From NCBI GenBank assembly GCA_023078685.1, contig JALGAS010000011.1:124001-188000 (forward strand): 64,000 nt of DNA. Reading direction: 5' to 3'. A program made the translations under genes and the position numbers. Source of the DNA: Neopestalotiopsis rosae (lineage: Eukaryota > Ascomycota > Sordariomycetes > Amphisphaeriales > Sporocadaceae). Of this stretch, positions 1 to 64,000 are shown piece after piece. Under the pieces are notes generated by a model. The model searched no databases, had not been told where the DNA came from, and saw only the letters and a program-made list of their open reading frames with translations. Position 1 is the stretch's first letter. Each line of letters begins with the position of its first letter.

Positions 1-145
1 CTCAAAATGTCGATTACTTTCTTCTGAGTCCTAAACTCGCATTCTCACTTACAGCTCAAATTTTCTCCTGTCACTTTTCAATGACCTTATAACATTTCTC
101 CATTTCTAACTCCCCAGAGTAGGTGAACTCGAAACAGTTGGCAAG

Positions 146-1048
146 ATGTTCGCAAGCTATTTGTTCAGCGAAAAACATCGGTATGCTCCTCTGCCTTTGG
201 AAAACAAGACAGATTTGCCAGCCAGCAAGCCAAATCAACCCAATCGACGACGCACTTTTATCCAAGCTTTAATCGTCTTGGAGATAATTCATGTACTCAT
301 CGTCCTAATTGCGTACGCAGGCGGGCGCATTTTTGAGCATGCTCATACACAACATGAGTTGGATACTTGTTCGTGTGTCCTAGAATATGTGTCCTCAGGC
401 CGCTAAGAATACCATTTAGATTTTGACCTCTTTCATTATAACACTGTCAATTCATTTTACGGCGAATGGTCCCTGATGAATCGGACTGCCGAGTCCGATG
501 CTCTTTTTGAGCGAATTCAAATGAGTGAGTAGATTCAATATCGCCATTTTTGAACCAGAATACGCAGCTGAGACTCGTGCGTTTTTACTTCTCGCCTAGC
601 GGACGGCATTGTGGCTATTGATACCGACTGGGCACTTGTTCATGGCTATTCGCCTTCAGTGCAGCATCCTGAGGATGCATCCAAAAGCATTTACCAAATA
701 GATATGTTCCATTCCATGCATTGTATCGTAAGTTTTCATTTCTCTGCTTGTTGCATGCATCATGTTCACCAAAGAAAACAGTACCGACTCCGCAACAAGC
801 TGACGTCGCGCGCGCCCCTGGAAGAATGGCCACGCGACGATGAACACACACTACACTGCCTGGACTATATGAGAGAGCAGCTATTGTGCAACTCTGACCT
901 CACGCTGGAGGGGACTGACGATTTGCTGCACTTTAACAAAAACAGCGGCCACGTTTGCCGCAGTAGCGATGCGATTACAGCGTGGGCCGTGGCTCACCAC
1001 TGGAATGACCACCGGCAGTTCCTCAAGGACACCCAGAACTATGAGTAG
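146..1048 (+). CDS. UstYa-family (DUF3328) oxidase/cyclase 1, with an internal TAA
   Basis: UstYa-family proteins catalyse oxidative cyclisation of fungal RiPP cores and are usually membrane-anchored. The model uses ATG 146, introns 525-599 and 728-781, and a stop at 1046-1048; exon lengths sum to 258 codons. The N-terminus has the family look: a short cytoplasmic start containing HRYAPL, then one membrane helix near residues 34-55. Both HXXHC motifs are present once the 54-nt intron is removed, HSMHC just before 728 and HTLHC in the last exon. Codon 87 (404-406) is TAA, while the frame on either side is open and family-like. No GT-AG intron of normal length removes this stop in frame, so the gene may be inactivated, or the base may be an assembly error. 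It sits at the left edge of the RiPP cluster. Confidence 0.7.
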
Positions 1049-1685
1049 TTACAAAATCATCGTTGTGGCGATCAGGGGGCCTAGGCATTGTATTTACACA
1101 TCAGCTTTCACCAAAAATTTGGATAGACCTGAACATGATTAATTCTCGAAGAGGGCGCTATTCACAGAGAGCTTTCGCGCTAAAGTCATCCAAAGTCAAA
1201 ATCTTTCGTGTTCTGTTGAAGTATATAATTCATGTTTCAGAAGTTCTCTCAAAACTGTAATCGTTTTGAATAATCTTATGTACTGGTCTCGTTCATCGCA
1301 ATGTCTATGCCACGCTCCTGACAATGCCAGTCAGAATGAGCGGCGCACCTCGCCTACGGCCTTCCGCTGTCCCAATTCGCACCATGAACACTCTTGAAGA
1401 GGAGTCAGAATAGGCACATTAGTTATTGTCAATTCCAGCCAATCACGCTCGTTATCGCGGAGTTTGGTTGCGCGGCGCTGATGTTAACCCCATGCCGGTT
1501 TGGGAAAGGGCTGACTTCCCATCAATGGGCGCCGCCGTATCGCGGGTCTTGTGGAAGTTCACCTGGATATTATACGATACCTTGTGCACAACAACGGAAG
1601 CCGAAGTCGCATATTATCTGAAGCCCTCGGCGTCTCAATCTAGCTGCTTCAACTATCCATCGACCTTGTAACTATCATTTTGGTG
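1049..1685. other. Intergenic, no supported gene
   Basis: Two overlapping short frames around 1394-1671 show no recognisable domain. I take this as the promoter of the transporter starting at 1686. Confidence 0.5.
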
Positions 1686-3489
1686 ATGGATCTCGATGGG
1701 AATGGTACGCACGGTCTTGACGATCTCTGGGGTCAGGATGAAGAAAAGTTCGATATCCCGGATATGCCTTCACTGCCTCCGATGAGGAGCACTGGATTTC
1801 TTTTACTTCTCACGTCCGGTCTTGCTGGGCAAGTCCACCTATTCTAACACTCTGGCGTCTGTTCGATAGACATACTGACTATGCGCCAAAGCACAGATTG
1901 CAATGCGTCTTCGCTTTAGTCTTTTCAAATGGATCAGTAGGTCAGAATCCCGAGCCGAGTATGTTATTAGCTTGTGCAGCTCCTCTGACATTGATCAAAG
2001 GCCTATCTTAGTGATCTTGGGCTCAGCAGGCCAGTGCTCGCACTAGTCTGGACAGCCGGGCCCGTCGCAGGCATGATACTCCAGCCATACTTTGGTATCT
2101 GGAGTGATCAACTGGGCAGACGACAACCGTTTATCCTTCTTGGCACTCTTGCGATTGTTACATCACTTATCGGCCTAGCCTTCGTGCCGGTAGCGTTAAG
2201 CAATATAGGACTTTCTTCGGCGGCTCAATCGTTGGCGGTGCTCTTCATGGTGGCACTCAATATGGCTATTCAACCCCTTCAAGGCGGCTTGCGTGCCCAA
2301 TTGAGCGATGCCTGCTCTCGTGCGCAACAGCCCGCAGCCACGGCCTTTGCTGGTATTGTTGTGAGCGCGTCGAACGTGGCCAGCTACCTCATGGCCCTAG
2401 TGGACCTCCCTCAGGTTTTATCGCTGGGCGGGAGCTCCCAGTTCTCAATATTGTGCGTCATGACTTCCGTGGCCTTGGCGCTCACTGTGGCTTTGACTTG
2501 TCTGGGCGTGCGGGAGGGTCGTGACTACACAGTACAGAGAAACCCAGGTGTAAGTGCAGGAGCTGGTGCGAAACCTTTGTATATTGCCACCAGCCTTCGG
2601 CGTTTACCCAGACAGGTGCTCCAAGTGTACAAGGTTCAGTTCCTGGCGTGGATGGGGTGGTTTCCGTTCCTATTTTACATGGCGACACACATTGCTGAAA
2701 TAAGTAAGCCGGCCAACGTGATCAGTAATGCCAGGCGCACGTGTTTGTATGCTAACTCTACTCTTTATAGATCAGCAGTACACCCGAGACGAGTCCATCT
2801 CGGACGCGGATCTGTTGGCGAGATCGACACGGATAGGGTCGTTGGGCCTACTGCTCTTCGCAGCCGTAGGACTCATTTCAGGCATCGCTCTACCGCTGGC
2901 ACATCAACATGCAAAGCATGATGTCCGAAACATGGGGAGCACGTCTTCTTTCACCGGAACTATCAAGCAGTGGACTGGCAGTATCCCCCGACTTTGGCTT
3001 GCATCGCATCTTCTCTACGCGGCTTGCATGTTTGCTCTATTCTTTACGACATCACTCGCATGTGTGTGCACTCTCGTTGGCCTGTGTGGCATCAGCTGGG
3101 CAGTCACAATCTGGGCACCATGGGCAATCATCAGTCTACATGTCTCTTACGATACTGATGACTCCGACGCTTGCCTTTCCTTGATGCAGGAGTTTGGCGA
3201 GCCTGAGAAGGAGCCTAGCGAAGGATTAGTGCGGCCTAATCTAGGTTCAAGGCAGCCAGGGAAATTTGACAACTGCGAGCGGCGACCTGGCATAGTGCTG
3301 AGCCTTCATAATGCTTTCATTGCTGGTCCCCAGATCTTGGCCGCAGCGGGATGTAGCTTCATTTTTTGGGTCGTGGAAGGCACTGGACATGACGGGATGG
3401 CCTGGACAATGGGCTTTGGAGGCCTGGCTGGGCTTGGGGCAGCGATGTTATCAGCGGGCTTAGAGGAGAACTACAAGGTTGGCAAGTAA
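1686..3489 (+). CDS. GPH/SUT-type sugar transporter (alpha-glucoside/sucrose permease-like)
   Basis: This is a major-facilitator-type proton symporter of the glycoside/sucrose (SUT1-like) group, expected in the plasma membrane with about 12 helices. Family hallmarks are an LVFSNGS segment at the first intron pair, then LGLSRPVLALVWTAGP, and the loop GIWSDQLGRRQPFILLG between helices 2 and 3. Exons are 1686-1828, 1897-1936, 2001-2703 and 2771-3489, summing to 535 codons. The first intron appears to use a GC donor (GCAAGT at 1829), and the second ends in AAG at 2000. A possible further 48-nt in-frame intron at 3142-3189 would remove a loop. It lies inside the RiPP cluster, but the family normally moves sugars, so a role in peptide export is not supported. 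Confidence 0.8.
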
Positions 3490-3827
3490 CGCAGTGTGAC
3501 ACTGGTGTACTAGTACTCACCGTATCTTAGATAGCTTTTTTGGGACATCAGTTTGTATCTTTGCAGGATCAACTCAAGATATTCTTCGTTTCATTTACAA
3601 ATTCCTTCATATTGGCTCGGACGAGAGCAGACAAACCATAGCGTAAGGTTCGTGAAGCTAATAGTAACAGCATGAGGTAATGATGATTCAAATGCAATTG
3701 TGTCCGCATTTCTATCACGAAGCTATGACTAGTCTTATTATTCCGTGAGTCTTTCAATTGTGTTCAAAGTGGTTCGTACCAGGGGTCTTTGTCGATCATC
3801 GAGCAAGTTTGACTTGGTGGAACTCAT
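3490..3827. other. Convergent intergenic spacer
   Basis: This is the 3' spacer between the transporter on the plus strand and the arginase-family gene on the minus strand. I see nothing coding. Confidence 0.5.
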
Positions 3828-4877
3828 TTATGCAGTTGCTGATGCGCCTTTCAAAAGTCCCAGAGCAACCAAGCTTTTTATGAAAGCAACAACTCCATTA
3901 ACGGCCACGGGTGGAATTTTTCCAACCTTGTCAAACATTGGGTCATAGGACGCAATAGTCAACGAGACGGGTTTGGACATATGTGGAATCATTGCCAAGC
4001 AGCTCTTCAAGTCACTCTCCAACAAACCGCCGGGAGCAGAAAATTTATTCACGCTTCCCACCGAGCTGTCGAGAGCATCAAGATCCAAGTGCACCATGGT
4101 CTCGCCCAGTTCCTTATTCTTGAGGAGTCTGCGCAGCTTGCCCTCGAAATCAACTTGCTTGTCTGTGTCGCCCCAGACCACGGAGAACCCGGCCTCCAAG
4201 ACGCGAGAGCGTTCAAGGTCGGTGACGTCACGCATGCCGCAGTGGACGAGTTGACGCTGCAGGTCAAGCGGCTTGAAGCCAGGGATGCTAGCTAGAAGTG
4301 TCCTCCAGCAAAGGCCTGCGAGCATCGCCACGGGCATGGAGTCGAGATATCCACTGACCAGAACATCAGGAGTGTTGAAGTCATCGTGGGCGTCAAACCA
4401 TATGCAGGAGGGAACAATATTCCTGGCAGTCGCATATCCCGCTAGGACGCCGACGGTGGTGGAACAATTGCCCGCCAATACAATGGGGAACGAGTTTTGC
4501 TGCACGACTTCAGTGATGACCTTGGATGTGCGTCGCAGAAGCTCAAATAGGCGGCCTATCTCGCCATCGAATTCTTCGACGGGTTCCAGTTCAATCACGC
4601 GGACCGCTATGCCTTGCTTCTGGATGGCATCTGAAATGCCCGCGGTCAGCAACGCTGTCGGTCCAGCGCCGACAGCAGCATCTCGGACGCCGAGATGATA
4701 CGGGGATGAGATGAGGGTGACGGATTTTGCCGGAGTCATATCTGTGCTGATGGGGGAGAAAGATTGCGATGCGCTGCTCAAAGATGCGCAATAAGCCTTT
4801 TTGGAAGTCGAGGGTACGGTAGTAGAGCGAGACTTGCCCGCACGGCGAAGACGTCGTGCAAAATTACAGAAGTTCAT
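3828..4877 (-). CDS. Arginase-superfamily (ureohydrolase) enzyme
   Basis: Ureohydrolases use a two-metal (usually Mn) centre to hydrolyse guanidino or formimino groups. Two of the three family motifs are intact: the aspartate/histidine signature FDAHDDFNT and the late DLDALDSS (DxDxxD). The first motif, usually GGDHS, reads GNCST, so the usual histidine ligand is a cysteine. The core begins at Met 4739, giving 303 residues, the normal family length. An in-frame Met at 4877 adds 46 residues rich in Arg and Ser that could be a mitochondrial presequence; I chose it because the frame is open. It is a single exon. It lies between a transporter and a P450 in the RiPP cluster. It could be a formiminoglutamase-like enzyme, an agmatinase-like enzyme or a peptide arginase; the substrate cannot be read from sequence. 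Confidence 0.8.
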   Translation of the reverse strand: MNFCNFARRLRRAGKSRSTTVPSTSKKAYCASLSSASQSFSPISTDMTPAKSVTLISSPYHLGVRDAAVGAGPTALLTAGISDAIQKQGIAVRVIELEPVEEFDGEIGRLFELLRRTSKVITEVVQQNSFPIVLAGNCSTTVGVLAGYATARNIVPSCIWFDAHDDFNTPDVLVSGYLDSMPVAMLAGLCWRTLLASIPGFKPLDLQRQLVHCGMRDVTDLERSRVLEAGFSVVWGDTDKQVDFEGKLRRLLKNKELGETMVHLDLDALDSSVGSVNKFSAPGGLLESDLKSCLAMIPHMSKPVSLTIASYDPMFDKVGKIPPVAVNGVVAFIKSLVALGLLKGASATA

Positions 4878-4934
4878 TTGCAATCTGAGTGAAGGGAGAG
4901 AGTCAAAGGAAACAGATATTGCGGTAAAACTCAA

Positions 4935-5584
4935 TAAATAATTACGGCCCCCCTTTGTTTTTACGAGTGTCGTGCGAAGGGCGTCAGTTGGTGGAGTAGG
5001 CTTTTACCCCGCTACCTTGCCTCTAAAGTTGAAGCGTGATGGATATCCTAAATGAATTTTACCACCTTGCCTCTAAAGTTGAAGCGTGATGGATATTCTA
5101 GATTAAATCCACGAAACAAGGTAGCACGCGAACATAATTTGGACGACAGTGTTGGTACTAGGATGCATGCACAGAACTTCATCCAGTCCTGCGATGGATA
5201 CTGGGCCATTTCGGACGACTACGGCATCGCTCTCAAAGACTCTTATACCTAGAGCCTGGCGGTCAATAGTGACTGCTCGGGCTTGCAAGCAGATATTCAC
5301 GTTTGCATCGACGTATCATCGTAATCGATAAGCCTAGTTTCAAGCAAATAGACATAGGACCGCAATGCCTATCGAAGGTAATATTTTTAGTACTTACCCA
5401 GAATGTTGTACCAAACTCGATAGTAAAGGTCTTTCATACCCGTACATGAAATATCTAATATTCAAACTTTTCAACCATCGTTTTCAAAATTTATAATTAT
5501 GTCAGCCAAGTCAATTATGTCTAATATTGCGAATTCTTCATTGGGCGATTAACAATTTACCCACTGAAACCATGTTATACTTCC
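4935..5584. other. Intergenic with a direct repeat
   Basis: There is no gene I can support here. The stretch holds a 33-bp exact direct repeat (5014-5046 and 5064-5096), then AT-rich sequence that forms the 3' flank of the P450 gene. Confidence 0.5.
5014..5096. repeat. 33-bp exact direct repeat, 50-bp period
   Basis: The unit beginning ACCTTGCCTCTAAAG runs from 5014 to 5046 and recurs without change at 5064-5096, with 17 bp between the copies. It lies upstream of the arginase-family gene (start 4877 or 4739, minus strand), so it could be a duplicated promoter element or a recent slippage event. Confidence 0.85.
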
Positions 5585-7284
5585 TTACAGGGCAGTCACT
5601 GTAACCTCCAACCCTTTAAATCTATCGCTCGGCATTGAAACATGATAGTCATGAACAAATGCCACATCGCTCGCCTTAGTCTTCCACAGCTTCATATCAA
5701 AGCCCTGAACCAGCGCTGCAGTCACCAGATACATCTCGGCACGTGCCAGCTCGATGCCAAGGCACTTTCTGCTGCCCTTGCCAAATGACATCTGATATTT
5801 CTGGAGCTTGCGGCCCTCTTCACCGAGCCAGCGTTCCGGATCGAAGACGAATGGGTCGGGGAAGACACTCGGTGCGGTATGGGCGCTCAAGGTAGTTGTG
5901 CTCATGGGAGTACCGGCGGGAATCCTGAAGGACTTTCCGGTGTTTGAAGAGTGAGCTGCATAAGACGTAGGGGTGTATTGGAGTGTTTCCCGGGCGATAC
6001 GTGCTGTTCTGGTCGTCACACCGAAGGAGAGACGGTGACCTTCCTCGATGACCGCGGTGAGATACGGCAGTCGCTCAAGTTGGGTCCACGATGCTGGTCG
6101 TGCGACAGTGCTGAGTTCTTCCCGTAGCTTGCTCATGATCTTTGCATTGGCCAGCAGGTGGTAGAATATCATGTTGAGGGACTTGGCTGGTGATTCGGTC
6201 CCTGCGAGAACCAAAAGTGCACCTTCTTGCTCAAGACGAAGTAAAGACTTCTCTGGTGCGGGCAAGATAGGATTGTCAAGGACATTATAATATACAGATT
6301 TTGCACTCGAAGAATCGCTGCCGGCCCCAGAAGCTTTAGCTTTGATGATGCCTACCAGTTCGGCTCGTACACGCTGTGTTTTTAGTATTAGTACATGATC
6401 CCAATAAATTTCAGGGCAACGCATACATCAAATAGGTCTAGCATATCAAGCACACTAGGTGGCATGATAGGCCTGCTGATGGATTTCGGGAGAGATTCAA
6501 GGAAGTCGGGGATGAAGGGGAAGTGCTTGTTGAGATGAATCCCCATCATGAGCTCGTAGCTGTTGTGGCGCAATGTGGCGGCTTTCTTTTCATCCGAAAG
6601 GATGTCTGTCCTCTGAGAGAACAGGAAGTTGTTGACAACACTGGCCTCTGTTAGGGTTATTCTTCGTCCGAGTTTGATCAGATCTTACTCATTGGAGAAG
6701 GCGAAAAAGACATCCGAAAGATTGACTGGTGTCTGTTCGGAAGCATGTTGCAAAAGCAATTGACAGAGCTGTTGGACCTTCTCGGTAATCGTCGGTTCAA
6801 GGAAGATTACATTGCGCTTGCTGAAGAATGGTGACAGAGCTTCACGTCGTTTGCGATGGACCTCAAGACTGGGAGTACTGCCAACTCCACCGGGAACCCG
6901 CAAAGATCTCAGTTGATACTCATACTTGTCTCTCGGAGAAGAAGACGGGGCATAAATGGTGTCGAGGAATCCAACATCATCGATGTGAATCTCGTCCGGT
7001 GTGACCCGGATGATTGGTCCTGAGAGGTAAATTAGTTGCTGTGCTATGAACTACAATTGCGCACGTATTGGCGTACCGTATTTTTTGTGCAGCTCCTGGA
7101 TTTTGAAGACATATCGGCCGGGTTGAATGGCGTCGAAATAGAACTCATACCACCAGGTGAGAGCCGCAAGTCTCGGGCCAGGGATATGAGCCAAGGGATG
7201 AAGGAACAAACGGCGTATGGCACCTCCAATGGTCAGCACGGCGGCCAAAAGCACTGTCGTCAGGAAGATTTGAAGGATAGCCAT
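5585..7284 (-). CDS. Cytochrome P450 (trichodiene-oxygenase-like)
   Basis: This is a microsomal haem-thiolate monooxygenase. Exons on the minus strand are 7284-7077, 7019-6689, 6640-6427 and 6373-5585, summing to 514 codons (513 aa). Seen motifs: an N-terminal membrane anchor (residues about 3-24), the proline-rich hinge HIPGP, I-helix AGTES near residue 310, ExxR as EGHR near 362-365, and the haem loop FGKGSRKCLG with Cys near 455. The sequence around KYGPIIRVTPDEIHI and the C-terminal haem region resemble the fungal CYP58/trichodiene-oxygenase group by eye. Splicing was set by GTACGC, GTAAGA and GTATGC donors and by recovery of conserved runs across each junction. In this context it is a likely tailoring oxidase of the RiPP cluster. 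Confidence 0.92.
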
Positions 7285-7855
7285 GGCAAGTTCTACGCCA
7301 CACGAATGGGACGGGGGAGGAGACTAGAGAGTCAGAAGATGCCGTGTAGATATTGACCATGAAAGTCGAAGTTGGGAGGTACGGGACGGGCGGCGCGGGG
7401 CGGCGTTCGCACAGGAGGCACAGCAGCGCGGTAAGACATGGTGGTCTGGCAAGCTTGAACATGCCCCACGCCTCAGCCGACGTTGTGTTACCCTCCTCCG
7501 CCCCCAACACAGGACTTTTGTCTTCCACGCCCAGTGCTGCTGACTGCATACACCAGTTCCTACTACCACCCACCAAAGATCCTTGTACCGGTCAACTCCA
7601 AGAATTTCCAGTACCCATGCAGCCACAATACGGAGCGCCAAAAGTCCCCGCGAATCCCCCACGCTTATCGTTACATGTATCAAATTCTCGGCTGACTTTA
7701 TTTTTGCCATGGTTCCAATGTTTTTCTGATTATCTTCGTCAGACACCCCGAAATAGCCGAAGAGTCTTTCGTGCAGCAGTGTTTGATTTACAAGCTTCGT
7801 GACGCTCAACAAGACTTCACAGCTGTTTCCCTGGTATCCAAACAACACCGTCAAT
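7285..7855. other. Divergent promoter region, P450 / SAT4 gene
   Basis: This 571-bp spacer separates the P450 (minus) from the SAT4-type gene (plus). Frames within it have no domain and overlap each other on both strands. Confidence 0.55.
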
Positions 7856-9246
7856 ATGGACGGCCCTCCGGTCATGACAGATTATTATACCACTCCAGCA
7901 TCAGTCATCTTCATCAGCATCTTCTTTCCCATCCTCGGCGCCACTTGTGTAGCGCTACGCTTTTACACTAGAGCCAAGGCGAAGAGTGCGTTTTGGTGGG
8001 ATGACTGGCTATGTATTCCAGCGCTGGTATGCACACGCAATATATTCCATTCAGTTCATAGTATAGGCGAACTAATTGTGCCCAGATTTTCGAGCTTGCG
8101 ATGGCGGCGCTCCTCATATGGGGCGTTTCGAAGAGCGCGTTGGGATGGCATCTCCCTTTACCACCTGACCCAAGTCCAAACGCATATCTGTTTTTCACCT
8201 CGTCCCAACAAATAATTCTTCAGCAAGTACGTAGATGGCGATCAAAACCGTGCCACTTGGAAGAACTTCTTACTAACGCTCATCATAGATCCAGTATTTC
8301 TTCGACCTCATTGGAGTATTTGCCTTCGGGTCGCTCAAGCTCAGCATCCTATTCTTCTACCGCAAGATATTCTGCGTCAGCAAAACAAACAGAGATGCCT
8401 TCAACATCATTACAGCTTCAATGATCGTAATAGTTATCGTCTGGACTTTGACTTTCGGAATCGGAGCCATCTTCCTATGTGGTGCTCGTCCTGCCTACGC
8501 TTGGGCACCCATTGCTCTGGTTGCGGAGCATTGTACTGCGCAGCTGCAGTTTCTCGAGGCATATGCTATCTCCGATTTCATTATGGATTGTTTCATCTGG
8601 TCGCTGCCAATCCCTAAGATCTGGGGGTTGCACATGGCCGTCAGGAAGAGATTGAGCGTCATCGCCATCTTTCTTGTCGGTATACTGTAAGTCGTCAGAG
8701 ACTTCTCCCTCTCCTGGATGGCAGGTCGGAGGTGGAGTCATGACTAACATCGTGGATAGCACAATTGGAGCTTCCGGCGCAAGAATGGCCATCTATATCA
8801 TCTACGTCGTCAACGCATTTGCCCAATCCGACGGCGAAAGTATGAATTTCGTCCCTGATTCCCTGCTCACCCAAGAATACTAACATATGGCAGAAATAAT
8901 CACCTACCTCCTCTTCTGGACCATGATAGAATGTGGTCTCGGACTCATGGTAGTATGCCTACCTGCGCTAGGTGTTCCCATGCGCACCTTCCTCACTGCC
9001 ATCTCGCCAGGCTCGCTGATCAGCGGCATCAAATCCGTCTTTACAACGCGCTCGCTTAAGACTGAGGGGAGTCTGGAAGCAGGCGTCTACCGGCTCGACA
9101 GTGTCAGTCAGTCGCACAAAGAGTTGACTTCTGATTGGAGTCGCTATGCGCCGACGGAGGGGGCGCTGCATACTTCCGTTGTTGGACCCACTGACTCTGA
9201 TTATTCGTTGGACCCACTGACTCTGATTATTCGTCGAGACAGGTGA
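7856..9246 (+). CDS. SAT4-family rhodopsin-like seven-helix membrane protein, C-terminus frameshifted
   Basis: Fungal SAT4/rhodopsin-domain integral membrane proteins have seven helices and often sit in metabolite clusters; their molecular role is unknown. Exons are 7856-8026, 8086-8226, 8289-8686, 8760-8839 and 8894-9246. Typical signatures include RFYTRAKAK followed by WWDDWLCIPAL after helix 1, a FGSLKLSILFFYRKIF segment, and a helix ending CLPALGVPMRTFL. The last 20 or so residues are abnormal because a 26-bp tandem duplication (9181-9232) shifts the frame and stops it at 9244-9246. Downstream of the second copy the other frame stays open to 9294 and encodes a basic tail typical of the family. 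It is flanked by the P450 and UstYa-2. Confidence 0.85.
9181..9232 (+). repeat. 26-bp perfect tandem duplication in a coding exon
   Basis: Copy 1 is 9181-9206 and copy 2 is 9207-9232, each starting GTTGGACCCACTGACTCTGA. Since 26 is not a multiple of three, the second copy is read in a new frame, which changes and shortens the C-terminus of the SAT4-family protein. Confidence 0.95.
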
Positions 9247-9887
9247 AGCCGATCAATGGAGCAATTCATGTTCGAAAAGAGATGCAGCAGTATTGAAGAA
9301 ATCTCTGAGACCTCTCGAGATTGTGTTGTGCTGCTTTTATCGGTCCTGCTGTGATGGCCTTCCCGACACATGCTGTATATAGAACTTCTCGCAAATCGTG
9401 TCAACTGGGTATTTAAAACACATCTTGCATGTGCGGAAATTAGTGCAGAATTCAATGATGACTCAATAAAGCAAGAGCCATGCTCACATTTTCTAATCGC
9501 TCCCCAACTATTTGCGTACGAAAAGCGGTGCATCTCCCATGAAAGGAGCCGTCTGCTCACGTAGTCTTAAACTGAAAAGTACGTCAGAGGGATCAATCAA
9601 CCAATCGATTGGCTACTTGAAAACAATCACTCAGGAGAGGGAAAAGTCGCAGGAAACCATCCAAAAGAAAGCTGGAAGCAACTTCAGAACCCGCAACCAA
9701 TTAATTCAAATTAAATCAATACAGAGGGGAATCGCAGTGCAAGGGCAATGCGGCTTCCTCGTCTAGAAGATACCAGACGAACTGGTTTGAGTCGCTCGAC
9801 CACCAAGCCAGCCACTTGACCATTGATACTTGTTGGTTGATGGCAAACTTCAAATTGTATGGAATATATTTTATTCTATCTACACAT
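9247..9887. other. Convergent intergenic spacer
   Basis: The first 48 bp (9247-9294) are the displaced C-terminal codons of the SAT4-type gene. The rest holds no supported gene. Confidence 0.5.
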
Positions 9888-10660
9888 TTATGGCCCCTTA
9901 AGATCCGCGCAATGGCCAGTGGGCCAACAAGCCGTATGCTCCTTCGCAAACTCCGTCAAAGCATCCCAATCCCGACACAGCCGAAATTGACCATCTCCTG
10001 TCAGCTTCGACCGATAGGGTGCATACAGCGGGTTATCGTTCGCGCGGCATTGGATTTCCTGGCGAAGCGCATCGTAGCAGTGATTGATATGGACGGCTTT
10101 CTCGTCGACGGACTTGCCTGCCATCAGGTCCTGGATCACTTGCCGCAGGTATATCTGCTCCCGGATTAGTGAGACTTTGAAAGGCCCAGGTGGCTTGCGC
10201 CTTTACTGGAGAGGGGGCAATTTGTTGCATACCACGCAGTGCAGCTCGTGAAAACCTGAGAGTACGTAGACCCCCTTCTCCGCATCGTCGGGAAAGTCCT
10301 CGGCGGCAGGGAGGCCAGCGCGCGCGGCCTCGCGGTGCGGAATGGCGATGAACCCGTTGGTGGTGAAACCGCTCCATGCCATGTCGGATATAGATTGGTT
10401 CACGTTGCTGTACTCCGTGTAGGTGTGGAACTGTTTCCATGATTTTCCTCGCGAGTATATACCAGCTTTCAGATATTTAGTGTGCGTTTTATTAGAAGCG
10501 TGCCAAAGTTCAACAACTCACTGAAGCCATGGTCATCGACTGCGAGCTGCAGCCGCCGAATCTGCGCGTATAGAGAGATGTTGCAGATAACGAGGACTAG
10601 GGAGAGGAGAATCAGTGGAGTGGGCTGGAGAAAGAACGGGTAACGTCGTGAGGAGTCCAT
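9888..10660 (-). CDS. UstYa-family (DUF3328) oxidase/cyclase 2
   Basis: Exons on the minus strand are 10660-10522, 10465-10233 and 10157-9888, summing to 214 codons (213 aa). The start is the ATG at 10660, since the longer upstream frame lacks an ATG. A single membrane helix (PLILLSLVLVICNISLYA) lies at residues about 15-32. The two family motifs are HELHC at the end of exon 2 and HINHC in exon 3, spaced as in UstYa; the last exon ends in the usual Trp-rich region before a Cys. The second acceptor could be GAG at 10158 or a CAG three bases on; both keep frame. It is transcribed away from the precursor gene and shares its upstream region, consistent with co-regulation. Confidence 0.88.
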
Positions 10661-11532
10661 GGGATGCTGGTTCTCCGGGTTGTGGTTATCGGTGGAGGTT
10701 GCTTTCAAACTGAATCTGATATTGACGTCGCTTCAGGGAGGATATTGCTATAGCTGTTCGGCAGATGCAGGTCCCCACTTTCTCGAAACCAGGAATCAAT
10801 TACAGCAGACATCACATGCCACTAAAGGTAACTGCCCATCGATTGCACAGCCTCCAGCTGGGATGAAATCCTGCTGCAAATTACTTGCATACTGGAGGCT
10901 ACCGGGATCTTCATTGGGTCTTGATAACGGTGATGTTGGCAGAAGGATCGACCTGTGTACCGCAAGGGCAAATCGCACCTATTTGAGCCATAAGATTCGC
11001 TGCCTGCTCAAACGAAGGGCACTGGAGGCTAACGGCGCTTATGGGTATCTAGGCACCTCGTATTCACGCTACTGTAGTACCGGTACATTGCTGTGCCTCT
11101 CGGAATCCTTTCAACAACCAGAGCACGATTTTTCCATCCACCCTCTTTGGGCGTAGACATTTGCCTAAGGAGGAATATCTAAAATACAACTTTACATTGG
11201 CCGTGATACCACCCTCCAACCTGAGCTCCTAGGGGGTTTTGAATTGGGGAGTGCTGCCGCGATGGCCCCCACCCCCTTCGGCCTCTATAGCGCGGCCCCC
11301 AAATTCATATGTGGTACAGTATTTACAGTTTTTAGAAGCGCACATGATGTTGATTGCAACGTTCTTATATGACGTGAGTGGACACCGCTAGCCAGGCCGT
11401 CAGGTACGAAAGACCTACTTTATTGTTAGCGCTATATTACAGGGTGAAGCTACACCAACCGCAAGTTCATATCAGCAAGAAACTTGACAACGCAAACTTC
11501 AAGTCCGCTCTATCAATCGTCTTCTACAAGGA
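10661..11532. promoter_or_regulatory. Shared divergent promoter region, UstYa-2 / RiPP precursor
   Basis: This 872-bp region lies between the divergently transcribed UstYa-2 and precursor genes. A plus-strand frame at 10659-11156 has no domain and I discount it. A GC-rich block around 11230-11306 is the most distinctive part. Confidence 0.5.
11240..11306. promoter_or_regulatory. Imperfect inverted repeat, candidate regulator site
   Basis: TGAATTGGGG at 11240-11249 and GCCGCG nearby at 11256-11261 are mirrored by CGCGGC at 11291-11296 and CCCCAAATTCA at 11297-11306, with a few extra bases in the left arm. Such palindromes can bind dimeric zinc-cluster factors. The match is imperfect and may be chance. 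Confidence 0.25.
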
Positions 11533-11842
11533 ATGATGAAGTTATTTCTCATCTCCCTCGCCAGTCTTGGTATGATCAGTCAAGCCATGGCTTTGCCACG
11601 TGCAGGTATGTTGATTGCGCGAGTTCAAATCGGAATCCTCTTATGCTTATAAGAATTTAGGAGCTAACATTATGGCTCCTGCCGGCGAAGCCCTCAAGCG
11701 TCATGAGGAAGCCGTCGACGGTACCCAAATTGCTGAGGGCTGGAAGCGCAACGAGGAGGCCGTCGATGGTACGCAGATCGCAGAGGGCTGGAAACGTAAT
11801 GAGGAAGCTGTTGACGGCACCCAAATCGCTGAAGGATGGTAA
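11533..11842 (+). CDS. Secreted Kex2-processed repeat peptide, candidate RiPP precursor
   Basis: The product is 84 residues, from exons 11533-11605 and 11661-11842 (intron 11606-11660, GTATGT...TTAG). It starts with a clear signal peptide (residues 1-20, ending in AMA), then a short leader ending in Lys-Arg. Three 14-residue units follow: HEEAVDGTQIAEGW once and NEEAVDGTQIAEGW twice. They are separated by Lys-Arg, the cleavage site of the Golgi protease Kex2, and the protein ends at the last Trp. This layout matches known dikaritin precursors such as UstA and PhomA, whose cores are cut out by Kex2 and cyclised by UstYa proteins. The core here has no Tyr or Cys, so the ring chemistry must differ from ustiloxin. 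Four UstYa genes lie within 11.5 kb. A mating-pheromone precursor has a similar layout but is less likely given these neighbours. Confidence 0.88.
11702..11839 (+). repeat. Three 48-bp coding repeats (14 aa plus Lys-Arg)
   Basis: Units lie at 11702-11743, 11750-11791 and 11798-11839, with Lys-Arg codons at 11744-11749 and 11792-11797. Units 2 and 3 differ at 11 codons but encode the same peptide; unit 1 differs from them only in its first residue (His instead of Asn). Confidence 0.95.
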
Positions 11843-12301
11843 ACAATCTTCGGCTGTGATGTCGGGAGCGCATTGTTATGATTTCAGACCATGATACATC
11901 ACATATGAGGCACGCAGTGACAATTGAGACTCGATGAGGGGCAATGTACGATTTTATATTAGGAGATCTCCTATAAGTTGACAAAGATATTTGCAAGCTG
12001 CAGAATCCATGACACACTCTATGAATCGAGATAAAGAAATTTGATTTGTCGTGGTTGAGAGCCGTAGTCTTTAGGTACGGGTGACCTGTATATCAGGAAG
12101 GCCTTCAAGCATTCTACAGAAGGTACGGTGAGTTTAAGGCGGAAAACAGCATGATTGTGGAGAACTCGGGAACTTTAGCATCTTTTTGATCATGACTTGT
12201 GCTGTCTTTGGTCAAATCAAATCTTTATAAGTTACCCACTCTAGACAGCTGTTTCTTCTTTTCTACTTAGTACTGTACATTTTCCGAAACGAAATAAACC
12301 C
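11843..12301. other. Convergent intergenic spacer
   Basis: This is the 3' flank shared by the precursor (plus) and UstYa-3 (minus). Nothing coding is seen. Confidence 0.5.
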
Positions 12302-13204
12302 TCACAAAACACCCGATATGCCATCATCGTTGATCTCACAGTGATTGAAATGATCAAACAACGGAATTGGATGGTCACCGTCTGCATAGCACGCCGTGTT
12401 CTCTCTCGCCCACTTCTTCCTGCTGTCCCAATCAACACATTTCCGTAGCTGCCCATCACCCGTCTCGTTGCGACCCCAAGTATACAGCAAAGTATCCCCC
12501 GAGTCGCCACACATCACATACTGCAACAAACTATCGAAACAATGCATCGAGTGCTGTATTGGAACGCTTGGGGTCTTGCCCGAGACAATTTCGGTTAGGG
12601 TCTTGCGGATGATGGTGAGACAGTGGAGCTGATGATATCTAGAGTTCAACGTCAACAACTGCACTGCTTTTATGAGGGGATGGAGAGACTAACGCATCGA
12701 TAATGTAGACACCTTTGGAAGAATCCGAAGGAAGGCTCATGCTTCCTGGGAGATCGTGCTCCGCAGCCCACGTATGATTGATGGCTACAAATCCAAACGC
12801 TGGCACAATTCGATCCCATGCCGCATTTACAGCGTCTGTGGCTCCCGGGTCTTTGGAGCTATAGACATCGGAGACCCAATGAAATTGTCTCCAGCGCTCA
12901 TTATTCGATGTTAGGCCTGTAAACATGAGATACGGTCCCCCTTTCAGGATTGACGACACTTACGATAGTCTTGGACCTGTGCCCTTGTTCTCCCTTCAAA
13001 TGGCTTAAGAGAGTGTTCGAACGTGAGGAATGCGCACACGACACAGAGACCCAAAATTGCCAGCTCTCGCCACCACTCAACGAGATTTGTGAAGAACTGG
13101 CATCCTCGGGCTATACTTCCAGGAGATGCCTTCTCGCCTGAGTCATTGTCGTCGTCGCCCAGTAGGGTGTACCCAGCTGTCGGGAGTCGTAAATTTGAAA
13201 GCAT
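12302..13204 (-). CDS. UstYa-family (DUF3328) oxidase/cyclase 3
   Basis: Exons on the minus strand are 13204-12964, 12916-12694 and 12638-12302, summing to 267 codons (266 aa). A cytoplasmic start (with AGYTLLGDDD) leads to one helix, ELAILGLCVVCAFLTF, near residues 45-60. The family motifs are HQLHC right after the second intron (donor GTTAGT, 55 nt) and HSMHC about 30 residues later, followed by a Cys-rich, Trp-containing tail. The first intron is short at 47 nt. It converges on the precursor gene, 460 bp from its stop. Confidence 0.9.
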
Positions 13205-15017
13205 AATGCTAGAAGAAACCCACACTTGGCACCTGAAGAAAGGAGTATCGAAATCTGTCGAGGGGACAAGCTTGAATTCGAGCTCACAGAATACCCCTTC
13301 AATGTCCTACGACTGTCCTGGTGATAGATGGTCCGGGCATGTACCGGTACGGGCTCGGGGATCATCATTACAGCCCCCAAACCGGTGATCACGAAGCTAC
13401 GCCCAGTCCGGGTACGGGGAGGAGACTGGTTCTTAGAGACATCTGTTGATCTACCGGAAAGCCTAGCGCTGATAGCGCTGCCTTGGCTGTGCCGAAATAC
13501 AGCCAATGGCGCAGCCCAACGGTGCACCCTTGTAACAGGGCAGAGGAGCCGAAGCGGCACAGGCCTATTCATTGCGGTTGAGTTATCAGCTCGATTGGCT
13601 TCATAATGCAACACGAAGTACGGGTGGCTTCCTAAAAATACAATACATGGAAGCTAAAAGTCATGCACATTAGATTTACCGGGATGGGACATTTCACGAA
13701 CGTCAATGGGGACCTCTTATCTGTGTTACCCTACCAGAAATCCTTTATCTTCCCGCAGAAGGAACAGCAGTGATGTAACTGCGACCAACGTGAAAGCAAA
13801 TTTGCCTATGTCTTAGTACTCATTCGGGATTGATGTAGAGCAAGGTGATGCACCAATCATTAGCAGCGAATACGCCCAGAGATAAGTTCGTCATGAAAAG
13901 CCTTACTAGGATGCTCGGTACTGGAAATGGATACTCTCCCGGTGGCTGACGCTACAGTCAGCGGCACAATCGCAGCCACATAGATTCAGCACACTCCTGC
14001 AAGCCATCCCACAACGGCTGCAGTCAGCGTTCCAGCATTGTGTAATTCCCTATACTAGTGTAACTTTCTAATTTCCCCCACCTTGATGCGACCTTGCATT
14101 ACCTGTGCCGTGCTATACTCCCTCCAGCAGCCCCTAAACGATGGCTGCAGTTGATAGCTGTAGTGCGATATTGACGTATTGTTGGCGCTGAACATGCCCT
14201 GAAATGCGACTGTTAGTGATCCTTCACCAATCCTTCTAGGACCGTGGGGGCCATACCAGCCCAAGCCCATTGTCAGCATGTAATATTACCCTCGAGCATC
14301 TCTCCGCTCGACGATATGCCGAACCATCGAGATGCTAGATACTGGGCCGGTTGAAAATCCTAGTTACACGGAACATAGTAATCCTAGTGGCGCCATATTA
14401 TACTCCCTCTACCAGCCCCCAACTTGCGCTATCATCTAGGTTACTATCTTTACCAGCCAGTCTCATTGATGTATGGCCTCACCTCTGCATTCAGCCCGCA
14501 AACGATCGAGTATGTGGCGTTGCCGTTCGAAGGAATTGTGTAGTAGACTATAGGTATGTAAGCATCATTCAAGTATGGTTGCCTGCAGGTGGATTTCTTA
14601 TGGCCCGAAACGTGCGCAATTGGCGCGGCAGATCTACTAACTAGTGGCAGTGTACTCTTGGCGGCCACTTTCCTAGACTGCCACACACCCGGGGAAATTC
14701 ATCAACGTTCCGAGAAGAACCTTTGGTTCTTTCAGGCTGTAGGAGTGTTCATACCACAGCAGTATCAATAAATTGATCCTGATCCGAGGACTTTATGTGG
14801 ATTGGGGCAAGAAGGATTCACCTCAGGCACCAAGTACGTAGATACAACGCAGCCCACGACTATGCAAGACTCCGAAAATAGTAACTTCCAAGTAGACGTG
14901 TACCCTCATCGGACCCTGCCTAACGGATAGGCCTAGTACTACTGCAGCACTTGCCATAGCTCTATAGTTCTATTCCTCGTCAATTTGCACCATCTACAAC
15001 ACACACCACAAGGAGCC
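13205..15017. promoter_or_regulatory. 1.8-kb divergent region, UstYa-3 / UstYa-4, no confirmed gene
   Basis: This long spacer separates two divergent UstYa genes. Minus-strand frames at 14450-14686 and 14055-14279 contain peptide-like runs with N-glycosylation sites and share a related segment ending AGGGAGTATA, but I could not build a gene with a start and splice sites. They may be remnants of a small secreted protein gene. Confidence 0.4.
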
Positions 15018-15990
15018 ATGAAGAGACCGCCCAGCTACGAACGTCTGAGCGAAGATGCGGACGAAGAGAAACTACTGCCCCATGATGATTGCATCCCAGA
15101 GCCCACTGTACGAGACAAAGCCCCAAACTGGCGATGTCTTCTTGCTGGAATTTTCATCGGTATCCTCCTTAGCCTACTTGCTTTCAGTACAGTTGCATTT
15201 GTTCAACCCAAGAACAAGTGCACACTAAAGATGAATACCTGGTCCCCTGCGCTCGAGATCTTCGACGACGACGACTTGGAGATCCAGCGCTTCAATGGGA
15301 CGCTGAGGGTCCCCCACGAATTCAGCGCGGCTCCGAGTGATGAGATCGATGAGAAGTGGGACAAGATCACTTTTGCCAAAGGAGGCCTGATGCGATTGTC
15401 GGAGGACGATGTGCACAGAATCAACGCTTCGGAGTATGCTGCCGAGTACACTGAGGAGATGGGCCGCGGATACATGGGTGCCTTTGAAGTGTTCCATGGA
15501 CTCCACTGTCTGAATATGTTGCGTCAAGCATCGTACATGGATCACTATCTGCCAAAGAAGAAGGAGTGGAGGGACGACCCCGAGACGCTGAGATTTCATC
15601 TGGGTCAGCCCCCCTCAAAGCCGAATGACGAGCTACACTGACCAAATTGCAGACCACTGTATAGATATGCTGCGACAAAAGGTAAGGCCGGCTGGATGAC
15701 TTATTTACGTAAGATCGCTGACTTTTCCCTAGCTTATGTGCGAGCCTGATCTCGGTATGGTGACATATACTTGGGTCAACGGCTTCGAACAAGTATTCCC
15801 CGACTTTAACGTGTATGTACTCCCGTATTGACTTCGCTTATAATCACTGACACTTGCTATGGGCAGAATGCACAAGTGTCGACCGTACTCAAAAGTACTT
15901 GACTGGGCTGAGGAACACAGCATCCATAATTTGAATGTCTCAGGCTTCGTACGTGCCCCAGGGGCTCTTGATAAAGAAGGACGCCCTTGA
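15018..15990 (+). CDS. UstYa-family (DUF3328) oxidase/cyclase 4
   Basis: Exons are 15018-15603, 15653-15681, 15733-15812 and 15867-15990, summing to 273 codons (272 aa). The N-terminus (MKRPPSYERLSEDADEEKLL) is acidic and cytoplasmic, followed by a helix near residues 46-66 (LLAGIFIGILLSLLAFSTVAF). The central YSPA-like element reads WSPALEIFDDDD. The HXXHC pair is HGLHC in exon 1 and HLDHC formed across the first intron, which supports that splice. A conserved end KVLDWAEEH follows. Read through without splicing the frame stops at 15641, so the small exons matter. It is divergent from UstYa-3. Confidence 0.9.
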
Positions 15991-16373
15991 AAGAGTAGTA
16001 ATCTCGACGCGGATATGGCGGAGATAGTGATGTTCTCTATTTGTTAGCTGGGTTTAAGGGTCTGCAAGCAGATGTCTACGATTACATCGACGTCCCGTCT
16101 ATTCAAGCCATCACTCATTCACGATCGCCCTTCTGAACTTAGATGCCAGAAAACCATTGGATCACGAAACCATAATTTTTGATATTTTTAATATTTCTGG
16201 TACCTGTCTAAGTCCGCCCAAGTACCGACCCAGCCAAACTTAACCTCCATCTGTGGCCACGCTATTCGTAGAACTCAACGGGTAACCCCAAACCGGAGCT
16301 TGCTGTATAGCTGACTTATGCAGCGGTCAGGCACCATGTTTCAATAATATCATTCTTTGCTCCTGTTTGTTTC
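15991..16373. other. Convergent intergenic spacer
   Basis: No gene is seen between UstYa-4 (plus) and the MFS transporter (minus). Confidence 0.5.
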
Positions 16374-18198
16374 CTAGATCGTAAACTTACTTCGAGCCCT
16401 GAGTCTCGCCCCGTAGTGGAAAAGGGCGAAGATTCCAAGGATTCCGAGAACACACACTCCAGCTATCAACGAAGATCCGCGAGAAATGCCAAGGTTTTCG
16501 TACAATGGGCGTGACCAAAGCAAGGCTCCGAAAGCTATCAAAGACCTTGAAAAGTTGTTGCCACCAAACGCAGAGGCGGCATAATGAGGAAAGCCCAGGG
16601 ATATGTAGACAAAGACACATTGCAAGATAATGACCATGCCCGCCGAGGTGAGTCCAACGCCTATAGTGGGTACCATCCAGTGAATGTCTGCCCGTGCCGT
16701 CCATGCGAAGAGAAATAATCCAGTAGGTACGAGAAAAGAAGCCATGAGTCCCGGTATCAGTCGACGCTCTGGCGTCATGGCACTGCTTGCTGCGCGAGGG
16801 TTCACATACAAGTAAATGTATAAGCAGTAAGGGATACCCACTAAAACGACCGACACCACAATCACTAGATACGGTAGACCTGACTGACCCAAGCTGAAGC
16901 CGTAGATTCCTTGATAGACAAGTGGAAAGACTTCAAAGAAGGAATAATATATCCCGTAGACAAGTCCTCCATAAAGGCTCGTAAAGAGAATAGAAGGATC
17001 CAACGCATGCATTTGCCACGGCATAAGGAGCGACTGTCGCAAGGCGTGTCCAGCGGATTGATGTTCCTTTGAATCCATAATGCTTCGATAGTTTCTGTCT
17101 CGGTCATCCGCGGCGAGTCTTTGTGCCCGGAGATGCAGTATCCTTCGGGGCGAGGTTTCTGGAAGCAGAAGCTAGAACCAAGTCAGTATTTGGGAGCCAA
17201 ACAGACACCATATTGCACTAACTATCAAGATGACAGATGGTCCGTTGACGATGACAATCTCCCAGAGAGACCACCTCCACCCTAGGACGGGAATGGCGAA
17301 ACCCGATATGATTGGCGCGATTGAAGGGGCAGCAAAGCCGGAACAGGCCCACGTGTAGAGTGCAATGGGTTGCACATCCGGGTGGCAGACATCAGACAGT
17401 GATGCGCCACCGAAAGATAGTACGGGAGATCCGAAGAATCCCTGCAAAAGGCGAAGTATCAAGAGGCTTGTGATGTCTTGAGCTGTAGCAGTGAGAGTGG
17501 AAAGTGTGAGGAAGATGATGGAGGAAACCACGTAGGGCGGATTGCGCCCGATGCGTGCATTGTCGGCCAATGGGGAGAAAATGATAGGACCAAGCCCATA
17601 ACCTAGGACAAACAGAGCCAACCCTAGACTGGCCGCTGTTTGCGACACGTGGAAATCGTGCATGACTCCGTCTTGCGACGCGGCATAGATGGAAGAAGAC
17701 ATATAAACTGCAGCGTTTGCATAGTTTATGATGAAAAAAACTCGCAACTTCTTGTAGAGCGACCAATTCTTGGGGTTCGTATTATCTGTTGAAGATGTCC
17801 AGTCGACAAGGACTAAATTGTTGACATTGCCATCCACAGCACGTATTGGAATCGGCACCCGAGTGGACCATCCGGTCTCGTACTGTCGTGCTGAATCGTC
17901 TTGGATCGCCCTCTTCTCCAATGAGTCCTGAGTCTCACATTCAGTTGGGATTGCTCAGGTCGGGGAAAGTGTTCGCACTGACTTCCAGCCCCACCGAACT
18001 CATGACTGGGGGTACGAGAATGCTGTCGCCGTGGTTCGCACAGCCTGGTGTCGCCAATGACGATTTGGCATGCCGTACATCACTATATGTACTGGTACCT
18101 TCTTCCTTTGGATATGCCAGCCATTTTCCTTGACTCATAAGCCTGGAGATGTCACCCAACTGGGTGTCTATGAGGAACTCATGTGCAGTAGAGGACAT
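16374..18198 (-). CDS. MFS multidrug-type (DHA1-like) transporter
   Basis: This is a proton antiporter of the major facilitator superfamily, expected in the plasma membrane. Exons on the minus strand are 18198-17983, 17927-17223 and 17171-16374, summing to 573 codons (572 aa). The cytoplasmic N-terminus precedes the family signature NPKNWSLYKK and helix 1; a conserved LPETSPRR loop follows helix 6, right after a 51-nt intron whose donor is GTTAGT. The first exon was assigned because no ATG precedes helix 1 in exon 2 and a GTCAGT...CAG intron joins the frames. About 12 helices are visible. At the right edge of the RiPP cluster it is the best candidate for product export. Confidence 0.85.
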
Positions 18199-18963
18199 GG
18201 TCGAAAGATGCTTGTGTTGCCCCGAGAAAAACACGATGGTGCCCCGCGCCTTAAGTATGAAGCTTGCAAATATACGAAGCGCCAAAAATGTCAGAATGTT
18301 TGCCCGGTGATTAGAAATTGCAGAATGGAGTGCTGGGCGGAATTCACTTTCCGGACCAGAAGGCTTATTGATTCGCTATGAGCGGGTCCAAGTAATGATC
18401 GCGCTTCCGCGGTGGACACCAGGAATTGCTTTTCTTACAAATCTAGGGTCACATACACCAATTCTTGCCTAGGGTATTTGAAGCAAGTTACAGTAAGTCA
18501 TTCCTCAACGCATGATTCGAATGAGACCTTTATTTCTACTCATGCGAGAATGAGGATCACGTGACGGCTCAGAAAGAATCACCGTTGGCTACAGATGGTG
18601 CGATTTGCATTCGACTCAACCAGTCTCCCTTGATAGTTTCGGACCATCGAACAACAGCTTTGAGATCAACGGTAGAGCTTTATGCTCTGAATTTCTTTCT
18701 ACACAAGAACGACTAGTAGCTACTGGGCAGTTTGCCAGCATTGATGGCTCTGGCCTATCTGACTGAGAGACTGTCAATTAGGTCTTTATTGTATCGAGAC
18801 TAGATAACATACATACAATATGTACGAATCTTATGGAAAGTATTCGGTTCGTATTGTTTCACATGAGGTATAGTATTGATGTTATCGAAGTATACTCCAG
18901 ACAAGCTCTCGCGGGAATTGGCTTTGTGTTGAGGAAACAATCAATGTAAAAAGCCCCTTTTCA
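18199..18963. other. Intergenic, right border of the RiPP cluster
   Basis: The stretch holds the MFS promoter and AT-rich sequence. I see no gene in it. Confidence 0.5.
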
Positions 18964-20948
18964 CTACCATAGAGACTGAGATAACTTGAAGTCTTCCTCC
19001 ATCAGAGCGATCGTTTTCCCATAGACTTCTTTACAAAAGGGTTCGTCTCCCATCGAAAAGTCCAGGCAATTGAACTCACAGAACAGGAAACGACGGACAG
19101 CGCTGTAGAAATTTGGTGAGCCCAAACTTTGGACTTGGTTCAATAGGTCTGCCGCAGCTTTCCGATCTGAGAATTGACCCAAACTTTTCGTCGTGCTTTT
19201 TCCCATTTTTGTGTCCCAAACGTAATCGAGATTTTCGAAGAAGAGGATCTCCAAAAGCAGTATGCCCAATGAGAACATTAGCTTCCTCAGAGCTTGCAAG
19301 CGAAGGGCTTGATCCGCAATCAGGGGCTTCTGGTCCGGGTCCAAGAAGGTCTTGGCAAAGAATGGTTGACTGTAGAGCGGACATCCATTCTGTGTGGGAA
19401 ATATGATGTCTTGACTTGCAATTCTTTCGGGAAGCCAGGATGTATTAATGAGTTGAAGCACGCCGGAAGATATATCAACAACGAGCTTGAGTTCGACCGC
19501 ATGACTTATTGAAGTAAATTGATTATCACAATTTTCGAGGACCGTCCTAAGAGATATCATCGATGTGCTATCTTCATGCTCTGACTGTGGATAGACACCA
19601 AACTTTGGGTATTGTTGGGAAGTACTGTTCGAGACAAAACCGAAACAGCCTGATCTCAGTCTTGATTTTCCTCTTCGAACAAGATTACAGAGGTTTATCG
19701 GATTATCAGGTTGTTGTTCCTGTAATCGTGCGGTGGGGAATGTTCTTCCAAGAGATGCAAATGCTGTAGTGGTTTGGCGCGAAGAAGATGTGACAGTTTT
19801 GACAGAGTAAAGCGTTGACTTGGCCCCGGAGTTGCAAATTGTTTCTTCTGAGAATCTGACTGCTTGAAATTTTTCCCCCAGTTGACTGATATTAAGTTTC
19901 GGCATTGGAGCGGTACCAGGGACAGTCCAGCCCTTTGGGGAAGCCGGTGGTTTTGGCGGTGACGTATCGGGCAATTCTAAGAGCGGTTCATACGATCGCA
20001 GCACCATCAAACTCCATATCTCATCCATTCCAGAGGGATTGGTGTTGCCTTTGTTATATGAAACAGCACATTGGAAATTTGAATGACGAAGATGTTGTGA
20101 TTCTTCGCTACGGGGTAGAAGCTTGGGCTTTTGGAGCCGCAAGCTCACTTTATGTGCATCCGGACAATCGCATACAAGGCTATTCCTTATCGCCCCATAG
20201 ATGCTGCGCAAAGCATCTCTGAGTTCGCTGAAAAGTCTCCCGTGGTATTTTACACGTCTTTCAGGCTCAAGTTGAATGCTTTGGTTGGTCAATGTTTTGA
20301 GGTCCTGGTTCCCCTTCGAGATGCTTGCTAGAAGACCATCGAAATGAGAACGCTTAATGGTGAAGGTAGCTCGCTTGAGTTCTCTCGCTATGGCTCTGCC
20401 TTCTATCCATTTAACCTGATAAATGTCAGTCCGGCTATCGGGTCCAGCATTCTTCTTTCGGTCACATTATGGTGCCTCAAAGTTTGAAACAGCATGGGTA
20501 CAGGACTTGTACTCTCGATTGGAATGCTGGATAGAAATGTATAGCCTGGGTGAGAACTTACCTTTCCTTGCTCATCTAGGCCAAGCTTGATCTGTATCTC
20601 GCGAAGCGCATCATGCATTGCAACCACGGTGGCTTTGAAAGGTTCATATACATGATCCAACCGTACGGCGATCTGCTCCTTTATTCGGGCACTGCTCCAT
20701 AGCTCCCCAAATGGCTCGTTGACGAGCCTCTCATGCTCAATACTGCTGACTACTCCACTGAACAGCTGCTGGCATGTGTTGAGGAAGATCGCTTTCTCGT
20801 TGCCCAAGCTGCGCTTCAGGCTCTGCAGCTCAGCTTCGTATAATCGCCATCGCCGGACGGCGTGAAGCCCTTCCTGGTAATGCTCCAAAGCTGAAATTAC
20901 GAGCGGTATTGTTCCGAGTACGACACCAAGGACTTCGAAGCCAGACAT
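18964..20948 (-). CDS. DUF7580-like fungal protein
   Basis: Exons on the minus strand are 20948-20562 and 20415-18964 (146-nt intron, donor GTAAGT), summing to 613 codons (612 aa). The N-terminal segment SGFEVLGVVLGTIPLVISALEHY is typical of a large fungal family now labelled DUF7580, related in layout to HeLo-like N-terminal domains of incompatibility and NLR-type proteins. The C-terminal half contains LGILLLEILFFENL and a final SPNFYSAVRRFLF...EVYGKTIALMEEDFK block, which resembles a degenerate protein-kinase fold. No catalytic kinase residues are evident. Function is unknown; a role in self/non-self or stress signalling is only inference. Confidence 0.75.
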
Positions 20949-21275
20949 TTCGATCCCTACAATGAGGATATCAGGGCAGCAATGCTTTCTCACTGACGAG
21001 AGGGGAAGAAGTATGCCTGCTTACGTCGGAGACATGCGTGTTTTGCTGCAGTCCTTTAGGTGGTGATGGCGAAAGGTAAGGGCAGGGTGAGGGGTAACTG
21101 CAGGCTGCATGTCTTGATTGGCCTGACCCCGTATCGCGAAGATACTGACGACGGGTTGAAGTAAGCTCTCTTCCCTCGCGCATCTTTGGCGCAAAGAACA
21201 GATTCGATTTAGTCAAAGCACGGTGTGAAATGAGCTTCCAGTAGCGATCTTTCGCCGTAAGAATGATCTACCAAG
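20949..21275. other. Divergent promoter region
   Basis: 327 bp between the DUF7580-like gene (minus) and the C2H2 gene (plus). No gene is seen. Confidence 0.5.
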
Positions 21276-23974
21276 ATGTCGATCACGATTGCAGAACATG
21301 TCTTCTCCTGCCTTGGAAGTTTCAAATCGATTTCTTCTACCTCTGTCGCACATCCAGAAGGTCAAGGAAACTCTAGCAAGCCAGAATGGAAAATTGGGCA
21401 CGAATTTACGAGGTTTAAGGTTTGGAGTGGGAACATCGGCGCCCATCAGCGAGGGAAAAGTTCACTTGACTATCGTCTTCGAGATGCTTCTCATCTCTCG
21501 ACTCAAGTGAAAACACTGCTTCAAGATTTGAAAGACGCACTGGATAATGGTACGTTGACATTGGTAGGAGAAGTGGTTCTTCTTGGACTGTTGAATGAAC
21601 AACGCTCACTAATATGTGCAATAGCCTTCTCGATCTTGAATGGTACCAAGACGCCGTGGGACCAGGAAGTGTACGATAACGAGAGTGACGATGAGTCCAT
21701 AGGTGGCCCGGATGACTATGACATCGGATTCACCACAGAGATGGACCAAATATCAGTCGGCGTTACTGAAATTATTAACTGTCTGATGAACTTATCCGTA
21801 TCAATTCGAAACCCAGCTCCCCATGACCGATTCCGTGGATCGATCAAGACCGATACTTCATTCTACAAGCCAACTGATATTGCTCACGTGCAAGCCAAAT
21901 GTGGTCAAGCGGATCATAAGCTTGTAACGCTGCTTGGAAAAGCAAACACTCGAAGACGCCAGTATTTCAAGTATCGAGAATCACATCACCAGAAGCTGTC
22001 GCAAGACCTCGAGATTGATTTTGATACAGGCACAACGATATCTGAGCGGAAAAGCACCATTGCATCGTCCATTCCTAATGCACTCAAGACGTCCCCTCTG
22101 GATCTGGCCAATGCGGTGGATGCAGATGAGCTGTCGGATAGCGGCTTCACACGAACTTCATGCGCGTCCTCGGCCAATACTTCAGACCGGCCCCGATTTC
22201 CGGGATTGCCTTGAGAGGCCGCTAATGGGCCCTTCCAATGCCCCTTCTGTTTCACGATAATAAATGTGACGACCTCTTACGCCTGGCGGTGAGCTCATGG
22301 ATGTATTGTGGTATCGGTAGACACGGTAGCTAATAATGCGCCAGCAAGCACATCTTTGCCGATCTCAGGCCATATATTTGCGTAAACGTGGACTGTCCTA
22401 TCGCTGGAACCGAGTTCGGAAGGCGACATCAATGGATGGAACACATGTTGCAAAATCACTGGCGCGAGTGGCGCTGTGTGTTCTGTGTACACGAGCCGTT
22501 CACCTCCACGTCGACGCTACGAAATCATTTGCAGTGTCTGCATGCGGAAACGATCACAAAGGAGGGCATGGAAACAGCCATCAATATCTGCGAGCACCCG
22601 AGCTCTTTCGACGCCAAGACGGAATACCCCTTATGCCACTGTTCTCTTGGGTCCGTCAAAATTTACCGCCATCATGTAGGCCGACATCTCGAAGACATCG
22701 CTTTGTTTGTCCTGCCCCACCTCCCGGATGAGGATATCCTTTCGAACGACGACGATAGCATTGAAACCAGTAGTGAAACTCATCCAGACTATAACAGTGG
22801 TGATTACGGAGAGCAGGCAAAATTAGATGCTGCATTGGCAAAAGAAGAAATTCGAAATCAAATTGGCAGCACTACTGCAGTCAAGAAAGATATCACCGAG
22901 GTGTGGCATGCGGGCGAAATTGAGGAGCGTGAGCAGCAAGCCGAGGCCTCTGCAGCTGCTATATACGAAGCCACTCAGCACAAAGCTCCTCAGAAAGTTC
23001 TGCCCGTTTCTCGCCTCGACGACAGACATACTAGTGGTCAAGAACACATCCAATCAGAAAAGTCAGGTGAAGAAGAAGTGGGCAAAGAGCGAGCAGGCTC
23101 GTCTGAACCGGATGTCCAATTTCGGCGATCGATACCCACAGCCAACAATGATGCTGGATTCGTACCCATCATCAAGATTGTCCCGCCGTCAGACCAACCG
23201 TCCGACCAGCCGCCGGACCTATCTACAGACTTGAGCAAAAAGGATGGGACCGAGATGGATGGAACCATGTTTTCAGTAGGATCAGACCAACGCGATATGT
23301 TTGATCCTGTTCGCCGATCATCCCTTGCCTCATCCCTTCCCGGTGCTACTGAGACTGTGAAGAAAAGTTCAGAGATGAAAGGCGCTGGCTCAGTACAAAA
23401 GCATCCTGCCACTTTCCAATGCACCTTATGCCCAAAGAGGTTCACAAGAGCTTACAATTTGCGATCGCATCTGCGAACACATACAGACGAGAGGCCATTT
23501 GTGTGCACAATCTGCGGAAAGGCTTTCGCGCGTCAACATGACAGGAAACGGCACGAAGGATTGCATTCGGGAGAGAAGAAGTTTGTATGCAAGGGCGACC
23601 TCAAAGCCGGAGGGCAATGGGGTTGTGGAAGACGGTTTGCCCGCGCAGATGCCTTAGGCCGACATTTCCGATCCGAGGCGGGTCGGATATGCATCAAACC
23701 TCTCTTTGACGCGGAAGTGGTTTCCGCGAATCCCAGTGATAGTTTTGCGCTCCCAGCATCGCTTTTAGCACAATACCCTGCACTTGTTCAGGTAAACTGG
23801 CAGGCTGCGGAGATGGGTAATGTGGAGGACGATATAAGTGGACGATCAAGCTTTGGACCTGCGGATTATGATGATGATGATGATATTGGGTACGTGAGTG
23901 GCCCGGGGACTGGTTTCGGTAAGGGTGGCATGCAACAGAACTTTGGGGAAATCAACTACAATAGTGACTTTTAA
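21276..23974 (+). CDS. Chimeric C2H2 zinc-finger protein with a Crz1/CrzA-like C-terminus and an internal TGA
   Basis: Exons are 21276-21549, 21625-22288 and 22345-23974, summing to 856 codons, with TGA at codon 288 (22212-22214). The N-terminal half resembles a common fungal C2H2 family: an acidic helical domain, then CPFC and a KHIFADLRPYICV block rebuilt exactly across the second intron, then WRCVFC. The C-terminal half carries two classic fingers (FQCTLCPKRFTRAYNLRSHL and FVCTICGKAFARQHDRKRH) plus the GQWGCGRRFARADALGRHF segment. That is the DNA-binding domain of the calcineurin-responsive factor Crz1/CrzA, followed by an LPASLLAQYPAL tail. The two halves are in one frame. The TGA is flanked by conserved coding sequence and no GT-AG intron removes it. 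Either the gene is dead, only one half is made, or the base is wrong. Confidence 0.75.
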
Positions 23975-24407
23975 CGGTGATCTCTCGAATTCACGTTCAA
24001 TCTAGGAGGGGGAAATTATGGTCACAATGTAATTTACAATATACTGATGCCCCGGTAGCAATATTGATATATAATGACATTGGTGCCTTGCTTTATTGTT
24101 CTCTTCATAGTATGGCAGCAACATGGCATAGGCTGGCTGGTGCTTCGTTGCGGGGACAATGAGCTTCGAATTGAGTAGTTCCATACGAAATGAACGCATA
24201 AGTCGTTACGGAATCGCGTACAGACAGGGAGAAAACTGAAGCATGAAGCGTGATAACTTGCATGATCGGGAAGCCTTGGGCAGTGATCGCGGCGGGAGGA
24301 AAGCTTAATCACGGGAAGGTGGGAAGAAGGGGATATGATGGTCAATGCTAAAAAGAATTAAAAGGAAAAAAAATGTCGGTTTGAAAACTTCTCCAGGAGT
24401 GTCTTGC
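23975..24407. other. Convergent intergenic spacer
   Basis: AT-rich 3' flank of the C2H2 and RTA1 genes. Nothing coding is seen. Confidence 0.5.
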
Positions 24408-25433
24408 TTACTCGATGGCTCTCTGCATTCTATTTCCTCTGGGAGAAGGTCCCTCCCAGACTTGTATGCTATGAGCATCGCCCGGTATGAGGCTGTGCAG
24501 CTCCAGAGACCCTTCTGGCTGCAGCTTTGCCTCTTCTACATTCATCAATTCACCGTTGGAATAGTCGATTGCTAGTACAACTGAAACAAGAAACATCAAA
24601 GCCGCATCGAAAACATATAGGAAGACCTCAGTCGTCTGTAAGCTGTCGAAGTTGGACTGTTAGATGCTGTAATCATAAATGAGGAGTGAAAGTTTAACTT
24701 ACTATCCGTCATATCCTTGACAATATTCAATAACACGAAATAGAGACCGTACGAAGACGAGAGCGCTGACTCCGTAGAGCATAAGAATATGGCGTCCCCA
24801 GGGCGCAGCGACGCTGATGGGTCTGATCCTCGATCCCTGAGTGATGCGAGCGTGGGATGTTCCCGTCACCCCCATGAAGAAGATAAAACCAATCAGTTGA
24901 ATCAAAAGTCCAACAATAATGACCTTTTCTCCCAGCTGAATGCTGCTCGGAGACTTGGCGTTGGTGAGTATACCACCTCCTCCACTCTGCACCAGGAACG
25001 ATAGCACGTCGCTGGTGACAAAGACCTTGGTGAGTTTCTTGGGCGGGATGGGGCTGTAAATCTCGCCCCTAGTCGCGGCAATGGTGCGCCCCAGCATACC
25101 GTAGATGGAAGCAGCCAGAAAAGATGGCGCGATAAGCAGCATCAGCGACTGCAGTGCGTAAGGAAAGACGGACCAACTGGGCGTCTGAGTGGCCGACAGG
25201 GCACGTCCGGCATAGCCAATGATTTCGCAGAAGATGCCAATTAAAAAGGGTACAAAGTACCAGGTGCGACGCTTGAGAAGGACGACGAGGTGCGCTACTG
25301 CGGTGCAGGCGAAAAGTATAATAAAAATGCAAGCCGCTGCGAGCGATGGGTTGTACAAGTAAAGTTTCGACATGACCTGCTCGTCGCGCGGCTCAATTGC
25401 AGGCGAGTTGGTGTACATAGCGAGAGGGGCCAT
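24408..25433 (-). CDS. RTA1-like lipid-translocating/resistance membrane protein
   Basis: RTA1-family proteins have seven helices and are linked to resistance to membrane-active compounds and lipid movement. Exons on the minus strand are 25433-24703 and 24642-24408 (60-nt intron, GTAAGT...CAG), summing to 322 codons (321 aa). The start at MAPLAMYTNS was chosen over an upstream in-frame ATG at 25514. Family motifs include YNPSLAAACIFI in helix 1, EIIGYAGR, and EYCQGYDG joined by splicing to YLQTTEVFLYVFDA. The C-terminal tail is short and polar. It might protect the host from a local product, but nothing in the sequence ties it to either cluster. Confidence 0.9.
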
Positions 25434-26165
25434 TTTGAAACAGCAAAGGTGTAAATACACAATTAGGAAAGAAAATATGTAGACAGTAAGTGATTGGTCG
25501 GGTGTCTGTCTCATTGAACTTGTAGCCTGAGTATTGGATGCTGACTATTCGACTGAATGATTTAGTTAACATGTGGCAAAGTTTTTCGTCTTTATATGCA
25601 CTTCTCTGCCCGGTGTGCCAACGCCTTTATCAAGAATGAATAGCAGAATATGACCAAGAGGGCGCAGCAGTGCAGCTCTCAGTCAGAAAGCGGAACGCGT
25701 ATTCACGACTAAGTCGTCCGAAGACGATCGTGATAAAGTGCTGAACATAGCGGCTGTGCGGTCGAAGCATGGTTCCTCGATTGCAAAGACAATAGCCGTT
25801 AGCAGGGCGCATTCCAGTACGAGTGCGACCAAGTATAGAATTAGGCCTCGAAGTGCCGACTCGGCGCAATCAGGGGCTAGAACTAGGGACGGTTTACCCA
25901 CACCATAGGCGATCAACTATTTCACATAGTTGACAAAAAGTGGAGATACGCGTAAGTTCCACCATCAAGCAACACGGCCATACCAGTGAATCTGCTCCGT
26001 AGTCACTAAATCTGATTACGATCCGAGTCATATTAAGGATGTCTAGATATTCCAGACCCGGCATTAGGGGCATATATCCCAAAATAACTTGTCAATTCGA
26101 TCCAGGATATCGCCGAGTTTCTTTTCCTTTCAACACTTCACGGCTGCCTAATTCCACATCGTGAA
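25434..26165. other. Divergent region, RTA1 / P450
   Basis: Minus-strand frames at 25683-25916 and 25894-26082 include one hydrophobic stretch, LILYLVALVLECALLTAIVF. They lack a clear start or family match, so I do not call a gene. Confidence 0.4.
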
Positions 26166-27946
26166 ATGGCTACCATGGCTATGCTCTGGGCCACAGGAGC
26201 TTGTCTGGTAAGTTTCACAACAACAGCGACATAACTCATGTGGCAGCTCACTCAGTACTCTGCAGGTCTTGCTCTATCTTTGTGGCTATGCCACCTACAA
26301 CTTGATCCTGCACCCTTTGAGTGCATACCCTGGTCCTTTCTTCATGCGAATCAGCAGGCTAGGATATTCGTACAAGTCCATCATGGGAACTCTACCCTTT
26401 GATATGCTTGAACTTCACGAGAAATATGGCGATGTCGTGCGTATCGCGCCAAACGAGCTTGCCTTTTCTCATCCTCAGGCCTGGAAAGACATCATGGGTC
26501 ATCATCCTGGGGCTCGTGCCGAGATGGAAAAGTACGATCACTTTTACCGGCCCGTTTCATTCGGACCTCTGGACATCGTCAGTGCACACCGCGAAGAGCA
26601 TTCACGCCTGCGCCGATTGATGTCTCACGGCTTCAGTGATCGAAGCATGCAAGCTCAGCAGCCAATTATTAATCAGTACATTGACTTGTTCATTCAACGG
26701 ATGCATGAGCACTGCTTTGGCAGTGAGAAGTCCGTGGATCTGGCGGCTTGGTTCAACTTTACGACATTTGATATTATCGGCGACCTGGCATTTGGCGAAT
26801 CGTGAGACGACCTTACTCCCACCTTAATTTCTAGCTTCGTTTGAAACTTTACTTACCATGGTATTAGCTTTGGGTGCCTCGAACACTCTGAATACCATCC
26901 ATGGGTCAAGACTATCTTCGAGATGGCCCGAACCGGGACAATCCTACAGGCTACTAGCCATTGGCCATGGTTGCAGAAACTAATGCTGAGAATGGTTCCC
27001 CAGAGCATGATGGACGAGCACCGTAAACATGCTGAGATGGCAAGTTCGAAGCTCTCAAAGAGACTCGAAAGAAAATCAGAACGTCCGGACTTGGTAGACG
27101 GTCTACTGAAAGAGGTGAACGGAAAGGTACGCTGTGCACCAATTTCCACCTTTGAGTCGTACTCACCCATCCCAACAGAGCATGACAATGCAAGAAGTGC
27201 AATCGAATGCGAGTGTCCTGGTAATCGCTGGATCCGAAACAACTGCCACCTTGCTGGCTGGTGTCACATTTCTTCTGTTGGTGAATCCAGACACTCTGGC
27301 GTCCCTGATCAACGAAATAAGAGGTGCATTCCAAGCAGAGGAAGACATCAGTCACCAGACAGTGACGAAGTTGCCCTACTTGTTGGCCTGTCTCAATGAA
27401 GCGCTGCGCCTATATCCTCCAGTGCCACTTGGTCTCCCTAGAGTTGTGACCGAGGGTGGTGCCCTGATATGTGGCCGGCACGTTCCGCAATCGGTAGGTC
27501 GTCCAGCCATGATATAACCTGGAATTATATGACCTGCTCACATGTTGTTCCATAGACCGCTGTATCCATACACCAATACGCGACTTATCACAGAGATCAG
27601 TACTGGACAGATCCTTTTGGATTTCACCCCGAACGATTCCTCGACGCAAAAGGCTTCGATAATGACGAGCGCGCCGCCTTTCAGCCTTTCCACCTCGGAT
27701 CGCGCGGCTGCCTTGGTCGAAAGTCAGTTCCCCCCAGGGATATCTCATTTCATGCTGTCGTGATTGATGAGCTAATTACATCACAGTCTTGCCTACTTGG
27801 AGTCACGTCTGATTCTTGCACGACTACTCTGGAACTTTGATATTCGAATTGCTGAACACAGCCGGGAATGGCTAAATCAACAGAAAGTCTTCAACTTATG
27901 GAGCAAGGGTTCTCTAGATGTATTCCTGACGCCTGTTAAGCGTTGA
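26166..27946 (+). CDS. Cytochrome P450 (isotrichodermin C-15 hydroxylase-like, CYP65 group)
   Basis: Exons are 26166-26207, 26266-26801, 26868-27126, 27179-27493, 27556-27722 and 27787-27946, summing to 493 codons (492 aa). The membrane anchor spans residues about 3-25, followed by the hinge AYPGPF. I-helix AGSETT is at 296-301, ExxR as EALR at 353-356, and the haem loop FHLGSRGCLG has its Cys at 436. The ELHEKYGDVVRIAPNEL and YRPVSFGPLDIV runs are typical of CYP65-type enzymes by eye. Each junction follows GT-AG rules. Possible partners are the peroxygenase and regulator downstream. Confidence 0.92.
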
Positions 27947-29132
27947 AATTTGACAAAGCAAATCCAGACTTTGATAAAACGGTTCAATACTATGCCAAAT
28001 CTGTATAAAAATCTTGATTATACGCTCTCCTTCGTTAAAGATGACTACTATAGGTCATTATCATCTCGTTTGTAGCTGTAAGATTCCAGGTAACCATATT
28101 TTGTGCTGGAGCATAAGACACAGCGTTCAAGCTTTCAAGGTTCTTAGAATAATCAAACTTGCATCATGTTGGAAATGGATGTATACCTTCTGAATGTCGA
28201 TATATAGTATTTCAAATTCTGTGGTGTTCATGACCAAAAAAGTGAACAAGAAAGCATAAGGTTTATTGACCGTTGACTCCGTGTGTCCATCTGATGATGC
28301 TGTTTCCCAGACAGGCATCCAAGTTGTGTCTCGCCCCTATTCACCCTACTTTTTTTTTTTCTAATCTCTTCTTCTTGCATGTCCCTTAAAAATACGCGTG
28401 ATTGAGGTGGTTAAAGCCGACGTGCATTGGTGCCATTCGAAAGACTCTGCATTTGCAATCCGGATCGCCCACGGCAGACATGGACTTGGGCGGGGCCACT
28501 GAAATCGACCGTCTTTCCGCCGGTCGCCGAGCAGGGATTATACGCGTATCTCCACTTATCCTGTGCATTAGGGGAATATACTAAAGTAGTATCAGATCAA
28601 GAAGGGTGTCGCGATAACATTTTAATATTGTTAAGCTAACGCCTCAAGGGCAACACTGATGTGCGCTTGCAGTGGTCTCCTGGGGTTCCCATCGCATTGC
28701 GGTGTGGTGACAAGGCAGCACGAGCACTTAGAAAGTTGCAGCCTAAGGCTTCGGTGCGGCGGAATGAGCTCTGAATGCAGTAGTTGCGTACGATGTATAC
28801 GAGCAAGGCACTACAGAATACTACCTCAAGAATACCATTTGGATTTCTCGCATGGATCAATCAATTCTCTCGACTGGATCCTATCCATGCCTCAGTATTG
28901 TCAAAGTGGGCGGAGTCGTCGATCGACGTATACCACGATCCGGCTTGGAGAAAGTGGAAGTTCTATATGCAAGTTGAACCGAGTACTACGGAAAATCGAC
29001 ATTGACTAAGGCCATTTGAAATTCGTATATGAACCCTTTCGAGCCAAGAATTTACAATTGATTATCAAGAACAAAACACTACTCATATTTTGATTTAGCA
29101 CCATCCCAAATAGCACAATCTCTTTGTTGATA
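27947..29132. other. Intergenic, 1.2 kb, AT-rich
   Basis: It contains a poly-T run near 28351 and scattered short frames without domains. I see no gene. Confidence 0.5.
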
Positions 29133-30136
29133 ATGAAGACTACGCTGTTGTCCGTCGGGTTCGCCTTGGCATTGACCGATGCCTATCAGGTCCGAGACTA
29201 CTCCTCATGGTCTCCGGCAGGACCAGACGATTGTATGTCATTACATTCGCATCTCACGATCAGATATCGGGTACTGACACGAAATAATAGACCGTGGCCC
29301 CTGCCCAATGATGAACACATTGGCCAACCACGGCTTTCTTCCTCACGACGGAAGAAACATCACCAAGGCCAATGCAGTCGCCGCACTTGGCAATGGGATC
29401 AACTTTGATACCGATCTAGCATCTTTGATGTGGGAGCAGGCAATCATTGCGAACCCACAACCTAACGCCACTTTCTTCACCCTGTACGTTTTGTTCTGTA
29501 ACCCAAGGAGATGGATTGTGCCCTGCTCACATCATCTTTTAGCAACCATCTGAACCGACACAATGTTCTCGAACACGACGCGAGTATGAGGTGAGAAACT
29601 TCCGATTTCCGAAAGAGTGGGCAATTTGTCCTTTTCTGTCTCGTTGCTTAACATGATGATCCCCACAGTCGTTCCGATGCCTTCTTTGGCAACAACCATG
29701 TCTTCAATCAGACCATCTTCGACACGACTCGAGTCTATTGGACCAATGAGGTGCTCACAGCCCGGATGCTCGCTGATGGCAAACTGGCGCGCCAAATCAC
29801 ATCCCGATCGCAGAACCCAAACTACACCTTCACCGAGACGACTGAGCACTTTAGCTTGGGCGAGGTCGCTGCGCCCATTATCGTTTTTGGCGATATGACG
29901 GCCGGCACGGTCAACCGCACTTGGGTCGAGTACTTCTTTGGTGAGTGCCACTCTTTCTTCATCTCGCTGTCAGTTTCCTGTGAGAACTTGGCGTTGAAAC
30001 TAATGCATTTCCTCAAGAGAACGAGCGACTCCCATCCTCGCTGGGTTGGACCAAGAAGGAGGAGCCCGTCACCCTGGTTAATGTCACTGGTGTTACTGAC
30101 ATGATCGATGCCAAGACTCACCTCACAACTCCTTGA
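29133..30136 (+). CDS. Short unspecific peroxygenase (chloroperoxidase-like haem-thiolate protein)
   Basis: Secreted haem-thiolate peroxygenases use H2O2 to insert oxygen into organic substrates. Exons are 29133-29232, 29291-29483, 29543-29590, 29669-29940 and 30018-30136, summing to 244 codons (243 aa), the normal length of the short UPO group. A signal peptide covers residues 1-18. The haem-ligand motif PCP is at 37-39, created across the first intron, and the EHD acid-base motif followed by ASMSRSD is at 108-110. The conserved GNGINFDTDLA and LGWTKKEEPV segments are also present. It lies between a P450 and a Zn2Cys6 regulator. The substrate is unknown. Confidence 0.9.
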
Positions 30137-30554
30137 GCTATTATAGTGACCTGGATAGTTTTTCGAGAATACCGAATTAGCAACTGGATAACATGAACAA
30201 GGACAACATGGCAGGCGGTACAACATATCTCGAGGTTGTTGTTTGTGGGCGACGCAGGTAGTGGGGAATTGGTTGGATTTCTTTCGGCAATCCGGTGTTT
30301 TCACTTCTTGGTCTCTTTGGGGGTGATTTATTTCTAAATGACACTTTTGCCCTAACTTGATATTGCAAACTTTCTCTTGCTAATCCCTGATACCCATTTA
30401 AAAAGACGCGCATTCGAGCAAGAGACATCATTCACACAACAGCAGTATTTGAAATTTAAGGACTCTTTGTATTACTTCCTATTTCTGTGATTATTTATGT
30501 GATATCTATCTCACGAGACTTAAGAAATAATATTATCGATCGAATGCGACTTTT
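30137..30554. other. Convergent intergenic spacer
   Basis: 3' flank between the peroxygenase (plus) and the four-helix protein (minus). No gene is seen. Confidence 0.5.
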
Positions 30555-31440
30555 TCAATCTCTTACTTCGCCGTGCCAGACGTGTTCGTAATCTCCAGGG
30601 AGCTCTACCAACTCTATAACCGCAGGAAGCTCGGCAACGACCGTTGGCGTAGAGAGCTCGCTGACCGGGGACATCTTGTAACTCGAGTCTGAATCGTAAG
30701 TGGGAGGGGGGTATTGGTGTTGGCTCGAGGGTGATAGGATGGAAAGATTGACGCCTCGCTCGTTCTCCTGAAGAAGGGTTCGTATGAGTTGTTGGACCTG
30801 CTTTCCTCTCTTTCGGCGCTTCGACTCTGAACATGTTCGAATAAATAGGGTAAAATGGACAATGCCGATTTTAATGGATACAGCTGTTAGCCTCTGGGCT
30901 GTCGCACTCAGGGAGAATATACTCACACTAATGGAAAGAGTGTAGCTGTCAAGGCCATGTCTTCACTCGAGGTGCTTATATCAGGATTCTGCTGTTCTCT
31001 GATGGTGACGGATGCCATTTGCGTCGCGATCGCCGTCAAGCCTATCATCCATAGTAGTACCTCAATCGCGATATGCAGCCGAAGGGCACCATTGATCCAC
31101 GCCTTTTCCCGCCGCAACGTGTACAAGAGAGTGGCGTTCCACGAGATGCATGCAACTGCCTTATAGAAGGACCACGTCAGCAGTCGATATGAGATGCAGC
31201 ACCAGCTCTCTCGATCGATGGGGATATCAGACGTACAAGAGTCAGTGGAAGAAGAGGCGAGCTGACGGGGACTGGGATCGGCAGGAGGACAATGGACTCG
31301 GCCGCAACAGCAATGGCCAATGTTGAAGAAAGCAACCGGAGGATGATTTTTGCACGATGCCACTTTGGAGACGTTTCTGCCGTTGCTGGAGGTAGTGATT
31401 GGCCATTGACCAGATCTGTGAGCGTCGCAGTTGTGTGCAT
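30555..31440 (-). CDS. Fungal four-helix integral membrane protein, unknown function
   Basis: The start at 31440 (MHTTATLTDLVNG) is the first ATG in an open frame. Exon 1 carries helix 1 (RLLSSTLAIAVAAESIVLL) and helix 2, ending at a GTACGT donor. A GT...TATAAG intron joins AVACISWNATLLYTL and LHIAIEVLLWMIGLTAIAT (helix 3 region). A last helix, IKIGIVHFTLFIRTCSE, precedes a polar, proline-rich cytoplasmic tail. The junction between LTATLFPL and the last helix near 30920 needs an intron of only about 35 nt to keep frame, so that boundary is unresolved. The layout resembles MARVEL-like four-helix proteins common in ascomycetes. It lies beside the Zn2Cys6 regulator in divergent orientation. Confidence 0.6.
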
Positions 31441-32085
31441 CTTGTGTATTTTTACCGTAGACGGCGAAGTAAAATCCGGAATAATGACCGTAATCGCATT
31501 CAACCCTCGTCAATCATGGCAAACTCCAAGACGTGTATTTCGAGGGGGCTGTTATCATACAGATAAAAGGTGAATAGCATAGAAGTAAATGCGTGCAAAG
31601 TCCGCGCAACAAATGAACATCAACGCTGTCCATCGTATCGACAAAAGTGATAGCGTCCTCAGTGTGATCCCGACTCTTGATACAACCGCCCCCCTTGCAG
31701 GATATCTTCTATAGGTTCCAGGTGCCGGGAGTAAGGTTAGCCCCCTGTTGGCAGTAGTTAGGGACCTAAGATGGCACCGCCCGTGGTGCTACCTCAGCTA
31801 GACCACTATCGTACTGTCAACATTAGTCCTGGACGATGCTTCAACCTTCGCCACAGTGCACGGGAATTACCGATGCGGGTTATGGCACCTCATTCACAGC
31901 TTCTAGGCTGCAGAATTTCCAGGGTCGGCCTTAAACTCCACCAACAGCACATCCGTGATCCGCCCAATGCAAGTGCCGATCCATGTCGTTCCATTTCCCT
32001 ACAACGCGGCAATGGTATGCGATTCGGCTGACGCGTAGACGGCTTTTTTATGATAAAACAGATACGCTCGGTACGAGTCCACACC
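31441..32085. other. Divergent promoter region, membrane protein / Zn2Cys6 gene
   Basis: Plus-strand frames such as 31771-32031 show no domain. I see nothing else. Confidence 0.45.
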
Positions 32086-33352
32086 ATGATCCGTCGCCAA
32101 CACAAGAAGTCGCGAAAAGGGTGTTCTGAATGCAAGCGGCGTCATATTCGCGTAGGTTCAGACCTTTTTGCCGGGACAACACGGAAATGCCTGGGAACTG
32201 ATATTTCATGCCGGGTCTAGTGTGACGAACAGCGCCCAACATGTATCAATTGTACAAAGGCTGAACGAGCCTGCTCGTACACTACTAAAAGAACCCATGT
32301 ATGTGTACTCATCTTGGTTCTTTCACAGAGGATGCATACTCACAATCTGGCAGGAACATCAACATGACACGTCGTACGATGAATCCAACGCATCAGAGAC
32401 AGTTTACAGCAGCAATGCAGAACATGGTGATGACTTACTTAATATGGCACATATGGAACTCCTTGTCCACTTCAGTTTCGACATCTATGTCCCCGAATTC
32501 GATCAACACGTCAAAGAGCCTGCCACTAAATTGGTGCTACAAACCGCTCTGAAAGCACCGTTTCTGATGCACGGAATTTTAGCCATATCTGCATGTCACT
32601 TATCCATAACCCGGCCAAACGAGGCAGCAAGATATCGCAGCCAAGCCGTGCAACTACAGACCAAGGCGATTGAGCTATTCAACGTCTCAAGTCGGGAAGC
32701 CGACCGAGACAATACCTGCGCCAGGCTGCTCTTTTCTTCTATCCTGGGTCGCCACATAATAGCCGACGCGCTCGATGATCACGGTCTGGATTTCGCATCC
32801 TTTCTAGAGCGCTACATCCAGGGCATCCGCATCTACCGCGGCGTCCGCGCCGTGGCCGCCGAGGAAGATTGGAATACCCTTCTGGGCTCGGAACTCGGGC
32901 CCCTCATGATTCGCGGGCTGGGCATTTCCACCTACGACCACCCGGACGAACTCGACGAGACGTTGTGGCGTCTGATTTATCATTCTCCGAATTTGAATGA
33001 CGAGGAAAAGCTGGCGTGCGAGACGGCGCTCCGGCTGATCGAGACGGGCTTTGCCAACCTCCGGGACCTTACTCGGTCTGAGACGGGACGGCGCATGATA
33101 TTTTTGTGGTCCATCATGCTTCCCGATCTCTTCATTGATTTGCTGTCGCATCAGGTCCCGGAGGCGATTGCGATACTGGGTCGCTATGCTATCTTACTGC
33201 ATTACGGGAGGTCGCTGTGGCAGGTTGGGGACGCTGGGCCGCGCCTGTTGCATATCATTAGGGGATTGCTAGGACCCGCATGGGATGAGTGGCTTTTGTG
33301 GCCAGAGGGCTTGCGAAATCCGATACTCTCGCCTGAGGAAGGTATCCAATAG
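32086..33352 (+). CDS. Zn2Cys6 transcription factor with fungal-specific domain
   Basis: Exons are 32086-32151, 32221-32298 and 32354-33352, summing to 381 codons (380 aa). The binuclear zinc cluster is rebuilt across the first intron, with Cys at residues 13, 16, 23, 30, 33 and 40, preceded by the basic run RRQHKKSRKG. The rest is the helical Fungal_trans_2-type region, beginning HMELLVHFS and including LKAPFLMHGILAISACHL. An in-frame ATG at 32050 would add 12 residues. Such factors often control the cluster they sit in, here the P450, peroxygenase and membrane protein genes nearby; whether it also controls the RiPP genes is open. Confidence 0.9.
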
Positions 33353-34200
33353 CCCTGAGGCCTGCGCTGGGTTGTATTAGTCTGACATTTCGCTGCTACA
33401 TTATGATTGACCTCCATTAAGCCTCATTGGGAATGAATAGGAAACGGGGGTAGGATCAAATCCTTCTTGTCAAAGTGATACAGTACTCACAATCAAGGTG
33501 GAAACCGTCTCCCATGTCGCATGATCTATAAGCCGAGTTATATAGTAAAGCTCTTGACTCTTTCCGCTGCACCCATATCTCCACAAGGTGTCATCTACTT
33601 CTAAGGACGCCACAGAGACAAATACGCGTATATCAACCGACCTATTTTCAGTAGCAATGCTCAGGGCTTAATCCAGCACACTTAAAACGCGATCGGGTCT
33701 GGGATTTCTAATCTGTCTCCAGTCTCTACCAAGGAAAAACACAAGGCCACAGAAGAGCAACGACTCCAGGAATGATGCAGGTAATATCTCATCTTCAGTG
33801 TAATCAAACAAGGCCAGTTGCTAATCACATTGTCTGGCTGTTGAGAACAAGACACCCATTACCGGGCAGACCCTTTGCTTCGGGTCCCCATTGTATAGAC
33901 TCAGCGCTATGTCGAGTTGAAGCTGAAATACGCGTATTTTGTACGCTACTGCAAGCTGGGATGGCCTGCCAGGGATTGGAATGCCGCGACTACTGCGCTG
34001 CAACATGAGTTATTACAGTGGACACTAGATGCCGCGGTGGATTGCGCTGCGCAAACAAAAGGTCTCGGGAAAGATGACGAATGTCAAGAAATAAAACAAA
34101 AAATTCATTCATACGCTTGCTATCTAGACCATGTTTTATAAACCGCCTATTATCATTATACACCCAAAGAAAAAGGGGGCTCGTTGACGCTCGCAGAAGA
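33353..34200. other. Intergenic, 0.85 kb
   Basis: Short frames at 33772-34141 have no domain. I see no gene. Confidence 0.5.
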
Positions 34201-36879
34201 TCAAGCCCTCTGGAAAAAGCTCCCCACTCGTTTCGTCTGCCGCACATCGCCCTCGAGACCAAAGCCGAACCGCGGCCTCTGCTGTCCCGTCGTCGTCGCA
34301 CCAGCGCCGCCTCCAGCACCAGCACCAGCATTCGCGCCAGTACTCTCCCGCGGCGTCGAGGCCCCCGTGTACGACGTGCTGCTCTCGTCCTCGGCCACGG
34401 CATCCAGGGGCCGGGCCCGGTGTATCAAGCCGTACCCGACCTTCATCTTGCGGATGTCCGAGCCGTTGTCCTCGTGCCAGGCCACCTTCTCGAGCGCGGG
34501 TCCGCGGGTCGCGGCCACAATGCTCGAAAAGCGCGTGTCGTAGACGCGGCCCTCGTTGGCCAGCACCGCGCCCGTGCCCATGATGACGGCCACAATGGCG
34601 CAGGCGAAGGCGCAGCTGTAGACGATCCACAGGTCACGGAGAACGTAGTGGTAGCGGTTCTCCCAGCGCGTCCGGGTGCAGGGCCATAGCGTCGTCTGGT
34701 TGCCGGGCTCGTCGCCCGAGATCTCCCAGGGCTTGGCGGCCCACACGACGGACAGGAGCATGTGGTTTGAGAGCATGGACAGGATAATGTCCTCGTATAA
34801 ACTTTGGACGCGATCCTGCAGGTCTGGGTACGCGAACCACTCGTTCTTGGGATCGAGCAGCTTGGTTTGCAGCGCCTTGGTGTTGGCGTTCGGCACCGGT
34901 ACCGAGGCCGAGTTCACCGTTCCGTTCATGACTTCGCGCAGCGTCAAGCCGATGGAGTGAAACGACGATAGTCGTCGGTAGCGGCGGGTGTTTGTGAAGT
35001 TGGACATGGGATAGGGATACACGTAGTTGCTCTCGGGCGTTGCCGTGGTGTTGTCGTTGGTGCCATCGTTAGCATCGACGCCGCGTTCGTATGTCGTGTT
35101 CATCACAGGGTACAGATATGTTCTGTCAATGACCTGGGTGCTCTGGTCCTTGCCTTCATATGTGAAGTTGACCTTGTATTGTGTCTCGTAGTGCTCACAG
35201 GCAAATATTTTGGGGATGAATGATTCATTCCAGCCTGCCACACTACTGTTGGCAGGAGGATTGCTCGGGTCAACCATGACCGAGTAGCCGGCCCAGATGA
35301 TGGGTTCTGTTCGAAAGGCACCCAGATGTTTGGGCCAAGTAGAAGGCGTTCCATTTATCGGCATTCCCCCCGGCCAGACTTCCTTGAGCTGTGCTGAGGA
35401 ATAATCGCCCTCGGTCGAGTGTACAAAGTAGCTGTGCTGCCCATTTGGGAGCAGCATATCTGTGTCGAATGGCGGAGTGGAATCACCCAGATTTGCTACC
35501 GCGGAACCGACGCCGTTGGCTACTTCGCTGCACTTGTATCCAGGTGCGACGAACTCGATTGTGTACGAGCAGTTCCAGCCGACCCCGCATACATCATGTG
35601 CTGCATCCTCGCCGGCATTAACCTTTTTGGAAAAGATACCCAAGCTGGCAGTGGCTCTAAAGAGGTCGTGTGGAGCTGTATAGTAGTCGTACCATCCATC
35701 GGCACTCGTGTTCACCGTCGTCGCATTCCACAAGTTGACAGACAGACCGTATAAACCGTTGACCTTGGTCGGTTCTCTAAAGTTCTCAATCTCCTCAAAT
35801 GTAAAATTCAAGGTTCGAACACTCGGACACTTTGTATCCACAATGTTGTTTACCAGTCTCACCGTCAGGGTATTACTGGTCAGAATGACCATGAGCGGTG
35901 TGATCCAGACAAGCGCGGCCAGGAGCATGCAGATCTTGGCCTTCTGATAAATCTCGCGATTCCACAGCGCCGAAATGTCGCTCGTCGCGGCAAAGAGTGA
36001 ATCGAGCGCGCCGACGCTGAGAAGCTTGTTTCGCACCGTCACCCAGAGGCGCTGTCGAAAGGCGGTCACGGTGGCTGCGACAAACCCCGCCTTGGCCACG
36101 AAAGCCAATATCGTACCATAACGCAACATGGCCACTTGGTTATCTGCCAGGCGATCGTCCAAGGCCTTGTAGAAGAGATGGTGGCCTATGGCAGCGAACA
36201 GACCGAGCAAGAGGAACACAAACATGATCCACTCTGGCCTCCAGACGAACCACCTCTTGGGCGATTTGGGTGGAAGGCCGGCGGGCGTGTATGGCGGCGG
36301 AGTGGGTGATTCCCTCGTCCATTCTGTGGTTACTGGAGGCGTCTGCAAAAGATAGGCCTGTGAAGTCTCGGTTGTGGACCGGCCATGTTGGTGATAGGCC
36401 TCACGGGGAGTGTACGGCGAGGCATATGCGCCGCCCAATCCCGGTCCAGTAGACATGTACGCCGCGTTACTCTCATCAAACTCCATGGGCTGCATTGGTC
36501 GCCGACTGGCAAATGATGACATTTGCGAGGAAATGTGAGTAGCCGGCGGAGGGCTGTATGGAGAATCTAGCGACGGAGAGACCATGCTGGCATCATGTAA
36601 ACCGCCTGACGGAGCATTCGCGTAGCTGGCGCCGTGCATTGGCAACCATGATCGCGACTCTGCCGACACGGGGCGAAAGGCAGGATTGGTTGAGCCGTCA
36701 GTCTGTGATACTTCGCTCAGAGAGACATTGGTGAGGTCCTTCTTGTCCGCCGATGTGTTTCCGTTGTCCCCCTCGAGCCGCCCTGATGGCACGCCCATAG
36801 TCGTCGAGTTGCCGTAAGTGGCCTGGCTCTCCTGGCCTGGAAAGTCCTGCGCGCGATTCCAGTCTTCCGTTCCAGCCAT
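34201..36879 (-). CDS. Large fungal plasma-membrane protein of unknown function
   Basis: This is a single exon of 892 aa. Residues 1-200 are low-complexity, Ser/Pro-rich and predicted cytoplasmic. Then comes PKRWFVWRPEWIMFVFLLLG and a cluster of hydrophobic segments up to about residue 340. A long extracellular-type domain with many Asn-X-Ser/Thr sites follows. One further helix, IVYSCAFACAIVAVIMGTGAVL, lies near residue 770 before a Gly/Ala-rich tail. This layout is widespread in Pezizomycotina, where it is sometimes mislabelled formylmethionine deformylase-like; I see no such enzyme motif. Function is unknown. Confidence 0.88.
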   Translation of the reverse strand: MAGTEDWNRAQDFPGQESQATYGNSTTMGVPSGRLEGDNGNTSADKKDLTNVSLSEVSQTDGSTNPAFRPVSAESRSWLPMHGASYANAPSGGLHDASMVSPSLDSPYSPPPATHISSQMSSFASRRPMQPMEFDESNAAYMSTGPGLGGAYASPYTPREAYHQHGRSTTETSQAYLLQTPPVTTEWTRESPTPPPYTPAGLPPKSPKRWFVWRPEWIMFVFLLLGLFAAIGHHLFYKALDDRLADNQVAMLRYGTILAFVAKAGFVAATVTAFRQRLWVTVRNKLLSVGALDSLFAATSDISALWNREIYQKAKICMLLAALVWITPLMVILTSNTLTVRLVNNIVDTKCPSVRTLNFTFEEIENFREPTKVNGLYGLSVNLWNATTVNTSADGWYDYYTAPHDLFRATASLGIFSKKVNAGEDAAHDVCGVGWNCSYTIEFVAPGYKCSEVANGVGSAVANLGDSTPPFDTDMLLPNGQHSYFVHSTEGDYSSAQLKEVWPGGMPINGTPSTWPKHLGAFRTEPIIWAGYSVMVDPSNPPANSSVAGWNESFIPKIFACEHYETQYKVNFTYEGKDQSTQVIDRTYLYPVMNTTYERGVDANDGTNDNTTATPESNYVYPYPMSNFTNTRRYRRLSSFHSIGLTLREVMNGTVNSASVPVPNANTKALQTKLLDPKNEWFAYPDLQDRVQSLYEDIILSMLSNHMLLSVVWAAKPWEISGDEPGNQTTLWPCTRTRWENRYHYVLRDLWIVYSCAFACAIVAVIMGTGAVLANEGRVYDTRFSSIVAATRGPALEKVAWHEDNGSDIRKMKVGYGLIHRARPLDAVAEDESSTSYTGASTPRESTGANAGAGAGGGAGATTTGQQRPRFGFGLEGDVRQTKRVGSFFQRA

Positions 36880-39049
36880 GACGCTTTTATTAATAATTCA
36901 TACTAAAGCGTCGCGACGTTTGTTGTCCACCCGAAAAAGAACCAATACAGGTCAAAACTGAAAGGCTAGAGAGTTAGTCGACGGGAACGCTGACGCTCTC
37001 GCGAGGTTTTGATATAGAGAAAACAATGGGATTTGAATGAAAAGAAATGAGAAATGGGCTAAGATCGTCAGCCTCCTTACCTCTTACGAACTCGGCAGAT
37101 TCCAGCGATAGCCGGGAGTTCGGACCATAACTGTTGGCACCGTTTGCACTCGGGGGATTTTGGTAAGATTTCCAGGAGAGGAAACTAATGAGGTAGGGAA
37201 CGATTAGGAGAGCAAGACAAGAAACAATAAAATTGAAGACCCAAAAGTGGAGGAGGTGGAGGAAGGGATTCCGGAAAGACGGGAACCTGCTTCTTCCATC
37301 TACATTTCCATGAATCAATCAATTGCTCGGGCGGCCACGAAGAGTTCTCTTCTCTCGTCATGCTGTGTCACAAAGGCAAACCTCGTGGGCGAGAGTTGGC
37401 GGGGGTGTTGTTTTCTCTGGGTAACCCACCCAACCCACCAAGACGTACCTAATCCCTAGCCGTCACACAGCGACCTTAAGCACCCCATCATCTTCCGATG
37501 GACGGTGATTGGCCGATATACTTGGACAACCTGGCAATCTTATTATGGTTTAGGACGGGGTCTAGAGTCCAGACCACATAGTGGTTTTAGCCCATTGCGG
37601 CCATGCCCTGACAGCCAGCCCTGTGCTGTGTCTAGCGGAAAGTTTCGTCTTCTCTGCCAATTGGCAAGGTACCGTACCTATCTGAGATTATCACTGGGGG
37701 GGCTTGGGGGGTTGTGGCTGTCGCTAATGTAGGACTTTGATTGAAATGGTGGCAGACGACAGATGAGAGAACATACGGGCGGCCGAGTTCCTGGGTTCAA
37801 ACGGGGAGAAGGATTCTCGCGACAAGCGCAAGCTGCAGACAGGACCAAGAATGAACACGCAAGCTTCTTCTCCAACCTGTCAGCGCAAACCCGGGCAGGG
37901 AGCATCGGGGTTTCTGCACCTCAGCCGCAGTCGCCGATACCACCCATTATTCGTTGTCGCACCGTGGGTTGTCAGTCAATCATATGTCAAAAAGCTGGGG
38001 AACGGAAAGGGAGCAGATGGGAAAACCACACATGCCAGGACGCCCGGCAGTGGAGGCTCGCTGAGCTGTCGAATGAGGTACTGGGTCACCTAAAAAGGGC
38101 GGTGCCACGTCCCCGGGAAGCTCCAGTCAGAGAGCTAATGCGATGGGCTCAGGGTAGTGTGCCACTGTGCCCACGCCATGCGATGCGGTGCAGGCTTACG
38201 TGAGACGAAAAATCCTAGTCCACGTTGACGGTGACTGCCCATACATCTTCTCTCTCTCCCCTTGCGTTGAATTGCGTTCCATCGATGCTCATGGGCGCCC
38301 TCACATGTGCTGTTGTTATTTTTAAACACAGTATACTGTACTCTAGTGACCAGGCAGACAGGTCCAAGAGCAGGATCCTGTACCCGGGTTAAGCGTTAAG
38401 CTGTCACTCTTCTGCCAAACCACACTAGATTTCTCTGCTCTGCCCCGCCCCGCGGCCGCTTTCCCATTGTAAGGAGGCCATATAATGCAAATCAATCCTA
38501 TTTCTTGAGCACTTCCTCAGTTAATTCTCCGAATCGGAACGTTCTAGACACGGCGTCGATTTGCTCAAGCTGCGACCTTGGGCTGTTTGATGCGCAAGAC
38601 GTACACCAACCCCCACCATCCATTATGCACCCTGTGTATGCTGGCACAAGTCTATTTTCTTGCCTTATTGTCCTCCCCGTATGATTCCGAGACTGCAGTA
38701 AATATTTCTCTTGGTATCACCATAGTTAGTGTCTACTCGCCATAAATCTGTGGCACTTTGCGCGACTTGCTTGTCAGTCAGGAATCCCACTGGCAAACCT
38801 CCCGGCAGTACCAGCAGGATTTATATATGCAGTGTAACCAAACATTTCCAGGATCGATTTCTTAATCCACGATATATACGCACACTGAGAGGCTTGCGGT
38901 ACCATACTCAGCAATTGAGGTCAATGTTTTGATACATCAGGATCAATCAGTACTAGCTAAACAATGACCAGCAGAGCCCTTGACGCAATATTTCATCAGA
39001 TATTTGGCGTCACCACTTGGAAATCATGAGATGAGAGAAGAAACATGAT
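36880..39049. other. Intergenic, 2.2 kb
   Basis: This is the largest gene-free stretch, upstream of the large membrane protein. Frames are short and overlapping on both strands, and I recognise no domain, RNA gene or repeat. Confidence 0.5.
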
Positions 39050-40648
39050 TTAGTTCTTGTGCAACAGGTAAATCTCTCCCTCATTACTGTTGTCGCTGCC
39101 GACGAAAAGTCCCCGACCTGCCGGGTCCCAAGTAGACGCCGTGAGGCGGAAGCAGTTGCTCTGCGTCAGGCCATTGGCGGTGCACTGCAATATTTTCACG
39201 TCAGCTAGAGTATTCTTGGGGGACAAGTAATTTATGACTGGGAAAAGTTTCAACTCACCGACTCTGGGCTCGTCGCCGACAAGACGTCGGTATAGCCCGT
39301 GGTGCTGGTAGAGGGGGCCACGGGGTCGTACTGGCCGCTGGCCGTCTTGGTAAAGGGCACCTGGACGACCTTGAAGCCGGTCGGGGGCTGGCGGTCCCAG
39401 GAGCCGTGGAACGTGACGTACATGTTGGTGGCGTTGGCGTCAAAGGCGTTCCAGATGGGGGCCGAGTGCGCCTGGAACGACAGCCGCGGCGCCACGGCCT
39501 GCCCGTTGCAGCTCGCGTCGTTAAAGGTGCTGTTGGGGCTCAGCACAAAGTGGTCGCCGACCTTGAGCGCCGTGTTGTCCTTGAACAGGCTCGGGTCCCA
39601 GACGGTGAAGCAGGTCGGGTACCCGAACCATCTGTCCCGGTCCTTGAGGGGGTCGCCCACTACATGAATGGTGTTTACTTGTCAGCGACCAAATTGCTGT
39701 GGGAAGTCTGGATATCGAGAATGAATGGAGGTAAGCTACGTACAGTTATTGAGTTTTTCTGCTGGATTATCCTTGTGGATATCAGTTCGAGCGCCGTTTA
39801 CCGTGCGGGTAAAGTCCTAGGTGTTCTATTAGTCTCATCAAAATGCCACTGAATAATTCATACGATGAAATCTCACATCACCACTATTCTCGACTCCCCA
39901 AACAACGCCATTGGGGTCAGTTGTGAAGCCAATCTCGTTGCGCAGGCCATAGGCAAAGACCTCGCCGTCAGTCTTGTAGGTGTATCCAGCCGACGGCGCC
40001 TTGCTCATGTCAAAGATCTTGATAATGGCGCGACCAGTGGCCTTGTTGGCCGAGGCCGTGTCCATGTTCTGATTGCTACCGACTTGGACGAGCACCATGT
40101 TGGGCTGGGACGGCACGACCAGGACGTTGCGCGTGGAGTGAATGCCAGTGTCCATGCCCTTGACGACCGTCTTTTGGTTGGACACGGCCCTCGTGGCTGG
40201 GTTATAGGTCCAAGAGTACACCGTCGTCTCGCTGCTAGCGTACAGGGTGTTTCCCTCAGGAGTGAGGGAGAGGCCATGGTTCAGAGACGTGAGAGAGATC
40301 AATGTCGAGCTGCTGTTGATACACCCATTGGTACCCCATGTGTGAACGGAGATGCCCTTGGTGGCTTCCGATACGAGCATGTTACCCAGGGGATCAAAAA
40401 CAATGGTCCGGACTTGCTTCAAGTTACCGGCTACCTTGACCACGGACCAGCCCGATGCTGCCTTGTATTGATATCTCATTGCAGGCACGCCACTGCAGCT
40501 TGTCGGGAGCGGCAGAGCCTGAATGTCGGCCACCGCATGTTCTGTCACGAATACCTCGTTTAGTTCAGTTCATCGATCAATAATGCATTCGTTACTTACC
40601 GATAACCAGAAAGCCTAGCAACCAAAATATAGCACCGAAGAAATTCAT
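39050..40648 (-). CDS. Secreted sorbosone/pyranose dehydrogenase-like beta-propeller (AA12-type, PQQ)
   Basis: Exons on the minus strand are 40648-40600, 40541-39877, 39816-39744, 39659-39259 and 39184-39050, summing to 441 codons (440 aa). A hydrophobic start (MNFFGAIFWLLGFLVIG) is a signal peptide. The body reads as a six-bladed propeller of the glucose/sorbosone dehydrogenase fold: RTIVFDPLGNMLVSE, NHGLSLTPEGNTLYASS, GLRNEIGFTTDPNGVVWGVENSGD and FHGSWDRQPPTGFKVVQVPF are characteristic. Fungal AA12 enzymes oxidise sugars with PQQ and feed electrons to lytic monooxygenases. No cellulose-binding or cytochrome domain is attached. Cofactor use here is inferred from the family. Confidence 0.88.
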
Positions 40649-41465
40649 CTTTTGATATAGTCTTGTCATGCGCGTGAATGGTAGACGCAGATACGACAGC
40701 ACGACGTCTGCGCCTTATCAAGACTGCGCGTGCGAGACTCTGGTTGATATATATGACGAGATCGAATGTAAGTACGGTCCATTCAAAGAACGGCCGGCAA
40801 ATTTGGAGTTCCCATCTGTGCGTCGCGGCATATGTCGTCGTAACGCCGAAAGGGGTGCCCAAATGATTCCCCTTGTGGCCTGCCAATATACTGCCTATAT
40901 TATCCGCGATCCTGGTCGCCACGCGATTGGGCACCACCTTTGCCACAACATCAACTTATGGCCCGGGAAAATGCATAATCGAGACCCGCAATATGTTCAA
41001 TACCCATCATTTCTTGGAAAGTTTCGGCTCTTGCTTTCAAATAGTGTGTGTCAGCAGGGCGTTGTTTTGATATATATTTTTGGCTTTGAGCTTGGCGAGA
41101 GACCACCCTTTGACGACAAGAGAGCAATGATCTGCATGATCGATCGAGGCACTCCAATTTGAATTGTGTCTGAGCATTTTACATTTCACATATAGAATCG
41201 TTACAGTCATGTGTTGAGGTTATATTCTACATAAGTAAAATATTCCGCAATGATAGTCTGATTGGTTTTACGCGGCACTTGAAAATAAATCATGCCATTA
41301 CTAACCTATAGGACGCAGAATCAGAGCACCGATGATCCAACCTCGAAAGCAGTCATATAGTAGATCAAGTCAATAATGATTTACTCATTCGCTATAATTC
41401 TACTGCCCGCACTCTCTCCGATATGAAGCATGTGACTCCAACAATTAACAAGCTCTAGCCATCTT
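40649..41465. other. Intergenic, 0.8 kb
   Basis: A 164-codon plus-strand frame at 40668-41162 lies over the promoter of the dehydrogenase and has no domain. I do not call it. Confidence 0.5.
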
Positions 41466-43428
41466 TTACTCCTCCTCCTTTGAGGAAATGATAGTCTTCT
41501 CCGCGGTCAACGTCTCGGGGAAGTCCTCCGACTGAGTCATGAAGACATCATCATTCATCTTGCGGTGCCTCCACCAAAAGATGACAGTCTGAACGGCCAG
41601 GGCGATACCCGGCGCGGCCCAGGCCCAGACCAGCGTGGGGTCGGCAATGGCGGGGATCAGGATCTCGCCGAGGGCGCTGCTGAGCGCCGTCATGAAGAGG
41701 AACAGGGCCACGACGGTCGAGCGCATGTTGGCGGGCGCGCGGGCGTAGGCGAGCTCGTAGGCCGTTACGTTGACAAAGATCTCGGACATGGCGCCCAGCG
41801 CCACGTTGGGTACCTGCCACCAGATGGAGAGGGGCGAGACGCCGTCGCAGTCGCTGGCGTAGTAGCCGCTGGACAGAGTTAGTACAAGTCATTCAAATGC
41901 CAACGAAGGCAGGGGTGCAAACTTACCAAGGGCTCGTCTCGTATACGCGCCACTGCACAATGGCACCAATAACGGACGAGATGATGGCGAGGACGAATCC
42001 AAAGGTCATGCGACTAATGCGTCCAAACTTGATGTTCTTGCGCTTGAGGAAAGGATACACAATCTCCGCCATGAACGGGGCAAAGAAGATGATGACCAAG
42101 GGGTTGAAGTGGCCGAGGAGATCATTGGGCGCGCCGTCCGAAGTCATGGCGGCGCCCTGATTGGAGAGCACGCTGCCCACGCCACCGTCGTTGAGCACCC
42201 ACACGGGCACGTACAGGAAGATCTGCACGGCCTGCCACGTCCGGCGCGCGTCGTCTACGTCCTTTTCCGAGAAGCCGACCTCGACGCCGCGCTCGCTGAG
42301 GGTCGACGGCGCCACGTTGGACCAAAAGTTCTTGGAAAAGATGTTGCCCTTGCTGGACTTTAGGCCGAGGACGGTGATCTTGACGAACCGGGTCAGGTCC
42401 GAGCCCTGCGGCGGCGTGCGGATGGTGCGCTTGTAGGTAAAGGCTAGCAGGACGGGCAGCAAGAAGTAGACAATACCCGGAACGAGGTAGGCCAACCAGA
42501 AGCTGTGGTACTTTTCAATGTAGACAACGGCAATGGAGAAGAAGGCTCCAACGTTGACAAAGGCATAAAAGATGAGCATGATATGGCTCACGGTCGTCTC
42601 CGGGTCGACGAGCACCTTTTCGCCCGACTTGAGCACCTTGGTGTACTCGCGCTGGTACTTGTACTGGTCGATGACGGTGGGGGCAACGTTGGGCTTGAAG
42701 ATACCGGCGCCGATAGCCAGGAGGATATAGCTGAACAAGAAGGGTGCGAGGCCCTTGCCGGCCTGGAGCAGAGCCGGGGCGGCACCGCCAATCATGATAA
42801 CGTGGGCGACGCCGCCAATGATGACGCCCCAGACAATGGCCGCGTATCTACCAATCTTGACATCGGCGATCCACGCACCCAAGATGGGAATGACATAGGC
42901 CAGAAAAGTAAACATGAGACCAATGGCGGAAGCTTTCTGTAGGCCGAGATTCAGCGCGCCGGCGTGGGAATCGGGTTTGCTGGGATCAATGGCACCGGTG
43001 CCAGGGCCGCCCTCGGGCAAGGGGAACTGGAGGTAGTTGTTGAATGCAGCCTTGACACCGTAGTATGATGCTCTCTCGGCCATTTCGACAAAGCACAACG
43101 ACCAGGAGATATAGGGGATAGTGTCGTGAATTTTACGCAGCGTCGACCGCTCTTCCTCGGTCGGCGCTGGGTAGTCTGCAGGATCAATGACATGGGCAGC
43201 GTCACTACTCGAGACGGTCTGGGACTCTGCCTGAGCATCGTCGTGGAAAGAAGGCGCAGTGCTGGTATTGGCTGCCTGCTTGGCTGGAGCGTTGGCGACA
43301 TGGACGCCTTGGTCCGAGTCTGGCTCGACAATCTTCTGGACCGTCAGTCCAACCACATTTTCCGCTATTCAGACAAAGAGAGTCAGTCATGGACGATATC
43401 CAAGTCATTGACAATGCAACTTACCCAT
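41466..43428 (-). CDS. POT/PTR2-family peptide transporter
   Basis: This is a proton-coupled di-/tripeptide importer of the plasma membrane. Exons on the minus strand are 43428-43425 (only ATGG), 43364-41927 and 41868-41466, summing to 615 codons (614 aa). Helix 1 carries the POT signature with its ERASYYG motif (FVEMAERASYYGV), and GAWIADVKIGRY, the GAGIFKPNV motif and the FYAFVNVGAFFSI motif follow. The N-terminal tail (residues 1-75) is acidic and cytoplasmic. The tiny first exon is supported by GTAAGT next to ATGG and by the frame. It diverges from the dihydropyrimidinase gene, suggesting shared nitrogen control. Confidence 0.92.
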
Positions 43429-45032
43429 GATGATCGATAGTTACTCTTGGCTTTTAGCTTACCAAGTACGGGATCGAAAGCCTTGACTCTTGCCGAGAAA
43501 TGACAAGACAACTAGTGAAATCGACAAATGGTCCCTGGATAGACAAGCTTTTTATTCCTACTTGGCCCCTACTAACATCTCTCGCAACAAGACTGAGACC
43601 ACGAAATCGGAAGGTCAAAAGTAGATGCACGTTTCGTAAAGGAACGGGCAGCGACCTTTTTGTACAACCTTTTCGTATCAAGACAATGTTCGGCTCACGA
43701 GTCTTGAAAGTGGAGTGAAACCCTTGACGAGAACCAACCCCCTGGCGCATTGCGATATCTCAAATGCTATTGCGCCATCATAGAAATTCTCCTCCATGGT
43801 ACCATCTCACGCAAAAAAGAGCAATCGAGACTCCCAAGCAACTTTCGAAAACCCCATTCATTATGCAATGAAATCGGGTTATCTCGTAACGTTGCTTCTC
43901 TTTTCCGGGCAATTGCAATCATCGGTCTCCCAACATGGCGTACAATCTGCACAGCAACCAGGGGGATGTCCGTTTGCCAAGATCAACCAAGATAAGGACG
44001 ACATGGTATCCAAAGGCAGTATAAGAAGGGGGCCGCGCGGCTCTTCAATTGGCCCAGATCTGCAGCGTCAAACCTCGTTCCGATGCTTTTGTTTGAGGGG
44101 TGGTAAGATTTGAATCTTACACTCTTAAAGAGTCCATGGCCCCGACGGCACGACGGAAAAAAATAGTCACTCATGACTTTCTTTGGCATCTCAAAACGAT
44201 ATACGATATCTGCAGAACGCCTCATGGTCGGTCGTATTCGGTCGCATCCAACCACGATCGAGGCAAATAATCCGGGGTTCGGAACATGCCGAACTGGGAG
44301 CTTCGCGCGGGGTATTGAGAGCGTCGTTACCTCCCAACTTGTTCTCCTCTGGAATCGCACTTTCACGATTTGCTGTCTTGAAAAGAGAACAAGGTCAGTC
44401 TGAGACCAAAATACAAGGTCGAAAAGTGGCAACATCGGGAGTCAACTGCCGGGTTTATCATCTCAGATTTCCCCAGTTGTGCTTTGGTGTAACCATGTTG
44501 TGGGGAAGGGTGGACGCTAATCACTGTGCACTCTGCTGCGCGGGCTTCAGTGAGTGAGTGCTGGCGGGTAAAAAGAAGGGTAGATGCGTTCCGATCTCCC
44601 TAACATACCATGCATGGAAGAGGGGGTTATTCTTATTGGTCCATGTTATTTCGATACTGGACGAAAAAGCTAATCTGACTTATTGTCAATCGAAAATCCC
44701 TTATCTTTTGGAGTTCCCCACGATTATATGCCCTATCTTGGAGACTCACCCCTGACTCGAGAAACTGGAAGGCCCCGAACAGCGCCGAACAAGTGTCTCG
44801 ATAACGGCGCGTCGGCGCAAGTCCCGCCTGGTGAGCGGCTTTGCGCCGCCAGCTTTTGTGCCGAAAACGGTAATATGACCTGCCAAATGTAGATATAGAA
44901 ATGTGAGAAAAAGGTAGGAATTGAGGTTATTGTGAGGAATCTATTCTTGTTTCATCTTCATCTTCTTGCCTCGAGTCTTTGCAAGAAAACAAGGCTTGTT
45001 TCTTGTTGTTTCCAACCACGCCGGCAAGGAAA
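43429..45032. promoter_or_regulatory. 1.6-kb divergent region, POT transporter / dihydropyrimidinase
   Basis: The region lies between two nitrogen-scavenging genes in divergent orientation. Short frames have no domain. Several GATA cores are present, as expected for nitrogen control, but the motif is too short to prove it. Confidence 0.4.
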
Positions 45033-46529
45033 ATGGACGAGTACGATCTGGTCATCACCAACGCTGTTTGCGTGACGGCGGCTGATGTTTCGCCATATGA
45101 TGTTGCTATTCGAGACGAGAAGATTGCACTGCTGGCACCTTCAGGTTCGCTAAAGAATGCGAAAACCAAGAGATTAATTGACGCCGAGGGCGGATATGTC
45201 ATGCCAGGCGGAATAGACTGTCATGTCCACTTGCAGGAGCCCAGCATGTTTGGAAAGGGCAGTTCGGCGGACAGCTTTGAGACGGGCACCCGATCTGCCA
45301 TCGCTGGAGGAAACACAACAATTGTCGCTTTTGCGCCGCAGCAAAAGAGTCAAGATTCTCTGTTGGAGGCCTTGGAGAACACGCACAAATTGGCCAGGGA
45401 TAATTGCTATTGCGATTATGGTTTCCACCTTCTCGTGTCGAATCCAGGACCCAAAGCACTGTCGGAATTTGATCAGCTGGTCGACAGCGAGGGAATTACC
45501 TCGCTCAAGATCTACATGACATACACGGCTCTGCAGCTCCGCGACAATGAGATCCTGTCCGTCCTGCTCGCCGCCCGCCAGCGGCACATTCTGACCATGA
45601 TCCACGCCGAGAACGGCGACGTGCTCGAGTGGCTGACGGACCAGCTCGAGGCCCAGGGCAAGCTGGCGCCAAAGTACCACTCCAACTCGCGCCCGCCCAT
45701 TCTCGAGTCCGAGGCCACCAACCGCGCCATTGCCCTCTCATCGCTCATCGCCAACACGCCCATCCTGCTCGTGCACGTCAGCGACCCGGCCGCCGCCCTG
45801 CGCATCCGCCAGGCCCAGACGGCCGGCCAGCCCATCTTTGCCGAGACGTGCCCGCAGTACCTCTTCCTCACGCGCGACGACCTCGACCGCCCCGGGTTCG
45901 AGGGCGCCAAGTGCGTGTGCTCGCCGCCCCCGCGCAACGCCGAGGACCAGCTGCAGATCTGGACCGGCCTGCGCAACGGCACCTTCAGCCTGCTGAGCTC
46001 GGACCACTGCCCCTTCCGCTTCGACGACGCCGTCACGGGCAAGAAGACGTGCGTCACGGCCGAGCACCCCGTCGGCAAGTTTCGCTACATCCCCAACGGC
46101 CTCCCCGGCATCGAGACGCGCATGCCGCTGGCCTTTTCCGCTCGCAAGCTCGCCCTGACAAAGTTTGTCGAGGTCACCAGCACCAACGCCGCCAAGCTGT
46201 ATGGGCTGTATCCCCAAAAAGGCAGCATGATCCCCGGTGTGTCGGATGCTGATCTGGTCATCTGGTACCCGGATGGTAGACTGGACGGGCTGGAGGTTAC
46301 AAACAGCATGTTGCATCACGATGTGGATTATACGCCATATGAAGGGCGCAAAGTCAACAACTGGCCCCGATACACCATTATCCGTGGCAAGGTTGTATGG
46401 AATCGGGACGGTGAAGGCTTGGTCGGATCCAAGGGTTATGGACAGTTTGTCAAGAGAAAGCAAGGAACATTGAACGAGATTTGGGAAACTGTGGACGAGC
46501 AAGGAGCATTTGATCTAGAAAGTTTATAG
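45033..46529 (+). CDS. Dihydropyrimidinase / hydantoinase-type amidohydrolase
   Basis: It hydrolyses the cyclic amide of dihydropyrimidines or hydantoins, the second step of reductive pyrimidine breakdown. It is a single exon of 498 aa from the ATG at 45033; a longer upstream frame lacks a better start. Zinc-site motifs are visible: DCHVHLQEP with His 64 and His 66, the lysine expected to be carboxylated at 159 in SLKIYMTY, IHAENGD, LVHVS and SSDHCPF. Length and motifs fit the family; allantoinase is a less likely alternative. The middle (45540-46200) is markedly GC-rich relative to the ends. It is divergent from a peptide transporter. Confidence 0.9.
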   Translation: MDEYDLVITNAVCVTAADVSPYDVAIRDEKIALLAPSGSLKNAKTKRLIDAEGGYVMPGGIDCHVHLQEPSMFGKGSSADSFETGTRSAIAGGNTTIVAFAPQQKSQDSLLEALENTHKLARDNCYCDYGFHLLVSNPGPKALSEFDQLVDSEGITSLKIYMTYTALQLRDNEILSVLLAARQRHILTMIHAENGDVLEWLTDQLEAQGKLAPKYHSNSRPPILESEATNRAIALSSLIANTPILLVHVSDPAAALRIRQAQTAGQPIFAETCPQYLFLTRDDLDRPGFEGAKCVCSPPPRNAEDQLQIWTGLRNGTFSLLSSDHCPFRFDDAVTGKKTCVTAEHPVGKFRYIPNGLPGIETRMPLAFSARKLALTKFVEVTSTNAAKLYGLYPQKGSMIPGVSDADLVIWYPDGRLDGLEVTNSMLHHDVDYTPYEGRKVNNWPRYTIIRGKVVWNRDGEGLVGSKGYGQFVKRKQGTLNEIWETVDEQGAFDLESL

Positions 46530-46745
46530 ATGGAATTTAAGTCACAATGAATAAGCAAGGATTGTACATATCGTACATTTCAACGCGCAAATTTCAGCCA
46601 CGGTTGTTGGAGTCAAGTACAAAAGATGATTTGGAAGCCAATTCAATTTTGTTTCACAACTAACATTCTGATTAATAGTACAGCTAGGGTAAAAGCAGAA
46701 ACCTCCCAATTAAGGCTGCTAAACATGGTACTACAAGAGTCCGCC

Positions 46746-48101
46746 TCAGTAGGGCTTCCTCTTTGCAAAATGCATCAAGCTGTTCGACACATCATAGGCA
46801 ACGACATAGTTTCTCTGCCAGACGGCACCAATGATGAAGCTGCTGCCGGCCGTGTTTGGGCCGCCGTCGGCAAAAGCGCTAAAGCACACGTCCTCGTAGC
46901 CCGGCAGACCGTTGAGGCTGCGCACAATCATGTCCTGCGGGTCCATGGGCATCTCGACGCCGTCAATGATGTAGGCAGCGTACGGCGCCGTAGCGTCGCA
47001 ATCGACCGTGTAGTAGTCGAGGGTGGAATTGTACGCGGCCGGCGGGTCGAACAGGGCGTTGAGCGCCTTGGTCGCCGCCGTGGGGATAAAGTTAGGCGAG
47101 GTTCCGCTGTCGACAATGGTCTCAAACGAAGCCGTGGTGGCAAGGTCAGTAACGGTACCGTTGGCGCCATACTTGAGCTTGGCATTCACATTGTACCACG
47201 TATACTCGCTGCCGTCCTTGACAATGTCCACGCTGGTGAATGGTGCTTCATAGTAGGTGTCTGGCACCAGACCACCGAGTGCCATCAGACCAGCGGGCGC
47301 CAAGGGGGAAGTTCCCTGCGGCACGCGATCAATGACCAAGGTGAAAATACCATCCGAAACAATATCCTCCTTGATCATGGTGGTGAACAGCGGATCATAC
47401 TCGACGTATTTGCCGCTTGTCCGGTTACGACCAGAGGTGATGGCGGGGTATCCGAGGCCGAGCAGGCCCGAGGATGCATCGTCGCCGATCCATGCCGCAT
47501 AGTTGACGAGGGCAACCTGCTGTTTCGGCACGGTCAGGCCACCGAGCGTGATGGGCGCGTAACCCATGTCGCCCTTGAGCGTCTCTCCTTCGGGAAAATA
47601 GCTGATGGAGAAGGACTCATCAGTAATGTTGGTAAAGGAGCCTTTGGAGGAGTCATAAAGCGGTCCGAATCCACATGCCTCCTGGTTGAGGGGCACCTTG
47701 GTCTCAATATCGACGCATTGCAGATCGCTGGAGACAACCCACGAGTCAGAGCTTCCGGTGTCGATGAAGCTGATGAACTGCTGCCCAGGAGACCCATCCG
47801 TGTTGCCCCAAGTGAGGTTTACGGTCGGGTAGATGCCGCTGAAGAGAGTGTTGACCGTCTGATTTCCCGTTGCCGCACGTTTGCCGAGTTTCTGGGCGGC
47901 GATGCGCTCGCGGACCGGGCTTCGGAGGTGGTCAGGCTTGGGGTTTTGGAGCAATTGAACCAGACCCTCTGCTGGCGCCTCGGCGATGGAAATGTCACCT
48001 CGGCGGAACAGTGGCCCGCTATACGCCGGTTCTCCGTTTGAACTGACGGCGGCCGCGTTCGCAGCTGCGAGGCCAAGAGCGAGTAACAGTGATTGCTGCA
48101 T
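46746..48101 (-). CDS. Secreted pepsin-like aspartic protease (A1)
   Basis: It is a single exon of 451 aa. The start at 48101 begins a signal peptide (MQQSLLLALGLAAANAAA); an ATG-less extension upstream is discounted. The propeptide ends with KR at residues 74-75. Both catalytic aspartates are present, D114 in FIDTGSSDSW and D331 in IVDSGTSPNF, along with the flap region and IIGAVWQRNYVVAYD near the end. There are several N-glycosylation sites. No GPI signal is clear at the C-terminus, so I expect a soluble secreted enzyme active at acid pH. Confidence 0.93.
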   Translation of the reverse strand: MQQSLLLALGLAAANAAAVSSNGEPAYSGPLFRRGDISIAEAPAEGLVQLLQNPKPDHLRSPVRERIAAQKLGKRAATGNQTVNTLFSGIYPTVNLTWGNTDGSPGQQFISFIDTGSSDSWVVSSDLQCVDIETKVPLNQEACGFGPLYDSSKGSFTNITDESFSISYFPEGETLKGDMGYAPITLGGLTVPKQQVALVNYAAWIGDDASSGLLGLGYPAITSGRNRTSGKYVEYDPLFTTMIKEDIVSDGIFTLVIDRVPQGTSPLAPAGLMALGGLVPDTYYEAPFTSVDIVKDGSEYTWYNVNAKLKYGANGTVTDLATTASFETIVDSGTSPNFIPTAATKALNALFDPPAAYNSTLDYYTVDCDATAPYAAYIIDGVEMPMDPQDMIVRSLNGLPGYEDVCFSAFADGGPNTAGSSFIIGAVWQRNYVVAYDVSNSLMHFAKRKPY

Positions 48102-49416
48102 ACTGAGACGATTTGCAGGTTGCCAGCCAAGACTCAAGAGTGCTCACGCCCAGAGTCTTGGAGTTTGCGACCGAGCAGCTTTTTGTTCAGCTGGTCGCAA
48201 TGGACGTCTGGGTCTCGCCATTGTCGTACAGAACGGCCCTAGTTCAGAGCTCATGTTTCGCTATAATTAATGAACCATTTTGGAAGGTCCCTTGTAGCCT
48301 AATTCATCTGTAGATTATCGAGGGTGGCGATCGAAGCTTAAACGAGAACGGGTGGGAATTCGTGTCCAATCATTGTATTAGGACTTTCCTCTTTGGGACA
48401 CACCATCCGCATCAGCAAACTCAACCACAAGGGGAGGTTAAAATCTCATCCCATCTCAAAGTTGCCAGGTCGCAATGACGCATCTATCACAAAGAGAAAC
48501 ATTGCGTTTCATGCCCTCAGGTTCCGTAGGACATCTGCGATCACCCGTCCGGGCATGCTACCCCTATGGACATGTTTGGCTTTCCATCGGCTTCCATCAA
48601 TGGTGAATAGGCCATAGTGTTGCGGCAAGTCCGGGGCGCGCTGAACTTCACTCAAGCAGGGTTATGCTTGTTTGTTGTCACTGACTGATAAGGTCCGGCA
48701 ATCAGCTCTGCGATGATAAACAACCGGTTCTCGCAATTATATGGGGCTGACTGTTTGTCACTGCCAGCATGGTCACCTTGCGACTGGTGGAAATCATTCG
48801 ACATAAACATGGCTCATAACTGCCATGTTTTCCCTCATCGTTACTCTCCTGCTACATCGTGGAGCAGTGGGCTAGTATGGGGGAATGTGGCCCTAGAGCA
48901 CCTTGTGCCTTGGAAGCAGTGCGGAGTAGAGGGGAACTACCAGACACGATCAGACGAATAGAAGGCGTATCTACCATGGCCAGGATGGACTGGAGATCAG
49001 GAACGCGCATAATCGGCGAATTTCGAGTGAACAAGCATTCGACAGGGACGAATCCTATACCGCCATTTGGCAGTATGGAGAAGGGGAACTGTATTCCCCT
49101 ATCCTCCGCTAAGCTGATCCCTTGATCGCTCGAAACGGGTCTCTGGGCTCTGGAATTCAGTCGTGATTGGCCGCCTTGAGTTGGAGCCACACGACAACGC
49201 ATCAACTCCCAAGCGTTGCATGGTTGAATAGAAGCCATGGCCAAGTGCGACTGACGATGACTCTGCCCTTCAAAACATCCGTGTGCGGCCTGGGCGCTGC
49301 TCATATCAGTGACGGACGATGCTGCGCATTGTATACGGGACAGGAGCCCGCTCACTCATCCCAAATCTGCGACAATCTTCTATACACAGCACATCCGAAC
49401 CGGGTGAAATATTATC
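48102..49416. other. Intergenic, 1.3 kb
   Basis: Overlapping short frames on both strands at 48852-49481 have no domain. I see no gene. Confidence 0.5.
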
Positions 49417-50334
49417 ATGGAGCAGTTGATCAGGACTCTCAGCATGCCGCAGAGAAATGGAGGCGGCGGCAAGCTGTATAGAATTGGATCGGGGCCAATG
49501 TCTGTGGTCAAGATGATCGAGGCTGGCCAGCACTTGTGGAGAGCGACGCAGGACGTCGATAGCATTCCCAAAGCCATCACCATCATCAATGAGGCCATTC
49601 CCGTATTCCAGGTCATGGCAAAATCCATTTGCGACAGCACAAAGGTTGCCACATCATTCGGCAACATCGCCGCACAACTGGGCACCATCGGCAACTTGGT
49701 CGTCACTTGCCAAGGAGTCAAGGCATTGCAACTCATTGCATCGCAGCTCAAAGATATGAACGATACCCTCCAGGCGCAGACGGCGTTACTGTCGATCGAG
49801 AAGTTCCCGCAGGCGGTCTACGACATCATCGAAGAAGCTCTACACAACTACCAGGACACTGACGAAATTTCGAATTGGTTCTTTGTGTATCACCCGGACA
49901 CATTGTGGACGCCTGGATTCCACCGACTCGTCAAGGACAAGGGACTTCACCGCCGGTTCTGCGGACACAGCAACCAGCTCGACGCGGCAATCGTGTATAT
50001 GCTCGCCGCTCGAGAGTATTCGGAGAGGGCTAATCGCAATGCCAACAAGGGTGCAAAGAACAAGCGTAAAGTCCGGCTACATCTACTGATCCCGGCATAC
50101 CAGCCAGTGCTCATCAAAGATCCTGTGAGGTTCCCTGATGCACTTGGTGACTTCATGGTCCACGGAAAGATACACAACAGCACGCCGTTGGTGTGGATAA
50201 ATATCGACCAAGACCAGGAGCATTGCCTGAGCGGAGTAGGAAGATGGCGACCACCCAGCCCGAAATGGTTTGAAGCCATGTTCAACCAGCGGTTGGAGCC
50301 CAAGACTCGTGAACTGGGCAAGCCGCTTCCGTAA
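49417..50334 (+). CDS. Hypothetical fungal protein, 305 aa
   Basis: I do not recognise the family. It is a single open frame of normal coding character. Residues 25-130 are helical and moderately hydrophobic (GNIAAQLGTIGNLVVTCQGVKALQLIASQL), followed by a segment rich in Trp, His and Arg (NWFFVYHPDTLWTPGFHRLVKDK). A basic stretch, NRNANKGAKNKRKVRLHLL, leads into a C-terminal domain ending WIN...GVGRWRPPSPKWFEAMF. There is no signal peptide. The early helical, glycine-punctuated region is reminiscent of N-terminal signalling domains of fungal NLR-type proteins, but this is a weak impression. Confidence 0.65.
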   Translation: MEQLIRTLSMPQRNGGGGKLYRIGSGPMSVVKMIEAGQHLWRATQDVDSIPKAITIINEAIPVFQVMAKSICDSTKVATSFGNIAAQLGTIGNLVVTCQGVKALQLIASQLKDMNDTLQAQTALLSIEKFPQAVYDIIEEALHNYQDTDEISNWFFVYHPDTLWTPGFHRLVKDKGLHRRFCGHSNQLDAAIVYMLAAREYSERANRNANKGAKNKRKVRLHLLIPAYQPVLIKDPVRFPDALGDFMVHGKIHNSTPLVWINIDQDQEHCLSGVGRWRPPSPKWFEAMFNQRLEPKTRELGKPLP

Positions 50335-51066
50335 GATGAGAGTGGATGTATATGCCGCAGACATGGTTTTCGCGAGATCACGGAAAGATGTTCGAGGGAG
50401 ATGGGAAACAGTGATGGGATTCGGTGTTCGTGGCCAGGTTGCTGCTAGTATCAGCGCGAGATGATTTTTTTGAAGAGATTTTATATACCATGAAAGAAAT
50501 GTTACGACGGGGAGGAAAGAACGCTGCCATGAAGGAAGCAGCTAAGGTTAAGAGAGTTGACTGGGCGTCCGATCAAGATCGAAGAGAAGCAAGGCGCGGG
50601 AACTTCTGAGGAAATTCACTTTCCTTCAAAGACAGAAATTACACAACTAGATACCAAGAATCAAATGAGTACACAATTTTTCGAGTCGACGAAAGAGCCG
50701 GGGAAGCTGCACAATATACTAGGATACCGATTGACAATGATCATATATCGATGTACTTTTTAGTGATTGGATGGTCCAGCTATACATGCTAACAAGTGCC
50801 CTACGAGTATGCTTACTGGCGTGCTGTAAAAGTGTGTGCTACGCGACCAACCCCACTAAAAGCAGAGCTGCTGCATTGCGGCGGGTCGTTTCCGCGTAGT
50901 AGCTGCTCAGTGCTCACCTCTAGCTAAGCCAAGCTCCAAGAAAAACATCCCACTGTAAAATTGCCGACTGACGTACGTACCTAAACCCAAGCTTTAGGTC
51001 TACATCACGAATCAACAGCCATTGAGGGATCCTGCGGCACATTGAAACTGCCCGCTCTTCGGCTTC
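50335..51066. other. Intergenic, 0.7 kb
   Basis: Promoter of the WW/FF protein; nothing else is supported. Confidence 0.5.
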
Positions 51067-52896
51067 ATGCTCAAATCAACGTACAAGCCCTCGGCGCATG
51101 CTCCGCCGCCTCTACCTGCAGGATGGACGGAGCACAAGGCGCCGACGGGCCATACGTATTACTACAACGCCGCGACCAAAGAGTCGACCTACAAGAGACC
51201 TGGCGCTGAACTTGCCGTCTCGTCCGCGCCGCCACCGCCGCCGTCTGCCCCTTCCTCCTCGCTGCCGGCTCAGGACCCGCGAGCAAGCTATCGCCAGTAC
51301 TCAGCAGCAGTCGGGTCTCTGGCTGATCCGTCGGCCGCCAACGCCTTCCTCGCCCAGTACGGCCCGCAACCACACGGCCCAGCAGGGCGTGGCGACGCCA
51401 ACAACAATGCGCGGGGACGGGGCGGACATCACAGAGGAGGCGGCGACCGACCCAAACCCGAGCCCCACGATCGGCCCAAATCCAAGGTGGTCATCCCTGG
51501 CTTCGAGCCTTGGACTCTCGTCTACACAAAGTATGGGCGACGCTTCGCGTACCATCCCGAGAAGAATGCGAGCTACTGGCGGATACCGGAGAAACTGATG
51601 AAGGGCATTATCGAGCTGGACATTCAAAGCGCAAAAGAAAAGGCCGAGCGAGCGGCACGGGTTGAAGCTGGAGAAGCCAATGGCAACTCGGCCGAAGAAA
51701 CTACCGCATCAGCGTCGGCCGAAGCGGCGCAAACGACAGGCGATGTCGAGATGCAAGACGAGGATGAAGAGGAGCAGGAAGAGCTAGGGTCAGACTACGA
51801 GGAAGTCGAGGTGACCGACGACGAAGGCGCCGAAGGCGCGGAAGGAGAAGAAGGAGATGACGAGCACCCTTCGAAACGCCAGCGCACCGAGGAAGCAGCC
51901 GATGATCTACCGGCCGAGTTCACCGAAGACGATATAGCATTTCAGCTGCAGGCCATGGGGGCAGACTACGGTCTCGACCCCGGCGAGTACGACGACGGAA
52001 CGGACCCTTCAACCTGGCCCGAAGGCGCCGAGGGCTTTACCTTGTCCGACGATGACGCGCGAGACCTGTTCAAGGACATGCTGAGTGATTATAACATCAG
52101 TCCATTTTCAACATGGGACAAGTTGCTGGAAGACGGTAAGATCATTGACGATCCAAGATATACTGTGCTCCCGAATATGAAGAGTCGTAAGGATGTTTGG
52201 GAAGAGTGGTCACGGGAACAAATTCAAGTCATCAAGGAGCGCCGGCAGAAAGAAGAAAGGAAGGATCCTCGCATCCCGTACCTCGCATTCTTGAAGGAAA
52301 AGGCCAACCCAAAACTATACTGGCCCGAGTTCAAGCGAAAGTACAGAAAAGAAGAGCCCATGCGCGACACGTCCTTGATTGACAAGGATCGCGAAAAGCT
52401 CTACCGCGAATACATTAGCAGATTGAAGATGCCAATCGACACGCTCAAGAAGGACTTGACGACCCTTCTCAAGAGCATCCCGACGAGGCACCTGAATAAC
52501 AAGACAATGCTCGAGAACCTGCCAAGTCAGGTTTTGGCGGATATCAGATATGTGTCCTTGGATGCAAAGACACGAGACCCGCTGATCTTGGCATATATTG
52601 AGACTCTGCCCTCACCCCCAGAGGAAGGTGAGGCCGCAGAGGATGAAGCAGCACAAAAAGCACGAGATGATAGGCAGAAACGAGAGAAGGCGCTGGCGGA
52701 GAGAGAGAGGCAGGTTGCAGAAGAGAAGCGGAGACAGAAACGGCAACTCGAGCACGGCCGGGCAGCGCTGAGAGAGGAAGAGCGGGAATTAGAGGCGGCA
52801 ATGAAGATTAGCAAGCAGGGCATTCATAGTCAATTGCTCAAGGAGAGGGAGAAGGGCGTCCTCGATGAAGGCGCTGAAAAGGAGGGGAGCGAATAG
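51067..52896 (+). CDS. WW/FF-domain pre-mRNA splicing factor (Urn1/Dre4-like)
   Basis: It is a single exon of 609 aa. A WW domain lies at residues about 17-46 (GWTEHKAPTGHTYYYNAATK), binding proline-rich partners. A Gly/Arg-rich linker and a second degenerate WW-like segment (PWTLVYTKYGRRFAYHP) follow, then an acidic stretch at about 220-275 ending in a nuclear signal SKRQR. An FF domain starts at LFKDMLSDYNISPFSTWDKLL, with a second FF-like region around YLAFLKEKANPKLYWPEFKRKYR. The C-terminus is a charged coiled coil. Proteins of this make-up associate with spliceosomes or elongating RNA polymerase II. It is probably a core gene. Confidence 0.88.
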   Translation: MLKSTYKPSAHAPPPLPAGWTEHKAPTGHTYYYNAATKESTYKRPGAELAVSSAPPPPPSAPSSSLPAQDPRASYRQYSAAVGSLADPSAANAFLAQYGPQPHGPAGRGDANNNARGRGGHHRGGGDRPKPEPHDRPKSKVVIPGFEPWTLVYTKYGRRFAYHPEKNASYWRIPEKLMKGIIELDIQSAKEKAERAARVEAGEANGNSAEETTASASAEAAQTTGDVEMQDEDEEEQEELGSDYEEVEVTDDEGAEGAEGEEGDDEHPSKRQRTEEAADDLPAEFTEDDIAFQLQAMGADYGLDPGEYDDGTDPSTWPEGAEGFTLSDDDARDLFKDMLSDYNISPFSTWDKLLEDGKIIDDPRYTVLPNMKSRKDVWEEWSREQIQVIKERRQKEERKDPRIPYLAFLKEKANPKLYWPEFKRKYRKEEPMRDTSLIDKDREKLYREYISRLKMPIDTLKKDLTTLLKSIPTRHLNNKTMLENLPSQVLADIRYVSLDAKTRDPLILAYIETLPSPPEEGEAAEDEAAQKARDDRQKREKALAERERQVAEEKRRQKRQLEHGRAALREEERELEAAMKISKQGIHSQLLKEREKGVLDEGAEKEGSE

Positions 52897-53082
52897 ATGT
52901 ACAGACACTTCACGAATATCATGCATATAAAACATGATACACTCATAAAGACTTTGCTTGTTCAAAAAAGTTTCATCAATGTTCATTTACTACCCGGGAT
53001 TACCAGGTACGCTAAGTTTCAACGTTTCTTTATATCTCTTTCATAGCTTGATCTTTGCAGCGTGGTCTTCTCCATCATGCAT

Positions 53083-54291
53083 TCAGATCAACCAGGTGTC
53101 GAACCAGGTAACGGCCTGGACAAAGGCCTGCTCCTTGGCGAACTTTTCAATCTTCTTGCTGGTGTCGCAGCGGACGGTGAAGCCGTGCACGGTCTGGGAG
53201 TAGAGGTTGATCTGGTAGGGGAGGCCGCCCTTGGCGAGGATCTGCTCGGCCTTGTGGCGGTTCTCGGCGGGGAAGATCTCGTCCGTCTCGGCGGCGGCGA
53301 TGGAGAGGGGTCCCTTGAAGCCGGCGAGCTCGTCCTCGTCTACGAACGAGGGGTGGGCAAAGTAGCCGACCGAGATCTCGGGGAAGTGGCGGGCGACGTA
53401 CTGAAAAAGACATTGTGGTTAGATACCCATGGGCAGAAAAAAAAAGGTTTGGAATTGGGAGTTCAACATACCTTGGCACCGAAGCAGTAACCGACGGCAC
53501 CTAGCTTCTTGACGCCCTTCTCCTCCTTGAGGTACTTGATGGCGACCTCGACAATGGGGTCGACGGCCTCCTTGGTGTGGGGGTTGTTGCCGTCGCTGCC
53601 CTTTGTGAGCCAGGCCATGAAGTCGAACTCGCCGGTGCGGTTCAGGGAGAGGGGGTCGCCGTTGAACAGGTCAATGATGAGGCACAGGTAGCCGTTGGCG
53701 GCGAACTGGTCGGCCATGAGCTTGCTGTTCTGCCAGATGCTGATGACGTCGGGAAGGTACAGGATGGCGGCATCCTTGTGGGCCTTCTCGGGGGCGGGCG
53801 TGGCCAGGTAGGCGTCGTACTTGCCGACCTTGAAGTCGGTGCCGGTGGGAGTACCCCTGTGGATTGGATTTGGTCAGTTCATGGTGTTTCTCGCTTGTCT
53901 GGATCTTTCAAGATTCAGTTCTGCTGGTGTGGGCGGATAAGTGTTGAGTCGACAATGGCGAGGAAAGCTCCGAAGCTTCCCATCCACATTGCAAGGCCTG
54001 ATCTGAACAAAACAAGCTCGGAAGAAACTTGAGAATAGCTTCCAAAATGCTGTTCAGAGCTTCAAGGCCACTGACAATCTTCATTGGCTGAAGAATATGC
54101 ATATTGATCCTGTCAGCCCAGCATAGATTGCTAGCAGTATACACTGCAGCTCGCTCCCATGCCGAGGCCGACGGATGGCGGGGTAGATTGGGATAGGTGC
54201 CAGCAAGCTGACGTAACAGGGAGACATTGTCAACTCACTCGTGCAGGGAGCCGACAGTGCAGCACTTGGAGGGAGCAGCAGCCAAAGACAT
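53083..54291 (-). CDS. Dienelactone hydrolase-family enzyme
   Basis: This is an alpha/beta-hydrolase that opens dienelactones or related esters in the cytosol. Exons on the minus strand are 54291-54239, 53856-53472 and 53400-53083, summing to 252 codons (251 aa), the family's usual length. The triad is visible: Cys 142 in GYCFGAK, Asp 186 in AAETDEIFP and His 218 in TVHGFTVR. The first intron (53857-54238, 382 nt) is far longer than others here; the second is 71 nt. Exon 1 ends at a GTGAGT donor after a conserved CCTVGSLHE. Confidence 0.92.
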
Positions 54292-55683
54292 TTTTGCGGT
54301 TGGTTTTTTTTGGTGAAAGACTTTGAAAATATGTGTTTACTAGAGGGTATCTGATATTGCAAGACTTTGAAATGTTTTTCAGAGGTCGGGAAGGGCGAAG
54401 AAGTAAGAGGACTATATACTTTAGCCCCCTGCAACCGCGGGCGGATGAGGGGCATCCAGAATAATTGCACCGACTCCAGAGCCCTGGGGCGGGCGAACTG
54501 GACGTTCGGACTCTCAACTGAGTCCTGACAAAGTTATTACCTGCCTGCCAGGCTGCCCGTAATGCATCATCATGGTGGGGTGGCATCTGGGCCTAGGAAC
54601 ACTATCGAAGCCGGAACCCAGAAAAAAACTTCGACGCACATCATTCCAACCTCCATTGTCCAGGTACATGCAGGAGGGCATGCAGCGTACACGTGTAGTA
54701 AGATGTAGCGGGCAGTGATACACGTGTAGATCAGATTGGAAGCACACTATCTCTGCTGTGTAATACATAATAAGCTGGAGATCACTAAGGACCAGCCAGA
54801 CTCGACCAACAGGCAAGCAGGCAACTCTTCTCGCATGAAAGTCGGCATTGCGTCAAAACGGCAGAAGCTTTTCTCCAACTCCACCGCCCACCTAGGTGAA
54901 ATGCTGCTTCACTGCCAGAAAGGTACGGAAAAGCCCACGGACGGGTTACAACATCCCGGTATGCGGACCAGGACCCAGTTACCAGTGCTGTAGGGTTACT
55001 TGCTTGCTGGGTATGCCCAGGCATATCGGGGCATTTCCTAGGGAAACACTGGCCCACCTTTGACACGCCTTGTTCCACTGGGCCCCTATTGGATTGGCAG
55101 TGCTACCTAGCATCTATCATGATCGATTTCTGGTTGCTGGGCTGCTGGCTGCTCAGTGCTGGCTGGCTTCTGGCATGTCCGCTCTACATCCGCACTTGCG
55201 CTACGGATACCAAACACGGTACACCATCGTCCCTCCGTATTTAGTGTAGGTGGGCAGCCGAAGCCGGCTTCGTGCCCTTCCAAATTTTGAAACCCCCTAT
55301 CCGCGGCGGAACGTTGCCGCTAGCTTGTGCCTCGGCGACCTCTGACCGCATTTGTATTGCTAACAAGTTGCATTGGTTTCGGCGGACTTTCTGTTCCTAG
55401 CTTCAAACAAGAGTCAGTATGCATAGGAAGGGAGAGTATAGGGCTTGTTGGTGTTGCTTTGAGGACGATCATATAATATGTGCGCGGTTTTATAGCCATT
55501 AATGGGTCTGGCTTTGTCTTTATCAGTCAACCATTGGTCATCAAGGTCACCGAGGCTGCATCAGTACTATGCTTTACCAAGGCTGAAGGAAATAATGGGT
55601 CAGATGCAGATGCAACATGCTCAATTGGTTTCTCTACGCATGAAACGGGCAATGGCGGTGTATGTTGCAACCACTGATATACC
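54292..55683. other. Intergenic, 1.4 kb
   Basis: It contains repeated CTGGCTGG-type simple sequence around 55135-55175 and no supported gene. Confidence 0.5.
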
Positions 55684-57570
55684 CTAGCCCGCTCGACTGC
55701 CAGCTCGACTGATATCTGAACTCTTGCCTTTGGAGGTCTTGTCGCGAGAAGTCCGTCTAGACGCGATAGTGTCGTTCTTTGCTGGAGTCAGTGTTTTCCT
55801 TTGGCTTTTGCCCAATAAAGGCGACGACTTGCGCCTCATACTGAACCAACTGCTCCTCTGCCCCAGCAGTGGTCGATGAGGGTCTCCCTCGAACGAGATG
55901 CGAGCATCCGAAGAAGGGGTATGCTCTGTCTTATGACTTCTCTTTGACTCTCTCGAGGCGGTCGTGACATTGCTGGGACATCGGCGACGCGCAGCAATAA
56001 CTTCTTCCGTAGGTACAATCAAAGTCAACTCTTCAAGATCCTCACTGGGACTTATTGCTCGACTTGGGGGTGCTTTGCTGCTTAGCATCCCAAGCCAATG
56101 CCCAAGAAACCCGGCTTTCGGCGTTTGATGTCGATGAGGGAAGTGAGCATCCAAAGGCGCGAAATCATGGACCTCCGATGAGCCCTGTTGCGCAGAATTA
56201 GGCGTTGTCACCGTGGTTCGAATCTCCTGATGTTCACTGGAAAGCCTGCTTCGAGGTCTTGGACGCGCTGATGCAGGACTATTGCTGGTGCTGGGAGGGT
56301 GTGGTGGGCGTAGCAAATGCTTGTTTGCACCACTATGAACACCTTGCGGTGCTTCACCAGTAGATGATGCTCGTCTGCGGGCCCTATACCTTGACGGTTC
56401 GTATTTCGTTTGCGTCGTGCTGGGTTGGCGATCGAATTTCTGAGATTGAGGCACAAAGTCCCTGTTCTGAGAAAGATACTTTTCTTGCTCGTCAGGCCCT
56501 CTGGGATGTTCACTGGCATGACGGCCTTTGCCTGACTTCCACTGATCGCGGGCTTTTTGAACTCTCACATCGTTCCCGTCACTGGAGGACGAGTGACTAT
56601 GTCCTTGTTCTGGTCTAGACTTCGGATTGGTGGTACCGCTTTGATTTTCTGTCTTCTTTGCAGACTCTAAAAAGTGTTTCTACCACTTGTTTCGCTCCTC
56701 GAGTAGCATCGGCTCTTCAATTGCTTCTGAGGACAATTGTAAGTATTGCCGTCCCTGTGCAGTTGATCTTTGGTTGGTAGGGGTGACAATGGCTCGTCCG
56801 TGTTCCAGGAGTCCCTTATGGTGTGACCTCTCTGAAGTTGCAGATCTGTCGCTAGGTCGGCGGTGTCGCTGTTTGGTGGGAGACCTCGGGTCACCCTTGC
56901 CTCTCGACAGACCGTCTCCTTTGATCTTGCCAGTATCCGTGACTTGCGTCTCGGCCGGAGCAGTAGGATTCTCTTTTGGAGTAGCTTCCACTGACGGGAC
57001 TACTCCAGTATCATATGGGTGTGTACTCTTGCCAGGCTTTGCCGTACTTCCTCTTGTCGAAGTTGCCACGGCTTTCTCTTGCGCCCGACTGTCAGCGACC
57101 TCGATCTGGCGACCCAAATGCTCGGAAACACTTCCAAGCCGATCGGCCAGCCAGTCGAGCGGCATTGCCACAGCCCCAAGAGCTTTGGCCTTTGTCGAAC
57201 GGCGGCGAGCCTTTCCATCTTCCTCCAACTCCTCATCAATGTCTTCCAGAAAGTTTGGAATTGATGGTGCTACAAGGGTGGTGACAGTCGGCCATCGCTC
57301 ACGGTAATCAGTTTTGTTGTACTCTGTACCAGCGACGAGCTGTTCCAAATCATCCTTCCGCTTTCGTGAGCGCTTATTCAAGATAAGCCGTGCGAGGAAA
57401 TTTTTGTTCTTGGTCCGTGAGGTTTTCGCAGTACTCTGTTGTGTCCGCCCATGGAACAATGTGGGAGTTTCTGGTGACTCTCCGTCCTCTCTAAAAAGGG
57501 GATCACTGTAATGATCGTCCTCCTGGGCTGGCTGGCGGCGTGCCAGGATTCGTTTCCTCGGCATAGTCAT
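55684..57570 (-). CDS. Low-complexity basic protein, unknown function, with an internal TAG
   Basis: The frame is open from ATG 57570 to a stop at 55684, with one TAG at 56680-56682 (codon 297 of 629). The first part (296 aa) has a basic RKRILARRQ start, a short structured segment LGAVAMPLDWLADRLGSVSEHLG, and then low complexity. The second part stays open immediately after the TAG and has the same Ser/Arg/Pro-rich character, with LGHWLGMLSSK and LTLIVPTEEVIAARRR as its most ordered parts. A GTGG...TTTTAG stretch around the stop is only 20 nt, too short for an intron. It may be two adjacent products, a disrupted gene or stop-codon readthrough. I recognise no domain. Confidence 0.6.
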
Positions 57571-58264
57571 ATTGGAATATATATTATTTATCAGTACACA
57601 GATAATGTTTATGTGGGAATAATAATCGTTCTATGCTGCAGAAGTGAATCTGAATGGCAGGCATACATTTTGTGTCCTTTGGCAAGCGCGAAATTGGACT
57701 TCGGCCCAGCCGTGATTTGATCTCAGGAAAGAGCACATGTCGCAACAAAAAACATGTACATTCACGCCTCGCGGTCGCAGTTACTTGTCTGTAAATCTGA
57801 TGAGTACATCAAAAGTGGGCAAGTCAATGAACTATGTGTCAGTTTTTGACCCAGGACCCTCCCGTTGTAAAGACACGTGCTATACGTAGAATCTAGACAT
57901 TTGAAGCAAGCTGTAAGTGATTTCACCTGATTTGACACATGTTGTGGTCTTGCAGATGTGCATACTGAGATCAGTCATAGTATATCCAATCTTCTGTACC
58001 TCAGTCACACAATACGCGAGCCGCTATAATTGTGATTTGTGCCGGCCCGCACCAATCAAGCGGGACCTGTTGGCAGGCGTCGAGCCGTTGAGGAGAGGTA
58101 TTCAGCAAAATTGCTAAACCATTTCATCTTCGAATTGCGTGATTATACAAATGGTCCGTTCAAAGATCACGGGTTCTCTTATTCGCAACTTCTGGCAAGT
58201 CAATAAACAGATCTCAAATTCTCATCTTCGGAAATTTCTCGACCATCCGCCAACAAAGGCCAAC
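57571..58264. other. Divergent promoter region
   Basis: No gene is supported. An in-frame ATG at 58151 could extend the next protein by 38 residues. Confidence 0.5.
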
Positions 58265-58739
58265 ATGGTTCTCGTCAACACTGCTACGTCTTCCCTGCCG
58301 TCCTCCTGGCAGGGACTGACCGACCGCCTGTCTAATGTAGGCGACTCGGCCTACGTCTTCTTCATCTGCGACAATGATGCATCGACTGGCAAACCCTGGT
58401 GCCCAGACGTACGAGCTGCCCTTCCGGTCGTGCAGAAGTACTTTGAAAAGCGGTCAGAGGAGATCCTCGTGGTGAGCGTTGGCTCACTTCCTCAGTAAGT
58501 ATAGACCCGATTGCTCTGCAAACTACGATTGCCGTCTGGAAGCCCTTCTCTTCGATGACAATGCTAACATTTGCTTCAGGTGGAAGAGCCCGGATAGCAT
58601 ATTCAGGACAAAGTGGGATCTGAAGGCAATTCCCACCCTGGTGAAATACACCCGCACTGAGGACGGTGTATCACAGAAGCAATTGGTTGAAAAGGATGTA
58701 AAGGATGAGGGCCTCCTCAAAGCACTTGCCCAGTCTTGA
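58265..58739 (+). CDS. TXNDC17/TRP14-like thioredoxin-fold protein
   Basis: Exons are 58265-58494 and 58580-58739, summing to 130 codons (129 aa), the usual size. The fold is seen from YVFFICDNDASTGKPWCPDV through EILVVSVGSLPQWKSPDS to the cis-proline segment AIPTLVKY. The active-site motif WCPDC of TRP14 proteins reads WCPDV here (Cys 46, Val 49), so only the first cysteine remains. The conserved start MVLVNTATSS was preferred to an ATG 114 nt upstream, although the extended frame is open. With one cysteine it could act as a monothiol or binding protein and not as a disulfide reductase. Confidence 0.88.
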
Positions 58740-59456
58740 GTTCTGTGTATGTGCATTGTATATAGCTTGACATCATTTGTATTTACCACCCCAAGATTGC
58801 ACTTTTACGAGTAGATGCTGGTAGACAGCGCCGCCTCCCTGCAGGTCCCGTGTAAGCCGTGGTGTATGTTGACACAAGTATAAACTCTAGGTTCGGGAAT
58901 ATGTATCGAAGGAAAAACAAGCCCGGTGGTGAAGGAACCCCGCTCCATACTGTTTTGGTCCTCATTATATGCATGCTAGTCCAAAGAAATTCAACACAGA
59001 TACGAGTGTCTTGTAATGGACATGACAATAGACAAATCGAAAGATCACAGCCGAGCTGGGAAAGTACCGAAGAAGCGCTTTATGATAATTCGAATCAGTT
59101 ATCTCAATTTCCTTTCCCAATTACTGCGAAACGATGTTTCAAGGTAAATGACACACTGTTTTTCGTGGAGCAGGTTAGAATATGTATTGAATTGTGATTA
59201 ATAGCTGCGCCATTGCGGGCCGCTGCGGGCGCCGCACTACGTATACGTACGTACGTGCTCCAGGCCTCGTCTACAGGGCAATATGCAAGCTCTTAACAAG
59301 CATGACCCGCTGATCTTAGCGCATCGCTGGACACGCGACCTCCTTACAAGCTCGACACCGTCATCAATTACAGCTCGTACCTACATTTCCCCCTTCTACC
59401 CCGAGAAAACAATGCTGTGGAATGCTTTCAGGAACTTTCGTGGCCGGTGACTTTCC
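58740..59456. other. Intergenic, 0.7 kb
   Basis: A tandem ACGT run lies near 59240-59254 (TACGTATACGTACGTACGTG). No gene is supported. Confidence 0.5.
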
Positions 59457-60533
59457 ATGATGGCTCCGCGATCTGGAAACAATGGCAATACTGAGGGCGG
59501 AGGCGTCTTGGGTGCTGTCGGCAGGTTCTGGACGGTACGTTGTCCTCTTTCAGCTCTACCTCTCTGAAAGCGAGGTTGGGCTACAACTCCCACGCCAAGG
59601 CGACGTTGCACACCACGGTCGCAGCAATCGCAAACCCGAGTCTCAACGTTTATACTGATGCCGAATGGATTGTAGCACACATATGCGCCCGATTATGTCG
59701 GCTTCGTTGGGCTCCTGACGGCGTACCTCCTGATCCAGTTTCTGGTCGAGCCCTTCCATCGCATGTTCTATGTCAACGATCTACGCATCGCATTTCCGCA
59801 CGCCGAGCACGAACGAGTACCTGTTACCTGGGGCATCACTTACGCAGCCTTTATACCACTGATATTCGTCGTCCTCGTCAATGGCGCAACCAGAGCGTCA
59901 TTCCACAAGCATCACTCCACAATTCTGGGGCTGGCCATTGCCGTGATTCTTACGAGTTTCCTGACGGACATTGTGAAGAATATGGTTGGAAGACCACGAC
60001 CCGACTTGATCGCAAGATGTAAACCCAGATCTGGCACACCGATAAATACTTTGGTCACGATCGACGTGTGCACCGAGACGGACCACCATGTTCTGCATGA
60101 CGGCTGGCGTTCGTTTCCCAGTGGCCACTCTAGCTTCAGTTTCGCGGGTCTTGGCTATACTGCCCTCTTCCTGGCGGGGCAGCTAAGGATATTCAAGGAC
60201 AAGAAAGACTTGGGCAGGGCGCTGGTAGCTCTGACGCCGTTGGTAGGCGCGGCGATGATTGCTATCAGCCGTTGCCAAGACTACAGACACGACGTCTACG
60301 ATGTTTGTACAGGATCGCTTTTGGGCATGGTCATTGGGTTTTGGAGCTACCGCAGATACTGGCCACGATTGACCAGCAGGGAGTGTGACACCCCGTACCC
60401 TGCGCCTGGCACAGAGCTAGACGACAGAGATGGTAGGGGATGGCATCGAGTACGCGACGAGGAAGAGGGCCCAATCCTGGGAAGGAGGCTCAGTGGTGCG
60501 TATGGGATGAGTGACTTGCCGCCGCACGACTGA
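59457..60533 (+). CDS. PAP2-family lipid phosphatase (Dpp1/Lpp1-like)
   Basis: This membrane enzyme dephosphorylates diacylglycerol pyrophosphate or phosphatidate. Exons are 59457-59534 and 59676-60533, summing to 312 codons (311 aa). The three phosphatase motifs are intact: KNMVGRPRPD near residue 125, PSGHSS near 173 and SRCQDYRHDVYDV near 223. About six helices are visible, and the C-terminus is acidic and cytoplasmic. The start is at a double ATG (59457/59460) followed by a Gly-rich N-terminus. The first intron is 141 nt. Confidence 0.92.
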
Positions 60534-61856
60534 AACCCCCCAACTGACTGGATCATAGTTGAATAATCGACAATCGGTGAGCTAAAGAGTTGTTGTCCTT
60601 AGGTCTGTTGTATACAACTCCTAATTGTTTTGGAATATGTGCCGATTATTCGTTTTGTGTCCTTTGGGTATAATTGTTTCAATGGCCGCCTATACACGTG
60701 GCATCATACAATGTATCTTCCCGACCCTAGCATCCTACCTGGATGAGAGTCCGAGAAATATTTGCTGTGCGTCTTTCTCGTTTGGCTATTTCTGAATTTC
60801 CGTATCTCTTGGTCAATCCCCATCGTGGTTTAAAGAAGAATCCACGTATACGTGTTTAGTAGTACCATGCTATCATGTTACATTTTACATATATGCATCA
60901 TAGAAGTCTGTGGACCTATTTCGTCCGTAAGCGCTTTTTGACTTGACTGAGGGCAAGTACTGCGTCTTGTGAATTTTCATTATGTATTCCTCACGCTGCA
61001 ATTCTAATTGCCGAAATATTAGCCCAGCAGAAAGCCGTTGATAAGAGCAAAAGCAAACCTGAGGCAAGGGGGTTCTTTTTCAGATCATCAATGTCGAGAG
61101 CCTGCCATTGGTGCAGTTGTACCCTCCACGACTACTGCGGCCTCGCAACAAGTGCTCACATCCAATCGTCTATTACTCGTGTTATGCTACAACTCCCTAC
61201 ACTTGCTTACCTTGACCCAGGCACTTTCAAGGGCAAAGTAAAAAGTAAATTTGCCTACGCACATTATTCAAGCATATTCTTGGTAAGGTGTAATGGATTG
61301 TTCACAATCTGCCGTACAAATTTGTACAGCGCAACGTGAATTGCTGTTTAGTACCGTTTAGTGACTTAGTCTGGCCAAGCGTCCCCACCCAGGCGACCCC
61401 CAAAAACCGACCTGCCTGCCAGCCACCCAGTTTCGCGCCTGAACTCCAGCAACCAACGCGACCATCCCCCAATCTCAGATGGGAGCTGTTAGCAAACACA
61501 GCCAGTTTGCACAACAGCCTTAGCAGATAATAACAGACCTCGAGATTGTTTCGAGGTCACAACCGGTTCTTCACGCGCATCCTCCTTTCTTCTTCTAGGT
61601 CGACGCCTGAATTGGTCAACTGTTGCATCTACGGTAGCATCTATCGCGACTTCCTGCATTGGCCGTCGCAGAAGAAATTTGGCAGGAACCCTGAAACCAC
61701 CAAACCGAAATTTCCGCCTAAGGTGGGCGGACAATCGAGGCAAAAGCAATTCCCCGTCGAGTAAGTGATCAATATTTTATTCCATTATCAAATTATAAAT
61801 TATCAACTGCCGCTGACCGTTGTGACAGTTTCCTGGTCATCCACATCATATGCAAG
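60534..61856. other. Intergenic, 1.3 kb
   Basis: This is the 5' region of the dynamin-like gene. I see no gene or clear repeat. Confidence 0.5.
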
Positions 61857-64000
61857 ATGCCTCGTAGGCGCATCAAGCAAGAGCCTCAGGAGGAGCCCAA
61901 GCCGTCACCTTCGTCGCCTTCACGCTCTCCAAGCCGAACGCCTCCTGTGGATGTGAATGGGCAAATGCCACCTCCAGCTGCACCGTCAAACCACGGAACT
62001 CAACCTTTTTCTCGCTCACACGCACGTAGGTCACTTCTTACTTACCCACCACATTATCGTACTCTCCACTGACTTGGGACACAGCCAGCATTGATACGCG
62101 CGCAGTTCATGCTGCAAACCAGGCTCAACGCAGTGACGATATGCAGTCCGAGTCGACTCATGATACTCCTCAGCTTATGGAGCTGAGAACTCGGAATCAT
62201 CCTGCCCATAATGACCCTCAGCGCAGTCGGAGCACGCCATCTTCCCAGACTGGTGACACCCTCATGGTGAATCAATCTTTTGCCAACATTGCATCAAAGG
62301 TGAAAGATTGCAATGACGTCTTGGCCGAACTGCAACAACTTGGTCTTCGAGAATTTGCCAAGCTTCCGAATTTGGTCATGGTCGGTGATCAATCCGCTGG
62401 CAAGTCGAGCTTAATGTCAGGTCTTGCCGAGCTCGATCTACCGCGCAGTGGTGGTGTTTGCACTCGCTGCCCTATTCACATTCGACTTAGCAGCCACCAA
62501 CGCTGGTCTTGTACAGTCTCACTACAGCAGGGCTACGACTATCAACCACCTCAAGGCCGGATCAGGAAAAGCAATGTACGCGACAGCGATCCGTTCCACC
62601 CCTGGAAAAGACGGGAGAACGGCATGAAGCAGGTGCATTTCAAGTCCATCGATTTCGAGGATCGTCACCAAATCGAGGATGTCCTGCGCTGGGCTCAGGT
62701 TGCTATTCTCAACCACGAGACCCCAGCTTCATTATACGTTCCTGGTCAGGGAGCTTATGCCCGGGACCATACGCTTCAGTATGCCGCTGAGCAGACACAT
62801 GCACAATTTTCGCCAAACATTGTGTCACTCGAAATGAAGGGCCCCAGCTATCCAGATCTCAGCTTCTACGACCTACCTGGAGTCTTCTCGACTCCGGCTC
62901 AGGAAGAAGACGAATATCTTGTCCAGGTAGTGAAGAACTTGGCCAAAGAATATATTAGTCGAGACGAGGCCATCATTCTCTGGGCTCTTCCAATGAACAA
63001 TGACCCCGAAACGTCAATTTCTCTCGGTCTGATTCGAGAAGCCAAGGCACAAGGAAGAACAGTGTAAGTAACCTATAACATATCTCGTACATGAGTAATC
63101 TGAGCTAACGGTTGGGCAAGTGGTATCATGACAAAAGCCGACATGCATCGCAAAGAAGACATTGCATCTTGGTTGTCTGTTCTGCGCGGCGAAAAACATC
63201 GTGTCGGTTACGGATACTTCATCACATCTCGTCCAGCTCTAGACAATCATGAGTCGCTCGAGCGGATGAATCAATGGGAGGAACAATTTTTCAATGTCAA
63301 CGACGAGAGATGGCCTCAAGAATTCAGCCCTTATCACGATCGCTGTGGTGTCGCAGGCCTTGGAGATTTTCTTTCTACCCTCCTCGGTGAAGCATTTTCT
63401 AGAAGCTTGCCACAAATTGCGCACCGAATTCGAGAAGCCAAGAGAGATATCGAGTCTCAGCTCTCTGAACTTCCCGAACTCCCACGCAATGTGGAGTACG
63501 AGGTCAGACAGTCTCTGACACAATTCAAGGAGGCTGTCAGGGATGCTACTCTCTATACAGACTTCCAGTCTCGCTGGGATCAGCTCAACAAGCAGTTCCA
63601 AGCATGCATTCTCGCTATGAAGCCGACGTGCACGGTTAGGACCCAAGAGCGGGCTCAATATCGAGACGACAACACTGTTGATCTCACATCAGACTCGGAG
63701 AATGTGGCAGCTGAGACGCCTTCGAGGAAGCGTACAAACCCACGAGCTAGCGACTCGACGATCAGAGGAAATGCTACGCCTTCTAAAAGACAGAGGGTCG
63801 AGGTCAGCACGCCCACCACCGTTAAGATGGAGCAGCCCTTCTTTGGCGTGACCGGGACACCCCATAGCGTTCAGGGGACTCCAGGGCCAGACCCACAGTC
63901 TCCTTTCGCCGAGTTCTACAGTCTTGGTCGACGCGGTCTTGATATCCGCCTTATTCAGAATGTTCTTGCTAGTCGAAGACGTGCTGGTATGCCAGCTGAT
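61857..64000 (+). CDS. Dynamin-superfamily GTPase, 3' end outside the window
   Basis: Exons are 61857-62025, 62085-63063 and 63121 onward; the frame is open to the window edge. Residues 1-110 are Pro/Ser-rich with a basic start (MPRRRIKQEP). The GTPase domain has the P-loop GDQSAGKSS near residue 157, the switch-II DLPG and the TKAD base-recognition motif, which is completed right after the second intron. A helical stalk begins with LGDFLSTLLGEAF. A disordered insert with a likely nuclear signal (PSRKRTNPR, TPSKRQRVEV) then interrupts the stalk, unlike classical dynamins. Fungal genomes hold many such proteins; membrane remodelling is the family role, but this one's target is unknown. Confidence 0.9.

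What the first reader, a model, noticed from the sequence alone, without database searches (positions are those of the whole stretch)
146..18198. Candidate new RiPP (dikaritin-like) gene cluster with four UstYa-family genes
Seen: a secreted Kex2-repeat precursor (11533-11842), four genes with paired HXXHC motifs, a P450, an arginase-family enzyme, a SAT4 membrane protein and two transporters in 18 kb. Known: ustiloxin, phomopsin, asperipin and victorin clusters pair Kex2-repeat precursors with UstYa-family oxidases. Inference: this locus makes an undescribed cyclic peptide. No tyrosinase-like, methyltransferase or PLP enzyme is visible, so tailoring must differ from ustiloxin.
Basis: partly seen in the sequence, partly recalled or inferred. 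Interest (0 to 1): 0.93.

Follow-up and report, generated by a model that had tools for sequence, protein, structure and literature searches.

The report
Likely fungal cyclic-peptide gene cluster
A fungal gene cluster that most likely makes small modified (probably cyclic) peptides from repeat proteins; it is one of many of its kind, but a second, unusual precursor gene lies just outside the stretch that was first read.

Summary
In detail: all ten genes are there, with coherent intron models. The four "HXXHC" genes match UstYa (PF11807) above cut-off and each carries the paired motif. The precursor has three 14-residue units; over 13 shared residues all 11 variable bases are silent third positions. 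A dikaritin-type RiPP cluster is the best reading; product and crosslink are untested.

Just outside the window lies a second secreted repeat protein, 12 EDLKGM units, head to head with the first UstYa gene. Only 2 of its 11 separators are dibasic, so it fails the published Kex2-repeat definition. Further left are a divergent HXXHC protein, an alpha-galactosidase, a regulator and an AT-rich RIP-like island.

The kind is common here: 78 UstYa exon matches, and 8 of 10 other UstYa loci read (two in part) hold a repeat precursor. Lack of tyrosine is not rare. The "arginase" lacks the GGDHS His and is not a peptide arginase.

Verdict: new member of a known kind, with an atypical second precursor.

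The parts
146..1048 (+). U1, UstYa-family membrane protein, 240 aa, HSMHC and HTLHC; head to head with precursor P2 that lies left of the window (C3:122463-123223)
   Evidence: PF11807 67.2 bits; introns 369-419, 525-599, 728-781
1686..3489 (+). MFS transporter 1; first two introns uncertain
   Evidence: PF07690 40.7 bits, cut-off 33.4 (model)
3828..4877 (-). Arginase-fold protein, intronless, 349 aa; GNCST in place of GGDHS, DAHDD and DLDALD kept
   Evidence: PF00491 81.4 bits; alignment to arginase 2eiv; rocF equivalog cut-off not reached, 76.8 against 227.6
5585..7284 (-). Cytochrome P450, 513 aa
   Evidence: PF00067 164 bits; model
7856..9246 (+). SAT4/fungal rhodopsin-domain membrane protein, 380 aa
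   Evidence: PF20684 130.8 bits; model
9888..10660 (-). U2, UstYa-family protein, 212 aa, HELHC and HINHC; head to head with precursor P1 (872 bases between starts)
   Evidence: PF11807 87.2 bits; model
11533..11842 (+). P1, secreted Kex2-repeat precursor, 84 aa; intron 11606-11660
   Evidence: its 59-aa second-exon part matches once in the genome
11702..11743 (+). P1 unit 1, HEEAVDGTQIAEGW, followed by KR
11750..11791 (+). P1 unit 2, NEEAVDGTQIAEGW, followed by KR
11798..11839 (+). P1 unit 3, NEEAVDGTQIAEGW, followed by the stop codon
12302..13204 (-). U3, UstYa-family protein, 266 aa, HQLHC and HSMHC; closest relative of U2 among the sequences compared
   Evidence: PF11807 73.0 bits; U2-U3 34% over 174 aa
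15018..15990 (+). U4, UstYa-family protein, 272 aa, HGLHC and HLDHC (second motif formed across an intron whose acceptor was chosen by hand)
   Evidence: PF11807 183.8 bits; model
16374..18198 (-). MFS transporter 2; first intron uncertain
   Evidence: PF07690 117.6 bits; model

Best explanation
This is a UstYa-type (dikaritin-type) RiPP cluster of an unidentified filamentous fungus. Shown by sequence: P1 is an 84-aa repeat protein with a signal-like N-terminus (by eye) and three 14-residue units set off by KR; four intact UstYa genes sit with it, two of them flanking it (U2 head to head, U3 downstream); two MFS transporters, a P450, a SAT4 protein and an arginase-fold protein are interspersed; a second repeat precursor P2 (12 units, EDLKGM core) is head to head with U1 just left of the window. 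Inferred: P1 enters the ER, Kex2 cuts after each KR and a carboxypeptidase trims KR, leaving (H/N)EEAVDGTQIAEGW; UstYa oxidases, most likely the related pair U2 and U3, close a ring by oxidative crosslinking, with the terminal Trp next to the KR as the likeliest aromatic partner and the Ile of the same unit a possible aliphatic one. This follows victorin, where a C-terminal Phe is joined to an internal Leu (review PMC9233826, passage). The acidic EEAVD part would be a trimmed spacer. P2 would be processed in the same compartment and handled mainly by U1, with Phe as the aromatic residue. The P450 would oxidise further and an MFS protein would export. The roles of the arginase-fold and SAT4 proteins are not assigned. 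Likelihood: cluster type about 0.85; P1 really modified by UstYa about 0.7; the Trp crosslink in particular about 0.35; P2 a substrate of the same cluster about 0.6.
For: All ten gene calls hold. Silent-only divergence of the P1 repeats. P1 meets the published KEP definition, at least 3 repeats of at least 8 aa between dibasic sites, with the reservation that its third unit ends at the stop codon. The same arrangement recurs in this genome: 8 of 10 other UstYa loci read (two of the ten only in part) have a repeat precursor, each 0.86-2.8 kb from a UstYa match, against none in 75 kb of neighbouring non-UstYa DNA (one low-complexity hit there was discarded by eye). In print, 22% of 7878 KEPs have UstYa (DUF3328) genes nearby, on average 3.09 genes away, and pheromone KEPs almost never do (PMC7329392). 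P2: 12 units whose core codons differ by 88, 0 and 312 bases at positions 1, 2 and 3 over 66 pairs; of the differing codon pairs 261 are silent and 67 are not. P2/U1 and P1/U2 both share short divergent intergenic regions of 922 and 872 bases.
Against: No expression, mass or knock-out data exist here. The cores lack Tyr, which 65.6% of UstYa-associated repeats have; Trp is no more frequent near UstYa genes than elsewhere (20.5% against 24.5%), so Trp itself gives no support. Tyrosinase and methyltransferase, in the original dikaritin definition, were not found. P2 has only 2 dibasic separators of 11. The left part holds an alpha-galactosidase gene that may be a bystander, so P2 and P1 may belong to two neighbouring clusters. 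The second HXXHC of U4 depends on a hand-chosen splice site. Signal peptides and membrane spans were judged by eye.
Confidence: 0.8

Rival explanations
1. Two independent, abutting clusters: a left one (regulator, U0, P2, U1) and a right one (P1 with U2, U3, U4, P450, MFS2), each making its own peptide.
For: P2 and P1 units share no sequence by eye; U2 and U3 are each other's closest relatives among those compared and flank P1; U1 is beside P2; an alpha-galactosidase and a transporter lie in the left part.
Against: No AT-rich island separates them; the RIP-like island lies left of both; the starts of P1 and P2 are about 12 kb apart.
Confidence: 0.35
2. P1 and/or P2 are unmodified linear secreted peptides (pheromone, signalling or surface-repellent type), and the UstYa genes act on something else.
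For: 6120 of 7878 surveyed KEPs have no UstYa gene nearby and several known ones act as linear peptides (PMC7329392); P1 lacks Tyr.
Against: P1 matches no mating-factor family (0 Pfam families at E 0.01) and has no XA/XP dipeptide after KR; pheromone KEPs are almost never beside UstYa genes; P1 is flanked by U2 and U3.
Confidence: 0.12
3. The UstYa genes tailor a non-RiPP peptide, as in the cyclochlorotine pathway, and the repeat proteins are bystanders.
For: UstYa-family proteins hydroxylate and chlorinate in the cyclochlorotine cluster (stated in PMC12048977, passage).
Against: No megasynthase-sized open frame was listed in C3:84001-188000: the longest is 898 aa, window 34204-36897, with no Pfam family (frames were listed without splicing); two repeat precursors lie directly beside UstYa genes.
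Confidence: 0.05

Closest known systems
Ustiloxin and phomopsin clusters (dikaritins)
   Same: Secreted KR-repeat precursor and several UstYa proteins (2 and 5 in print); ustiloxin B also involves a P450 (passage); transporters belong to the original definition
   Different: No tyrosinase match on the contig; no methyltransferase among the genes scanned; core without Tyr; three repeats only; a second unrelated precursor
Victorin
   Same: UstYa-type RiPP whose ring is closed through a C-terminal Phe and an internal Leu instead of Tyr (PMC9233826, passage); P1 ends in Trp and P2 carries Phe with an upstream Leu
   Different: Victorin gene set not compared (its paper is not held); no chlorination enzyme was sought here
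Asperipin-2a and epichloecyclin clusters
   Same: Repeat precursor plus UstYa; absence of a tyrosinase is recalled for asperipin-2a
   Different: Both crosslink Tyr; one UstYa for asperipin-2a against four or five here
OspR-type peptide arginases of bacterial RiPPs (PF12640)
   Same: Arginase-fold enzyme in a RiPP cluster; OspR also lacks the proton-shuttle His
   Different: Ours matches PF00491 and not PF12640, has GNCST instead of EEH(N/H)EAF, and neither putative core holds Arg

Membership tests
Dikaritin (UstYa-type RiPP) | Secreted precursor with repeats between Kex2 sites (at least 3 repeats of at least 8 aa between KR/KK/RK/RR) | tested here: met
   P1: three 14-aa units, KR before the first and between them, the third ending at the stop, against the criterion in PMC7329392. 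Signal peptide judged by eye only.
Dikaritin (UstYa-type RiPP) | The same feature, for the second precursor P2 | tested here: not met
   12 units but dibasic in 2 of 11 separators
Dikaritin (UstYa-type RiPP) | UstYa/DUF3328 proteins with two HXXHC motifs close to the precursor | tested here: met
   4 of 4 over the Pfam cut-off and with the pair; for U4 the second motif rests on a hand-chosen splice site
Dikaritin (UstYa-type RiPP) | Tyrosinase and methyltransferase (original five-part definition, as quoted in PMC12048977) | tested here: not met
   No PF00264 match on contig C3; no methyltransferase among the genes scanned. Later definitions do not require them.
Dikaritin (UstYa-type RiPP) | Transporter in the cluster | tested here: met
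   Two PF07690 genes over cut-off
Dikaritin (UstYa-type RiPP) | Product is a side-chain crosslinked peptide | not testable with these tools
   Needs mass spectrometry
Alpha-type mating pheromone precursor | MF_alpha or MF_alpha_N domain, or XA/XP dipeptides after KR | tested here: not met
   P1 has no Pfam family at E 0.01; KR is followed by HE or NE
Conventional arginase/ureohydrolase | GGDHS, DAHXD and SXDXDXXDP motifs | tested here: not met
   GNCST, DAHDD, HLDLDALDS; DAHXD and both Asp of DxD are kept, the His of GGDHS is Cys (motifs from PMC10028609, passage)
[quoted passage not shown]
   Only PF00491 matches at E 0.01; motifs absent from the sequence (motifs quoted)

The most novel reading that the evidence does not exclude
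P2 stands for a hidden class of UstYa substrates: secreted repeat precursors cut mainly at single Arg (here EAR, in 8 of 11 separators), which a survey that asks for at least three repeats between KR/KK/RK/RR sites leaves out. A second candidate lies at C12:2.467 Mb of the same genome (SYWPR units, dibasic in 2 of 4 intervals). If so, the count of fungal cyclic peptides is an underestimate, and this cluster is a two-product system in which one enzyme set serves a Kex2-cut Trp core and a single-Arg-cut Lys/Phe core.
Probability: 0.35. Interest if true: 0.6.

Novelty: new member of a known kind. Interest (0 to 1): 0.45.

Why it matters
As of a 2022 review only five dikaritins had been reported (PMC10512285, passage), against 1758 repeat-protein genes with a UstYa gene nearby in one survey. 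A cluster whose cores lack Tyr tests whether UstYa oxidases crosslink other residues. P2 shows that the definition used to mine such precursors can miss one sitting directly beside a UstYa gene. The genome itself, with 78 UstYa exon matches and repeat precursors at 9 of 11 UstYa loci examined, this one included, would be a rich test bed.

Tried and rejected
Rejected: peptide arginase acting on core Arg (no Arg in either putative core; wrong family). Alpha-pheromone. Arginase-fold gene as a recurrent partner of UstYa loci: of 8 arginase-family genes, as I grouped the 16 matches, one besides ours lies 6 kb from a UstYa match (C11:3.147 Mb) and one about 19 kb away (C1:6.497 Mb, not read); the DNA of the first shows a GGDHS-bearing enzyme unlike ours, so no pattern. 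SAT4 as a signature: 158 matches genome-wide. Subtelomeric location: on C3 the list returned shows telomere repeats at the far end only, so not shown. Shared promoter motif: the palindrome GTACCGGTAC occurs twice in C3:84001-188000, in the U2-P1 and U3-U4 intergenic regions, and not in 200 kb of other loci; picked after looking, so only a lead. Resemblance of EDLKGMF to the victorin core: core letters recalled, and chance matches in so short a string are likely; no weight given. PDB search with U4: nothing. Relatives of the arginase-fold protein in bacterial and archaeal genomes: none confirmed. No structure prediction was run: no deep alignment of relatives could be had. Rows dropped by eye from the repeat scan: antisense and out-of-frame readings of the same arrays, and low-complexity or coiled-coil frames.
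Full report
Setting. The window is C3:124001-188000 of an unnamed fungal genome of 53.77 Mb in 17 contigs. Window coordinate = C3 coordinate minus 124000. The species was not identified.

The observation. I rebuilt the ten genes from the raw sequence with intron models and scanned them with Pfam. The four UstYa proteins score 67.2, 87.2, 73.0 and 183.8 bits (cut-off 25), each has a membrane-spanning N-terminal region by eye, and each has a pair of HXXHC motifs. In U4 the second motif (HLDHC) appears only after splicing and with the acceptor that I chose; an equally scored model lacks it. MFS1 and MFS2 have uncertain first introns.

The first precursor (P1). MMKLFLISLASLGMISQAMA-LPRAGANIMAPAGEALKR, then HEEAVDGTQIAEGW-KR, NEEAVDGTQIAEGW-KR, NEEAVDGTQIAEGW-stop. 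The three 13-residue stretches are identical in protein but differ by 6, 6 and 10 bases, all third positions and silent; 0 of 200000 random placements of 11 changes left the protein unchanged (a crude null that ignores transition bias). Selection on the peptide is the plain reading. The P1 second-exon part (59 aa) matches once in the genome, P2 once, and their strings occur in none of 5.39 million papers.

Beyond the window edge. Because U1 starts at base 146, I fetched C3:84001-124000. Immediately left is a second repeat precursor, P2, at C3:122463-123223 on the minus strand: MHTMRATIIAIALFGGSGLAA-PI, then 12 units of EDLKGM(F/L)(S/T)T(S/T) with (H/Q)D after it in eleven, the last ending TTTVDSE after a 56-base intron. 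The separators are VEAR (six), IEAR, GAPVEAR, AAPVKAR, VAPAKR and SAPAKR: 2 of 11 are dibasic. Codons of the ten-residue core differ by 88, 0 and 312 bases at positions 1, 2 and 3 over 66 pairs of units; 261 differing codon pairs are silent and 67 are not, the latter Ser/Thr swaps and one Phe/Leu by the unit list. P2 starts 922 bases from U1, head to head; P1 starts 872 bases from U2, head to head. Further left come an alpha-galactosidase (PF16499), U0 at C3:117836-118747 (one membrane span by eye, HLAHC and HTRHC, 282 aa; no Pfam family) and a Zn2Cys6 regulator (PF00172 and PF11951 on two frames). U0 is related to a frame at another repeat-precursor locus (C12:2.362 Mb; E 2e-12 in a set of some twenty sequences) and only marginally to a UstYa profile built from this genome (E 6.4e-6 in a set of five). 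C3:105-114 kb is AT-rich (28-41% G+C) with TA/AT above 1 in 9 of 9 windows and (CA+TG)/(AC+GT) below 1.03 in 7 of 9, the mark of repeat-induced point mutation (thresholds recalled). A PLP aminotransferase (PF00155) lies at C3:89.7-91.1 kb, beyond that island, so I do not count it in.

Is the association more than chance? PF11807 gives 78 exon matches in the genome, which I grouped by eye into 28 places, this one included. I read nine others (at C1:6.46-6.48 Mb the last stretch was not obtained) and part of a tenth. Eight of these ten hold a repeat precursor, 0.86-2.8 kb from a UstYa match: units with EYSKR, VWSNSAITSAKR, WAWTKWED, PLYWTAALL, EPHHKGKGKK, RSYWPR, CAIPWTKNYGDYDEKR and YLVKYEGD. 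None was found at C16:1.681 Mb, nor in the part read at C11:3.15 Mb. Dibasic sites occur in 39 of 39 intervals of seven of these eight, and in 2 of 4 of the RSYWPR one. The same scan over 75 kb of neighbouring DNA (window 18.9-64 kb and C3:84001-114000) found none; one low-complexity hit was discarded by eye. Umemura reports 5.25 such proteins per ascomycete on average and 22% of 7878 with a UstYa gene nearby (PMC7329392; parts 1 and 2 of 8 of the text and search passages seen). The pairing is thus real, and ordinary for this genome.

What the cores lack. Neither P1 nor P2 units hold Tyr. In print, 65.6% of UstYa-associated repeat sequences do, so about a third do not; Trp is in 20.5% of those with UstYa genes nearby and in 24.5% of the rest. 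The lack of Tyr is a minority trait and not a new one. Of the eight other precursors here, two have Trp and no Tyr in the unit (VWSNSAIT, WAWTKWED), three have both, two have Tyr alone and one has HH (by eye). A precedent for a non-Tyr ring is victorin, closed through a C-terminal Phe and an internal Leu (review PMC9233826, search passages).

The arginase-fold protein. It aligns to solved arginases from about residue 50 on (best 2eiv, residues 53-325). GGDHS reads GNCST, the SGNVHG stretch reads SGYLDS, and SLDLVEVNP reads SLTIASYDP. In human arginase I these hold, as recalled, the first metal-binding His, the proton-shuttle His and the guanidinium-binding Glu. DAHDD and DLD, the other metal-site residues, are kept. 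OspR, a real peptide arginase, has also lost the shuttle His (PMC10028609, passages), so a peptide substrate is not excluded; but OspR keeps all six metal ligands, belongs to PF12640 and acts on core Arg, none of which holds here. The first 46 residues look like a mitochondrial presequence, or the start may be Met47. I infer a changed, perhaps non-hydrolytic, function, outside the secretory pathway in which P1 matures.

Mechanism, with status. Shown by sequence: gene content, motifs, repeats, selection on the units, head-to-head pairs. Inferred from known families: ER entry, Kex2 cutting at KR, UstYa-driven oxidative ring closure, P450 oxidation, MFS export. Guess: Trp as the crosslinked residue of P1, U2/U3 for P1 and U1 for P2; cleavage of P2 at single Arg by an unknown protease.

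Papers. Seen as search passages only: PMC12048977, PMC6339444, PMC9233826, PMC12703449, PMC10028609, PMC10512285. The victorin paper is not held.

Verdict. It is a new member of a known and, in this genome, abundant kind. What lifts it somewhat is P2, which the published repeat-protein definition (at least three repeats between KR, KK, RK or RR) would drop although it stands beside a UstYa gene. Whether P1 and P2 are one system or two neighbours is open. That I know of no such cluster in print rests on searches of one open-access library; fungal relatives were not searched.

Noticed in passing
L013 (C3:114001-124000), 8463-9223, minus strand: Second secreted repeat precursor P2, 12 EDLKGM units with mostly single-Arg separators, outside the window
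   Followed up: yes
L013 3836-4747, plus strand: U0, a membrane protein with paired HXXHC (30 residues apart) and no Pfam family; a relative lies at another repeat-precursor locus (L031 5718-6485). Possibly a subfamily missed by PF11807.
   Followed up: partly
L028 5180-5494 (C12:2466879-2467193): Another UstYa-side repeat protein with few dibasic sites (units DNDVDAANLRSYWPR; dibasic in 2 of 4 intervals)
   Followed up: partly
L031 3861-4298 (C12:2360360-2360797): Repeat precursor with two different alternating units (CAIPWTKNYGDYDE and SIDARACVSSTEEDGTVV), set off by KR sites; may yield two peptides
   Followed up: no
C3:105001-114000 (L012): AT-rich island of 28-41% G+C with RIP-like dinucleotide bias, bounding the cluster on the left
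   Followed up: partly
window 9181-9234: A perfect 26-base tandem duplication at the 3' end of the SAT4 coding sequence
   Followed up: no
window about 10849-11031: TGGAGGCT occurs three times in the U2-P1 intergenic region and six times in all of C3:84001-188000; possible regulator site
   Followed up: partly
window 41926-48143: PTR2 peptide transporter, amidohydrolase and aspartyl protease genes side by side, about 24-30 kb right of the cluster
   Followed up: no
C11:3146500-3155500 (L037): UstYa-like frames next to a GGDHS-bearing arginase-family gene, an amidase-like frame and a Zn2Cys6-like regulator (the last two by eye); no repeat precursor found in the 9 kb read
   Followed up: partly
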